In this document: piece after piece, positions 1 through 64,000 of the stretch
Layout: each line of letters starts with the position of its first letter
Position numbering within the stretch: position 1 is the first letter of the stretch
Assembly (NCBI RefSeq): GCF_011397635.1
Contig: NC_064755.1
Span: forward strand, 38,980,059-39,044,058
Origin: Epinephelus fuscoguttatus
Taxonomy: Eukaryota > Chordata > Actinopteri > Perciformes > Serranidae
Reading direction: 5' to 3'
Length of the DNA: 64,000 nucleotides
Position numbers and translations under genes: made by a program
Notes under the pieces: generated by a model
Database searches by the model: none
Told to the model about the DNA's origin: nothing
What the model saw: only the letters and a program-made list of their open reading frames with translations

Positions 1-269
1 ACAGAATGTTGTAATAATTGAATGTACACAATTTTACTATTTCATGTTACTATCGTAGAGGTGAGGCCTACTATCGTGTTTGTCCCTCATCGATTTGAGC
101 CTTTAAAGAGGGGGTGCACTTAAATATATAAAATATCAATAACATAAATATAAATGTGTATGACTTCTTTGTGTCTATGAAGCACGTTGGTCATATTTTC
201 TTTTCACCAGCGGTTGTTCAGTCTCCAGGTCTCTAATGAATCAGGTGATGTGTTTGTGTGTGTGGTCAG

Positions 270-401
270 GTGTTTCAGAAGGTGTCGGAGGAGAATAAAG
301 GAAAAGTCCACGTGTTTTACTGCGGCGCTCCTGCTCTGGCTAAAGTCATCAAAGCTCAGTGTGAACACTTCAGCTTCAACTTCTACAAGGAGAACTTCTG
401 A
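270..401 (+). CDS. nox5: NADPH oxidase 5, last coding exon (partial gene)
   Basis: This exon encodes 43 residues and a TGA stop. It starts after the acceptor ending at 269, in phase 0. The peptide contains VHVFYCGAPALAKVIKAQC and ends in FSFNFYKENF. This is the end of the NADPH-binding domain of NOX-type oxidases, and the CGAPALAKV...ENF form fits NOX5 better than NOX1-4 or DUOX. NOX5 is a calcium-activated membrane enzyme that passes electrons from NADPH through FAD and haem to oxygen, making superoxide. All upstream exons lie left of the window. The acceptor follows a TG-rich stretch (about 247-266) rather than a clear pyrimidine tract. The family call is firm; the subtype rests on 43 residues. 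Confidence 0.85.
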   Translation: MFQKVSEENKGKVHVFYCGAPALAKVIKAQCEHFSFNFYKENF

Positions 402-442
402 GGTCACCTGCTGTTCAACACACAACTCCTGCTGCGTCTCCC

Positions 443-448
443 TGTGTG

Positions 449-492
<44 letters not shown>

Positions 493-500
493 TGTGTGTG
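443..500. repeat. (TG)n/(CGTG)n microsatellite in nox5 3'UTR
   Basis: A TG run passes into a CGTG tetranucleotide run about 40 bases after the nox5 stop codon. It produces cysteine/valine and histidine/threonine shadow frames on both strands, which are not genes. Confidence 0.9.
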
Positions 501-669
501 CGCACCATTGCTTTGTACCCTGTTTTTTTTTTTTCTCCCAGCAGCTCCATGACGACCGTCTGTGTTGTGTTTCCTGCCTGTTTGTTGGACAGTAGAAGAA
601 TACTTATCATGTTCATCTGTCATCATAAACATAAAGTACCTATGTCGATGTGTAGCAAATTAATCAGGT

Positions 670-675
670 AATAAA
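670..675 (+). terminator. Probable nox5 poly(A) signal
   Basis: This is the first AATAAA after the nox5 stop codon, about 270 bases downstream, and is followed by an (ATT)n run. It would give a short 3'UTR. Polyadenylation is inferred from the hexamer alone. Confidence 0.5.
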
Positions 676-935
676 TAATAATTATTATTATTATTAAAGG
701 ATAATTCCCTCTGATCTCTTCACTGATCCAGTCAGTCTTCATCACATCACAATTCATCACATTTCAGGTGGTGTTAATTTAATATTTGTGGAACCTTCTC
801 GAGTGTGTGTACTCAGTCCTTTCCTACATTTCCCAGAGTGCATCTCAGAAATCCACAGGGAGGCAGCTCTCTGTGATATTATAATGGTTCATACATGTGA
901 GCCACCCCAGGGGTAAGATCATAACCTGTACATTA

Positions 936-1310
936 CCATTACCTTACTGTTTTCGGGCTGTACATCCGTCTGTCCCATTCTTGTGATTGCAATATCTTAT
1001 GAGCGCCTCAGGGGAATTTTTTTCAAATTTGGCACAAACATACACTTGGACTCAGCAACACAATTAATAAATTTTGGCAGTCAAAGGTCAAGGTCACTGT
1101 GACCCTGCATCTATCTCATTTTCGTGAATGGGATTTCTCAAGAAAGCCTCGGGAGATTCCTCAAGTTTGGCACAAACGCCCACTTGAACTAAATTTGGTG
1201 GTCAAAGGTCACTGTGACCTTGCAAAACACGTTTATGGCCATAACTCAAGAATATATATGCTAATTATGACAAAATTCCACACAAATGTCGAATAGGATG
1301 TAATAAGAAT
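936..1310 (+). repeat. Interspersed repeat carrying nuclear-receptor-like palindromes (copy A)
   Basis: This stretch shares phrases with the repeat at 35.1-35.9 kb: 'cccattcttgtgattgcaat', 'caaatttggcacaaac' and 'tcaaaggtcaaggtcactg'. The module is about 110 bases and occurs two to three times here. It contains AGGTCACTGTGACCT at 1206-1220, a perfect AGGTCAnnnTGACCT palindrome, and a one-mismatch version near 1087-1101. The transposon class is unknown to me. Confidence 0.75.
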
Positions 1311-1365
1311 AAGAATAATGAAGTGATGACGGTTTATAACCAAATGGTGATTTAGGGCCACCAGT

Positions 1366-1470
1366 GCTCCACCCAGTTTTGTTTTGGCAAGGTTCTGGAA
1401 ACATCAATAAGTCCAAACTGGTAGATAAAATTTCTGCACAATTACATCTATGCAGTGTTTCACTTAACTC
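1366..1470. repeat. Interspersed repeat, second copy at 58.7 kb
   Basis: The segment with 'ggcaaggttctggaaacatc', 'aagtcca/gaactggtaga' and 'atttctgcaca.ttacatct' recurs at about 58747-58830. Two diverged copies 57 kb apart indicate a dispersed family, probably a short non-autonomous element. Confidence 0.6.
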
Positions 1471-1639
1471 TTGAGATATCAGTCTATTTGACCTTCATTT
1501 TATAGATTCAGCACAGTGAAGATATATATTTTATCCTTAATATCTTTAGTACTAGTGTTAAACATTAGCATAATGCACATTTTTATTTTTATGTTATTGC
1601 TTTTTTACATACTTTCATTTCATACTCTCCTTACTTTTT

Positions 1640-1735
1640 AGAATTAGCTATTCTTTACATCAGAGTGACTAATGAATCATAATTTCCCCTTGGGGATCAA
1701 TAAAGTATTTTTGATTCTGATTCTGATCAGATCAT
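1640..1735 (+). mobile_element. Retroposon 3' tail with AATAAAG and TTCTGA repeats
   Basis: The segment reads 'ttccccttggggatcaataa', then 'agtatttttgattctgattctgat'-like repeats. A related tail ('acccttgggtatcaataaag') occurs at 5277-5296. A shared 3' end followed by a short repeat is typical of fish LINE or SINE tails. The body of the element is not recognisable. A direct repeat AGGTCAaAGGTCA lies just downstream at 1741-1753. Confidence 0.5.
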
Positions 1736-1974
1736 CCAAAAGGTCAAAGGTCATCTTCACTGTGGCATCATAATCACTGTGGGGGAGTTTAAGTTGATTT
1801 TAAAGGATTGAGAAATTTGCTCTTTTAGTCAATGTGACTGTTCCTAAATCATTTTAGAAATTGTACTCAAATAATATTTATTCTTGTCCTGACCTTGTAT
1901 CTTGTGTTAATTGCATACTGTGGTTTTAATCATTTGTTGTGTGTGACAGTTGTATATGTCTGTCTTGTAACACT

Positions 1975-2067
1975 ATTTTATGCTGCCCTCTTGGCCAGGT
2001 CACTCTTGAAAAGCAGATTTTTAATCTCAGTGAGGCTTTTACCTGGTTAAATAAAGGATTTATATAA
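1975..2067 (+). mobile_element. Retroposon-like 3' end ending in GGTTAAATAAAGG
   Basis: The stretch 'ctcttggccaggtcactctt', 'gattttt-aatctcagtgag', 'acctggttaaataaagg' resembles a 3' end I recognise as very common in fish genomes. Only the tail is present. The assignment comes from memory of similar sequence, not a search. Confidence 0.4.
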
Positions 2068-3179
2068 TGTTACGCAAAAAAACGCTTTTCTGGCCATTAC
2101 TCAACATCATATCACAGGAACAGAAAGGGAAGACATTTGGTCAGATACTGAATCGGTGACACTAATTTTGGGTGTCCACCTTGAGAATGCAGCTTATTTG
2201 CAGCAACATCCATACTGGACACATTGTCAGCTGTCATGACGACATATGAGTCTGGACTGCGACTATAATTTGACAAGATATATGCACACACACACACACA
2301 TATATATATATGTGATTCTGATAACTCTGTTCGTCCCAAGGGGTGATGAGTGCAAATCTATAGAATGCAATAAAAGTAAAATAATAACATATAAAGCTAT
2401 CAGTAAGGTGCAAAACTTTTGGCTACACAATGCCAGAAAATGTAAACAGGTTAACCATTAATTAAACCTGACTTTTATATTTGGATAACAGTATTCATAG
2501 ATTGGTTGATTGTCCTCTCCATTTTTATTTTGTGAAAGTTAATGTTTAAATTATTTTTTTTAGGTCAGAGTGATTGAGCATATTAGTAAATGCTTTCTAA
2601 ATTATTAGAATAATGAAACCATTTTTATTTATTCAATAAAATAAAATAATTGACCCACATTCATAAAGCAAATATTTCCAGGGTTACTAGTCGATGTAAG
2701 AGTTGCCTCTTTCTGGTGCAATTATGGTGTTTACCACCCAGCGGATTGAATAGCATAAGTGTATCAAGAGAATGTAGATATCTTTAGAAGTAGTAAAAGT
2801 ATTTTTTTTTCATTTGGTGACTGGATTACATCATAAAAAACACTGATTTTGGTGAATGGACGTTTGTATAAGGAGCGTTCGATTAGTTGTAATCGGCGCT
2901 TTGTTGATAAGCCTGTGAATGTGTGTGTATGTGTGGATAGCTAGCTAGCAGTTAGCTAGTTACGCAGTAGCAGACTCGCATCGGGCAGCTAGTCAAACAT
3001 TGGACCAATGCCTTAGAAAACATTTTTCCTTTGCATCCCTTAGGTGATCAGAATGATGTCCATTGCTTTTAGTGGACACGCGTCTTTAGAATAACCGCAG
3101 ATCACCGATGTTAGCGATAGATAGTTTTATTATTTGCGGCGGCCACATTTTCCGTTTTTGGCCGAGCTAGCTAACTAGC

Positions 3180-3250
3180 TAGCATAGCTGCTATTAGCTT
3201 GTTAGCATCGCCTGTGATGGCACAGCCGGAGAGCGAGTCGGTAACGGAAG
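3180..3250 (+). promoter_or_regulatory. ambra1: Putative ambra1 first exon (5' leader)
   Basis: The stretch before 3250 is relatively CpG-rich (3130-3240) and ends in a good donor, GAAG|GTAGGC at 3250/3251. An ATG in good context at 3217 opens a short frame (MAQPESESVTE). Spliced to the next exon at 13630, this frame ends after one more residue, at a TAG. It would therefore be an upstream ORF in a leader exon, not the ambra1 start. No RNA data support the exon and the transcription start is unknown. CTAG-rich DNA surrounds it. Confidence 0.4.
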
Positions 3251-4364
3251 GTAGGCCATACAGTTTGATTTTATTCATTCTTTCACATCAGCATCGTTGA
3301 AATGTTGAACGTTATTAATGTATTCGTGTTTGTATGTTAACGCTAATCTTATTTAAACCCCAAATAACTTGATTTTCCCGATGGTTGGCTCGTATCCGGA
3401 AAGCCAATTTAGCTCTTTGGTTAGCTGCATCAGAACAGGGTTAAAAGGCGAGCTAACACCGCCTAAATGTCCTTTTTAGGGGGTTGTTAATGTTTCTGTT
3501 AAAAGTAACGTTTAGCTGGGTGTTGTCATGGTAGCCACAATACAAACTGTGGAGCCTTATAAAGGCTAACATTATAAAACTGCTGTCAGAAACATACTGG
3601 CATCCGTTTGTTCGTAATGTATAACGTTACTACTGAGAAGGCTGACTGTATTTATTTTGGTGTGTCTTTCATCAAAAATTGTTTATATATCTCTTTTTAT
3701 GTGTCATTAATCACGCGCACAAGTCAGATCATTACAAAGATATATTTAGTCAGATGGTGTATAGTAATGAGCTGCTCATTCGTTTAGTAAAGGTCAAAGA
3801 GAATTATTTTAAGTATTAATTTTTGGTATCAAGGCAAAGGTGGAGATCCTGTACTGCAGTAGAAGTAGTAATGTCACAGTGTTAAAATACTCTGTTACTT
3901 GTGGAGATAGATTTGTGTCAGTATTATTTGTGTGAACAGATTGACAATCAGTGTATTAATGTGTAATCTTTGAATATGAAACACCCTCCACATATACACA
4001 AAAACATTTGCAAACTCTAAAAACTATGTTGCAAATGTAAAACAGATCTACAAATATGGAGCTTACAAAACTATTTTGCAAATATATAACAGATCTGTTA
4101 ATGAACAAACAAAAATACAAAACAAAACGACTGTAAATCGGCAAATGTAGAATTGTGATTCACAAAATAACAATTTATCGATTGAAAGTTATTTATGTTA
4201 TGAAGATATTCGCAGATGTTTTTCATTTATTTGTAAATTAATTGTTTGCTCAGATATTTTCTTTTTTTATGTTGTGGAAGGTGTTAAATATTTACAGATT
4301 AACGCATTAACACACAGATTGGCGATCTGTTCACACAAACAATACTGAGACATTTCCATCTCTG

Positions 4365-4500
4365 TCTAAGTAGATGTACTAATATCACACAGTAAAATAC
4401 TCTGTTACAAGTGGAAGCTCTGCACTGAAAATGTTCCTTCAGTAAAAGTATATAATCAGTAAAATGTAGTTAAAGTATTAAAAGTATTATAAAACCGTCC
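4365..4500. repeat. Interspersed repeat with 'actgaaaatgttccttcagt' core
   Basis: The core 'cacacagtaaaatactctg' followed by 'actgaaaatgttccttcagt' and 'aaaagtatataa' recurs at about 60228-60330. A fragment of the same type lies at 3843-3900. The class is uncertain. Confidence 0.6.
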
Positions 4501-5306
4501 CTTGTGACTCATGCATTAATATAAAAACAGGATTTTACTGTTGGAAGTGGAGCTTGTTTTGAACAATTAACTAATTATTATTTTCATTATGGATTAATCT
4601 GCTGATTATTTTCTCCATCAATTGATTGCTTTTAGGGGTGGGGGAAATAATCTATACAGCATAGTATTGCAATATTTTTGTGTGGCAGTGTTATATTGTC
4701 ACATAGACACTAAGTTAAGTTATAAATATTACAAATTAAGTTATGGTAGCCTACTAGCCTAATTGTTTGGTTTGTAAAATTTGTATGAAAAAAAAACAAC
4801 AGTCACATTCACCAAGTCAACTGTCGAAAACCTTCAGATGTTTGACAGAAGACAAAGAAAAGCAGAAATCATCACAAATAATCAGATGGAACTGACTCAA
4901 TATGTTAGCAAAAAAAGTTGCTGATTATTTTTGTGCAAATCGATTAACTGATTTTTGATTCCGTCAAATAATATCTGCCTCTGTCATAATATAAAGTAGA
5001 GCTGCAACAATTACCCCGTTAATTGATTAGTCAACTGACAAAATAATGAATCACTAACTCTTCTGATAATCAGTAGTTTAAATTATTTATCAGTTAAAAA
5101 TGTCAGACATTTGCAGGTTCCATCTTCTTCCAGTGTAAGGACTTTTTTTCTGTTTTATATCTAGGCAGCACTTTCTGTTGATTTTAAATGTCTTTCTTGT
5201 ATTCTATGTTTTATGTTTTGTTTTGATTGTTGAAACTGTGATGGATGTTTTGACTCTCGACTGCGAAACTAGTTTACCCTTGGGTATCAATAAAGTAACC
5301 TGAACC

Positions 5307-5586
5307 TAGGGCTGTGCAATTAATCGAATTTTGATTTTTTTTGTTTGTTTTTTTTTTTTTTTATCTAGTACTTGTTTTCAAGATAGTTGATGTTATATAT
5401 CTTTTTTTTTTTACTACTATTATGTATTTTTATTTTAAGGATACCTCAAAACATTTGATGGGAGAGTGTTTTTCAAAAAGAAATGTTCAATAAATGCATT
5501 CAAGACATAATCGTATAAATAATTGTGACTTCAATATTGGCCAAAATAATCATGATTATGATTTTTTCCATAATCAAGCAGCCCTA
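5307..5586. mobile_element. hAT-type MITE with 8-bp target duplication
   Basis: The 280-bp element begins TAGGGCTG and ends CAGCCCTA, with further inverted similarity in the AATTAATCG/ATAATCA regions. It is flanked by identical 8-bp sequences, CCTGAACC at 5299-5306 and 5587-5594, as expected for hAT insertions. It appears to sit inside the CCTGAA-repeat tail of an older retroposon (5260-5306 and 5587-5605). It carries no transposase frame and must have been mobilised in trans. Because the host tail is itself repetitive, the duplication could partly be chance. Confidence 0.75.
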
Positions 5587-5615
5587 CCTGAACCTGAACC
5601 CGAGGGCTCCATAAT

Positions 5616-5651
<36 letters not shown>

Positions 5652-7106
5652 CATACTGCGATTATTTTTGACAGATTCTAATAACAATATGAGTTGTGAT
5701 TTTAGTGGGCATAGCAGATTTTGCATTTTATTTTCACTGAAAAAAAATATATAGATATGATGATGATGTTATTTTAGCTGGGTCTCTCTTCCAAACAAGC
5801 ATGTTCCTTCAGGATGCATGGTATTGGATTTTTGGCCGATATCTGACATGCTGATATGTAACAACTCACTTGACCAGTAACCGATACCGATATCAATATC
5901 CACCTTTTTCCCCACCTAATTGTAGTGATCATCAAGTCTCTTCTGTAGTGGAATTAACATCATATTATGCATGCATACTCACCACCAGTAGATGGAGACA
6001 CGAAATACAATACTTTTCAATGTATGTAATATTCATTCATTGTGCAAATTAAGAAAAAGCATGTTGGCCAATCTGATGACATGTCGATATTATTACGCAT
6101 CCCTAATATTCCTTTATGACTGGAATGTGGTTTGTAGTCCAGGGCATCTCTTGAGCATCGCTACGCCTCATTAATAATGGCATGTTGTGACAAATTAAAC
6201 CTGCTTCTGTGATTTGGATATTGCACTGGTAATTTCAATAATAATCTGATTAATTGCTCAGCCCACACACAAAAATGTAACATCTCTGGGTTTTGAACAG
6301 CTAACCAAACAAAACAAGACGCCATCATGGACTGTCGCTATTTTCTGAGATCTTATCAGCCAAAAATCATTCAGTTAATCAAACAGATTAATAGATACAA
6401 TAAGTCATTGTAGGCTGCAGCCCTAAAGTAAACCCTTGTTGAATCACATTCTTGTGAAGGCGGCTTTGGTGTTTTTTCCTACACTTTATTTATCTTAGTG
6501 AAAGTTGATTGAACTCCTTCCTGCCCTCAGCCCAACTCTCCTCCACATTCATACCGTTCCAAACAATTCAAAACATTCACAGTGGGAAGTGAGCAGTGTG
6601 AGCGCAGAGCTCCTCTGCTGCTCCGCTGGAGCAGGTGGGATCAAGGACGGCCTGATGGAGGCTGCTCACAGATTGTTCCTCATTAACTTGTGTTTCGTCT
6701 CGATGTTTCCCCGCTCATCTTGAGATCCAAACTGGAGCTTTTCAAGTTAGAATCCTCCCTCTCTGAACTTAACATTGCTGTCATCACAATGTTGTTTTAA
6801 GTAAATGACACGGCAAAATCTAAAATCAGTTTGAGATGTGCTGTGTCATAGAGTTACAGTGTAATGTAATGTGCTCTCTGTGGGCTGTGGAAAGCCTGCG
6901 TGATCCTCTGAGCACTGTGTTGATCTATATTGGAACTAAACTGAGGCCTACTACATCTGTTTAGGAATGTTAATGTGCAGACTGTAATAACCCCATCAGA
7001 GTCTTGCATAGTGCACAGTGTTTGCATCATTTCAGACAACTCACCGCACTATTGGTGGATTTTACTCAGTCTTGATATTTGGGACAAAACCCTGTCATTA
7101 TTGTTA

Positions 7107-7900
7107 GGGCTGCCCACAGCTAATAATTTTCCTGGTTGACCCATAGTCGTCATTTAGGGCCATTAGTCGACTGGTCGCCTGCATGTTTATGATATTAATT
7201 CAATTATTAAATGATACATTTTGGTGGTTTGAGTTGAAGGTGTGAGAAAGAATAGTATCAGTAACATTGTTAACACTGTGCTACATTACAGAGAAATACA
7301 AAACCGTACTAATGAACCTTCATTAATATAGGCCTATATTTTATCTCCAAGTGCACGTCACACACTGAGCGAGCCGCCTGTTAATGACGCTGTGGGCTAA
7401 TGGGCATGTAGCTACTTCCATGTTTCACATGATACGTCATGTTTGTAGTCGACCAATGAAGATGAGTTTACATATCACCTTGGGTTCGTCCTTCACCTTC
7501 TCAAAATGATCCCACACTTTGGATTTCCTGCCCGACATGTTATTAACTAGCCTATGGAATAACCGCAGGTACCAGCCCTGGAAATTAGGGGCCGTACACG
7601 TGCTGCGTCTTTAACCGCCGTGGTCAGGTGCTGGGTGCTACTGAATATTTACAGAAGAAGGGAAAGATATCTGTTGGCTGTGATTGGTTTGTAACCTGGC
7701 TCCTGTCTGACTGCTGAGCGTGGACACTTCCTGTGTCTGTCCTTTCAAATTAAATTCCCACATGGTCCAGTCATATAGGTTTTGATTTGTTTTGACAAGG
7801 TGCAGCTCCTAATAGAGTTTCATGTTGTTGTTTTTTCTGCGACTAAGCAACCTCTGAAATCTTACCGACTAATGATCGTTCTGTTCGACTGTTAACCTTG
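7107..7900 (-). mobile_element. hAT-like transposon remnant with BED-finger start (copy 1)
   Basis: The element starts 'agggctgccca' and matches the reverse complement of 27.1-28.06 kb over most of its length. On the minus strand, from ATG at 7538, it encodes [19 protein letters not shown]. This looks like the beginning of a BED zinc finger (VWxHFxK...) as found in hAT transposases. The frame is lost soon after, so this is an internally deleted, inactive copy. The right end near 7900 is diverged and its exact border is unclear. Confidence 0.75.
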
Positions 7901-9902
7901 TAATGGGCCAACCTCCCAGGCATTCAGTTTTTTCTTAAATAGCATACGTAATAAGATCTGACAGAGTTTACATCCTATAGAGTTCACAAAAAGTTGTGTA
8001 TTTATTTGGTTTGCAGCTGTCGTAGCAAGTACGTGCTCTCTTAATGCTAATTATAGTACTAATTTTTAAACCATAATTATCACATAGTTTTAATTTAGAG
8101 GAGCCACCACGTTGGCAGGTAATGGTGGAGACACACCAGATAGCAATATTATTTAATAGATTTGTCATAAAATATAAGGCTTACTAGGACTTGAGCAACA
8201 TTCCTGTCTTTTTGGAAACCAGGAAGTGAGACGTGAGTCCTTGTGAGAGTTGACAAAAATCAGGGACACATCTTTAAAGGGCCAACATCTTCATGAGAAA
8301 TATATTTTGAAACATACATTATACATTATATACATTATAGCAGTACATTCTTACTCTGATGTTATCAGTATGTGCTGATAGTTTTAGATTTTGAAGGTTT
8401 TTAACAAATTCTTTTCAAATTTCACAAAAGTAACACTAAATAGTTTTAACACACCTACAGCTTTTTAGCAATATTAATGCAATAACAGCCTCATATGTGT
8501 AATGTTTGCCCTTTTACAAAATTATAGTGTATTTAATCCGCCATTTATTTTTGTTTTTAACAGTCAGTTACTTATGTGGTCTGTTCAACATAGGAAAATA
8601 TAAATATTTAAAATACCCATCACAATCTTCTGCAGCCCAACAGGATGTCATTTAATCATTTAATGTCTTTTTTTTGTTGTTGTTTTGTTATAAACCTTAA
8701 AAATAATGCAAAACAAGGACAAGCAATACACTGTCACATTTGACAAACCGGAACCATCAAACGTTTTTTGCTCGAACAATGATCTAAACAGTTAATTAGT
8801 TATAAAATCTAATTAATCAAACAATAGATTAATGGACTGTTTGTTACAGCAAGAGAATTTTAACTAAAAAGATTCAGCTCTCCCTTGTTGGGGCTTCATA
8901 TCTGATCTCTGCTGCTTTGCATGCTGGGATTTCTGGCAGCAGCCAAACCGAGGAAATGATCCAAAACGCAGTGAGGAATATCTGTCAACATCCCAAACAT
9001 GGCTGATCGGCCACTAAAATCCACAAATTTGGTGTGATCAGACAAGCTGCATGTTTGACACCAGTGTTAGATACTGTATTTGGCTGATACTGCTGCTGTG
9101 TGTGCAGACTGGGTGTCTACAGTCTCTCACTGCCGTTGGTTAACAATATCATGTGATACGATTATTTCTGTTTCTCTTGTTTCCATCACTAACAGCCCGA
9201 AACTTAAACTGAGTATCTAACCGAGGGTCAACCAGCTGGTTTACCAAGAAACACCTTGTCAGTAAAATTAGTTGGGGTTTTTTAGGTTTAACATGACAAA
9301 CTGCTCCTTTGTTTTAACATGTTGCTATTAGAATTATAGTTTATTGTTTTGTAACTTTAGGACTCCTGCTGTTCCTGAATAAACTGGGCAGTCTGTCTGC
9401 TTCACACTCGCCTTTTACTTTACACTTGATATTTATAACATCTTACTGGTTATGACACTTTGACCGATGAGTTTGCAGCGGTGTCTGTGACCACAGCCCT
9501 CCTTAAAACGTTGCATCAGACAGTCTGTTGATATTAAACACAGTTAAATAAGGCCTCAATTAAAGTAAATATATATTCTGTGTGCTGTCACTTACATGAC
9601 AACAAAAATTCTCATCTGAGAAACTTGAGTCAGGTAATGTTTGGCCTCTTCTCACTGTTTAATGCCTAAAAAAAATGAACAAAAAAATTAGTCGGTTATC
9701 AAAATAATTGATTTTTAAACACAGATTAGCACAAGCAAACAAAAATAATCTTTTAACACTTTCTCTGCCAGAGTTGTATTTTTCAGCTGCCAGTCACTGC
9801 CAGCATTTTTGATTATATTCAGTAATCTTTCCAAACCCACAGAATAATTTGTTCTATGAATATGTAAATAGTATAGGCATGAAACTAAAGAACAGTGCAT
9901 TT

Positions 9903-10226
9903 TTAATCAAAGAATGTAATTTTCAAGTATAAAATCAGTTTTATATTTACATTTTTTTTTCTCATTTCCTTATGTCGGTTTGAATTGTATAAATTAGAAT
10001 AACAATAATGGAAATAAAATTCTCTTTGAGGTATAGCATTCAGTGTTCTGTTGTCTCCATCTCCTCTGTCATCATCATGGAGATCCTGTTTCGTCCCACC
10101 AAACTTGTTAGCTTCTTCGCCCAAATCGGATTCAGGATGTTGATCAAAACAGGAATTATCAGAGGCTGAGACCATCAACATCTCCACGGGTTGCGCAACC
10201 GTAAACTTTTCCGTCTGCACCGGCAT
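9903..10226 (-). other. Unassigned 107-residue open frame
   Basis: The minus-strand frame opens MPVQTEKFTVAQPVEMLM. It continues with an acidic, hydrophilic stretch (EANKFGGTKQDLHDDDRGDG) and then a low-complexity lysine/tyrosine tail in AT-rich DNA. The first 70 residues look more protein-like than random sequence. I recognise no family, and no splice donor is evident after them. It may be a decayed exon of a mobile element or chance. It lies inside ambra1 intron 1 on the opposite strand. Confidence 0.2.
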
Positions 10227-10419
10227 TTTCCTGCAGTTTATAAGCTGCTACCTATCTGTAAACATCTTACAGTTTCCAGTGGATCTTCTTCTTTGTTTTT
10301 GGACACGGCAGTGCTGTTCTATTTCAAGAGATGTGTAACAGCGCCCCCATCTCGTCAGTGGCAGAGGAAAAGTTAATGTTGACTAGAGATAGCATTTTAT
10401 TGAATTCAAATCCAGTAGA

Positions 10420-10770
10420 GTTGAAAAGATAAGTCGATAACTTTCCTGTTTATTGACTGATTAAGTAATCCGCCATTATTTTGCTGTCTGATTATTCGTT
10501 TTGGTAATTTTTCAAGCAAAAAATGCCAAACACTCACTAGTTCCTGCTCTTTAATTGTTATGATTTGCTGCTTTTCTTTGTTTTACATTATAATAATTCA
10601 ATACCTTTTGAGTTTTAGACTGCTGATCCGGACATAAATATAAAAATTAAAGACGTCACCTTGTGCTCTGAGAAATTGTGATGGGCATTTTGTACACTTA
10701 ACAATAAATCTTAAAGAGCATATAATCTGCAGATTAGTTGATAATGAAAGTAATTGTGAAAATTAGCCCT
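10420..10770. mobile_element. AT-rich non-autonomous element, multi-copy in window
   Basis: The run 'ttttcaagcaaaaaatgcca', 'gatttgctgcttttctttg' and 'aattgtgatgggcattttg' is the best-preserved copy of a family with fragments near 5000-5130, 6290-6430, 11300-11420, 12390-12530, 13160-13340 and 19480-19640. Ends contain GATTAAT/ATTAATC motifs in inverted orientation. The family is very common in fish genomes. No coding capacity is visible. Confidence 0.65.
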
Positions 10771-12179
10771 TAAAGTCCAGTATTGGATCTGTGTATCACA
10801 CCAAATCCTTTTGATTCCTCCATCACATCTTCTAAGATTTAGTTTTTTAAACATGTGCATGTAACTTAAGGCTGAAATAAGTACAACCACCTACAGTGTG
10901 CCTTCTGTCGAGCATCAAGGTGTGAATTGCATTTGGGAAATGGGACATGTTTCCATCAGTGGGAGGCATTAGCTACAGCATATTCAGGGCCTTTACAGTG
11001 AATTGAACTGACCAGCATTCAGTCAGCTCTGATGGAGATCACAGCTGAACCTCTTAATATGAAGCTGTTCAGTCCAAAGTAATCCTACAACTCAGATCTC
11101 CATTATCTGTGTTGGTTATAACATGTTACAGAGTGACTGCCTCATGTATGTAGTGACACAGCTGTAGAGTTCAGATGAAACCTTTTACCTCAAATCTTAA
11201 AGTTACAATAAATGGAAGCAGTAAAATGACCTCCAGTTTTCTACTGCGTTCACCCTGGTGGTTCTCGGCCACTGTTTAATATCACAGTGAGTGATTATCA
11301 GGGAAGGTTGGGATACACTAACCTACAGCTCAACAATTAATTGATAAGTTGATTGATGGAAAATTGTTTTGATAACTGAGTCATTTTTCCAGCAAAAATG
11401 TTTGTCGGTTTGTTTTTTTAAGGGTTGCAGCTATCCATTATTTTAGTAATTAAGTATTGTACCAGTTAATCAGATAAGAAATACTTTTACTTTATTAAAG
11501 AGTAATATAGTAAATCTGCAAAAGAGAAAATAAAACGGATTAAAACAGCTTTTAAAGACTGATTTAGCTCAGTTTTCTCAAGAAAATAAACACAGAGAAT
11601 AAAATGCTGCAGTGAGTGAAAGCCTAACTAACCACTAGATTGATTTACATTTGTAAAAGGGAAATTTAGGAAACATTTGGCTTCCCTCCATGCTACCCAG
11701 AGGGTCCCTGTACTGCGTGTCAGCGGGATAAGCGAGGAGCTCCGGGGGCTGGCTGCCCAAAAGGAGCTGAGCATCATTCATTTGCATTTAACGTCACTGC
11801 CCACGTTGCAACAACACAGAACTGGTTGAAAATCTTTATGATTAGCCGTAATCAACACACATTCTTTATGAGCCTTCATCTCAACTCATTGATTTACATT
11901 TCATGTTAGCGTTGACATTAATGTACGTTGTGTCCAAATATTTGCTGGTTTCATTGGTCCTTTATCTCAGTAAACTCAACATTTTTGTCTGTCAGGCAAA
12001 ACATAGTCTGAGTGGGTGGAAGTTCGCTGCAAAGATCAGCTTCTCATTGGGCGGAACGAGCCACCCGCTGAAGTCCCGCCCTACCACCTCCGGTTGCAGT
12101 TTTCAACACGTCCTTTACTAACTTTTGCAGTGTTTGATCTTGCGGGGATGTAGCCATTTTTCTGCCATGGTTCGCGTCC

Positions 12180-12400
12180 TGTAGGCGATATTTTTACGGG
12201 CGTCTTACACCAAAACCTGTTTCCCCCCGGCAATATTTTTGCAAGCGTACCGTTGCTGTGGCACCGCCAAGAACGATTGTGATTGGTTGAAAGAAATACA
12301 AGCAGCCGGGGCGTTTTTTTCTCCAATCTTAAAGTGAGAGTCGGCCCAGCCAGACCTTTCTTTTCTTGAGAAAGGTCTGGTGACCCTGACTAGGCAAAAC
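12180..12400. mobile_element. DNA-element remnant with 12-bp perfect hairpin
   Basis: The stretch contains 'acgattgtgattggttgaaa' and 'ggggcgtttttttctccaat', then the inverted arms CCAGACCTTTCT (12350-12361) and AGAAAGGTCTGG (12369-12380) with a 7-base loop. I recognise the phrase set as a common fish repeat but cannot name its class. Confidence 0.5.
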
Positions 12401-13641
12401 AAGACTTTTAAGAGATGTCTTCTGGGCTTTGGAAAACTGTGATAGACATTTTCTGACATTTTATAGACCAAACAACTCATTGATTTGTCAAGAAAATGAT
12501 TCAATTATGAATATATATGTTAGCTGCAGCCTTACAGTCAGCTTTGCTTTAACCTCTAAATAATGGGTGGGAATCACCAGAGAATCCATAATACGATATC
12601 ATCACGATACTTAAGTCATGATTCAATATTATTACGGTATTAAATATGTTGCGATATCTTGAGTATTACCATAAAATATATCGTGATTTAATACCTTTTT
12701 TCCAACAGTAAATTATGTTCCCAAAGGAAAAATCATCATTCAAGTCATCTGTTTTATTTAATAAGTCTCTTTCAGTCTGTTCATCTCACTTAAGCAGCTG
12801 CAAAAATTATCTAGTGGACTGTAAAAACAATTGATTATATTATTCTAGTAGGCCACCTAAGGTTTAAATTTGTACTTGTAATATTAATAATTTATAACTT
12901 TGAATTTAATGGACTTTTAACATCCTTACGACTGATCGCTTGTTTTTGCAGTGCATCGTGGACTATTATTTCATAGGCCTTGTGTTGATGTTGTGGTATT
13001 TTTACTTCTCTGCACTGACGTGTATAATGTAGCAGTGACCAACATGGCTGTAACTAGCAATTTTCCATAATAATTCATCTCATTATTACTTCTCTTTAAC
13101 TAGTAGTCAATCGTAGCTAATCTATGGTCTTTCTCATGGTGCAGGTTTGTATTTAAGTTTTTTGTTTTGTCCAAAATCCCCAAATATTCAGTTTCCAATG
13201 AGAAGAAACAAAGAAAAGGACACTAATGCTAACTTTCTGAGAAGCTTCCTGGAAAATTATTTCTAAGATCCACTGACTATCACCATTGTTGCAGATTAAT
13301 TTTTATCGACCAGCTAACAGATTAGATAAATAGTTTCAGCTTCATATGAACCACTTTACATATGAAGAAATGGATTCTAGTTTAAACCCTCTGTTGCCTG
13401 TCCAGTGATATTTCACTATTTCAGGACACCCTGTAACCTCATCTTCTTTAACTCAACCCCATATTACAACATCACTCTGTCAGATCAGCTCAATTTCCTT
13501 TAACTTTGTTTTCCTCTCTGTTTGTGTTTGTGTTGGGTTTATTAAGCAACATGCCCTGTGCTCATGACACCGTGGCCAACTTCCTCTCATATGTATTCAC
13601 ACTGAACAGCTCTCTCTGCTCTCTCTCAGCCTAGACTCTGC

Positions 13642-13671
13642 ATGGCGACGGACTGGCAGCAGTGGGAGTGA
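13642..13671 (+). promoter_or_regulatory. Upstream ORF in the ambra1 leader
   Basis: Nine codons (MATDWQQWE) and a TGA lie in the same exon, 32 bases before the ambra1 start. The exon begins at 13630 after a CTCTCTCTCAG acceptor. The ATG context (TGCATGG) is weaker than that of the main start (AACATGG), so leaky scanning is plausible. A translational effect is inferred. Confidence 0.5.
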
Positions 13672-13703
13672 GCAGCCAATCAGCCAAGGCCACCGGTAGC
13701 AAC

Positions 13704-16700
13704 ATGGCGTCCCGTCAGAGGAACTCGGTCCGGATCCTGTCCAGCCGGGAGCGCGGCTCCCAGACCTTTGGCTCGCAGAGGCTCCTGCAGCTGCTGGTGG
13801 AGGAGAAAGTCCGCTGGATGAAATGGCAGAGTCAGGTATGAAAGTAACATCAGTCAGAGTTTTTTCCTTACATTAGATAATAAGAAATAATCTCAAGATG
13901 TTTTAAGGCTTCCAGACTCAAAACCTTTTACATCAACATTATAGTTATTGAATACGTCAGTCTCATGTCTGAATAAACACCAAGGTGATTTACTAAACGC
14001 TACTAAATCTGACCTGAAACCTTTTCAACACGACACAAGTCTGAATTGAATGATGTCAGATTAACGTAAATGCTTTTATGTGACTTAATAAAGGTGGTTG
14101 CTAACAAGTGGCTAAATGAGACCGCAGAACATCATCAAACCGAACAAGGATTTACAGCCTCGCTGTGGTGGCAATGTGAAAGTCCTGTGACTGTGGTGTA
14201 CGTTGTTTAAAGCCCAGTGTTAGCTGTTTATTTCTGGTGATTGCATTCAGGCTTCAAAAATCATAGAAGTGGTGGTGTGGCTGCGCCTTTGAGGAACTTT
14301 GAGGGTGCAAATCATGCAACATGTGTATGGCCCAAAATACTTAGCCGAGCCAAGTATTTTGGCCCCTGATCCAGGTCATCTACCAATACAGATCCCTATC
14401 TGATACGTCCATTTTCCTAGATTCTACAGCTGCACAGTGCACACGTGAAATACATTAAAGTTACTAAAATCAATCCAGTGTATGTGTATGACAGTTGAAT
14501 AGCTCGGCAGCTTATAAAGAAAAACAATTCCAGTGTCCAAACTGTTATTTATTTATATTATATATTAAGTATGAAATAACAAACCCTCTCTTAAATCTTT
14601 TTTGGCCTTTTCACTGCCTCAGGGAGATTCCTTTCTGTCCTTTAGAGACTGTTCCTCAGTGTTTGTTGCTTCGGTGCAGCCTTGCCTGAAATAGCCTTCC
14701 TGAATGAACTGTTCTCCATGAATCTTTACTTTTGTTGTCTGTACATCATTTGTTCAGATAAGGCCACATTAACATATTACCCCTATTGGCTTTTTGCTCG
14801 CGGGGCTTGATCTATTATTTTTATTATCTGTGTGCACTTAACTCAACAAGCACCACAATTTTAAAACTACATTCAAGTTTACATTTTTACAACCTCTACT
14901 AAGAACTGGTCTTGCCTTTTCCTCTGTGTCAAAGTTTGACTGAACTTTTGTCACATGACTGTTTGTCTCAGCCGAGTTCCTCAGTTGTGCTGAGGAGTGC
15001 AGAATTAAATGTTTTTTATTACAGGATCTGGTCGATGCAGACGGTTCATTTTTGGTGAAATTTAAATAAAACATGTAGAATAAAGTGATTTTGGAAGCAT
15101 TTCTCACACATAATGCATTCAATGCCCGTAGGAAATTTGAAAATCCAGCGATAATTTAGGTCTGGCTGGATCAGTGGGCTTGAGTTAGCCCGTGGGCCAC
15201 CAGTTGAATAGGCCTGGCATAGATAATTAAGATTACAAAATTATGGATGCAATGTATTTGAAGAAGCTGGATCCAGAAGGACGTCAAGCAGGTTCAGAGG
15301 TCTCCAAGCAGCTAGAGCCTGAGCCACACAACCTCCTCTCCACCATGTAATCTGGAAAGAGGACAGACTACACAAACACACAAGATGCAGACCCGAAGCA
15401 CATCATTCACTCAACAGGAGAAAGAAACAAACAGAGAGAGAGAAGAGGAGAGGCTAAATCTCCCCGGAGGATAAAGTTTAAAATCCAACATGTGGAATAA
15501 ACCAACAGCCAGGAGGGACAAAAAGGTGTCAGGACAGCTGATGATCCAACACTGTTAAAAACACAGAGTTAAAAGAGAGGAAGAGGAGGAGAAACTAAGG
15601 AGAGAGCAGGAAGAGCTAACTATGATAATGTAACAACGATGATTATAATATAAGAATAAACTAGTGACATTACAGAATCAGATAAAGACTAGATTTTAAA
15701 ACAGAACACGTACAAGGTGAACTGTGTCCAACTTCTGCCTCTGGTTCTTTCTCTTTCTTACAAGCTGCCTCACAGTATTTATGTTGTTTTTAACTGAAGC
15801 ACATTTTGTCTCACTTTAGTGTGATTAACCCGACCTGATGTTTGTTCGTGTGTTTTAAACCAAAATGAGGCAGACTCAGTCCGTCCTCTCTCTCTGTCTG
15901 CAGCCCCTCGAGTGCGTCCTCTCTGCACCAACACTGCTCTTATTGTGTGTGTCCCTCTAAAGCCCGTCTCAGACCACGACACTATTCACATGTTGCCCAG
16001 TGAGGCCTGTTCAGAATAAACGACGTCCAGTCTCCGAGTCCATGCTGCAGAGCACAGATGAAGACCAGGGAGCAGTTCATTATGTGACAACAAACTGGGA
16101 TGTTTTCATTAAATTACTGATGAAATGGGATATGACTAGTTGTTAGTTTTACTACCACTCTGGGAAACACAGGAGTTGGAACAAATCCCCTGACAGTCAT
16201 CTTAGCATCATGTATGATTAAATAAATAAAACTAATCACACATTAGAGCCACATCGGTCGACCCATAGCAGCTTAGAGAAGTTTGGCATGGAGATCTCCA
16301 CATTTATACATTTTAAAATGTTTGCACCTCCACATGTTCGTCAGTTAGAAACTTAGTGATATCTCATTAGGGGTGGGAATCTCTTGGTACCTTGACTGTC
16401 GATTCGATTACGATTCAGGGGCTACGATTCGATGATTATCGATGCATTTTGATGCATAAAAATCCTGGGTTTCTAAACACGATTTTTTTTTTTAATCACT
16501 GACTCCCTGTGACTTAAATGAATTAATGAATTTCCTTTCATAATCTTTTCCTGAAAGCAGGAAAAAGAAGGAGAGCTGAAAGTTGACACAGGGGCATAAG
16601 ACTCAGTGGCAGTAGACATCCTCGCATCGCACGTTAAAGCAATCCTACCTGTTTTCTTCAGGGACTCCATGACGTTAGCTTTAGCCTTGTTGTAGAGTGT

Positions 16701-19700
16701 GAATATTGCTTTGTCAGTAAAAAAAAAAAAAACGTTGACAGGATGTCGTACCTCGGCTCCAGTGTATGCAACATAGCGTGAAAGCCCTGGTTTTCAGTAA
16801 CTGAACAGGGGCGCAAAGCCTTTGCAATAAAGATTGCAGTTGAGGTGGTGGTCTGCTCTTCCCTCTCTGAGTTGGGTGGCAACTTAGAAAGCGCTTGTTG
16901 CATCGTTCTCTGGTTAGCAGGGACCACAGCCTGGCACTTTCCCTCCAACTCCAGGTGGAAACATGAAAGGTGGTGTTTCATTTTAGTCGAACACACCTTG
17001 CACACAGTGTGGCTCCTGTCCAACTCCTGTTTCCCTCCAACTTAGTAAAAGCCAAAATGTTTCCATACACTAGCTTTTAAGCCAGGGGGTGCTGGTCGTA
17101 TTGTGTCCTTCTTCGTTTACTCATGCTCAGCCATGCTCTCATGTTGGTAGTTTAGTTTAGAGCGTAAACATGGCGCACACGGATGGTACGTACCAGTAAG
17201 GAACATGCAGACGTCAGAGGCACACACCTTATGTATGTTACGTGCCTCTTGCACATGTGGAGGTCTGCCGTTTTGCCTTTGGCTCTGGACTGATGATCAG
17301 AATGTTGAAAAATAAGTTAAGTTTCTGATTATTATCTGCATCGAGGCATAATCGTTCAAGAGAGAATTGCGAGGCATCTAAGAATTTTAAGTTTTTCTCC
17401 ATCCCTATATCTCGACCATGTGGGAAATAATTCCCTAGCAAAAATCATGTGATGACAAGACAACAAGACGGACGGTATTTTGTGGTGTGTCATTGCATCC
17501 TGCCGGTTAAGGGGCTAAAATTAGTGTGTTCACCTGGGTGTTGTGTTTGCATCACTGCCGATTGGGGCCGGAGCCAATAAATACCCATGACCGCTGCAGA
17601 GTCATTTGACCTGGGTGTGAGAGCCGATTGTTACCTTTCCCATTACATTAAAAAGCCAGATGTTAACGGATGTTTGCAGGTTTTTTGTGCAGTGGAAAAG
17701 GGGCTTAAGACTGTTTTTTCTTGTTTCTCTAGAAGGAGCTACCACATAGTTTGAATCCACTTAACTGACTCTAAACACGTTTGTGTCCCTTACAGAAAGT
17801 GGAGCTGCCGGACAGCCCTCGATCAACCTTCCTGCTGGCATTCAGCCCCGACAGGTGAGAACATCCATCCACACTTTGAAAAGTCGAAAATTTCAGAATT
17901 CACTTTGTAAAATGATTTAATTGAACTGTAACGCTGTCAGACTGAATGTGTAGTAAACATAGCACATCCAGTGTTTCATTTCCAGCACCTTGTAGCTGGA
18001 ATATGAAAATCTTGTTTTAACATATGAGCGAGTTTCCTCAGTGAGATTTGCTGCCCGTATGTTTACACAGAGCTGACAGTGAGTTATGTTCGTTATTAGT
18101 GAGGTGACAAACACCTGAAGCTAATATTTGTTCACTGAACTCTTTTTTCTTCCTGTAGGACTCTCATGGCTTCCACACACGTCAACCACAACATTTACAT
18201 AACAGAGGTGAAGACTGGAAAGTGCCTACATTCCTTAGTGGGCCACCGTAGAACCCCCTGGTGTGTGACCTTTCACCCCACCATCCCCGGCCTGGTGGCC
18301 TCCGGGTGCCTTGATGGTGAAGTCCGCATCTGGGACCTGCATGTGAGTATCACTGTCTAAGGTACCATAACCTCTGAGGTACTGTATCAAGTGACCCTGA
18401 TAAAATCACCCCTTTAGGTTTACCTACTAGACACCCTCAAATCATAAGTTTAGATAAAGAATGACTTCACTGTCATTGCTCAGACTACAGGCAGAGACAA
18501 AGACATGCAGTGTAGCATCTAACCACAAGTGTAAAAAGCAGTGAAGTACAGAATTAAACAAATTAATAGAATGTGGAACAGTAAGGAGTATGACATAAAT
18601 TATATTCACACTGTGACCTCCAGCATGCACTGGGGCGGTTTGCAGCCGGGTGTGAAGCGGTCAGGATGAGAGTCAGCACCTCCAAATCTGAGTCCACGGT
18701 TCTCTGCCAGAAAACAGTGGATTGCCCCCTCTGGGTTTGGAGAGTTACTGCCTCAAGTGAGGGAGTTCAAGTATCTCAGGGTCTTGTTCACGAGTGAGGG
18801 TAGAATGGAGCGTGAGGTGGATAGGTAGTTTGGTGCGGCTTCTGCAGTGATGCGGGCGCTGCACCGGACCATTGTGGGGAAGAGGGAGCTGAGCAAGAAG
18901 GCAAAGCTTTTGATTTACTGCTCCAACTACGTCCCAACTCTCACCTATGGTCATGAGCTCTGGGTAGTGACCAAAAGAATGAGGTCACGGATACAAGCAG
19001 CTGAAATGAGTCTCCTCTGTGGGGTGGCTGGGCTCAGCCTTAGAGATAGGGTGAGGAGCTCAGACATCTGGAGGGAGCTCGGAGTAGAGCCGCTGCTCCT
19101 TCAGATTGAAAGGAGTCAGTTGAGTTAGGGCATCTGATCAGGATCCCCCCGCGCACCTCCTGTTAGAGGTGTTCTGGGAAAGTCCCACTGGTAGGAGGCC
19201 CCAGGGCAGACCCAGAACATGCTGTAGGGATTACGTGTCTCATCTGGCCTGGGAACGCCTCGCGGTCCCCAATGTCTGGGGTGCTTTGCTTGGTCTGCTG
19301 CCCCCATGACTGGGCCCCAGATAAGTGGATGAAAATGAATGAATGGATGGATGGATAAATTATATTTCCTTTTATGATGATTATGCCCAACTTTCTTCCC
19401 TTGTCAATTGAAAAGAAATGAATCATTAAGTATTGAGACATTTTATGGTTGCAATTTATCATATGTGAGAATGAGCTTCAATGACAGTAAACTGAATCTC
19501 TTTGGATGTTGGACTGCTGGTTGGACAAAACAAGACACGAGATGACGTCAACTGTGATAGCTTTTTGACATTTTATTTACCACATGATCAATTTAGAAAT
19601 GAATTTATAGTTAAAATGATATGCAGCTCTAGAGATTTGTTGCCTCTGGCCTAATATTGCCCATTACTACTGTTTAAAAAAGAAATAGTTTTATCATTTA

Positions 19701-22700
19701 AATCCACTCCTCTTTCCCTCTCTCTGGTGAAATGATCTCTAATGAAACTGCTTTTACTTGCTAAAGTGGACTATGCCTGTTTTCAGAAAATCATACATTT
19801 TATTCCTGTGGTCTAAGACAGACAAAACTAATCCTAAACATGAACAACTCTCCCAAATTCAAACTTGTGATGTCATAGGGTGTAAAGTCTGGAGCTGCTC
19901 CATGGCCACTTAATGATGAAAGATGTTCTAGATGACACTGAGAGCACCCGGGGCAATGCTCTGAGTATATGGGAACACTTTCTGTTTCACAACTAAGTAC
20001 ACAGTAGAATAAAGCTCATTTGGGTATTAAAAAAGAAAACAAACGTATCAGTCTCCCATTCATTGTCTGTGGAGCGGCTCCAGACTTGACACCCTGTGAC
20101 ATCACAAGTATAAGACTTCCTTCTCTGGTTTTGAGAGAGAGTAGCTCATGTTCACAAGCATTGATTGGACTTTCCTCAGACATGGAAATAACACATTGGA
20201 ATTCTCAAGTTAGGTGGTGCTCCCCTTTAAATGATACACACGTGTTTGATTATCTGCAGTGGTAACACAGTGTTCTCTCTGCAGGGCGGCAGTGAGAGTT
20301 GGTTTACAGAGAGCAATGTTGCCATTGCCTCCCTGGCCTTCCACCCGACTGCTCAGCTCCTCCTGATCGCCACCAACAACGAGCTCCACTTCTGGGACTG
20401 GAGCCGACCGGAGCCCTTCGCTGTGGTGAAGACGGGCAGTGACACGGAAAGAGTCCGGTGGGTTGAACATGAGTCGTCATGGAGACTCTAGTTAGATAGT
20501 GAGGTTTTAAGAGTCCGTGTGGACCGCATTGTACCAACAGTGTTCCTTCATGTCACTGTGGTGGACAATGTTGGCCAAATTTCAAAATAAGGATACTGTA
20601 CAGATTAGGCGCCCCCCTAATATAATGGTAGGGCAAACACTGACTCTGTTGTTTCACTGATGAGTTAGAAATAAATGGATGTTACACTGTCCACATGAGC
20701 TGTTGTATGTTTCAGATATTTTCACCCCACTCAGTGTTTTTTTTCCCAGACTTAATTAGCGACTGATCTTTATGTTTTTGTGCTGGCCACACTTTTAAAA
20801 AGAGTGAACATGTCTGCAGAACTTTGTGTTTCCCTTTGTCGTTTAATTGTCCACGTGTTCCTTTCAGGTTGGTGAGGTTTGATCCTCTTGGTCACAACCT
20901 ACTGACGGCGATAGTCAATCCGTCCAATCAGCAGGTGAGCACAGCTGACTGTGTTTCTGTTGTTAATTGCTGGTTGAGTGGTGTTCTCAGAGCTGTTGAA
21001 TCTCTTTCAGAATGAGGAGGACTCTGAGGTTCCCATGGACAGTGTTGAGATGCCTCACTTCCGCCAGCGCTCCTTCTTGCCTTCTCAACCAGTTCGCCGC
21101 ACACCCATCCTCCACAATTTCCTCCACATCTTGTCGTCTCGCTCCCCGGGGGCTCAGGCGGGAGGCGAGCAGCCACGCCCTCTAGGTGACAATGGAAGCA
21201 GTGTTGGAGAATCTCCCAGCATGCCTCTGGCCCAGTACCCCAGCTCTGAACGCGGGCCTCCCTTCCCAGGCTGCACCCAGCATCTGGGCATGGCTTGCCT
21301 GTGCTACCGCTGCTCCGTCAATCGCAACCCCTCCCTTGCAGCCGATGTGACCGCCTCTGATCCCAGGGTGTCATCTGACGCTCCCCAGCCTCCCCCAGCT
21401 TCAACTTTCTCTTCAGCCCGTACGGAGCCCCGACAGCCCTCAGAGCGACCCTCAGCCTTTACCTCAGTCTACTACAGCGCCGGCACTTCTCTTAATCCCC
21501 CTGCACCAAGTGGCATAGAACCGCTCTCCACCTCCAGGCCAGGACCTGACTGGACACGTAACCTGCTAAGTATGAGGGAAGTTGGGGTGGGTTCAGGTGT
21601 GTTGCCTCCCAGAACCTCCTCCTCTTCTATCAGCCTTCTTTCAGTGCTCCGTCAGCAGGACGGCTCCTCTCACTCCCCTGTCTACACCTCTGCCTCTGAA
21701 GGACGGGGTTTCCCCCAACAAGGAGATCCCGGGGCCCGAGATGCTGCAGGCACAAGCAGCGGGCATCATCCGTTCTGGGATGGCTCTCGCAGCAACACGG
21801 CCTCTTTCCGCAATGTGCTGCAGTGCAACCTTAGCCGCTACTTCATGGAGTTTGATCGCATGCAGGACTTGGAGCCACCATTAGGAGGTGGCATGGCAGA
21901 TGGAAGCCAGGAGCAGAGCCAAGAGCTGCTTAATAATAACATGGACCCAGAGAGGCCTGGGCCTTCCACAACTTCCTCCACCTCCTCCCCTACCATCATT
22001 CATTACCAGCCTCCTCTCCCCCCTCCTCCTACCTCCCACAACCTGGAGAACAATGTTCCTCCCCCAGCGTCCCGAGGCCATCTAAACCGCTGCCGGGCCT
22101 GCCACAACCTGCTGACCTTTAACCATGACTCTCAGCGCTGGGAGCGAACCAACCAGGCCTCCTCCACCTCTGCCTCCACTCTGGAGCCCTCCTCTTCCTC
22201 CACCTCCTTTCCTTCTTCTTCTTCTTCTTCTTCTTCTTCCCCTTGGCAGCCCGAGGAGGGCAGGAGGACACTAGAAACCCAGCCCCAAGAGAGAAGGGTA
22301 CCGCCGGAGCCTAGCGAGCAGCCGCCTCCCCCTGGAGGTGGAGGAGCCGGAACAGTGGCCTTCCCAATAGCCCCGTCCCCCAGCCAGTCTGGAGAGCAGA
22401 CAGTGGGCTTGGTGTACAACCAGGACACAGCGCAGTGGGAGAGGGTGTACCGCCAAGCTGCTGCCGGCAGATCGGCAGAGCCGGCGGAGGCCTTAAGCCA
22501 AGAAATGCCTGTTGACCCTCCAGATGAGGACTCCCTGAGGAGGTACGCTCGTTGTGTCTGTCAGTGGCTAGTACCTGTATATACACTTATGTGAACACAA
22601 TGAGAGTGTGAAGTCTGAGATTAAAGTGGCCACATCGGTGTGATAAGTACATAATAATATCTGGCTTTGGGTTAATCTTGAGTTTTGCAGGCAAGTTTGA

Positions 22701-25700
22701 CATCTTTGTTTGACAGCCTGTCAACTGTTTATTAGGGTTCCTGTGAATCCTTCAAATGTCTTTAAAGGTATTGAATTCAATTATTCAAATAATAAGGCCT
22801 TAATTGGTATCAAAACATCTAATATCTGCGGCTTCGTTAATCCATATAATTGTACACATATTACTGTGTTTCACTCATGATTATCACTGTGGTACAATGC
22901 ATTTACACTGCAGAGACGTGACATGAAGAAGAAAATACTTAAAAATCATACAACCACGCTCAAAATAGACATAATTCGGTAGCAGAGATTGTAAAATGAC
23001 GGAAGAAAGAGAAAATAGCAAGGGGCGAGAAAATGACAGAAAGTATCCGAAGTTTGAGATTACAGCTGAAACACAATGTAAAACCAAACTACGTTACCGC
23101 ATTAAGCACAATGTCAGTGCATCTCAGCAGAAAGCATCCAGTCCATGGAGCCAACCTGACACAAGGTAACATTAACTTTAGCTTCCCTCTGTGCTGCCAG
23201 CGCCGAGAGCTCCACGCTCATCCTGTGGCAAAAAAACGGATGACAGGTAACCTGGAGACCCCAGCCGGCAGATGAGTGGGGAGCCCTAAGCGGCACGGAG
23301 GGAAGCCAAACTCCGTTCATCTGCACAAACTGCCCACACAGCGGTGACACAAAGCTGTTTGAAAATCAGTTTATTTTTCAAGGAAGTGGGTGCTAGTTAT
23401 GTTTTCACAAGTTGACTGCAGCATTTTATTTTCTGTTTATTTTCTTGAGCAAAACTGAGCTACCTTAGTGCTATAATCACAGAAAATAAAATGCTGTAGT
23501 CAATTTATGAAAGCCTGAGCTTCATTCATGTTACTATCATGATAGTGACACGCAGACGCCTACAGTACTCCCCTGACAATGATGCAAAAAAAAAGAAAGA
23601 AAAGAAAAAGAAAAATCTAAATACCAGTTGGTGGAAGTAGCAGTTGGAGCCAAATTATTGTCTGTGATTAAAGCAACAAAAATATTGATTTTTTTTTAAA
23701 AAGAACCCAGTTAGTTTTTAATTCAAGAGACCTGTCATAGTTTCTCTTGTATGTATTAACTATGGCTCTTCAATAAAGCAGAAGCATTTCTGAAGTTATG
23801 GCTCGATTGATCCATGTATTAATTGGTAGAATACTTGATTACTGAATAATTGATAGCTACAGCTCTAGTTGCATTGTAAAATCTCAAAATAATTGGTAAC
23901 ATCCCCCCCCCCCCTTAAATGTATTTGCCGAATGCCTCTCACAGTGACCTCACACAGATCAGGATAGTGGAACCAACACAACTATCTTTACTGTGGCCGG
24001 GATGCTCAGAGCAGAGGATCTACTGTCTGCAAGCTTAGTTGTCACTGTACCTTTGACGACATAGGAAATGCAGATTTATTGAAAATTGACTGTTCAACAA
24101 AGATTTTGTAGCATGGCTTAAACCGGTACAATTGTGATTACTGTAAAATTGGTCTAAATTGAGCTGTAGGAGCCCTGATTTATGGCTGACATGCTATTGG
24201 ACATGCATTTTAAGCCACAGGGTGACTTAAATAACATTTACCCAAATAATTTAATCCAGCTACTACCTCTCTAAATACACCTGTTGTGTTTCTTTCACAT
24301 AGGCGACTGTTGGAATCATCTTTGTTATCATTGTCTCGCTATGACATGTCAGGATCGAGAGACCACCCCATTTACCCTGATCCAGCCAGGTACATTAATA
24401 CACTTCATTTACCCCGATCCAGCCAGGTAAACTAATACACCTCATTTACCCCAATCCAGCTAGCTACACTAACACTGTTCATTTACCCCGATCCAGCCAG
24501 GTGCATTAATGCACTTCATTTACCCCGATCTAGCCAGGTGCATTCATACACTTCATTTACCTTCATCCAGCCAGATACATTAATACACTTCATTTACCTT
24601 CATCCAGCCAGGTACATTAATATACTTCATTTACCCTCATCCAGCCAAGTACATTAATACACTTTTTTTTTTACCTGATCCAGCCAGGTACACTACTACA
24701 CTTCATTTACCCTGATTCAGCCAGGTACAATAATACACTTCATTTACCCTCATCCAGCCAGGTACATTAATACACTTTTTTTTACCTGATCCAGCCAGGT
24801 ACACTACTACACTTCATTTACCCCGATCTAGCCAGGTAAACTAATACACTTCATTTACCCCGATCTAGCCAGGCAAACTAATACGCTTCATTTACCTTGA
24901 TCCAGCCAGATACATTAATACACTTCATTTACCTGATCCAGCCAGATACATTAATACACTTCATTTACCCTCATCCAGCCAGGTACATTAATACACTTCA
25001 TTTACCTTGATCCAACCAGGTACATTAATACACTTCATTTACCTGATCCAGCCAGATACATTAATACACTTCATTTACCCTCATCCAGCCAGATACATTA
25101 ATACACTTCATTTACCTTCATCCAGCCAGGTACATTAATACACTTCATTTACCCTCATCCAGCCAGGTACATTAATACACTTTTTTTTACCTGATCCAGC
25201 CAGGTACACTACTACACTTCATTTACCCTGATTCAGCCAGGTACAATAATACACTTCATTTACCCTCATCCAGCCAGGTACATTAATACACTTTTTTTTA
25301 CCTGATCCAGCCAGGTACACTACTACACTTCATTTACCCCGATCTAGCCAGGTAAACTAATACACTTCATTTACCCCGATCTAGCCAGGCAAACTAATAC
25401 GCTTCATTTGCCTTGATCCAGCCAGATACATTAATACACTTCATGCACCTGATCCAGCCAGGTACACTACTACACTTCATTTACCTGATCCAGCCAGATA
25501 CATTAATACACTTCATTTACCTTTATCCAGCCAGGTACATTAATACACTTCATTTACCTGATCCAGCCAGATACATTAATACACTTCATTTACCTTCATC
25601 CAGCCAGATACAATAATACACGTCATTTACCCTCATCCAGCTAGGTACATTAATAGACTTCATTTACCCCAATTCAGTCAGGTACAATAATACACTTCAT

Positions 25701-28700
25701 TTACCCTCATCCAGCCAGGTACATTAATACACTTCATTTACCTGATCCAACCAGATACATTAATACACTTTATTCACCTGACCCCGATTCAGTCAGGTAC
25801 ACTGCTACACTTCATTTACCCTGTTCCAGCCAGGTACATTCTTACACCTCATGATACCCCGATCTAGTCAGGCACATGACTATACTTTATCTCAGTATTA
25901 CCTCTAATACTGTGGTCATACTTCCTTTGTTGTTATAAGGATGAACCTGAACTCGTCCTCTGTGCTGTCCAGGCTTTCTCCAGCTGCTTACTACGCCCAG
26001 AGGATGATCCAGTATCTGTCAAGGCGGGACAGCATTCGCCAGCGATCACTTCGCTACCAGCAGAACCGCCTACGCGCCATGTCATCCTCATCCGACAGTC
26101 CTGCCACCAACCCGTCCAGCTCCATGGACAACAGCGATGTGGACTTTGAGGAGTTGGAGTAAATTTCATTTTGTCTCTTACGTAGTTTAAACTTGTTTTA
26201 AGTATATGAAACGTGATGATATTCTGTATCTAATCAGATTTAGCTGAATGATGGGTGAATTCAGAAAGCTGCACAAATTGCCCACAGTCTGGCACAAAGG
26301 CAACATTAATGCTTTGTAACAGATAATCAGACGCAAAAAGAGGGCAGATTGCTCTCAGCTGCAAAACTTAATGAGTGTTTCTGCACTGTAATATCATTAA
26401 CTCAATATCCTTTGTGAATTGGACGATGAAACGGGGTAGATGAAGTGAAGCGCAACTCATTGTGCTGTCAGCGGCCACAGTGCATTTTTTGTGAATCCGC
26501 CCATGAGTGTGGACGTTGTCTGAGACAGGATAAGAAAAACACTGTTTGCTTTGCACAAAGACAAGCAAAGTTGGTGGACTATCAAAACAGTGGCTGAAGG
26601 GAGTTGAAGCGTTATGGCATCCAAGTGTTTGAGTTGTGCCAAGAAAACTGTAAACTGTAATATCACACTGTCGTGATCTGAGTCCTTTAAAATCGATCAG
26701 CCCAATACTTATACATATTTACTTAAATGATGATAAAATATGTATCTGACACATTTAAATAACAGCTGTAGATACTTTATCTGACGCATCTTATTTTCCC
26801 TGAGCATCATGATCCAAATGCTGAAGTCCCTGATTCAAAAATATTAAAAATATAAACTTTAATTATTGATGTGATTTGAAAGATTAACGGACAAAATGCC
26901 CATATGGGCCCTGATACAACTCAAGACGTCTCTAGTTATTAGTTCTGCCTGAGGACCTGAGTGATGTCATCAGTTTATAACACTTGATTTAACTGCTGAA
27001 GCATCATATTAGCTTTGCTCAGTTTAATAGTGTAGTCCTGCCATAGTTGATTACAGCGACCTTTAACTCTTTGAACATACATATGACATGAATATTGTGT
27101 TCAGACTAGGGCTGCCCCCTAATGGTCGACCAAACGTTAGTCCAGAAAGGACATTAGTCGTCAAGATTTCATTGGTCGCTTAGTCGCAGAAAAAAAACAA
27201 ACATACGTGAAACTCTATTAGCAGCTGTGCCTTGTCAAAATAAATCAAAACCCATATGACTGGACCGTGTGGACATTTAATTTGAAAGGACAGACACAGA
27301 AAGTGGCCACGCTCAGCAGTCAGACAGGAGTCAGGTTACAAACCAATCACAGCCAACCGATATCTTTCCCTTCTTCTGTAAATATTCAGTCTGATAAATT
27401 CGGAAAAGTTGATCATGTTAGTGCAGGGCTACCCAGAGCTTTACATCTGTCCCACAGACGATAGGCCGACACGCTTATAAGCAGCTCCTGGAAGAAGATC
27501 AGCTCTGCACTCTGGCACAGAAAAGGCACCCAGCACCCGACCTCAAGTTTCCAAGGGGTTAAAGACGCAGCATGTGTACGGCCCCTAATTTCCAGGGCTG
27601 GTACCTGCAGTTATTCCACAGGCTAGTTAATAACATGTCGGGCAGGAAATCCAAAGTGTGGGATCATTTTGAGAAGGTGAAGGACGAACCCAAGGTGATA
27701 TGTAAACTCATCTTCATTGGTCGACTACAAACATGACGTATCATGTGAAACATGGAAGTAGCTACATGCCCATTAGCCCACAGCGTCATTAACAGGCGGC
27801 TCGCTCAGTGTGTGACGTGCACTTGGAGATAAAATATAGGCCTATATTAATGAAGGTTCATTAGTACGGTTTGTATTTCTCTGTAATGTAGCACAGTGTT
27901 AACAATGTTACTGACACTATTCTTTCTCACACCTTCAACTCAAACCATTGTGTTGCCCCACCCAAAATATATAGTTTAGTGATTAAATTCATATCGTAAA
28001 CATGCGGGCGACTAGTCGACTAATGGCCCTAAATGGTGACTATTGGTTGACTAGGAAAATCTAACGCTTGAATTAACAGTTCAATAGAGTCTTTCTGCCA
28101 AGATTGATTATAGCGACCTCTAACTCTCTGAACTTTTATATAACAAAAAAACTATCCATAAACATATATAACTGATTTGTCTGCTCTACATCTATCAGAG
28201 GCAGTGCCAACACAAGCTTTAAATAAGTTTTCTTACATTTTCAGCCCAGTTATTATTTTGTGAGGAGGAGAAAATGGTGTTTTGTTCCAATAATGGTTTT
28301 GTTCTCTTGTTATATTGGCACTTAAGCCTTTTCCTAGCATGTAATCCTGTACTATATTAAACAGTGCTTGTCATTTTGTTTTTCTGTGTAGCCTCACCAT
28401 TTTCTTTATTCCAGTGATAATGGAGACAGAGCGAGGCACAGGACTCCACGTAACGCCAGGATGTCTGCACCTTCGCTGGGTCGCTTTGTCCCACGGTGAG
28501 TCAGCACTAAGCTCTAATCCTAACTAACTTTTCTGCTTCGTCTGTGCAGAGCAGTCTGCAGACTGTTCTCTTTTCTAAACACACTATCAGTAATATTCCT
28601 TGAAGTTCAGAAAGTGAAGGAAAACCTGAACTTGTAATATGCAGTCCTGGATGAAGAAGTTTGATTTTTCTGTGTTTCAGTTGTCATTGTGACATGTCCA

Positions 28701-31700
28701 GAAATCTTTTGTTGTTCTAGTCCAGGCTTGGATTTAAATGTTTTGTCCTGTTGTCCTTCAGGCGTTTCCTCCTCCCTGAATATCTGCCCTATGCTGGGAT
28801 CTTCCATGAAAGAGGGCAGCCTGGTCTGGCCACACACTCCTCTGTCAACAGAGTACTCGCTGGTAAATACACACACCTTGCAGTGCTACCAAAATTACCA
28901 TTTTAGGTTTGGAAATCACCAGCTGCAAGCCAAATGCTGATAAGGTTTGGTGCATGTTGTTCAGTTTCACAACTTCACCAGACAAATTCAGTTACGAAAT
29001 CTAACTAACTGGTAGGACACTGAAAATAATCAGTAACTGACCTGACCAGCTTTTATTTTGTTGCTTCTCTTCTGTATGAATGTCCTCAGTAACAGGGCTT
29101 ACTGTTGTTTTCCAGGTGCATCGATCGGGGACGGTCAGTCCGCAGTCGCCAGCAACATCGCTAACACCACCTACCGTCTGCAGTGGTGGGACTTCACCAA
29201 ATTTGACCTGCCTGAAATCAGCAACGGTACAACAACTGCTTACCTGCATTTTTCTGCTTTGAGTCGTGGCTGTTTATGATGCAGCAATACTTGTGCAGCA
29301 GACCCTATGTGGTAGCTTATGCATGTCACCTACGCCGTTGCGATCATTTATACATGTGTGGTGGTGTTTCTGTGAAGTGCTGTAAAGTTTAGTTGATTCC
29401 AAAGTAGACAGCGCTTCATTTGAAAAATGTGTCGAAATGCTGAAGAGAAATGTGTCTGTGTTTGTTTGTCTCCTCTCCAGCTTCAGTCAACGTTTTGGTG
29501 CCAAACTGTAAGATCTATAACGACGCGAGTTGCGACATCTCTGCAGATGGTCAGCTGCTGGCGGTCTTCATTCCCAGCAGTCAGCGGGGTTTTCCAGATG
29601 AGGGCATCCTGGCCATCTACTCTCTGGCTCCCCACAACCTGGGAGAGATGCTCTACACCAAGAGATTCGGTAGTGTTCCTCAACAAGTTAATTATATGTT
29701 TGACACAAAGATTCAGTAAACTGATCTTAAAATTCGAAGGTGTCAGATGAAAGTGACAGTTTGGATTCTGCAGTTTTATGACCCTTATTAAGCAGTAATG
29801 TCTACAACCCAAAAAGTCCAGTTTGCATTACTGTACTGAGATCCATCTTTCTTTTGTAATGTACCCAATCAGCGTTTTAATGTTGACTTTCCTTGCACAG
29901 GTCCAAATGCTATCTCTGTTAGCTTGTCTCCGATGGGCTGCTATGTGATGGTCGGCCTGGCCTCTCGCAGAATCCTGCTGCATCCCACCACCGACCACAT
30001 GGTGGCACAAGTCTTCCGCCTGCAGCAGCCACACGGAGGAGAGACCTCCATCAGGGTGAGACAGATCCACCAGTACTGACACTGTTTCTAATACAGCAGC
30101 AGTTCTGATATTACTACTAAATCTACAACTAATACTTCTGTTACTGAAGCTGTAATACAGCAGTCTGATGAAGACCTTTCTGAGTGAGGGAAAAGCCCAA
30201 AAAGTCAATGCACTTTGCTGTAGTTTGTTCTGTATTGTATTAATTTCATAAAATGTTTTAATTAATTCTCAGTAACTAATGTTTAACTGGGATATTACGT
30301 CCAGCTGTGTATCAATCAGTCACTTTTATTTGTCCTCTAAGGGAAGTTGGTTGTGCAACAGTGAAACCAGAAACACTTTATATAAATACACAATGGAGAA
30401 AAGCAGAGTTAGTGAACAAGCCTAACCCAGTTTGATTTTACGCAAAACAGCTGAACAGATCTTGACAAGTTCTGACAAATTAGAAAGTAGCCATGCTGTG
30501 AGCCGAACTACTGTCGAACGTCCTGTTTTTGTTTATTCCTATCGCTCGCTTTGAAAGCGCCGCAATGGACGAGGAGCAGCTACTTCATAAAGTTGAAATG
30601 AGGAATTATCTATGATACCTTCTTATCTCATTACAAAACCCAAAATGACGTGCCAGCTTGTTGGAGGGAGATCACCAGGAGGCTGGAAGTTTCTGGTAAA
30701 TGACTGTCGGTAATAACGAGCTAAGCTACTTGCTGTTGGCTATAATGTCTGTTATGTAATTAAATATCACAATATAAAATGTGTGTTTTCTGTTTTAAAA
30801 AGTAATATTGCAAAGGGTGGAAGATACCAAGTAAGCTACTCACTTATCTTTTAAGTGGTTATGTCTCCATTAGGTTCTCAAGCACACAGCTGATAGCTGC
30901 GTGGTCTGTTTATATGAGATAGGCTAACAGAAGAGCTTATTCAGTGGATTCAGTGTGAACAGAGAGTTCTGATGTTACGCGATGGGACGTGATAGTCAGA
31001 TGCTTTGTGTTTTCTTTTAGGACATGGTGTCATTATGTTCCACTCAGGATCGACAGCTCACTGAAGTGGGACACCTGGCAAAATTCAGTGTACCAGTCTG
31101 GTGTCAAACCACTTTGAAAATTTTCATACTGGCTCAATTTTAAAAAACAGAGTACACAAGTTAAAACAATACAGGCAGAGAAATTCTCAACACCTTAAAC
31201 GTAATTCGGTTTCCCTCTGTTGAGACAGATATCTGCAGGGATAGATCCACTAGTGGAAAATATTCTTAAAATCAAGAGGAGAAAACATTTGCTGGATGTG
31301 GTTTATGGCAACGTTTGATGGGTGTTCTTAATGAAAATGATATTTCTATTAAAATGTTATTTAGAGCTAAATGTAAATATATTAGAGCTGAAACAATTAG
31401 TTGATTAATAGGTTAGTTAAATGAGGTTTGGTGTTTCCGACCTAGTAAAGACCTCACTGTGAGCTCTGTGAACAGCAATTTTACTATTTTCTAACAGTTA
31501 GTGTTGATGCTGTTAAATGATAATGACAATATTATAAATACAATATGTTAATTCAGTGCTAATTGCAAGCCCTGTCTCAGAAAACTGTCTCAGTTAATGG
31601 AGAGCAAATAACATCTAAAGAATGGGTAACATTCATAAAAATGCTGAATAACTTAATATTCTCTTTAAACAGCAGGACTGCCGCTGCCACAGTAGTTGAA

Positions 31701-32471
31701 TCTGTGTATCATCAGTGTGTGTTGAATCTGCTGTCGTGTTTCAGATGGTGTTCAACGTGGTTTACCCGATGGCTCCAGACCAGAGGCGCCACGTCAGCAT
31801 CAACTCTGCTCGCTGGCTGCCGGATCCAGGGATGGGTTTGGCTTATGGAACCAACAAGGGAGACCTGGTGATCTGCCGGCCTGTGTGAGTCTCTGAACTC
31901 CTGATGCGGACGTGTCTCAGCTGTGCCGTCACACATTTAAATATATACTTTCTATTCTGGGCCTGTATTTATCAAACATGTCAGAATCAGTGTCAAGATT
32001 TCTGTGGACTGAAACCAGCCCAACCTCAGAGGAGGACTGAGGGATATTTATAAAGTCTCCTACACTGACTGTGACGCAGTAGAAACCATGATGAGGTGTG
32101 GGAGGGTTCTGAGTGTTAGATAAGGATTAAAGTGGAAATGGGGGTAGATCATGTATGTGACTTGTTTTGAGGAGGCAGGTAGTATAAGATTTCCTTTTTA
32201 GTATTTAAAATGGTTGAGCTGCACTTAGTGTATTGCTTAGCATGTTACATTTTTAACTGTTGAACTGGTTGTATCAATTGATCAAAACTGTTATTGTCGG
32301 TTAACGTTTTTCATTTAAATCTTTATTAAAACAATTTTTATAACATTGACATAACAGTTACAACAGCACACTACAATATTGAAATAACTGACAAATTATA
32401 AGAGCTAACAAAACTAAAACTGCTTGGGTAAATGCACAATTTTATAGCCTTAAGGATTAGTATATCTATTG

Positions 32472-32505
<34 letters not shown>

Positions 32506-33972
32506 TTTGAGTCTTGTATAGTCTGTTTTTCTCATTCTCTTTCTAGTTGTGCTTCTTGTCATCTCAGCATTTGTGTCAATTTCTCCATTAAAAGTTGGTT
32601 AACAATTTATTATTATTATTATTATTATTAACATCCCTAACATTAAAGGTCCAGTGAAAATAAGAAGTGACACGCCGGCTCTAGATAGGGCCATTTACGT
32701 TTTCGCATTGGCCAGCAGAGTTAGCAGCCCCTGTGCGACAAGAGCGTAGGAAAAACACTGATTTCTTTTTTTACGTGAGACTGCTTTATTTGGTGTTCTT
32801 ACCAGTTTTAACCCCCTGGTCTGTTTGTTTTGGAGAGGAAGAGACATCTGTGTATAGCTTGGCTCCCAGTAAAAAAAAAACTCTTTACATTGAACACTAA
32901 AGGAATTCCAACCAGGAGCAGTTTCAGCTGGTTGAAATCTGCAGTCCTTAAGCGGGATGAATACTTGTGCCTCAGCTCTACGCCGTAGCCTACCCACGTG
33001 ACTTAGGCTATTGTGAGCATTTATACTTGTGCGGTGGTGTGTCTGAGTGACTCTGCAGTTACACCTCCAAAACACTAGTCAGTGGCGGGGTCTCTGTCAA
33101 GTGCTGTGAAGTTTAGTTGATTCAAAACACACATTAAACACACATTAAACATGGCTTAATATCTTACTGACTTTTGCAGGGCTCTTAGGTGGCTTCTAAA
33201 AGACATTGATTTGCAGATTAAAAGTGTAGCCATCATATCAGCTGTAGCCAGTCACATTGCTTTACAATGCCTGTGGCGTATCTCACATTTATTGTGCAGT
33301 ATTGATGTTAGAAACCCCTCTGTAAGCTTTGGCCACCTCTTTATGAGGAACTTGCATGCTTCTATGTCGTGTCCCCCACAGATGGGAGGATTTATTTCTT
33401 TGATATCACCCAGAACAACATGAACGCAGCTTTCTGCACCCCACAGAAAGTCCATCACAATGATAACTCATTAGAACAAAATGATTTAATTAGGTCATGG
33501 TTATCAAGCGTTCCCTAAACATCTCTGCACCTTTCCTGAAGTTTGGCTGAGATTGGACTTTTTGTCTGAGTTTACTGTTTACTGTCTTAAAAATTGCAGC
33601 AAAAATATGTTAGTCTTCATCACTTTTGTCCGGTGATGAGTAATTTTCTCCTCTGAGATGTTTGATAAAGATGAGCTGTGTTTAGCGGAGTTATCAGTAA
33701 CCTCAGTGAGTCAAATAACTTTGTGCATCTTTCCATACCAACTCAAGGAAAAAGTAGAATGAACACAGATGTCCTCCTGGTTTGGAGGATTTCCCTGCCC
33801 CCTCCTCCACACTGAGACGTTGGCTGATGTGATTATCCTAATGATCAATCTGAACAGGAAGACCATTAATTGGTGAAGGTCAATTAGTGCTTTAAATAAG
33901 GTCATGGTCTGTGTGATTCCACGAAGAAGACCCTCCTCTGCTTTCCAGACTTCCTGAACAGAAGTGAATTAA

Positions 33973-34037
<65 letters not shown>

Positions 34038-37000
34038 AGGTTCTACAGAAGCGATGGTGAGAGCCCCGCGGAGTCAAGCAGTGAACCATTATTCTCCGTC
34101 AACAACAGTGGAACAAGCCGGACGCGAGGTTCTGACAGACCAGGGTGAGAACTTGCAAATGACAAAACACCAGTAATGTAATGAAGAAGACATTTTATTT
34201 GTGATTACTCATTTGAGTACTGAAATTTGTGAATTGTATTTGTTTTTATTTCAAAATAAGAGCACACTGTCATTCAATGTAACTTCACCTTAAATCAACA
34301 AATCAAGTTTTTGACTTCCTTTAAAGAACCAAATTATCAGGATGAGAATAAACGGGTTTATTTTAGCTGATCACAGCAGCCTGTTAGCCTTTGACATGTT
34401 TGACTAACCGTGGTAGGATGTCAAGTTCTTTCACTGAGCATGAGTGTTCTTTGAAATCCTAAGATGCACCATGTGACCAAAAATTAACCAATACAAACAA
34501 AGTTAACAGAGAAGGCTTTCAAAGAGAGCTGCAGGTCGACTTCTGAAAAAAAAAGAAAAAGTCTTCTATGAATTAAAACTACTGTTTGTAAAATTGGATC
34601 GTCATCGGTACTTTTTGACATAATTGTGTTTTTAACCAGTGTAACAGATGACGAGTATCTACCTCATCTCAAAACATTATATAAGTTGTTTTGTTTTTTG
34701 TCATTTTCGTTGTGCTGCACTAACCCAAAATTATTCGTCTCTGATGTTTCTTTAGTCCCAATCGCTCTGGCTGGAGATTGGACAGAGACATGGGTTTGAT
34801 GAACGCAATTGGTCTTCAACCACGACACCCCGCCCCTTCAGTGACATCACAAGGAACTCAGACACCAATCATCCAGCTGCAGAACGCCGAGACACAAACA
34901 GAGAGGGACCTATCAGAGCCTAGCGTCTCACAGCCTGCACCCAGTACTGAAACCCTATAATACCTTCATTATACTGATGATACTTACATTGTAATACTAA
35001 CTCTCTAATACCTTCATTATAATAACACTATAGTGTCTTCACTGTAACAGGCAATATACAATACTGACAATGAGATGTTGCACTCTGATGTAGTGACATC
35101 ATTTTTATGCCTCCACCCTGGCGATTGCCGTGGCTGGAGGCAATATGTTTTCAGGTTGTTCATACGTACATACATATGTAGGTGCGCCCGCCCGTCCCAT
35201 TCTCGTGAACAAGAAGGCCTTGACGGATTTTTTCCCAAATTCAGATTTGGTGGTCAAAGGTCAAGGTCACTGTGACCTTGCGTCCATCTCATTCTTGTGA
35301 ACCAGATTTTGCAAGAATACCCTGAAGGAATTTCTTCAAATTTGGCATGAACATCCACTTGGACTCAGCAATGTACTGAGTGGACTTTGACAGTCAAAGG
35401 TCAAGGTCACTGTGACCTTGTATCCGTTAATCTCGTGAACACATTATCTCAAGAATACCTTGAGGGAGTTACCTCATTCAGTGGTTTTGGTGGTCACAGG
35501 TCAAGGCCACTGTGTCCTCATCATTCTCATTCTTGCAAACACAATATCTTAAAAACACCTAAATGGAATTTCTTCAAATTTGGCACAAACATCCACTTAG
35601 ACTCAAGGATTGAGATGATTAGAATTTTGCAGTCTAAGGTTAAGGTTACTGTGGCCTTGCGTTTGTCTCATTCTCATGAACGCAATATCTCAAGAAGGCC
35701 TTGAGGGAGTTTCTTTGTTTTGCGGTTTTGGTTGTCTTGGGGGCAAAAGTCAAGGTCACTGTGACCGCATCTTTCTCATTCTAGCAGACATGGTATCTCA
35801 GAAACACCTTGAGGGAATTTCTTCAAATATGGCACAAATGTCCACTTAGACTCAAGGATGAACTGAAATTCTTGTTAAGGATTAATCAAGAAAATAATCG
35901 TTTACGGTCCTGCATTCTCCAGTCTTGAGTCTGTACGTGTCTTTTGTTTTGACGTCAGGTGAAACCTTTTCTTATTTTTTGTATAGACTGGATATAAAGG
36001 AAAACTCTTCAGGAGACCGTTGAAAGGTTTCACTGTAAGAAATCGATGCTACCACAGGGAGTCATATATACAGCACAGTGTGTCCAGTGATATCAAACAC
36101 TTGTTTTATACTGAGACTTGATTTTACCGTAGTGAGACTGGAGGTTGTGTTAAAGGATCATTGATGTGCCTTCTTTCCTCAGATGTTGCTCCTGAGACTC
36201 CGTCCACGAGTGGAGCAGCTCCGGGGCAGCAGGAGGCGTCTCAGACCAGCAGAGCAGCTGATGGCAGCCAGGGCGAAGCCTCAGCCGACGCAAACACATC
36301 CGCTACTTCTACTGGTACTGCTCCACACTGACACATAAACACCATGTGTTCTTCTGCAGTATCTCCTAAATTAAACTCATTCCTTAATTTCAAAATAAGT
36401 TCTGTGGTGTGCTTTAAGTTGACACAAGTTTTGTTTGACTGTCGTGTGTTTTGAGGAACTACAAGTCGGTTTTATTATAGTTCTGTTTTCTTTCACTTCT
36501 TTCTGTGAAACTTGAGTGATTGAGCTTAATGTGGGCTCTCATTGACTGTAAGGCAGGGATACTCAACGTGCTTTGCACAGGGCTACTTCTGCAAAATAAC
36601 GAGGCCTGACGCCACCAATTAAAAAGAAAAATTAATATATTTGTGAAGTTAGCAGGTGTTAGTTTGATTCCACTGAACAGAGGAAATATATGTAAGTATG
36701 AGCACACGTCATTGTATGTTAAAGATGTGAAGTAAAATCTGTGGTGTGTGTGAGGATAATATTATCATGTTCCCAATGCTAATTTCAGTTAGCATGTCAA
36801 TGATAATTAACGTAATGTGTTAGCATTGAGGTAATTGACCAAGCTAGTCATTTGCCACATGATTGTAGCAGTTAGAAAAAGAGTTTGGTTTATAGCTATG
36901 GCTAATCATCATGCTGTAACCTGTGACAGGCTGTTATTACTCTCGATTCTTCATGTGACCTCTGTTGTTGCTCTCATTGGTCCAGGAGAGTCTCCAGAAT

Positions 37001-37527
37001 TCGGCACAGGTGAAGACGCTCTGGCACGGATCCGCCGGCTGATCGCTGAGGGCGGTATGACAGCTGTGGTCCAGCGGGAGCAGAGCACCACCATGGCCTC
37101 CATGGGCGGCTTCGGAAACAACATCATCGTCAGTCATCGCATCCACCGTGGCTCCCAAACGGGCACAGGGGCCTCCAGGCCTGCGGCGGACCCCTCTATG
37201 GCCCCCTCCACCTCAGGTCCTCTCCTCATCACCCAACCACAGACCTACGCCTCTCCCCAGGCTTCCAACCCGTCTGAACAGCTCGCCCCCATGTGGGGCT
37301 CCCAGGTGCTGTCGGGCCCTCAGCCCTCTGGCCTCTCTCTGGCCATGGACATGGACGACGTGTTTGACGGGGGGCGAACGGACGACGACTCCATGCCGGG
37401 TCCCTCCTCTTCCTCCCTGCTGTTGTCTTCCCCCTCTTCCTCCTCCTCCTCCTCTCACAGCCCCCTCCCCGGCAGCGGGGGCGGGGGCGGCCCCAACAGT
37501 TACCCTGGCGATCCGTACAGCAGGTAG
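13704..37527 (+). CDS. ambra1: AMBRA1, autophagy and cullin-4 ligase adaptor (18 coding exons)
   Basis: Exons: 13704-13835, 17796-17854, 18159-18342, 20285-20457, 20868-20934, 21011-22542, 24303-24389, 25973-26158, 28415-28495, 28762-28862, 29116-29226, 29481-29669, 29901-30055, 31745-31884, 34040-34144, 34756-34943, 36183-36314, 36986-37527. All junctions are GT-AG and in phase; the 4164-nt CDS gives 1387 residues (human 1298). AMBRA1 is the DDB1-CUL4 substrate receptor for D-type cyclins and regulates Beclin-1/ULK1 autophagy. The N-terminal WD40 half (residues ~45-200, with [16 protein letters not shown] and GEVRIWDLH) and the C-terminal half (~900-1065, with [14 protein letters not shown] and INSARWLP) flank a long Ser/Pro-rich linker. 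The mTORC1-site context LPDSPRS is kept (S51). Two TQT dynein-light-chain motifs lie near 1135 and 1147. The start is the ATG in AACATGG, aligned with the human N-terminus. Confidence 0.97.
16473..17023 (-). pseudogene. hAT (ZBED-like) transposase fragment, broken
   Basis: The minus strand reads a cysteine pair in [19 protein letters not shown] (BED-type zinc finger). It continues with [37 protein letters not shown] and HTLEPRYDI. Then, after a frame change at a poly-A run (16719-16732), it reads [16 protein letters not shown]. This order is the N-terminal half of hAT transposases of the ZBED1/4 type. The element probably starts near 16372 ('ggggtgggaatctcttgg') and is degraded upstream of the finger. 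It sits in ambra1 intron 2 in reverse orientation and cannot make an active enzyme. Confidence 0.8.
18622..19358 (+). mobile_element. 3' fragment of a LINE reverse transcriptase
   Basis: The plus strand encodes [57 protein letters not shown] and [20 protein letters not shown]. This is the C-terminal part of a fish non-LTR retrotransposon reverse transcriptase, resembling the Rex1/Babar type. Stops and frameshifts occur before and after. The 3' end carries GAATGAATGG(ATGG)n, as in these elements. It is a dead, 5'-truncated copy inside ambra1 intron 4. The subfamily is from memory. Confidence 0.85.
21011..22542 (+). CDS. ambra1: ambra1 large exon encoding the disordered linker
   Basis: This single 1532-nt exon encodes residues ~206-716 and links the two WD40 halves. 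Conserved islands include [45 protein letters not shown], a LNNN...ERPGPS stretch and [16 protein letters not shown] (a paired-cysteine CRAC motif), separated by Ser/Pro-rich filler. A (TCT)n run at about 22205-22240 encodes poly-serine and may vary in length. The exon ends in phase 2 at EEDSLRR, as in the human protein. Confidence 0.95.
23414..23501. repeat. 22-bp inverted repeat (MITE remnant)
   Basis: Arms at 23414-23435 and 23480-23501 are inverted copies with one mismatch (GACTGCAGCATTTTATTTTC against its complement). A related single arm ('aataaaatgctgcagt') lies near 11600. It probably represents a small foldback element in ambra1 intron 6. Confidence 0.6.
24303..24389 (+). CDS. ambra1: ambra1 exon whose 3' junction seeds a minisatellite
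   Basis: The exon encodes [14 protein letters not shown], a short variable part and HPIYPDPA, matching human AMBRA1. Its donor is CCAGCCAG|GTACAT at 24389/24390. The last 21 coding bases plus the first 16 intron bases form the unit of the adjacent tandem array. The phase (1 in, 2 out) fits both neighbours. Confidence 0.93.
24390..25911 (+). repeat. Minisatellite of duplicated splice-donor junctions (about 40 units)
   Basis: Units of 35-38 bases with core CATTTACCCTGATCCAGCCAG|GTACATTAATACACTT (broken here at the junction) run head to tail from the real donor to the end of the array. Variants include CTCATCC, CGATCTAG and units with T8-T10 before ACCTGATCC. A block of about 14 units is itself duplicated with a 516-base offset (for example, 'actaatacgcttca' near 24878 and 25394). 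The left part of each unit matches coding sequence conserved in AMBRA1, so the exon is the likely source. Open frames here are artefacts of the repeat. Confidence 0.93.
27115..28065 (+). mobile_element. hAT-like transposon remnant with BED-finger start (copy 2)
   Basis: This is the opposite-orientation partner of the element at 7.1-7.9 kb. It begins 'agggctgccccctaatggtc' and its end matches the reverse complement of the other copy's start. ATG at 27635 opens [19 protein letters not shown] and continues to KVICKL before the frame degrades. It lies in ambra1 intron 8. The long matching interior and shared deletion show that both derive from the same non-autonomous family. Confidence 0.78.
29285..29405. 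repeat. Interspersed repeat, second copy at 32.96-33.13 kb
   Basis: The phrases 'atttatac.tgtg.ggtggtgt' and 'aagtgctgtaaagtttagtt' are shared with 32960-33125, where the element is longer. Both copies lie in ambra1 introns. The class is unknown. Confidence 0.6.
30565..30694 (+). pseudogene. MADF-domain exon of a Harbinger-type element (frameshifted)
   Basis: ATG at 30565 opens [17 protein letters not shown] one-base shift then continues as [14 protein letters not shown] and [12 protein letters not shown], followed by a donor-like CTG|GTAAAT. The pattern (acidic start, hYhYD, later W-x-x-I) is that of a MADF/Myb-like DNA-binding domain, the second protein of PIF/Harbinger transposons. The frameshift makes it inactive. 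It lies in ambra1 intron 13 on the same strand. No matching nuclease gene is visible nearby. Confidence 0.6.
33976..34035 (+). repeat. (GT)30 microsatellite adjoining an ambra1 acceptor
   Basis: Sixty bases of uninterrupted GT are followed directly by TTTAG, the acceptor of the exon at 34040. The tract stands where a polypyrimidine tract would normally be. Confidence 0.97.
34040..34144 (+). CDS. ambra1: ambra1 exon replacing the human LIR segment (frame-neutral)
   Basis: The exon has 105 bases with phase 2 on both sides, so skipping it keeps the frame. It encodes residues ~1066-1101: [20 protein letters not shown], then [16 protein letters not shown]. The part EPLFSVNNS aligns with human ETVFTVHSNS. 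The human residues just before that (NSGVEYYWDQL, with the LC3-interacting core WDQL) have no counterpart. The acceptor choice is forced: the next possible AG gives an early stop. Confidence 0.9.
34756..34943 (+). CDS. ambra1: ambra1 exon with two TQT dynein-light-chain motifs
   Basis: The exon encodes residues ~1101-1163, beginning [19 protein letters not shown]. It contains [19 protein letters not shown], a pair of TQT motifs as in human AMBRA1, where they bind dynein light chain and tether the complex to the cytoskeleton. The donor CCCA|GTACTG at 34943 is chosen because only it joins the next exon in frame (AAT, N). Confidence 0.9.
35105..35870 (+). repeat. Interspersed repeat with nuclear-receptor-like palindromes (copy B)
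   Basis: About six tandem modules of 110-130 bases repeat 'tctcattctcgtgaac', 'cttcaaatttggca.aaac', 'tccacttggactca' and 'gtcaaaggtcaaggtcactg'. Perfect AGGTCActgTGACCT palindromes lie at 35264-35278 and 35404-35418, each overlapping TCAAGGTCA. Later modules have one or more mismatches. The family matches the copy near 1 kb. It lies in the ambra1 intron between 34943 and 36183. Confidence 0.85.
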
Positions 37528-37921
37528 TTCTCCTATTGGCCAAGACAAGCAGAGCGTTGGCTGATGGGTTTAGCAAAGGGCGCTCCTCAAAGCCTTATCT
37601 CACTGGGTGCTGCTTTGACTCTGCACAGGGTCTCCCGCCTGGAAAAGAAGGGACACAAGAACCCCCCCCCCTCACCCCCACCCCTGAACCGTCAGTGGCA
37701 TTGGCGTGCACTTCCTCTGCACTTATAGAAACTGGACTGAAGCTGAACCGCGACCATTCCTCGTCAGAAAGGGCTTCTACTTGAACGGAGGCCAGTTAGC
37801 GCTGAGCTCCTCTCTGCCCGACTCTCTAAGTATCTGCGTGATGGAAGACAAGGTTCCTGTTTATCAAAGTGCCATGTCTGAGGGGGTGAGGGGGTATGTG
37901 TGTGTGAGTGTGCGCGCGCGC

Positions 37922-37969
<48 letters not shown>

Positions 37970-38172
37970 TCGGGACGTATCTCTTTACACACACACACAC
38001 ATTTACTCCAACGTGCTGCATTCAGTGCCATGTGATGTTGAAATTTGATGTGAAATAGTGCGTGATTGAAGTGTTTAAAAAGTGAATTCAGCACTACTTT
38101 ATTTTGTTTTTGTACCGTGTGTAATTATGATGTTTGAAAAGAAGAAATGGAGGCTGCGCGTGCCTGAGGCTG

Positions 38173-38385
38173 GACTCATGACTCTGCATCCTGACTCTGT
38201 ATCTTGACTCTGTATCATGACTCTGCATCATTATTCTGTATCTTGACTCTGTAGGATTACTCCGTATCATGACTCTGCATCACAACTCTGAATCACGACT
38301 CTGCATCTTGATTCTAAATTATGACTGTACGCTGACTCTGCATCATGACTCTGTATCCTGACTCTGAATCATGAGTCTGCAGCTC
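38173..38385 (+). repeat. 15-bp tandem repeat in ambra1 3'UTR
   Basis: About 14 imperfect units of GACTCTGTATCATGA, with variants GCATCATGA, GAATCACGA and GTATCTTGA. The array is entirely within the predicted 3'UTR and conserves GACTCTG more strongly than the rest of the unit. Confidence 0.9.
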
Positions 38386-38943
38386 ATGGAGGAAGTTACT
38401 GTGTCCCACCACCAGGAAAATCAATCATTGATGACTGAACTGTGACTGAGTGAACTGAATCTGCTGCATGTCTTTTCAACGATGCTGCAGTTCATGAAAC
38501 AAACACCTTTTTTTAATTGTTTGTAAAAAGGCTGAAGAGGAGAAGAACAATTTCTTGTTTCTGGGAGGGAAACCAAACACCCACCCCTCTAAAAACCCAG
38601 TTGCACTATAGTGTGTTTGCTAAGAGAGGCGTGTGTGTCTTGTGTCTGTGTGTGTTTGGACCCCAGCAGGAAAGATTTTGCTAGGTTTTGCTAGAAAGTT
38701 CAGCTATCTAATTACCTGTTGATCTTTAGATTATTCTCTCAAATAATTGTTTTGTAGGCAGATTGTTGGTTTTCGTTCATTTTTGTTTGGTGTGAAAATT
38801 AATAAGCAAGCTGTTGAAACCTGCTTCAGTTGTGAGATCGGTGTACATATAAGTTAGAATTCAGTTTATTCATGGTGATGATAATGTTGTCAAAAATATT
38901 AACAGACTTGATGTTGACGAGTTTAATTTTCATACCATAAAGG

Positions 38944-38949
38944 AATAAA
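38944..38949 (+). terminator. Probable ambra1 poly(A) signal
   Basis: This is the first AATAAA after the ambra1 stop, about 1.4 kb downstream. Cleavage would fall near 38965. Inferred from the hexamer only. Confidence 0.5.
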
Positions 38950-40292
38950 TGAAAACCAATAGTTGCCTTGAAAATGATTGAAGGATAAATTTGGCGTCAA
39001 ATCTCATGTTCAGACTCAAACAGTCTGTCTCTCAGCTCCAAGCTCATTCATTCCTACTTAAGATCTTATAAAACACAAATCTGTAGTTTCATCATCGGTC
39101 ACGTCCTCAAACAGCTGCTTATAGTCGTTTTTATAGTGACTTTGTTGGGGACTATTTTCAGCAGCAGATTAATCCACAGTTGGTGCTCTAGTGAGTATTT
39201 GTGGCAGCAGGACGGTGTTTGTAGGACTGAGTCAAAATAAACAACAGTTGGAAACCAGGGTTGGAAATTAACCTTTTTGTCCATCTGCCACTATGGCTGG
39301 TGGGCTCCAAAATCCACCGGCCACTCATTAGATTACCTTTGTGTTTTTTGGCTGATGAGTGAAGCACATCGAGCAGCCACTTACACATTTTACCAGCATT
39401 TTGCGAGTGCTAATTTCCATCCCTGGTGGGCAGTGTTTATAACTGAGAGTTAACTGATTTCTCACTGCTGGTTTGAGTCTGAACATAAAGAGGAAGATAG
39501 AATATCACCAGACTTGTTTGAAAACTATGACAAAATTTAACCTACATTTGAAAACAGTCGACAAAATGTTAAAATACAAGTGTAGAAGTGTATTCTGCTC
39601 ACACAGGGACAAAATATTTGTGTATAAAAGATGCTGGGTGGGTGTGCTCCTGTAAGAGTGTGTGTCTGTGTGTGCAGTATGTTGTGGCGGGGAGGGCAGG
39701 AGACACTTGTAGCTTTTCTCTGCTGCTGACTGTCACCTCTTTTCCACTGCAGGAACTAGAACCTCTGCTCTGTCTGTTTCCACAGTGTTTTAGCAACCCA
39801 GAAAGTGTTTTGGAAAATTAGAGATAGTGGGAAAATGGCGCTAATATAGACTTTATTTAACATTAACATGATTCAACGGTCAGTATCATCACGTTCACAG
39901 TACAGGCTCTCTGCTCTGTACCATTAACTAACATGACTCTCAGTTCTCTCTTGTATTTCCTACAAATATTTGCTCCGTCTCCTGTTCGCCTTCTGTTGAA
40001 GCCTGAGTGATGAGCAGATTCAAGCTTGCGTGTCCTGTTTAAAGCGTTTCAGTGAAGGCTGCGACACACTCTTTGACCCCATGGCAGCTATGGCGTATGA
40101 CCCATGTAATGTAACTGGAGCTGCGTCGTTGGAGGGTTACAGCAGACGGTGCTACAAATAAAGGGATGGAACGTTGGACTCAATTGAATGGCGGCTGATA
40201 CACAATAGCATATTTGCATATAGAAAGCATTTGTTTATGGTCTTTTATTACTGACTTTATCAATATTTACAGAATTGAGATGCTCACCCATA

Positions 40293-40323
<31 letters not shown>

Positions 40324-41255
40324 TCCGACCCAAGGCGTACTGCGGATGCCTCAGTGAAATGAATCGCTCATAACTATATTCTCCATTAGTGCCCCAATTT
40401 TTGAGCCTTTCGACAGCTGCACACCACATTTCACTGTGCAGTGATAGGACGTCACAACTTATCTTTTTAACGTCGTTTCAGTTCGATCTCAAGCCGCTCC
40501 AGTGGATTTACAGCTCTGTGGGCAAATAGAAACACCGCACTGTGTTTGTAAATGAATTATTCTTATGCGTTTCCTCTTTATTCATCTTTCTCATTGAATG
40601 GAAAAGTGATCGAAGCTTTATAGGATGTAGAGGTGACGGTGAAGAAACTGACTGGTGGAAATCATTTCTGAACCTTTTCTCTTTTAGGAGTAATTAAAGA
40701 GATGGTAGTGTTTGTTCCCCTGCTGCTAAGTATGAGAAGAAAATGTTAGAGACAATGCCAATGCTACCTGGCAGTTAGTGGGAAATTAATTGAACTTTTC
40801 ACACACACCTGCAGAAGCAGCAAAAAACAATATTATGAATCAGAATTTGACCTCTATATCCATGTGTACACGTCTGTGATATTAACAAACACTCTTAGTC
40901 GTTGAATGATCAGAGCCCAGATTTAGGTCCAGAAACTTCCCGACCCCACAACGAAAGTAGAACCAGAGCCGATATACACCTTTATTTACAGCTCGTTTAG
41001 TTCCTGTGGTGGAAAAGGCCTGTGATCGGTGTCTCCATGCTTAACCCCACCTGTCTCCATCTGCCCCTCTCTGGCCCCGCCCATGTCCCTTTGACCCCAC
41101 CCTCCACCCTCCACCCTCTCCTTCAAACTCCTGCAGAAGAAAACTTGAATTTGTCAGATCAAGTGCTCCTTTTCCTTTCCAGCCTGTCTGAGACTGTACA
41201 GCCGAAAGCTCTGTGCTGCTTTTAATTTGTTTTTTTATTCCTATTCCACACGTGC

Positions 41256-41289
<34 letters not shown>

Positions 41290-41335
41290 CTGCATAAAAG
41301 TTCATGTACTGATGGTGTTTAAGTTTTGTATGTGT

Positions 41336-41393
41336 GGGTTTCCGGGTGGTGGTGGGGTGGGGTTGGGGTGGGTGAGGGGTTGGGGGGGTGTAA
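41336..41393 (+). other. G-rich tract with quadruplex potential
   Basis: At least five runs of three or more G separated by one to four bases (GGGGTGGGGTTGGGGTGGG and flanks) lie on the plus strand. Such spacing fits the G-quadruplex rule. Any function is unknown. Confidence 0.7.
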
Positions 41394-41517
41394 CGGACCT
41401 ATGAAAATGAAGATGACGAGGAGGGAGAGCCCTGACTGGAGCTGTGCAGAGACACTGTGTGATTCGGAGATAGAGCTGTTTACTTTTTATTTTTTATTTA
41501 ACCTTTCTTTCCTGCAG

Positions 41518-41618
41518 GTTAGTCCAGGCGAGATCAGGGATCTCGTTCTGTGGCGACCTGGCGAGGACAGTGGCTGCATGTTAAGAATCTGTCTGAGAGA
41601 GAAACACAAACACAGCAG
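41518..41618 (+). other. Orphan exon-like segment
   Basis: A pyrimidine-rich acceptor (CTTTCTTTCCTGCAG, ending 41517) precedes a 101-base open frame. It includes SPGEIRDLVLWRPGEDSG and CMLRICLREKHKHS, and is followed by CAGCAG|GTGACA. I recognise no family. It could be a non-coding exon of chrm4, an exon of an unknown transcript, or chance. Confidence 0.25.
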
Positions 41619-42176
41619 GTGACAAACTGATCTGAATGCTCCTCCTGGCTTTACTTGATTAATGAACATTTTAAAAACAATGTGTTCGGGTGATCTCGTG
41701 TCTGTTTTGTGTGTGTGTTTGTGCGGGTTATTGGGGCGGGGGCAACTTCTGCCCCCCCGTTTCCTGTGAATGATGAACTGAGCACCACCGTATTCAACAA
41801 TGCAACCGGTCAATAACAAAGGTACAACTGTCACCACTTCCCCTGCTACATCAGACTGTGGAGTTTGTACAGCTCGATTCTTTCTTTGACTTTTAGACGT
41901 GATGTAATTAAAGAGCTTTGAGAGTTTTTCTGTGATCCATCGAGTTGTTGAAGATTATTTAGTGAAGCTTCCTCGAGTTTCTGAACACTTTTGGTTTTAA
42001 GCTGGGAAAATATCCAAATCTCTTTACCAGATCTTTAATCTCCTGTTTATCTTTTATTAGCAAACTCATGTAAAAACACACTCAGGTAGTCATTTAGATT
42101 AACAGCTAATAAATAATTTATCAGGCACAACCTGAGTTTTAGTTCTTTGGCTGTTTGTCTCTGAGTTCATGAACTC

Positions 42177-42826
42177 TTTTAAGGTTCTGTATGTAACTTT
42201 CTAGAAAGTCCTTGTTATCAGTGACTCCTCTCTCTGAGGCCGTTAAATGAACAGCAGTCAGCATCCTGTTCGTGCTTGTTAGCTGCAAGCTAGCACCTGG
42301 GTATTGGCCAAAACAGTGACAAACATGAGACGGACAGAGATTGACCGTCATCCTGTTGATAGAATGCTGGAAAATAAATTGCAATCATATTTAGAATAAC
42401 GTTATTATCTGTAATTGTTACTATATTTTATATGGACCCTTACCTTGATGATACTAACTAGCTTGCTGTTTGAAAATTACATTGATCTATTGTTGGTTGC
42501 TTCATAATCTCAGCTAATAAAGGAGAGCAGCTTTACAGCTAGCTGTCATAAATTAGCTTAGGTTATGGTTAGTTTGTTGGCTGCTTTGGTTGGTTGCTTT
42601 GTAACGTTAGGTAATGAAGGCATAACTTAGCTTTGTTCATGGTTAGCTCGTTGGCCACCCAGCTAGCTGTAACTTAGCTACGCTGTATAGATCTTGTGTT
42701 GGTCACTTTGTAACGTTAGCTGATAAAGTAATTTCCAAACCACCCCCTGGAGTCTGGATGAGTTAGCTAACATTTAAATTTACAGACATACATTTAAATT
42801 TAAATGTACATACAGAACCTTTTAAG
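42177..42826. mobile_element. About 650-bp TIR element flanked by TTTTAA
   Basis: The ends GGTTCTGTATGTA (42183-42195) and TACATACAGAACC (42809-42821) are inverted repeats, each flanked by TTTTAA. The interior has GTTAGCTAGC-type repeats and no transposase frame. A TTAA-containing target fits piggyBac-like elements, but the terminal bases do not settle the superfamily. A shorter relative lies at 58.95-59.11 kb. Confidence 0.65.
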
Positions 42827-43399
42827 TTTTGTTGAAGATCGAAACTGAAAAAGAATTTAAAAGGATTCAAATATAAGACAGTGAGTCAAATAGCAACAAT
42901 ATACAAAATATATTGTACAAATATTGTAAAAAGGTTTTTTTTATATAAACATTTTTTTCCTGTATTTTCATTCAATTATAAATGTTTACTGAGTGGCGAT
43001 AACCCATCCATCCGATGGATGGACCAGTGGACTGACTGAAAATTTGATTTTAGATTGGGAAGTTGTTTTTACAGCAGTTAGCCAGACATTTCATGGAAAC
43101 AGTAAATACACACGAAATGTATATCAATAGAAAAATAAACAAAAAATAAATCAAAATATCTCAATACAGAAAAGAAGAAAAAAACATAGTCTACTCAATT
43201 TCAACAACTAAAGAAATAGCTATAAAACAGGATAGCATACTACATATAGAGAAGTGTGTTAAGTTTATAGAAGTGCAACAAGGTAGAGTAGGAGTGTAAA
43301 AATGTGCAAATTCATCATGCGTGAGGTTACTGAAGGAGCAAAACAAAGTTTGGTTGAGGTTTTGTGGAATGTTACTGCTTTTAACATCAATTATAAGTT

Positions 43400-44475
43400 A
43401 CGTAGTGCAACAACACAACACAACAAATGTACTGTATGAGTTATTTTTGACCAAATTAGTTTTTCAGAATTATCAGCTGCTGTAACTCTGGAGAAATGCT
43501 GTCTACACTCAGATACAAACCAGAAACAACAAGTTTTATAAATCCATTTAATTCTTAAATAAAGAAAATAATCTAAAAAAAAACAAAAAAAAAACACTGA
43601 CAGTATTTCCTGCTGTGTCTCCACTGTGCAGTAAGAAGTGTTGGTCCCCACATTGAACCAAAACCAGCTGTGTGCTGCTGCTGCTGCACACCTCTAGAGT
43701 GAACTGAACTCAGCTAAGCAAAACGTCTTCTCTCATTATGTACATGAAGTGATTAAAAACATTTTCAAAGCCAACAATAACTTCTTTTTTTTCCATTTAA
43801 CCATAACTGGAGCAGGTCACTGTCACGCCGTTAGTCACATAGTGCAACATTTTGTATAAATTAGTCTTTTCTTTTCGGTAACATTAGCTGCCATGGCTGT
43901 TAGTGCTCCTGAAACAGTTTCTATAAATCAGTTTCATTATTAAATGCAATAAAATACTATTATGAAGAAAAACATCTGCAATAATTAAGCTGTCTCCACT
44001 ACACCTGTAAAAACTGTTGGTCCCCACATTGAACCAAAACCAGAAATGTGCTGCTGTTGCTGCTGCATGTCTCTAAGTGAACTGAACTCAGCTGAGAATA
44101 ACCGTTTTCTCTCATCATGTGATTGATGTCTTAAAAAAATATTTTCAAAGACTACAATTTTTTTTAATTCAACCATACCTGGAGCAGGTCAGTGTGAGTA
44201 ACGTAGTGCAACACAAAGCACAGATCTGTGTAACCAAATGAGTTTTTCAGTATCATCAGCTGCTCACTAACAACTCTCAGATACAAAACCAAAATAGCTT
44301 TTATAAATTAGTTTCACTCTTTCAAATAAAAACACTCTTGAGAAGAAAAACAATATTTAGCTGGGACTTCATTGAGCCTGTGAAACTGTGTTGGTCCCCA
44401 CACTGAACCAAAACCAGCTGTGTGGTGCTGCTCTTCAACTCTAAAGTGAACTCAGCTGAGATTAACTTCTTCTCC
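43400..44475. repeat. Three tandem copies of a 375-bp unit
   Basis: The marker 'ttggtccccaca.tgaacca' occurs at 43641, 44017 and 44391, spaced 376 and 374 bases. Other shared phrases are 'tagtgcaaca', 'tttttcag.atcatcagctg', 'ggagcaggtcactgt' and 'gaactcagct'. The copies have diverged by substitutions and small indels, and the third is truncated. No coding frame is conserved across them. Confidence 0.85.
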
Positions 44476-45479
44476 AGACACGTTATTGTTATATTTTATT
44501 ATCTAGTGAATCATGTGTTGCGTTGTGTTAACAAAAGGAAGTGTATACATCATGTACTCAATTTTTAAAATGTTTAAAAGGTTTACTTCAAATGCTTTAA
44601 CAAGACAAACAGAGACTTTAACACACTTAATTTTGAGTCATTTGAGACGGCTCAGTGAAAACAGAAGGTGGATATCCTGACTTTTAGTCCAGTCACATTG
44701 GATCCTACATTTCCCATGATGCAACTAGATGAGTTCTTTTATTAGACACACGTCTTTAGAATTCCACAAACTCCAGATTATTATTTATGCATATTATTAC
44801 ATTATCCAAGTTATTTTCTCAGACTTGGAACTTTAAACAACACTTTTACAGGCTGAGTTGAACTAAACATGAGTCACGTGACCTGTTTAAACTGCTTAAT
44901 GTTTAAAAATATAAGAACACTGAGTCCCTCTCCATGAGTTTACATCATTTGATCCACCATCTCTCTGTTTCCACCTGATGGTTTGACTTATGTCTGCTGA
45001 ATGTTGTGTTTATGGTGTGTTTATAAGGATCAGAGTGTGCGGACAGAACTGAACTGTATTGCACATGCTCAGTCCAGGCTGAAGCGTGTAGTCCTAAAGA
45101 ATCAGTTACAGTGTTAACATGTTAATAACTCCCACTTTATGGAACAGAATTTGATCACAATATGATCTAGGATCAGATCCAGATATTCTCTCATAGGCAG
45201 CAGCTCTTTATCGTCCTCTCCGCCCTGATTAAAGGGGACATTACTCAGGGAGTCAGACTTGATGCTGTGCAGGGAAGAGCTAACAGACCTGCACATCAAC
45301 ACACAGTAAAAGATCCTGACTGTGTTTAAACACTTTATTAATGGTAGAAGGAAGCACAGCTCGGTCTGTTCTCAGAATAATATGTCATTACATCCCACAA
45401 GAGTCTGAGGTCTGACCTGAGGACAGCAGGAGGAGACAGGCAGGCGGAGTGTCCGCTCCGTTAATGGGAATGAATGAGG

Positions 45480-45750
45480 CATTCCTCTGTTACATATACA
45501 CTACTGCTGCTGGGGACTGACGGAGGAGACGGAGCTGAGGAGGTGAAGTGAGCACAGACTGCAGGACCAACACCAGCAGCACATCCAACATCTAGTAGGT
45601 CTGAAAACCTCAGCAGGTCCAACATCAGCAGGACCAGCATCTGCACCAGGACCAACATCTGCACCAGGACCAACATCAGCAGGACCAGCATCAGCACCAG
45701 GTCCAACATCTGCTCCAGGATCAACATCAGCAGCAGGTCTGACATCTCCG
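45480..45750 (+). other. chrm4: Putative chrm4 5' non-coding exon
   Basis: This segment ends in a strong donor, TCTCCG|GTAAGT at 45750/45751. The chrm4 coding exon begins 1.6 kb downstream with an acceptor just before its ATG, so an upstream leader exon is required. The segment contains an imperfect 18-bp tandem repeat (CAGGACCAACATCTGCAC type, 45610-45735). It appears as a leucine/methionine-rich shadow frame on the other strand. The start of the exon is not defined. Confidence 0.4.
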
Positions 45751-46384
45751 GTAAGTTTGACTGAACTCTGTCGGTCTGCTCAGATTATTCCTCCTTGCTT
45801 TTTTCTTGCATCTTATTATCTGGAATTATATATTATTCTTTCTTTTAATATATTATTTTAAATGTCACTGAAGTCATTCAACTTTCCCACCTAGTTTCCT
45901 ACCTAGGAAGGAAATCTGGAGCCCTCTAGTGGTCATTGAACATACCTGCAAGTGCTCTTTAGAGACCGCAATAAAGAGTACCTCATGGGGGAAAAAAAAA
46001 ATCGACAGTAGTTAATGATGAAAGACGAGTAATTTTTGATCCCATTTAAAGTGTGCCATGAGCTTAACATATGATGTTTGTCAATAATTTTTCAAGTCAA
46101 GGAAAAAGCAGTTTGTCTGAGTGACACTTAGTTTTGTGTGAAACCCCTTAGTGAACTACGTCTCTCGTCTCACACAATATACGCCACCAACACCAACATG
46201 CTAGCTAGCTAACCTAACTGTGCTCGACATACAACGTTATCTTACCTGATGTGTTTTATCCAGAGATTCCTGGGGTGTGTTCCAAATCTCATACTTTTTC
46301 TTTTTACTTTTAGTAGTACTACAGCTGCCCTTAAAAAGTGCATACTCTTTTTACTCTTTTTTATCAGTTACCTTAGAGATAAAT

Positions 46385-46575
46385 AAATCCATTCACACAT
46401 GAAAATACACTGGTGGCTGAGGCCACGATACAAGGTGCAAGGTCCCACTTGCTACTAATTTGAAATTCAGTATCCTGCTCAAGGATACTTTCACATGCAG
46501 ACCGGAGGAGCTGAGGATCAAACCGCTGATTTTCCGATTAGTGATCAACTTGCTCTACCTGAGCCACAGCCACGT
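46385..46575. mobile_element. SINE-like interspersed repeat
   Basis: The phrases 'tcagtatcctgctcaaggat', 'catgcagaccggaggagctg', 'gatcaaaccgctgat' and 'ctctacctgagccacagcc' are those of a dispersed fish repeat I recognise. A related style of sequence occurs in mdk intron 3. It lies in the predicted chrm4 leader intron. Confidence 0.5.
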
Positions 46576-47291
46576 ACTGTGTTTTCATTCAAAACAATAA
46601 ATTTGATGGCGTGAAAAATGATGCATGTGTACGGCAAACCTTATGATCCATGAAACTGTGATGTTTCACTACAGTTGGTATGAAAAAGGACTCCCAAAGT
46701 TTGTGTGAATGTCAATAAGAGTCTTCATTTTGGAAAATATCCTCTTGATCCTTGTAACTCAGAGTGTCTGTCACACTTTTTACTACCTTCCCTGAATGTA
46801 ACTCGGAAAGGGAAACCAACTCTGTCTCTTAAATTATGTTTAATTACAACTAATTCACAAAAACAAATATGTGATGAGGGAAATATAATAAAGATGTTTC
46901 ACCAAAACATGAGCTGGAGGAAACTGCAGCGACCCTCTCAGCTCTGTGTTCATGTCAGAGAAACATCTTCTGCTTGTATACAGAAAGAGTCAACGTGTTT
47001 ATTCATATTTAACTGAATCCATCTTTCACCGACATGAACCAGCAGAGTGTCTGCTGTTTGTGACTGTTCTTTAAATCCCTCAGACATGTTCCTTCATCAC
47101 CATGCACACACACATTTTAGCCCTTTTTTTTTGGCTCAATCCCACATACCAATGTGGATTAATCCACCACTGAAAATAGTCCCTAAAAAAGTCACGATAT
47201 CCCCGTTGGTCTGATTTTAAAAAAAAACCAAAAACTACAGTGAGCAACTGTTTGAGTAATTTACTGAGTAAAATAAAGAAACTCTGCTGAG

Positions 47292-47293
<2 letters not shown>

Positions 47294-47337
<44 letters not shown>
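47294..47337 (+). repeat. (GT)22 microsatellite at the chrm4 acceptor
   Basis: Forty-four bases of GT are followed by ATATTTTCAG and the coding exon. The upstream cysteine/valine extension of the chrm4 frame comes from this tract and is not protein. Confidence 0.97.
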
Positions 47338-47341
<4 letters not shown>

Positions 47342-47352
47342 TTTCAGGGAAC

Positions 47353-48660
47353 ATGGGACAAGCTCCTGAACCTGACTTCAACTCCTCCCTCTGGCTCCGC
47401 CCCTCCCTTAACACCTCCTGTCAGCCTCCAATCAGTGCGGCCTGTCCCTACACCACGGCTCAACTGGTCCTCATCGCCACAGTAACCACCTCCGTCAGCA
47501 TCGTCACCGTCCTGGGCAACACGCTGGTGATCCTGTCCATCAAAGTGAACCGTCACCTGCGGACCGTCAATAACTACTTCCTGTTGAGTCTGGCGGTGGC
47601 TGACCTAATCATTGGACTGTTCTCCATGAACCTGTACACACTGTACCTGCTGCGGGGCCGCTGGACCCTGGGGGCTGCCGTCTGCGACATGTGGCTGGTT
47701 GTAGACTATGTGGTGAGCAGCGCCTCCGTCATGAACCTGCTGATCATCAGCTTGGATCGGTACTTCTGCATGACGCAGCCGCTCAGCTACCCGGCGCAGC
47801 GGACGAGCACAGTGGCCAGTCTGATGATCGCCGCTGCCTGGCTGCTGTCCTTCGTCCTGTGGGCCCCTGCCATCCTCTGCTGGCAGACAGACAGAGGCAA
47901 ACGTGTCATCCCTGATGGGAAGTGTTACATTCAGCTCCTCGCCAACCCCGCTGTCACTTTGGGGACGACGCTTCCTTCTTTTTACCTGCCGGCACTCGTC
48001 ATGGTTGGCCTGTACAGCCGCTTATCTGCCGCCAGTCGCAGTCGACTGAGCACGCTCCAGACAGAGCAGGGCACACTCAGGACATCTAGTCCATCCATTA
48101 AAGACTTCATGTTGAAACGACGGAGCTGGGTGGCCAGTGACCCGGGCTCAGACCTGTCTCTGTACCAATCAGAGTCCAGCACTCCGAAGCTCAGGAGGAA
48201 ACGTAAAGTGTCCAAATGTCTTGGTGACACATCAGATCGTCAGCAGTGTCACCCTCGGACCACCGTCTGCCACGCTGGGGACGAAGACCTCAACAAAAAC
48301 GAAAATGGCTCCTCGTCCAACGTTGACCTCCACAGGGTCGCCTCTGCAGTCTTCTCCTCCTGTCCGAGCTTCAAGTCTCAGGAGAGACGGAGACGTCGAG
48401 TGATGGCAAGGGAGAGGAGGGTCACCAAAACCATCCTGGCCATCCTACTGGCCTTCATCTTCACTTGGACGCCGTACAACATCATGGCGGTAGTAGCCGC
48501 TTTCTGTCACGTGTGCATCCCGGAGGTCCTGTGGACCACAGGTTACTGGCTCTGTTACATCAACAGCGCCATCAACCCTGGCTGCTACGCTCTGTGCAAT
48601 GTCACCTTCAGAAAGACCTTCTGCAACCTCCTGCGCTGCCGCAGCAGGACACAGCGATGA
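47353..48660 (+). CDS. chrm4: Muscarinic acetylcholine receptor M4-type
   Basis: This 435-residue class A GPCR has one coding exon; the ATG lies five bases after an acceptor at 47347. It senses acetylcholine at the plasma membrane, and M2/M4 receptors couple to Gi/o. Landmarks by my count: N-glycosylation sites N10 and N20, N1.50 N56, D2.50 D84, disulfide pair C111/C191, ligand aspartate D118, DRY 135-137, P5.50 P213, then a ~170-residue third loop, WTPYN (N6.52) and NPGCY in TM7. TM3, TM6 and TM7 pocket tyrosines are kept. Oddities: TM5 reads TTLPSFYLP where mammals have TAIAAFYLP, and ECL2 is divergent. Position between ambra1 and mdk favours chrm4 over chrm2; sequence alone is less decisive. 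Confidence 0.92.
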
Positions 48661-49739
48661 GACTGTACCATGGTGGCAGGACACATTTTAGTCCTGAAAT
48701 GATATTTGAAAATTTATGTCTGGCACTTGAGTGGAAGATCTGTTGGTTCCAGGAGTTTTTATAGACGGACTGTAAAGTTAAATGATTTACTGTTGTTTAT
48801 ATTCTGACAATCACTTTAATTTATTTTAACTTAGAAGTCAGACTGTTACCATCTGTTTGGCAGGTGGCTTTAAATACTACAATACCCATTAGCCTCAGCT
48901 GATGTTACTGTGAAGAAGAAGTCCTGAAGTCAACTGGTTACAAAACTGAACTGACCCAGAATTCAAAATACAAACGATATGAACTTTCCTCAACACTCTT
49001 CAGTTTGCTGCGTAACAATCACAGCATTTGAAGCTCTGTGACTGGATGTTTGTCACTGAAATGCACCTTGGGAGTCGTAGTTGACTTCTCTCTGTTAGTT
49101 GTGACATTTTGTACCTTTGATATTTTCATGGACAGTTGTTCATCTCTTGATCTGATGATTCAAACCACAGAGTTTCTTGTTCATGTTGAGACTTGAAGAG
49201 AGAAAACTGTTAGTGATCAGATTTTTGAGAGACCACAGACATTTTCTGAGCGGCTTTATCAGTGAGATATGTGTCAGCAGAAAGAAAACAAACCAGAATG
49301 ACAGAGTTTATCAATAGATCGACATGTGGAGATGTTTTTGTGTTTTAAAATGTTTATTTTCAGCCTGTTAGCCGCTTAGAGACATGAGCTTTCTGTAGAC
49401 TGTGGATGTTTTACACTGAAACTGCAGGATACACTGTGTTAAAGGTTGTTTGATGAAGAATTTATCACACTCTGTGTCCAAACTGGTGATTTGATGTTAA
49501 TAGTTACAGTGGTAAGAACTGATAGAGCTGCTGACTTTGGATGGCAAAGTGTTTTTAACTGTTTAGGAAAAAAAAACATCAGAGAGTCTCTGTTTATGAT
49601 CCTGTGTGGCTGATCGATTAGACCGATTAAATTCTATATTCATATGAGGGAAACGTTTCCTGTTTACATTGCAGTAATGTGACAGAAATGGATAACCTTT
49701 GCTCCTCTTGAGCAAATATGATGGAAAAAGTGTGGAAAC
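48661..49739 (+). other. chrm4: chrm4 3'UTR and flank
   Basis: No gene follows the TGA at 48658-48660. An ATTAAA at 49626-49631 is a possible weak poly(A) signal. No AATAAA is evident before the minisatellite begins, so the true 3' end is uncertain and could enter the array. Confidence 0.4.
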
Positions 49740-52700
49740 AAGTCATTAAAAAAAGTCCTAAATGGTCAAAATATAGTACTTCATACAAAAAAATATATAA
49801 AAACAGTCACAGTATAGAGGAAGATATAAAAAAGTCATAGTATAGCATGTCATAAAAGTGTCATTGAAAAGGCTACGTTGTAGTGTGTTATGAAAAAAAT
49901 AATTAAAACGTAATATATACTTAAAAATTCAAAAGAAAAACTCCTAATATAGTATGTGGTGAGAAAGTCATTAAAAAATCTTAGTACAATCTGTCAAAAT
50001 ATCACTAAAGAAGTAAAGTAACGCAGGTCATAAAAAAGTCACACAAAAATTCATAGTATAGTATGTCATATAATGTTTTTCTTCAAAACAATTACTCTGT
50101 AGTATGGCAATAAAAATTTCATTTAAAAATGTTGTCACATACTATTTGACCAAAATAGTCATTTAGGAAATCATTGTATATTATGTTACAAAAAATTATT
50201 TAAAAAGATTTACAATATTATGGTACTAAATATTTCAACTAAAAAAGTCATAATATAGTAACTCATTGAAAGGTAGTAAAAAGTCAGACTGAAATATTTT
50301 TTACATATTTCATGGAAAAAAATCTTTAAAACAAGTCATAAAAAATCCTAATGTAGTATGTTATGAAAAAAATGTTAAAAAATGTAAAGTAACTTTAAAG
50401 TAAAGTAAATTTTCTTAAAAATATAAAGTACAGTAGGGAACTCATACTAGTCATAGTAAACGATGACTATGACAGAGTCATAGTACAGTATGGCACCAAA
50501 AATGTCATCAAAAGGTTATAGTATAGTAAGGTATCAACAATTTCACTAAACGTCACAGTATAGTCAGCCATCAAAAATCTCATCAAAAAGTCATAGTATA
50601 GTAAGGTACCAAAAATCTCATCAAAATGTGATAGTACAGTAAGGTATCAAAAATCTCATCAAAATGTGATAGTATAGTATGGTATCAAAAAATTCACTAA
50701 AAAGTCATAGTATAGTCAGGCATCAAAAATCTCATCAAAATATCATATTATAGTACGGTATTAAAAATTTCACTAAAAAGTCATGGTATAGTAAGGTACC
50801 AAAAATCTCATCACAAAGTCATGGTATAGTAAGGTACAAAAAATCTCATCAAAAAGTCATGGTATAGTATGGTGCCAAAAATCTCATCAAAATGTCATGG
50901 TATAGTAAGGTACCAAAAATCTCATCAAAAAGTCATGGTATAGTAAGGTATCAAAAATCTCATCAAAATGTCATGGTATAGTAAGGTACCAAAAATCTCA
51001 TCAAAATGTCATAGTATAGTATGGTACCAAAAATCTCATCAAAAAGTCATGGTATAGTATGGTGCCAAAAATCTCATCAAAATGTCATAGTATAGTAAGG
51101 TACCAAAAATCTCATCAAAAAGTCATGGTATAGTAAGGTATCAAAAATCTCATCAAAATGTCATGGTATAGTAAGGTACCAAAAATCTCATCAAAATGTC
51201 ATAGTATAGTATGGTACCAAAAATCTCATCAAAAAGTAATAGTATAGTAAGGTACCAAAAATCTCATCAAAAAGTAATAGTATAGTATGGTACCAAAATC
51301 TCCTCAAAAGTCATAGTATAGTATGGTAAAATCTCATCAAAAATGTCATGGTATAGTAAGGTACCAAAAATCTCATCAACATGTCATAGTATAGTATGGT
51401 ACCAAAAATCTCATCACAAAGTCATGGTATAGTAAGGTACCAAAAATCTCATCAAAAAGTCATGGTATAGTATGGTACCAAAAATCTCATCACAAAGTCA
51501 TGGTATAGTAAGGTACCAAAAATCTCATCAAAATGTCATAGTATAGTATGGTACCAAAAATCTCATCAAAAAGTCATGGTATAGTATGGTGCCAAAAATC
51601 TCATCAAAATGTCATAGTATAGTAAGGTACCAAAAATCTCATCAAAAAGTCATGGTATAGTAAGGTATCAAAAATCTCATCAAAATGTCATGGTATAGTA
51701 AGGTACCAAAAATCTCATCAAAATGTCATAGTATAGTATGGTACCAAAAATCTCATCAAAAAGTAATAGTATAGTAAGGTACCAAAAATCTCATCAAAAA
51801 GTAATAGTATAGTATGGTACCAAAATCTCATCAAAAAGTCATAGTATAGTATGGTACCAAAAATCTCATCAAAAATGTCATGGTATAGTAAGGTACCAAA
51901 AATCTCATCAACATGTCATAGTATAGTATGGTACCAAAAATCTCATCACAAAGTCATGGTATAGTAAGGTACCAAAAATCTCATCAAAAAGTCATGGTAT
52001 AGTAAGGTACCAAAAATCTCATCAAAATGTCATAGTATAGTATGGTACCAAAAATCTCATCAAAAATGTCATGGTATAGTAAGGTACCAAAAATCTCATC
52101 AAAAAGTAATAGTATAGTATGGTACCAAAAATCTCATCAAAATGTCATAGTATAGTAAGGTACCAAAAATCTCATCAAAAAGTAATAGTATAGTAAGGTA
52201 CCAAAATCTCATCAAAATGTCATAGTATAGTAAGGTACCAAAAATCTCATCAAAATGTCATAGTATAGTATGGTACCAAAAATCTCATCAAAAAGTAATA
52301 GTATAGTAAGGTACCAAAAATCTCATCAAAAAGTAATAGTATAGTATGGTACCAAAATCTCATCAAAAAGTCATAGTATAGTATGGTACCAAAAATCTCA
52401 TCAAAAATGTCATGGTATAGTAAGGTACCAAAAATCTCATCAACATGTCATAGTATAGTATGGTACCAAAAATCTCATCACAAAGTCATGGTATAGTAAG
52501 GTACCAAAAATCTCATCAAAAAGTCATGGTATAGTATGGTACCAAAAATCTCATCAAAATGTCATAGTATAGTAAGGTACCAAAAATCTCATCAAAAAGT
52601 CATAGTATAGTATGGTACCAAAAATCTCATCAAAATGTCATAGTATAGTATGGTACCAAAAATCTCATCAAAAAGTAATAGTATAGTAAGGTACCAAAAA

Positions 52701-55700
52701 TCTCATCAAAAAGTCATAGTATAGTAAGGTACCAAAAATCTCATCAAAATGTCATAGTATAGTATGGTACCAAAAATCTCATCAACATGTAATAGTATAG
52801 TATGGTACCAAAAATCTCATCAAAAAGTAATAGTATAGTAAGGTACCAAAATCTCATCAAAATGTCATAGTATAGTAAGGTACCAAAAATCTCATCAAAA
52901 TGTCATAGTATAGTATGGTACCAAAAATCTCATCAAAATGTCATAGTATAGTATGGTACCAAAAATCTCATCAAAATGTCATAGTATAGTATGGTACCAA
53001 AAATCTCATCAAAAAGTAATAGTATAGTAAGGTACCAAAAATCTCATCAAAAAGTAATAGTATAGTAAGGTACCAAAAATCTCATCAAAATGTCATAGTA
53101 TAGTAAGGTACCAAAAATCTCATCAAAAAGTAATAGTATAGTAAGGTACCAAAAATCTCATCAAAAAGTAATAGTATAGTAAGGTACCAAAATCTCATCA
53201 AAAAGTCATAGTATAGTAAGGTACCAAAAATCTCATCAAAATGTCATAGTATAGTATGGTACCAAAAATCTCATCAAAAAGTCATAGTATAGTAAGGTAC
53301 CAAAAATCTCATCAAAATGTCATAGTATAGTAAGGTACCAAAAATCTCATCAAAAAGTCATAGTATAGTAAGGTACCAAAAATCTCATCAAAATGTCATA
53401 GTATAGTATGGTACCAAAAATCTCATCAAAAAGTAATAGTATAGTATGGTACCAAAAATCTCATCAAAAAGTCATAGTATAGTAAGGTACCAAAATCTCA
53501 TCAAAATGTCATAGTATAGTATGGTACCAAAAATCTCATCAAAAAGTCATAGTATAGTAAGGTACCAAAAATCTCATCAAAAAGTAATAGTATAGTAAGG
53601 TACCAAAAATCTCATCAAAATGTCATAGTATAGTATGGTACCAAAAATCTCATCAAAAAGTAATAGTATAGTATGGTACCAAAAATCTCATCAAAAAGTA
53701 ATAGTATAGTAAGGTACCAAAATCTCATCAAAATGTCATAGTATAGTAAGGTACCAAAAATCTCATCAAAAAGTAATAGTATAGTAAGGTACCAAAAATC
53801 TCATCAAAATGTCATAGTATAGTATGGTACCAAAAATCTCATCAAAAAGTAATAGTATAGTATGGTACCAAAAATCTCATCAAAATGTCATAGTATAGTA
53901 TGGTACCAAAAATCTCATCAAAAAATAATAGTATAGTATGGTACCAAAAATCTCATCAAAAAGTAATAGTATAGTAAGGTACCAAAAATCTCATCAAAAT
54001 GTCATAGTATAGTAAGGTACCAAAAATCTCATCAAAAAGTAATAGTATAGTAAGGTACCAAAAATCTCATCAAAATGTCATAGTATAGTAAGGTACCAAA
54101 AATCTCATCAAAAAGTAATAGTATAGTATGGTACCAAAAATCTCATCAACATGTCATAGTATAGTAAGGTACCAAAAATCTCATCAAAATGTCATAGTAT
54201 AGTATGGTACAAAAAATCTCATCAAAAAGTCATGGTATAGTATGATACCAAAAATCTCATCAACATGTCATAGTATAGTATGATACCAAAAATCTCATCA
54301 AAATGTCATAGTATAGTATAGTACAAAAAATCTCATCAAAATGTCATGGTATAGTAAGGTACCAAAAATCTCATCAAAATGTCATGGTATAGTAAGGTAC
54401 CAAAAATCTCATCAACATGTCATAGTATAGTATGATACCAAAAATCTCATCAAAATGTCATAGTATAGTATAGTACAAAAAATCTCATCAAAATGTCATG
54501 GTATAGTAAGGTACCAAAAATCTCATCAAAAAGTCATAGTATAGTATGGTACCAAAAATCTCATCAAAATGTCATAGTATAGTATGGTACCAAAAATCTC
54601 ATCAAAAAGTAATAGTATAGTAAGGTACCAAAAATCTCATCAAAAAGTCATGGTATAGTAAGGTACCAAAAATCTCATCAAAAAGTAATAGTATAGTAAG
54701 GTACCAAAATCTCATCAAAAAGTCATGGTATAGTATGGTACCAAAAATCTCATCAAAATGTCATAGTATAGTATGGTACCAAAATCTCATCAAAAAGTCA
54801 TAGTATAGTATGGTACCAAAATCTCATCAAAAAGTCATAGTATAGTATGGTACCAAAATCTCATCAAAAAGTCATGGTATAGTATGGTACCAAAATCTCA
54901 TCAAAATGTCATAGTATAGTATGGTACCAAAAATCTCATCAAAAAGTCATGGTATAGTAAGGTACCAAAAATCTCATCAAAAAGTAATAGTATAGTAAGG
55001 TACCAAAATCTCATCAAAAAGTCATGGTATAGTATGGTACCAAAAATCTCATCAAAATGTCATAGTATAGTATGGTACCAAAATCTCATCAAAAGTCATA
55101 GTATAGTATGGTACCAAAATCTCATCAAAATGTCATGGTATAGTATGGTACCAAAATCTCATCAAAATGTCATAGTATAGTATGGTACCAAAATCTCATC
55201 ACAATGTCATGGTATAGTATGGTACCAAAATCTCAGTAATAGTATAGTATGGTACCAAAAATCTCATCAAAATGTCATAGTATAGTAAGGTACCAAAAAT
55301 CTCATCAAAAAGTCATGGTATAGTAAGGTACCAAAAATCTCATCAACATGTCATAGTATAGTAAGGTACCAAAAATCTCATCAAAAATGTCATGGTATAG
55401 TAAGGTACCAAAAATCTCATCAACATGTCATAGTATAGTATGGTACCAAAAATCTCATCAAAATGTCATAGTATAGTATGGTACCAAAATCTCATCACAA
55501 AGTCATGGTATAGTATGGTACCAAAATCTCATCAAAATGTCATAGTATAGTATGGTACCAAAAATCTCATCAAAATGTCATAGTATAGTATGGTACCAAA
55601 ATCTCATCAAAAAGTCATAGTATAGTATGGTACCAAAATCTCATCAAAAAGTCATAGTATAGTATGGTACCAAAAATCTCATCAACATGTCATAGTATAG

Positions 55701-57240
55701 TATGGTACCAAAAATCTCATCAAAATGTCATAGTATAGTATGGTACCAAAATCTCATCAAAAAGTCATAGTATAGTATGGTACCAAAATCTCATCAAAAA
55801 GTCATGGTATAGTATGGTACCAAAATCTCATCAACATGTCATAGTATAGTAAGGTACCAAAAATCTCATCAAAATGTCATAGTATAGTAAGGTACCAAAA
55901 TCTCATCAAAATGTCATAGTATAGTATGGTACCAAAATCTCATCAAAAAGTCATAGTATAGTATGGTACCAAAATCTCATCAAAAAGTCATAGTATAGTA
56001 TGGTACCAAAAATCTCATCAAAATGTCATAGTATAGTATGGTACCAAAATCTCATCAAAAAGTCATAGTATAGTATGGTACCAAAAATCTCATCAAAAAT
56101 GTCATGGTATAGTAAGGTACCAAAAATCTCATCAAAATGTCATAGTATAGTATGGTACCAAAAATCTCATCAAAAAGTCATGGTATAGTAAGGTACCAAA
56201 AATCTCATCAAAAATGTCATGGTATAGTAAGGTACCAAAAATCTCATCAACATGTCATAGTATAGTATGGTACCAAAAATCTCATCAAAATGTCATAGTA
56301 TAGTAAGGTACCAAAAATCTCATCAAAATGTCATAGTATAGTAAGGTACCAAAATCTCATCAAAAAGTCATAGTATAGTATGGTACCAAAAATCTCATCA
56401 CAAAGTCATGGTATAGTATGGTACCAAAAATCTCATCACAAAGTCATGGTATAGTATGGTACCAAAAATCTCATCAAAATGTCATAGTATAGTAAGGTAC
56501 CAAAATCTCATCAAAATGTCATGGTATAGTAAGGTACCAAAAATCTCATCAAAAAGTCATGGTATAGTATGGTACCAAAAATCTCATCAAAATGTCATAG
56601 TATAGTATGGTACCAAAAATCTCATCAAAATGTCATAGTATAGTATGGTACCAAAAATCTCATCACAAAAGTCATAGTATAGTATGGTGCCAAAAATTTC
56701 GTGTGAAAATCATACTATAGTAAGGCATCACAATTTAAAGTCATAGTAGTAAGGTACCAAAAACTTCATTTGAATGTAATAGTATAGTATGTTGGTAAAA
56801 ATTTCATATAAAATGGATAGCATAGTATGGTATCAAAAATGTCATCATAAAGTCCTTGTACAGTATGGTATCAAAAATTTCATTAAATAGTCATAGTGTA
56901 AGTGTAGTAGTAGTATGTTTTTCTTAATGAAAACATTGGTTGTATAGTATGGTATTAAACATTTCATTCGAGAAAAGTCATAGTAAGTCATAAAGTTATA
57001 GTATGTCATTTTTTTAAAAAAAAAAAAATGTCATAGTCAAAAAATTATAGTATAAAATTTAATTTTCTTTTAAAATATTGTATGTTGTAAAAATTAAATT
57101 AAAAAGTCATAGTACAGTATGTCATAAAAGAGTCATGAGACATAAAATAGTATGTCATGAAAACAATTCTTTTAAAAAGTGATTGTATAATGTGATGTAA
57201 AAAATATTGTTTTTAAAATTATAGTATAGTATGAGACAAA
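49740..57240 (+). repeat. 7.5-kb minisatellite with 38-bp unit and higher-order repeats
   Basis: The core from about 50575 to 56690 consists of roughly 160 units of 37-39 bases, read as GGTACCAAAAATCTCATC plus AAAATGTCATAGTATAGTAT or close variants. Each unit varies at a few places: TAAGG/TATGG, CATAG/CATGG/TAATAG, AAAATG/AAAAAG/ACATG/ACAAAG. Longer blocks repeat with an offset of about 530 bases (markers at 51311, 51839 and 52371). The edges (49740-50570 and 56690-57240) are degenerate versions. Nearly every unit has a GGTACC site. Stops in all frames prevent any long ORF. Confidence 0.97.
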
Positions 57241-57430
57241 AAGCTCATAGAAAGACCATTAAAAAGGAAAAAAATAGTTACAACTAAAACACTGAAATGT
57301 TTTCATTTGATCATTGTCTCCACTAAAGTGAAGTCAATTTCTAATTTTTCAGCAGCCCCATTATTATTACCTGTTTGTGTTACATTCAACAAAGAACAGA
57401 CCAAACTCTTCACCAAAACACTGTACAGTA

Positions 57431-57971
57431 TTTATTTTGTTCATTTATACAAGTCTCATCTTGCAACGTCAATAATCTATAGTTCAAAAAATAGATTTTA
57501 TAGAGGATTTTCGCCATTACAGATTCATCCAAGCCTTTCTAATTTTTTGCATATTTTAAAGGAGGTTCTGAACCCTTCTGAAAACAGAACTCTTTATGAA
57601 CCAGTGACTGGCATCTGGATCATCAGGAGAGTTTTCAGAGTGGATCAGAACTGTTCTTGGATGTTAATTTCACTTCAGCTACTGTAAAAAGCTTTTACGA
57701 CTAATTTTACTGTTAAAAACAAACTATGAGCTACGAGGACATTATTATTCATGTTATTATTATCTAGTGGAGGATTCTGGGAAAGCTTTCCACACTTTAA
57801 TCCAAATAAACACAAGAACATCAAATCAGAGTAAAAGTCAAAGGAGGCCAAAAATCATAGGTTGGTGTGTTTTGGAGTCTCTGTGTTTTTTTTGTGTTTG
57901 ATGAAGGAGGGAAGACGATTGTTCAGCTGGAGGAGGAGAAAGAAATCCTGCCGTCTTCTTCTGTTCATCCT
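57431..57971 (-). other. mdk: mdk 3'UTR with poly(A) signal
   Basis: On the minus strand, the sequence after the mdk stop runs about 540 bases to an AATAAA (57431-57436, TTTATT on plus). This is the first such hexamer and gives a plausible mRNA end. The plus-strand frames here are shadows. Confidence 0.5.
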
Positions 57972-60900
57972 TTAGTTTGGCTTCTTGTCCCCTGGAGAAA
58001 CAAAGGGAAACATAGGTGGTTAATCCACACCAGTGATCCATCGATCAATACAAACCACTACTCCTATTGACTCATGAGTCCCTCCAGAATCTCCCCAAGG
58101 CTGTTTTATTATTATGATTATGATTATTATTGTTGTTTATTTTCATTATTGCCATTCATTTTTGGAAGTTTGATGAGAGTGATACATCAACTGCCTTAGA
58201 AGACGATTTCAAGTCCTCTCACCAAAATCACAAAGAAGGAGACCAGAGCTCGATGTTTATGTGACTTTAGGTAATAAAAGCCTTTCTGAATGAGATTGTT
58301 TTTATGCAGGAAATTTGGAATTTATATTTTCTGAGCTGTTTGCTGTTTTTTACAGGGAAAGATTTTAAATAACTAAAAATTCTTCCAAAAACTTGAAATC
58401 GTTTGTTTGAATTTGTGTCAATTATTATAATCACAATTTTGCCAGTTCCTAGAGGGCCTGAACTGTACATTAATCATCTGTCATCTTATTATTATATTAT
58501 ATGTATTATTAAATTGGGATTTGTCATGCTGTTTTGGAACAAAACTTTTTTCCCCTTCAGTGTTGATGTTGTTGAGCTGTATGATGACATCAGGGGGCGT
58601 ACTGTCCCTTTAAACCACAAACATGCTGATTAAATCACTTGAAAAACTGAATTTGAGAGCAGAAAAATAAATTAAATAATTACAATTGTTTTAAATTGTG
58701 CCTTTTATTTTTAAGCCTCTGCGTGTGATAAAGAATAACCATTGCTTCACCCAGCTTGGTCTTGGCAAGGTGCTGCAAACATCAACAAGTCCGAACTGGT
58801 AGAAAAAGATTTCTGCACACTTACATCTATACAAGTATGCAGTCTCAGTCTGAGAGTCTGAGAGTCTGAGTTACTTTTACCAGCCTGTCCATTGTTGCCA
58901 AACACTGCATAGGAGTTAGTGTGCAGAAATCTTTTCCTACAAAAGGTTCTGTAAGTAACTTTTTACATGTATAAATCTTTTTTTATTGCTAACGGGTTAC
59001 AGGTTGTAACTGAAAACTGAGACCTTACAGACTTTCTGGGCTGCCTGCCCGACTGATTTCTGTGTGATGGACTCGGGACGAGTGACGTTAAGTTACATAC
59101 ATAACCTTTAACTTTTAAACATTAATAATAATAAAATCCAGATTCTGTTTTAAAAATAATAACATTTGAAATTACAGAGTGAAACTGCTCATTGCCTTCA
59201 AATTGTCCTTAAAATGTCATTTTTGAGTTACTATAATAATAATTGAGTTTATTTGAATTCATCTGATATGACTGTAACCAATAACCAACGCCTGGCTAAG
59301 GTGAACTGTCAGCTCTCACCTCTGGGCCTCTTCACTTTGGGGGAGCAGGGTTTGGACACCTTGACGGTGGTTTGACACTCGGCGTTAAACAGCGCTCGCT
59401 TCAGAGTTCCTGACCGGCTCTTGGTGTTGGTGTCAGCGTCACAGGCTCCCCATGGGCCGAACTTATACTTACAGTCACCTGAAGGAAAAAGAAAAGATAT
59501 ACTCAAAATGCAGTTTTCCCACACACATGCACAATCAGGACCTATACATGCAGTAAATGGAGGGATGCCAGGGTGAGGGGGCTGCCTGTGGACAGGCACT
59601 CTGAGCAGTTGGGGATTTGGTGCATTGATCAAGGTTTGGAAGGGGAAGTGAACCAGCAATCCTCCAGTTCCCAACCCAAATGCCTTTGGACTGTGCTACT
59701 GCCCCCGACAGTTAGAAGACATGCACAGCGTACACAGTACAAATGAGTTTTATTTTCTCTCTCCATGACTCCTTTGAGCTTCCGTAGATTCAAGTTGACT
59801 GAATAGCTCTGAGACAATTAACAGTATGTTCACATGCTGCTCTCTGGACCCTCAAAACCCAGCGGACATAAGCAGCGTGCATTCATCAGGGGTGGAGGAC
59901 GTATTCAGATCATTCATTCATTCATTTTCCGTAAGGCTGGAGCCTATCCCAGCTGACACTGGGTGAGAGGCGGGGTTCACCCTGGACAGGTCACCAGACT
60001 ATCACAGGGCTGACACATAGAGACAGACAACCATTCACATTCACATTCACACCTACGGACAATTTAGAGTCACCAGTTAACCTGCATGTCTTTGGACTGT
60101 GGGAGGAAGCTGGAGCACCTGGAGGAAACTGAGGGGCTCCCCCACCCTGGGTTCAAACTAGGAGCCCTCTTGCAGTGAGGTGACAATGCTACCCACTGCT
60201 CCCCCGTGATGACCGTTGTCAGATCCTTTACTGCAGTATTACTAATACCACACAGTAAAAATATTCTATGGCAGTTTAAGTCCTGCACTGAAAATGTTCC
60301 TTCAGTAAAAGTATATAAGTATGAATGAACTATTAACTAACGATTAATTTCATCATAAACTGACTGTTTGGTTTGTAAAAATACTAAAGATACTGAGAAC
60401 ACAACATGCAAATTGTTGAACTGTTCACACAACTGATACTGAGACAACTCTATCTCCATGAGTGTGTATTAAGTGTGTATAAGGTGTCTGAGTCTTACTG
60501 ATGTCCTTCTTCCAGTTGCAGGGGATCTTGCAGTGGATCTTGTCGGTGCGATCTTTGCAGGTGGCCTCTCTCAGACCTTCTCCACAGTCCCCATGTTCTG
60601 GGACACACTTCCCGAACTGAGTCTCTGCGGTGGAGCACTCTGAAGCAGGCCGGGATTTATCATGTTTACCACCTGGAGGAGCAAAACACAACTTAGGACT
60701 CTGCACAGGGAAGCTCAGATATCACAGTGAAGGGACACAAAGGTAAACTGGTCTCTGAGTGGAGGGAGGGGGATTTTAATGTTGAAGTTTCTTCGTATGA
60801 AATCTAATCATTAACATGTATTAGCTCCTGTTTGCAGTGTAGAAGGAAACTTAAAAACATGATGATCCTCAGGCAAGTTCTGCAGCCTCTTTTTTTCTGA

Positions 60901-61640
60901 TTTCTAAGTGGATTTATGGATGTTTATTCTGGATGGACATCAGAGATTAAGATATCCTCAGGAAGTGGAAGTCTGACTGACTGTGGAAATATGTGTTTCA
61001 TGTCTGTGTCTCCAGATTTGACTGAGTTATGAAGAAGAAGAAAAAGAGTGTGACAGAAATTACAGTGATCAAGAGTTTTAACACACCCACAAAAAAACAA
61101 CCAACCAAGAACAAGATAAATCTAATAAAAGTTAAAAAGTCTGCATTCGTAGTAATCACACCAACAGTTGGATGAGATCTTGACATTGTGTGTGTTGGGG
61201 TCAAAGAAACAGAACACCTGCAGAGATTGAAACATGAACTCAAGTCTGAGGACCGAACCAACCGGTAAGACCAGATGAGACACGTGTGAGACCCCCCGTT
61301 TATAATGCTCACTGAGGTTCTCATAAGGAAGTCACTCATTTTATCACAACAGGAAAAACCTTAATGTTTCTGTAGCTGAGTGCTACACGCTGTGCCAGGA
61401 AATGCATTCTGGGACCATGAAGTTTCAACAGAAGTAGACAGACAGGATTAAGAAATGTAGTTTCATCTGGAATAAGCAATTAAAACTTGTCATCACAACA
61501 ACACTACTGCCGTACGTTGATCTACAGATCTGCTGTTATTTAAATGTCTGACCTTTGTGATTTTTGGCTCTTCTGTTGGCCTCGGCGTTGAGCGTCAGCG
61601 CCACAAGCAGCAGCAGCGTCACTGAGAACAAACTTCGCAT
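57972..61640 (-). CDS. mdk: Midkine, secreted heparin-binding growth factor (4 coding exons)
   Basis: Coding exons in transcript order: 61640-61553, 60672-60499, 59478-59320, 57991-57972. All junctions are GT-AG and in phase; 441 nt give 146 residues (human 143). Midkine is a secreted cytokine that binds heparan and chondroitin sulfate and acts in neural development and repair. Residues 1-19 form a signal peptide (MRSLFSVTLLLLVALTLNA). A basic N-tail (NRRAKNHKGGKHDKSR) follows. The N-domain has six cysteines (SEC to CNWKKD) and the C-domain four (DCKYKFGPWGACD, TLKRALFNAECQ, KPCSP), the ten expected. The tail VKRPRGDKKPN is shorter than the mammalian one. An acceptor one base before the ATG requires an upstream leader exon, which I could not place. 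Confidence 0.95.
58745..58942. repeat. Dispersed repeat with inverted 23-bp arms
   Basis: Arms 'gtagaaaaagatttctgcac' (from about 58799) and its near-complement 'gtgcagaaatcttttcctac' (to about 58940) face each other. The left half matches 1366-1470. It lies in the last mdk intron. Confidence 0.65.
58950..59112. mobile_element. Short TIR element related to 42.2-42.8 kb
   Basis: The ends 'aaaaggttctgtaagtaact' and 'agttacatacataaccttta' are inverted and resemble the ends of the 650-bp element. There is no coding capacity. It lies in the last mdk intron. Confidence 0.6.
59507..59710. mobile_element. SINE-like repeat in mdk intron
   Basis: The phrases 'atgccagggtgagggggctg', 'ctctgagcagttggggattt', 'cctccagttcccaaccc' and 'ggactgtgctactgcccc' form a dispersed fish repeat recognised from memory. 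The class is uncertain. Confidence 0.5.
59926..60212. mobile_element. Retroposon-derived repeat in mdk intron
   Basis: The phrases 'ggagcctatcccagctgaca', 'ggttcaccctggacaggtca', 'caatttagagtcaccagtta' and 'tgtctttggactgtgggagg' are a very common fish repeat, probably a LINE-derived 3' region. A diverged copy of the 4.37-kb family follows at 60225-60335. Confidence 0.65.
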
Positions 61641-61903
61641 CCTGCAGAGACAATAAAATAAAGAGACCGTCATTAAACATCCACAATTAAAGCACAACCA
61701 ATTAGAAAGATATAAACACATTGCAGACATGATGCAACATTCAACCAGGAGCATCATGGTGGAGCAAAGCGCTCAGGGTCCAACATGTCGGGGATGTTTT
61801 TAACTGCATTTTTTGAATAATTATCATTATTGAATAAAATTATTACCGTCTGAGTGATAGTTTGACGGGATATTTTTATTAAATCGAAAGAAAAAAAATG
61901 CTG

Positions 61904-62232
61904 TAAAACACCACAGAGACACAGACAACTGCAAAGAGACGCAAAACTACTACGAGAGATGCAAAACAACTGCAAAGGGACACAAAACTACAAAGAGACA
62001 CAAAACAACTAGCAAAACAACTACAAAGAGACACAAAACTACTGCAAAGAGACACAAGACCACTGCAAAGAGACACAAAACTACTGCAGAGATGCAAAAC
62101 TACTGCAAAGAGACACAAAACTACTGCAGAGATGCAAAACTACTGCAAAGAGACACAAAACTACTGCAAAGAGACGCAAAAGTACTGCAGAGATGCAAAA
62201 ACAACTGAGAATAGATATAAAACAACTGCACG
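61904..62232. repeat. Tandem repeat of about 18 bp (CAAAGAGACACAAAACTA)
   Basis: Roughly 18 imperfect units with ACTACTGCAAAGAGACAC and GAGATGCAAAACTACTGC variants lie about 260 bases upstream of the mdk start exon, probably in the mdk leader intron. The Cys/Ser/Leu-rich minus-strand frame here is a repeat artefact. Confidence 0.9.
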
Positions 62233-62720
62233 GGATGCAACACAACTACACAGAGACTGAAGATAAAAGAGGTGTCTCTTTCAGTCTGGGGGTCCTGCTC
62301 CTATGTGGGGGTGGTGTTGGTGGGGTTGGTAGTACATATCTGTGCCCAGGGGCCCGTCTGTTTGTTAATCCGTCCATGACAGATATTCATGCTACACCGC
62401 TGCGTTGAACCCTTCGACCTGAGTGAGAAGGAGTTTCGAATCAGGAGATATTTGCGTGAATTCACAAATAAAGTTTATTTTTTAAGCTGATCTTGTTTTA
62501 CAGCTGACACGATCTGGATGTTTAACTGCAGCGTGATCCGGCCCGGCCTGGTCTGCTCGGGCCAGATGGTCCAAATTTAGTCCAAATCAAATCTGCTCCC
62601 TTTTCAGCTCGGCCCCCCAAATCTCAGAACGCTTAAGCCAAATAATCTGACTATTGTAGTGCGAGCAGCAGCAGGATTATAAAAGTAGGCTAATGTATTC
62701 TGATATTGTTCCTGTTCTCA

Positions 62721-62721
<1 letters not shown>

Positions 62722-62776
<55 letters not shown>
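62722..62776. repeat. (CA)n microsatellite
   Basis: About 27 uninterrupted CA units. Frames reading threonine/histidine or cysteine/valine across it are artefacts. Confidence 0.97.
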
Positions 62777-62781
<5 letters not shown>

Positions 62782-64000
62782 TATCATTCTGCACATATTT
62801 TCATTTATTTCTCTCATCATGATTAAAGCGTTCCTCCAGTGTTTGATGACAGCGACAGCATCCATCAGCTCAGAGGAGAAACATAGCGCGGGGCTCTCAG
62901 CTCTACTTGGAAAAAGAGAGTCAATTACCCATAAAGCACCTCTCTCCCTCTCTGTTGTTATTGTGCTGAGAAATGACAGACTCCTCTTTCAGGCCTCCAT
63001 TAAAGCAATGGTCCTCTTTCACATGTCAGCTGGCAGAGCAAATCCTGCTCTTCTCGCTCCTCCTGCGGCCTTTTATGAGGAGAGAACCGGCTCTCAGCAG
63101 GCCTCCAGTCTGTCCTCCATCAATGAAGAAGAGGAGGAGGAGGAGAAGGAGGGACGGAGCCGTGGGGGGGGGGGGGCAAGCAGCGTCTGAAAGAGCCCTT
63201 TAGATTTCCCCTCAAAAGAATACTGATTCATTGGCCCAAAACAAAGCCTCTTCTAGCCTGGTTTCATTTCTCTAAAGCCCAACACAGATTCCACGCCACG
63301 TCTTAGGAGCTGTGACCCCCCCACCAAATTCCCCCCCCGCCCTGAATAGAAACTTATTTGCATAAGAAAACAATGAAATCTTAGCATGAAGAAAAGGAGT
63401 GGGATGCTCCCTTTGGTTCAAAACTAGGAACAACATTTAGAGGAACTTCCTCCTGAATCTCAGGGTTCACTCTCACATCCGGAGGCGAACATGAAACACA
63501 GTTAAACATGTAAGGAGTTTGTTTTCAGAGCTCCGCGTTCAGAGGACTGAGGCTCTAAAAGAAAACCTGACATCCGATTGCTGTGACGAGGAAATGAGGA
63601 AATGAGGAAACAAGGAAGTGGACGCGTTTAACAGCACAAACGTGAATCCTAACGTCTCCTCCAATCAAAGCTATCTTAGAAGTGTCATTCAGAGATTTAG
63701 ATTTTTCTCCCAAACTCTTTTCAGCTGATAGAAAATAAACTTTTAGAGAATAAGGTGCTGCTTCGATTAAAATAAAATAAAAATCTAAAGTTATAAATGC
63801 ATCAAAGAACTTCAGCTGATTATAATAGAACTGAACAACAACAACATGAAGAACACGTAAACTGAGCCAGAGGCATAAACATCTGCACACCTGACACCTT
63901 CAGTTCCTCTTTGAGAGGATGTGGAAAATCACATCCTCCAAAATGATTTGATTAGAATGCTGAATATTGAATTAATATTTCACACATAAACTCATTTCTT
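62777..64000. other. Right end, no assigned gene
   Basis: The mdk promoter and leader exon may lie here but cannot be placed. I see a GAGGAG-rich stretch (63126-63150), an 11-G run near 63164-63175 and otherwise ordinary AT-rich DNA. A plus-strand frame at 62693-63190 begins in the CA repeat and shows no domain. Confidence 0.5.

Follow-up and report, generated by a model that had tools for sequence, protein, structure and literature searches.

The window, that is, the whole stretch of 64,000 nucleotides of Epinephelus fuscoguttatus DNA that was analysed, contains the ambra1 gene (20231-37524) together with a 7TM receptor gene and a midkine-type gene, and no Rfam family is found in it at the gathering score. 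The identity of ambra1 comes from a query joined from exons at about 20.3-20.9 kb and 29.1-30.1 kb, which matches the PDB chain 8wqr_B, AMBRA1, with an E value of 3.9e-126. In that construct, human residues 1-204 are fused to residues 853-1044, with omission of 205-852, and the stretch between them is described as disordered in the portion of the publication drawn on here (PMC10665379). The exon that concerns us lies between the two gene parts that match 8wqr_B, i.e., in the linker between the WD40 halves, so that a cut of the reading frame at this point would fall where the original prediction had placed it. When this exon is joined to the next one at 24389/25973, a single open frame without stops is obtained, and the intron that separates them measures 1,583 bases (Table 1). 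The peptide across the junction has no match in Pfam or NCBIfam, and none in the PDB either, the latter being expected because the solved construct omits residues 205-852; the exon end encodes PIYPDPA, a peptide that presumably matches human AMBRA1. Zebrafish carry two copies of ambra1. In the present genome (1,046,998,120 bases in 26 contigs) a second copy, whose intron could have served as outgroup, was sought with two peptides, one of 90 aa from the junction and one of 137 aa from WD40-C; both searches, in which only the best candidates are scored, returned this locus alone, and within that scope the gene appears to be single-copy.

Table 1. Position in the window of the exons, donors and repeat units at the ambra1 junction
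Feature	Position	Strand	Remarks
ambra1 exon	24303..24389	+	its final 21 bases (24369-24389) form the exonic part of the unit; open frame into 25973-26158; single genome site by DNA search
Unit 0, likely progenitor	24369..24405	+	spans the last 21 exon bases and the first 16 of the intron, donor included; same sequence as the consensus of the 40 units by majority
True donor CAG/GTACAT	24387..24395	+	last exon base 24389; open-frame join to the next exon, whereas each of the 26 GT decoys runs into a stop
40 intronic copies of the 37-bp unit	24406..25887	+	copy length 36-42 bp; 27 different sequences in the alignment when insertions are disregarded
First decoy donor CAG/GTAAAC, unit 1	24424..24432	+	scores above the true donor; same 9-mer after bases 24835 and 25351
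TAA	24433..24435	+	stops the frame after use of any of the 25 GT decoys past unit 1, and likewise when the intron is retained
Nine-unit block, copy 1	24591..24925	+	recurs at 25109-25441
T10 tract	24663..24672	+	T8 tracts begin at 24776, 25181 and 25292
Nine-unit block, copy 2	25109..25441	+	14 units downstream of the first
Next ambra1 exon	25973..26158	+	use of the unit 1 donor leads to the TGA at 26147

The intron is largely occupied by a minisatellite, understood as a head-to-tail array of units of about 10-100 bp in many copies. Tandem Repeats Finder reports one array here, at 24369-25877, with a period of 37, 40.7 copies and 84% matches, and a wraparound alignment places a unit 0 on the junction itself, followed by 40 more units up to 25887. 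The array therefore starts at an exon-intron boundary and its unit includes the donor of the exon, the trait of a donor minisatellite; it had been proposed that the unit is made of the exon end, the donor and the start of the intron, and both procedures bear this out, with 21 exonic and 16 intronic bases. A genome search with the unit, which skips very common words, gave 17 matches, all of them within the ambra1 array. Two blocks of nine units agree at 330 of 333 aligned bases, with one 2-base gap besides, and the longest exact run between parts of the array reaches 229 bases at a distance of 516, which suggests that the array has grown or been rearranged recently. Between 24926 and 25770, a G-to-A change at position +1 accompanies the loss of one C of the exonic half in five (units 15, 18, 30, 32 and 37) of the six units without that C, unit 29 lacking the C and keeping its GT; this linked type of unit has spread in the array.

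Other repeats are present in the window. A far larger tandem array, with a 38-bp unit in about 170 copies, extends over 50476-56897 between the 7TM receptor and midkine-type genes; overlapping repeats of 18, 33 and 51 bp occur at 45614-45737 within an open stretch rich in GPTSAGPASAPG; and a 249-bp unit is found 2.6 times at 35246-35866 in the ambra1 region. At 18829-19125 there is also an open stretch with no Pfam match, which we take to resemble the end of a LINE reverse transcriptase.

As regards the origin of the array, the junction copy carries the majority base of the 40 units at all 37 positions, a result to be read with some caution, given that the template of the unit alignment was the Tandem Repeats Finder consensus, which is the same sequence as the junction copy. 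None of the 40 units is identical to it, the mean difference being 3.5, and a junction copy that equals the consensus while no other unit does is what an exon-first origin predicts. When the last 40 exon bases were compared with the following 1.6 kb at nine ambra1 junctions, an exact exon-to-intron run of 14 bases, as against a best run of 12 among 200 mononucleotide shuffles, was found at this junction only. The origin of the array from the ambra1 exon-intron junction, as originally predicted, is thus strongly supported by the sequence. The inverse order, in which the array would have come first and the exon end would have been copied from it, is scarcely credible, considering that the exon end sits in a single reading frame across the junction, equals the consensus of the array and, as we take it, matches human AMBRA1.

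The state of the donors is less uniform than had been supposed, since neither the claim that each unit keeps CAG/GTA nor that of about 40 decoy donors survives the count: a GT is present in 26 of the 40 units and a GC in three, 11 have neither, CAG/GT is kept in 24 and CAG/GTA in 22. The strength of these sites was estimated with an approximate vertebrate weight matrix and with the pairing energy with the end of U1, which give the true donor a score of 5.46 and -7.4 kcal/mol. By the same matrix, 13 of the 26 GT decoys score lower than the true donor, 10 tie with it and three (units 1, 12 and 26) score higher, reaching 7.53 and a U1 pairing of -8.6 kcal/mol, so that the claim that some units, with CAG/GTAAAC, outdo the true donor holds for these three. 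Another ambra1 donor, ACG/GTACAA after base 29226 (29224-29232), is also low (1.48 by that matrix), and weak donors are therefore not peculiar to the exon of the array. As for the consequences, use of the unit 1 donor would add 37 bases, shift the frame and lead to a stop in the next exon, in agreement with the prediction, and all 26 GT decoys lead to a premature stop.

As a sign of selection we looked for donor bases clearly more conserved than the remainder of the unit, an expectation of our own and not a published criterion, and such a preference is not found: over the 40 units, the variability of the donor core (-3 to +3) is 0.079 as against 0.098 elsewhere, and the core ranks 18 among 37 six-column windows, 1 being the least variable. 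When each of the 27 distinct units is counted once, the values are 0.093 and 0.103, with GT in 17 of the 27. The G at +1 is itself among the more variable positions, changed in 11 of the 40 units, although copying among units means that these events are not independent, and the two halves of the unit have diverged from the junction copy to the same degree (0.0952 per site in the exonic half and 0.0953 in the intronic half). Neither retention nor purging of the decoys appears evident from these values. A length-dependent dial on full-length AMBRA1 and neutrality had been offered side by side; the dial finds no support in the mid-rank of the donor core, and the sequence supports better the neutrality of the array.

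The dial deserves to be set out nonetheless. According to this possibility, U1 would be contested between the true donor and those of the units, and the more copies the array has, the larger the fraction of ambra1 transcripts diverted to decay would be. In its favor are the 26 GT decoys, of which three outscore the true donor and 10 match it, the stop that every one of them meets, and two precedents: in human IFI6, a pair of downstream units serves for splice donors (PMC4526556), and alleles of TERT VNTR6-1 contribute to expression through splicing and decay (PMC11830802). However, the donor bases are not preferentially kept, 14 of the 40 units have no GT, and those two downstream units are the ones named as used in IFI6 (PMC4526556), at least in the part of the paper relied on here, so that extra length may add little; on balance such a dial is unlikely. 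Somewhat more doubtful still is the full proposal that a minisatellite expanding from the donor of its own exon sets the dose of ambra1, each unit being an extra frame-shifting donor and the length tuning the loss by decay. If it were true, the length of an array that may change fast would tune the dose of a conserved gene of autophagy and the cell cycle.

It could also be supposed that the units combine an acceptor with a donor, and would thus be spliced as 37-base cryptic exons or would let the intron be removed in steps that begin inside the array. The predicted tracts of T8-T10 before an AG are indeed there in four units, with a pyrimidine share of 0.81 as against 0.75 in the true acceptor and a T share of 0.62-0.69 as against 0.44; TTAAT or CTAAT, which had been attributed to the units in general, is present in 26 of the 40 and absent from the remainder; CAG/GT is there in 24 units; and duplicated AGGT segments can make introns, according to the portion consulted of one account (PMC4974935). 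Against this, a pyrimidine share of 0.81 is attained by no fewer than 14 of the stretch's 81 AGs, so that it does not distinguish the tract units; the AG that follows the tract is that of TCCAG, four bases before CAG/GT; the intron has only 1,583 bases to be removed; and an exon of 37 bases shifts the frame. We give very little credence to this possibility, and just as little to a silencing of the array by its own structure, whereby pairing of UACC(U)G with CAGGUA within or between units would mask the decoys. In the 24303-26160 stretch there is one pair of inverted repeats of at least 12 bases. The mean calculated accessibility of the GT decoys is 0.007, compared with 0.027 in arrays shuffled unit by unit (none of 30 being as low), and their median is 0.0047, while CAGGTACAT implanted elsewhere in the window, at 300 sites, has a median of 0.010. 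However, when a single permutation is applied to every unit alike, four of 60 such arrays come out equally low; 51% of the implanted CAGGTACAT sites do not exceed 0.01; and the values for eight other ambra1 donors range over 0.0003-0.036. Moreover, the accessibility of the true donor does not change when the array is cut out in silico (0.0115 vs. 0.0122), and a four-unit stretch folds with a z of -1.25, 22 of 200 shuffles being as good. The comparison of the decoys with all 9-mers (0.007 vs. 0.224) was discarded in spite of its size, given that the implanted sites and the other ambra1 donors are low too. By these calculations, structure would hardly set the decoys apart in any convincing way.

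The explanation that we favor, and which is probably correct, is that of a neutral, recently growing intronic minisatellite, seeded from the ambra1 donor, with the true donor mainly used and at most a leaky use of the first decoy. The 37 bp around the donor (24369-24405) would have been duplicated in tandem to seed the array, the copies being visible in the DNA and the process deduced from them, and further slippage or unequal exchange, including the duplication of several units at a time, would have enlarged it, most likely as a neutral passenger. Splicing would proceed mainly from the exon's own donor at 24389, as its open frame suggests, and the nearest decoy, 37 bases downstream and with a slightly better score, would probably be used in a minority of transcripts, while the farther ones are, by score, mostly equal to the true donor, weaker or dead. 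As a general rule, a premature stop with downstream exons leads to nonsense-mediated decay; the transcripts spliced from unit 1 would meet such a stop with further exons following, and because of this their removal is to be expected. The 14 units without GT, the equal divergence of the two halves and the middle rank of the donor core are in accordance with neutrality. On the contrary side, the first decoy surpasses the true donor by both measures, so that it might compete to a considerable extent; the GT sites that survive, 26 in all, are numerous; the donor core is slightly less variable than the rest, both over the 40 units and over the 27 distinct ones; and the calculated accessibility of the decoys falls below that in the unit-by-unit shuffled arrays. 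In any case, the locus constitutes a natural experiment on the choice of donors, in which 40 near-copies of the true donor stand behind it in one intron, spaced almost regularly like the rungs of a ladder; some of these are intact, others are dead or score above the true donor, and the consequences for the frame are clear. Were the decoys used often, an unstable repeat would here control a conserved gene via splicing, which is rarely seen.

Among known systems, no ambra1 donor array was found in the literature that combines ambra1, alternative splicing and zebrafish, by title or start of abstract, among the matches listed, and no further junction-derived donor array came up by the same means in a search outside which most subscription papers lie. 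The closest precedent is the minisatellite of human IFI6 (6-16), of similar design. Its unit is reportedly of 12 bp, with the result that the choice of donor keeps the frame, whereas the 37-bp unit of ambra1 shifts it. Turri, Cuin and Porter are said to have described in 1995 (Nucleic Acids Res 23:1854) how this minisatellite of IFI6 (also G1P3) provides multiple splice donors. In the part of a later publication used here, its two downstream units serve as donors and give rise to three mRNA species (PMC4526556); donor use is thus reported for IFI6, whereas the donors of the ambra1 array are candidates recognized from the sequence alone.

Other cases share one or another of these features, always as far as the portions of the publications drawn on here extend. 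VNTR6-1, a 38-bp array in intron 6 of TERT, bears on splicing and decay, and its deletion alters the ratio of TERT isoforms, but the authors point to G-quadruplexes, and an origin from an exon-intron junction does not appear in that portion of the description (PMC11830802). The MSY2 minisatellite of DDX3Y was considered as a parallel and set aside, being a case of transcription start and not of donors (PMC3039753). A nearer likeness is offered by the gain of introns through tandem duplication of AGGT, as in the Rogers model, ATP2A1 and the 24-bp exonic repeats of fission yeast, where multi-copy duplications gave introns (PMC4974935): there, as in ambra1, an exonic stretch with AG/GT is copied in tandem, although the new intron arises inside an exon, whereas the ambra1 copies lie in an existing intron whose flanking exons join in frame. 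The ambra1 array would in this way join a known kind, that of the minisatellites whose unit includes a donor, with a frame-shifting unit that sets it apart from IFI6, as the latter is said to be.
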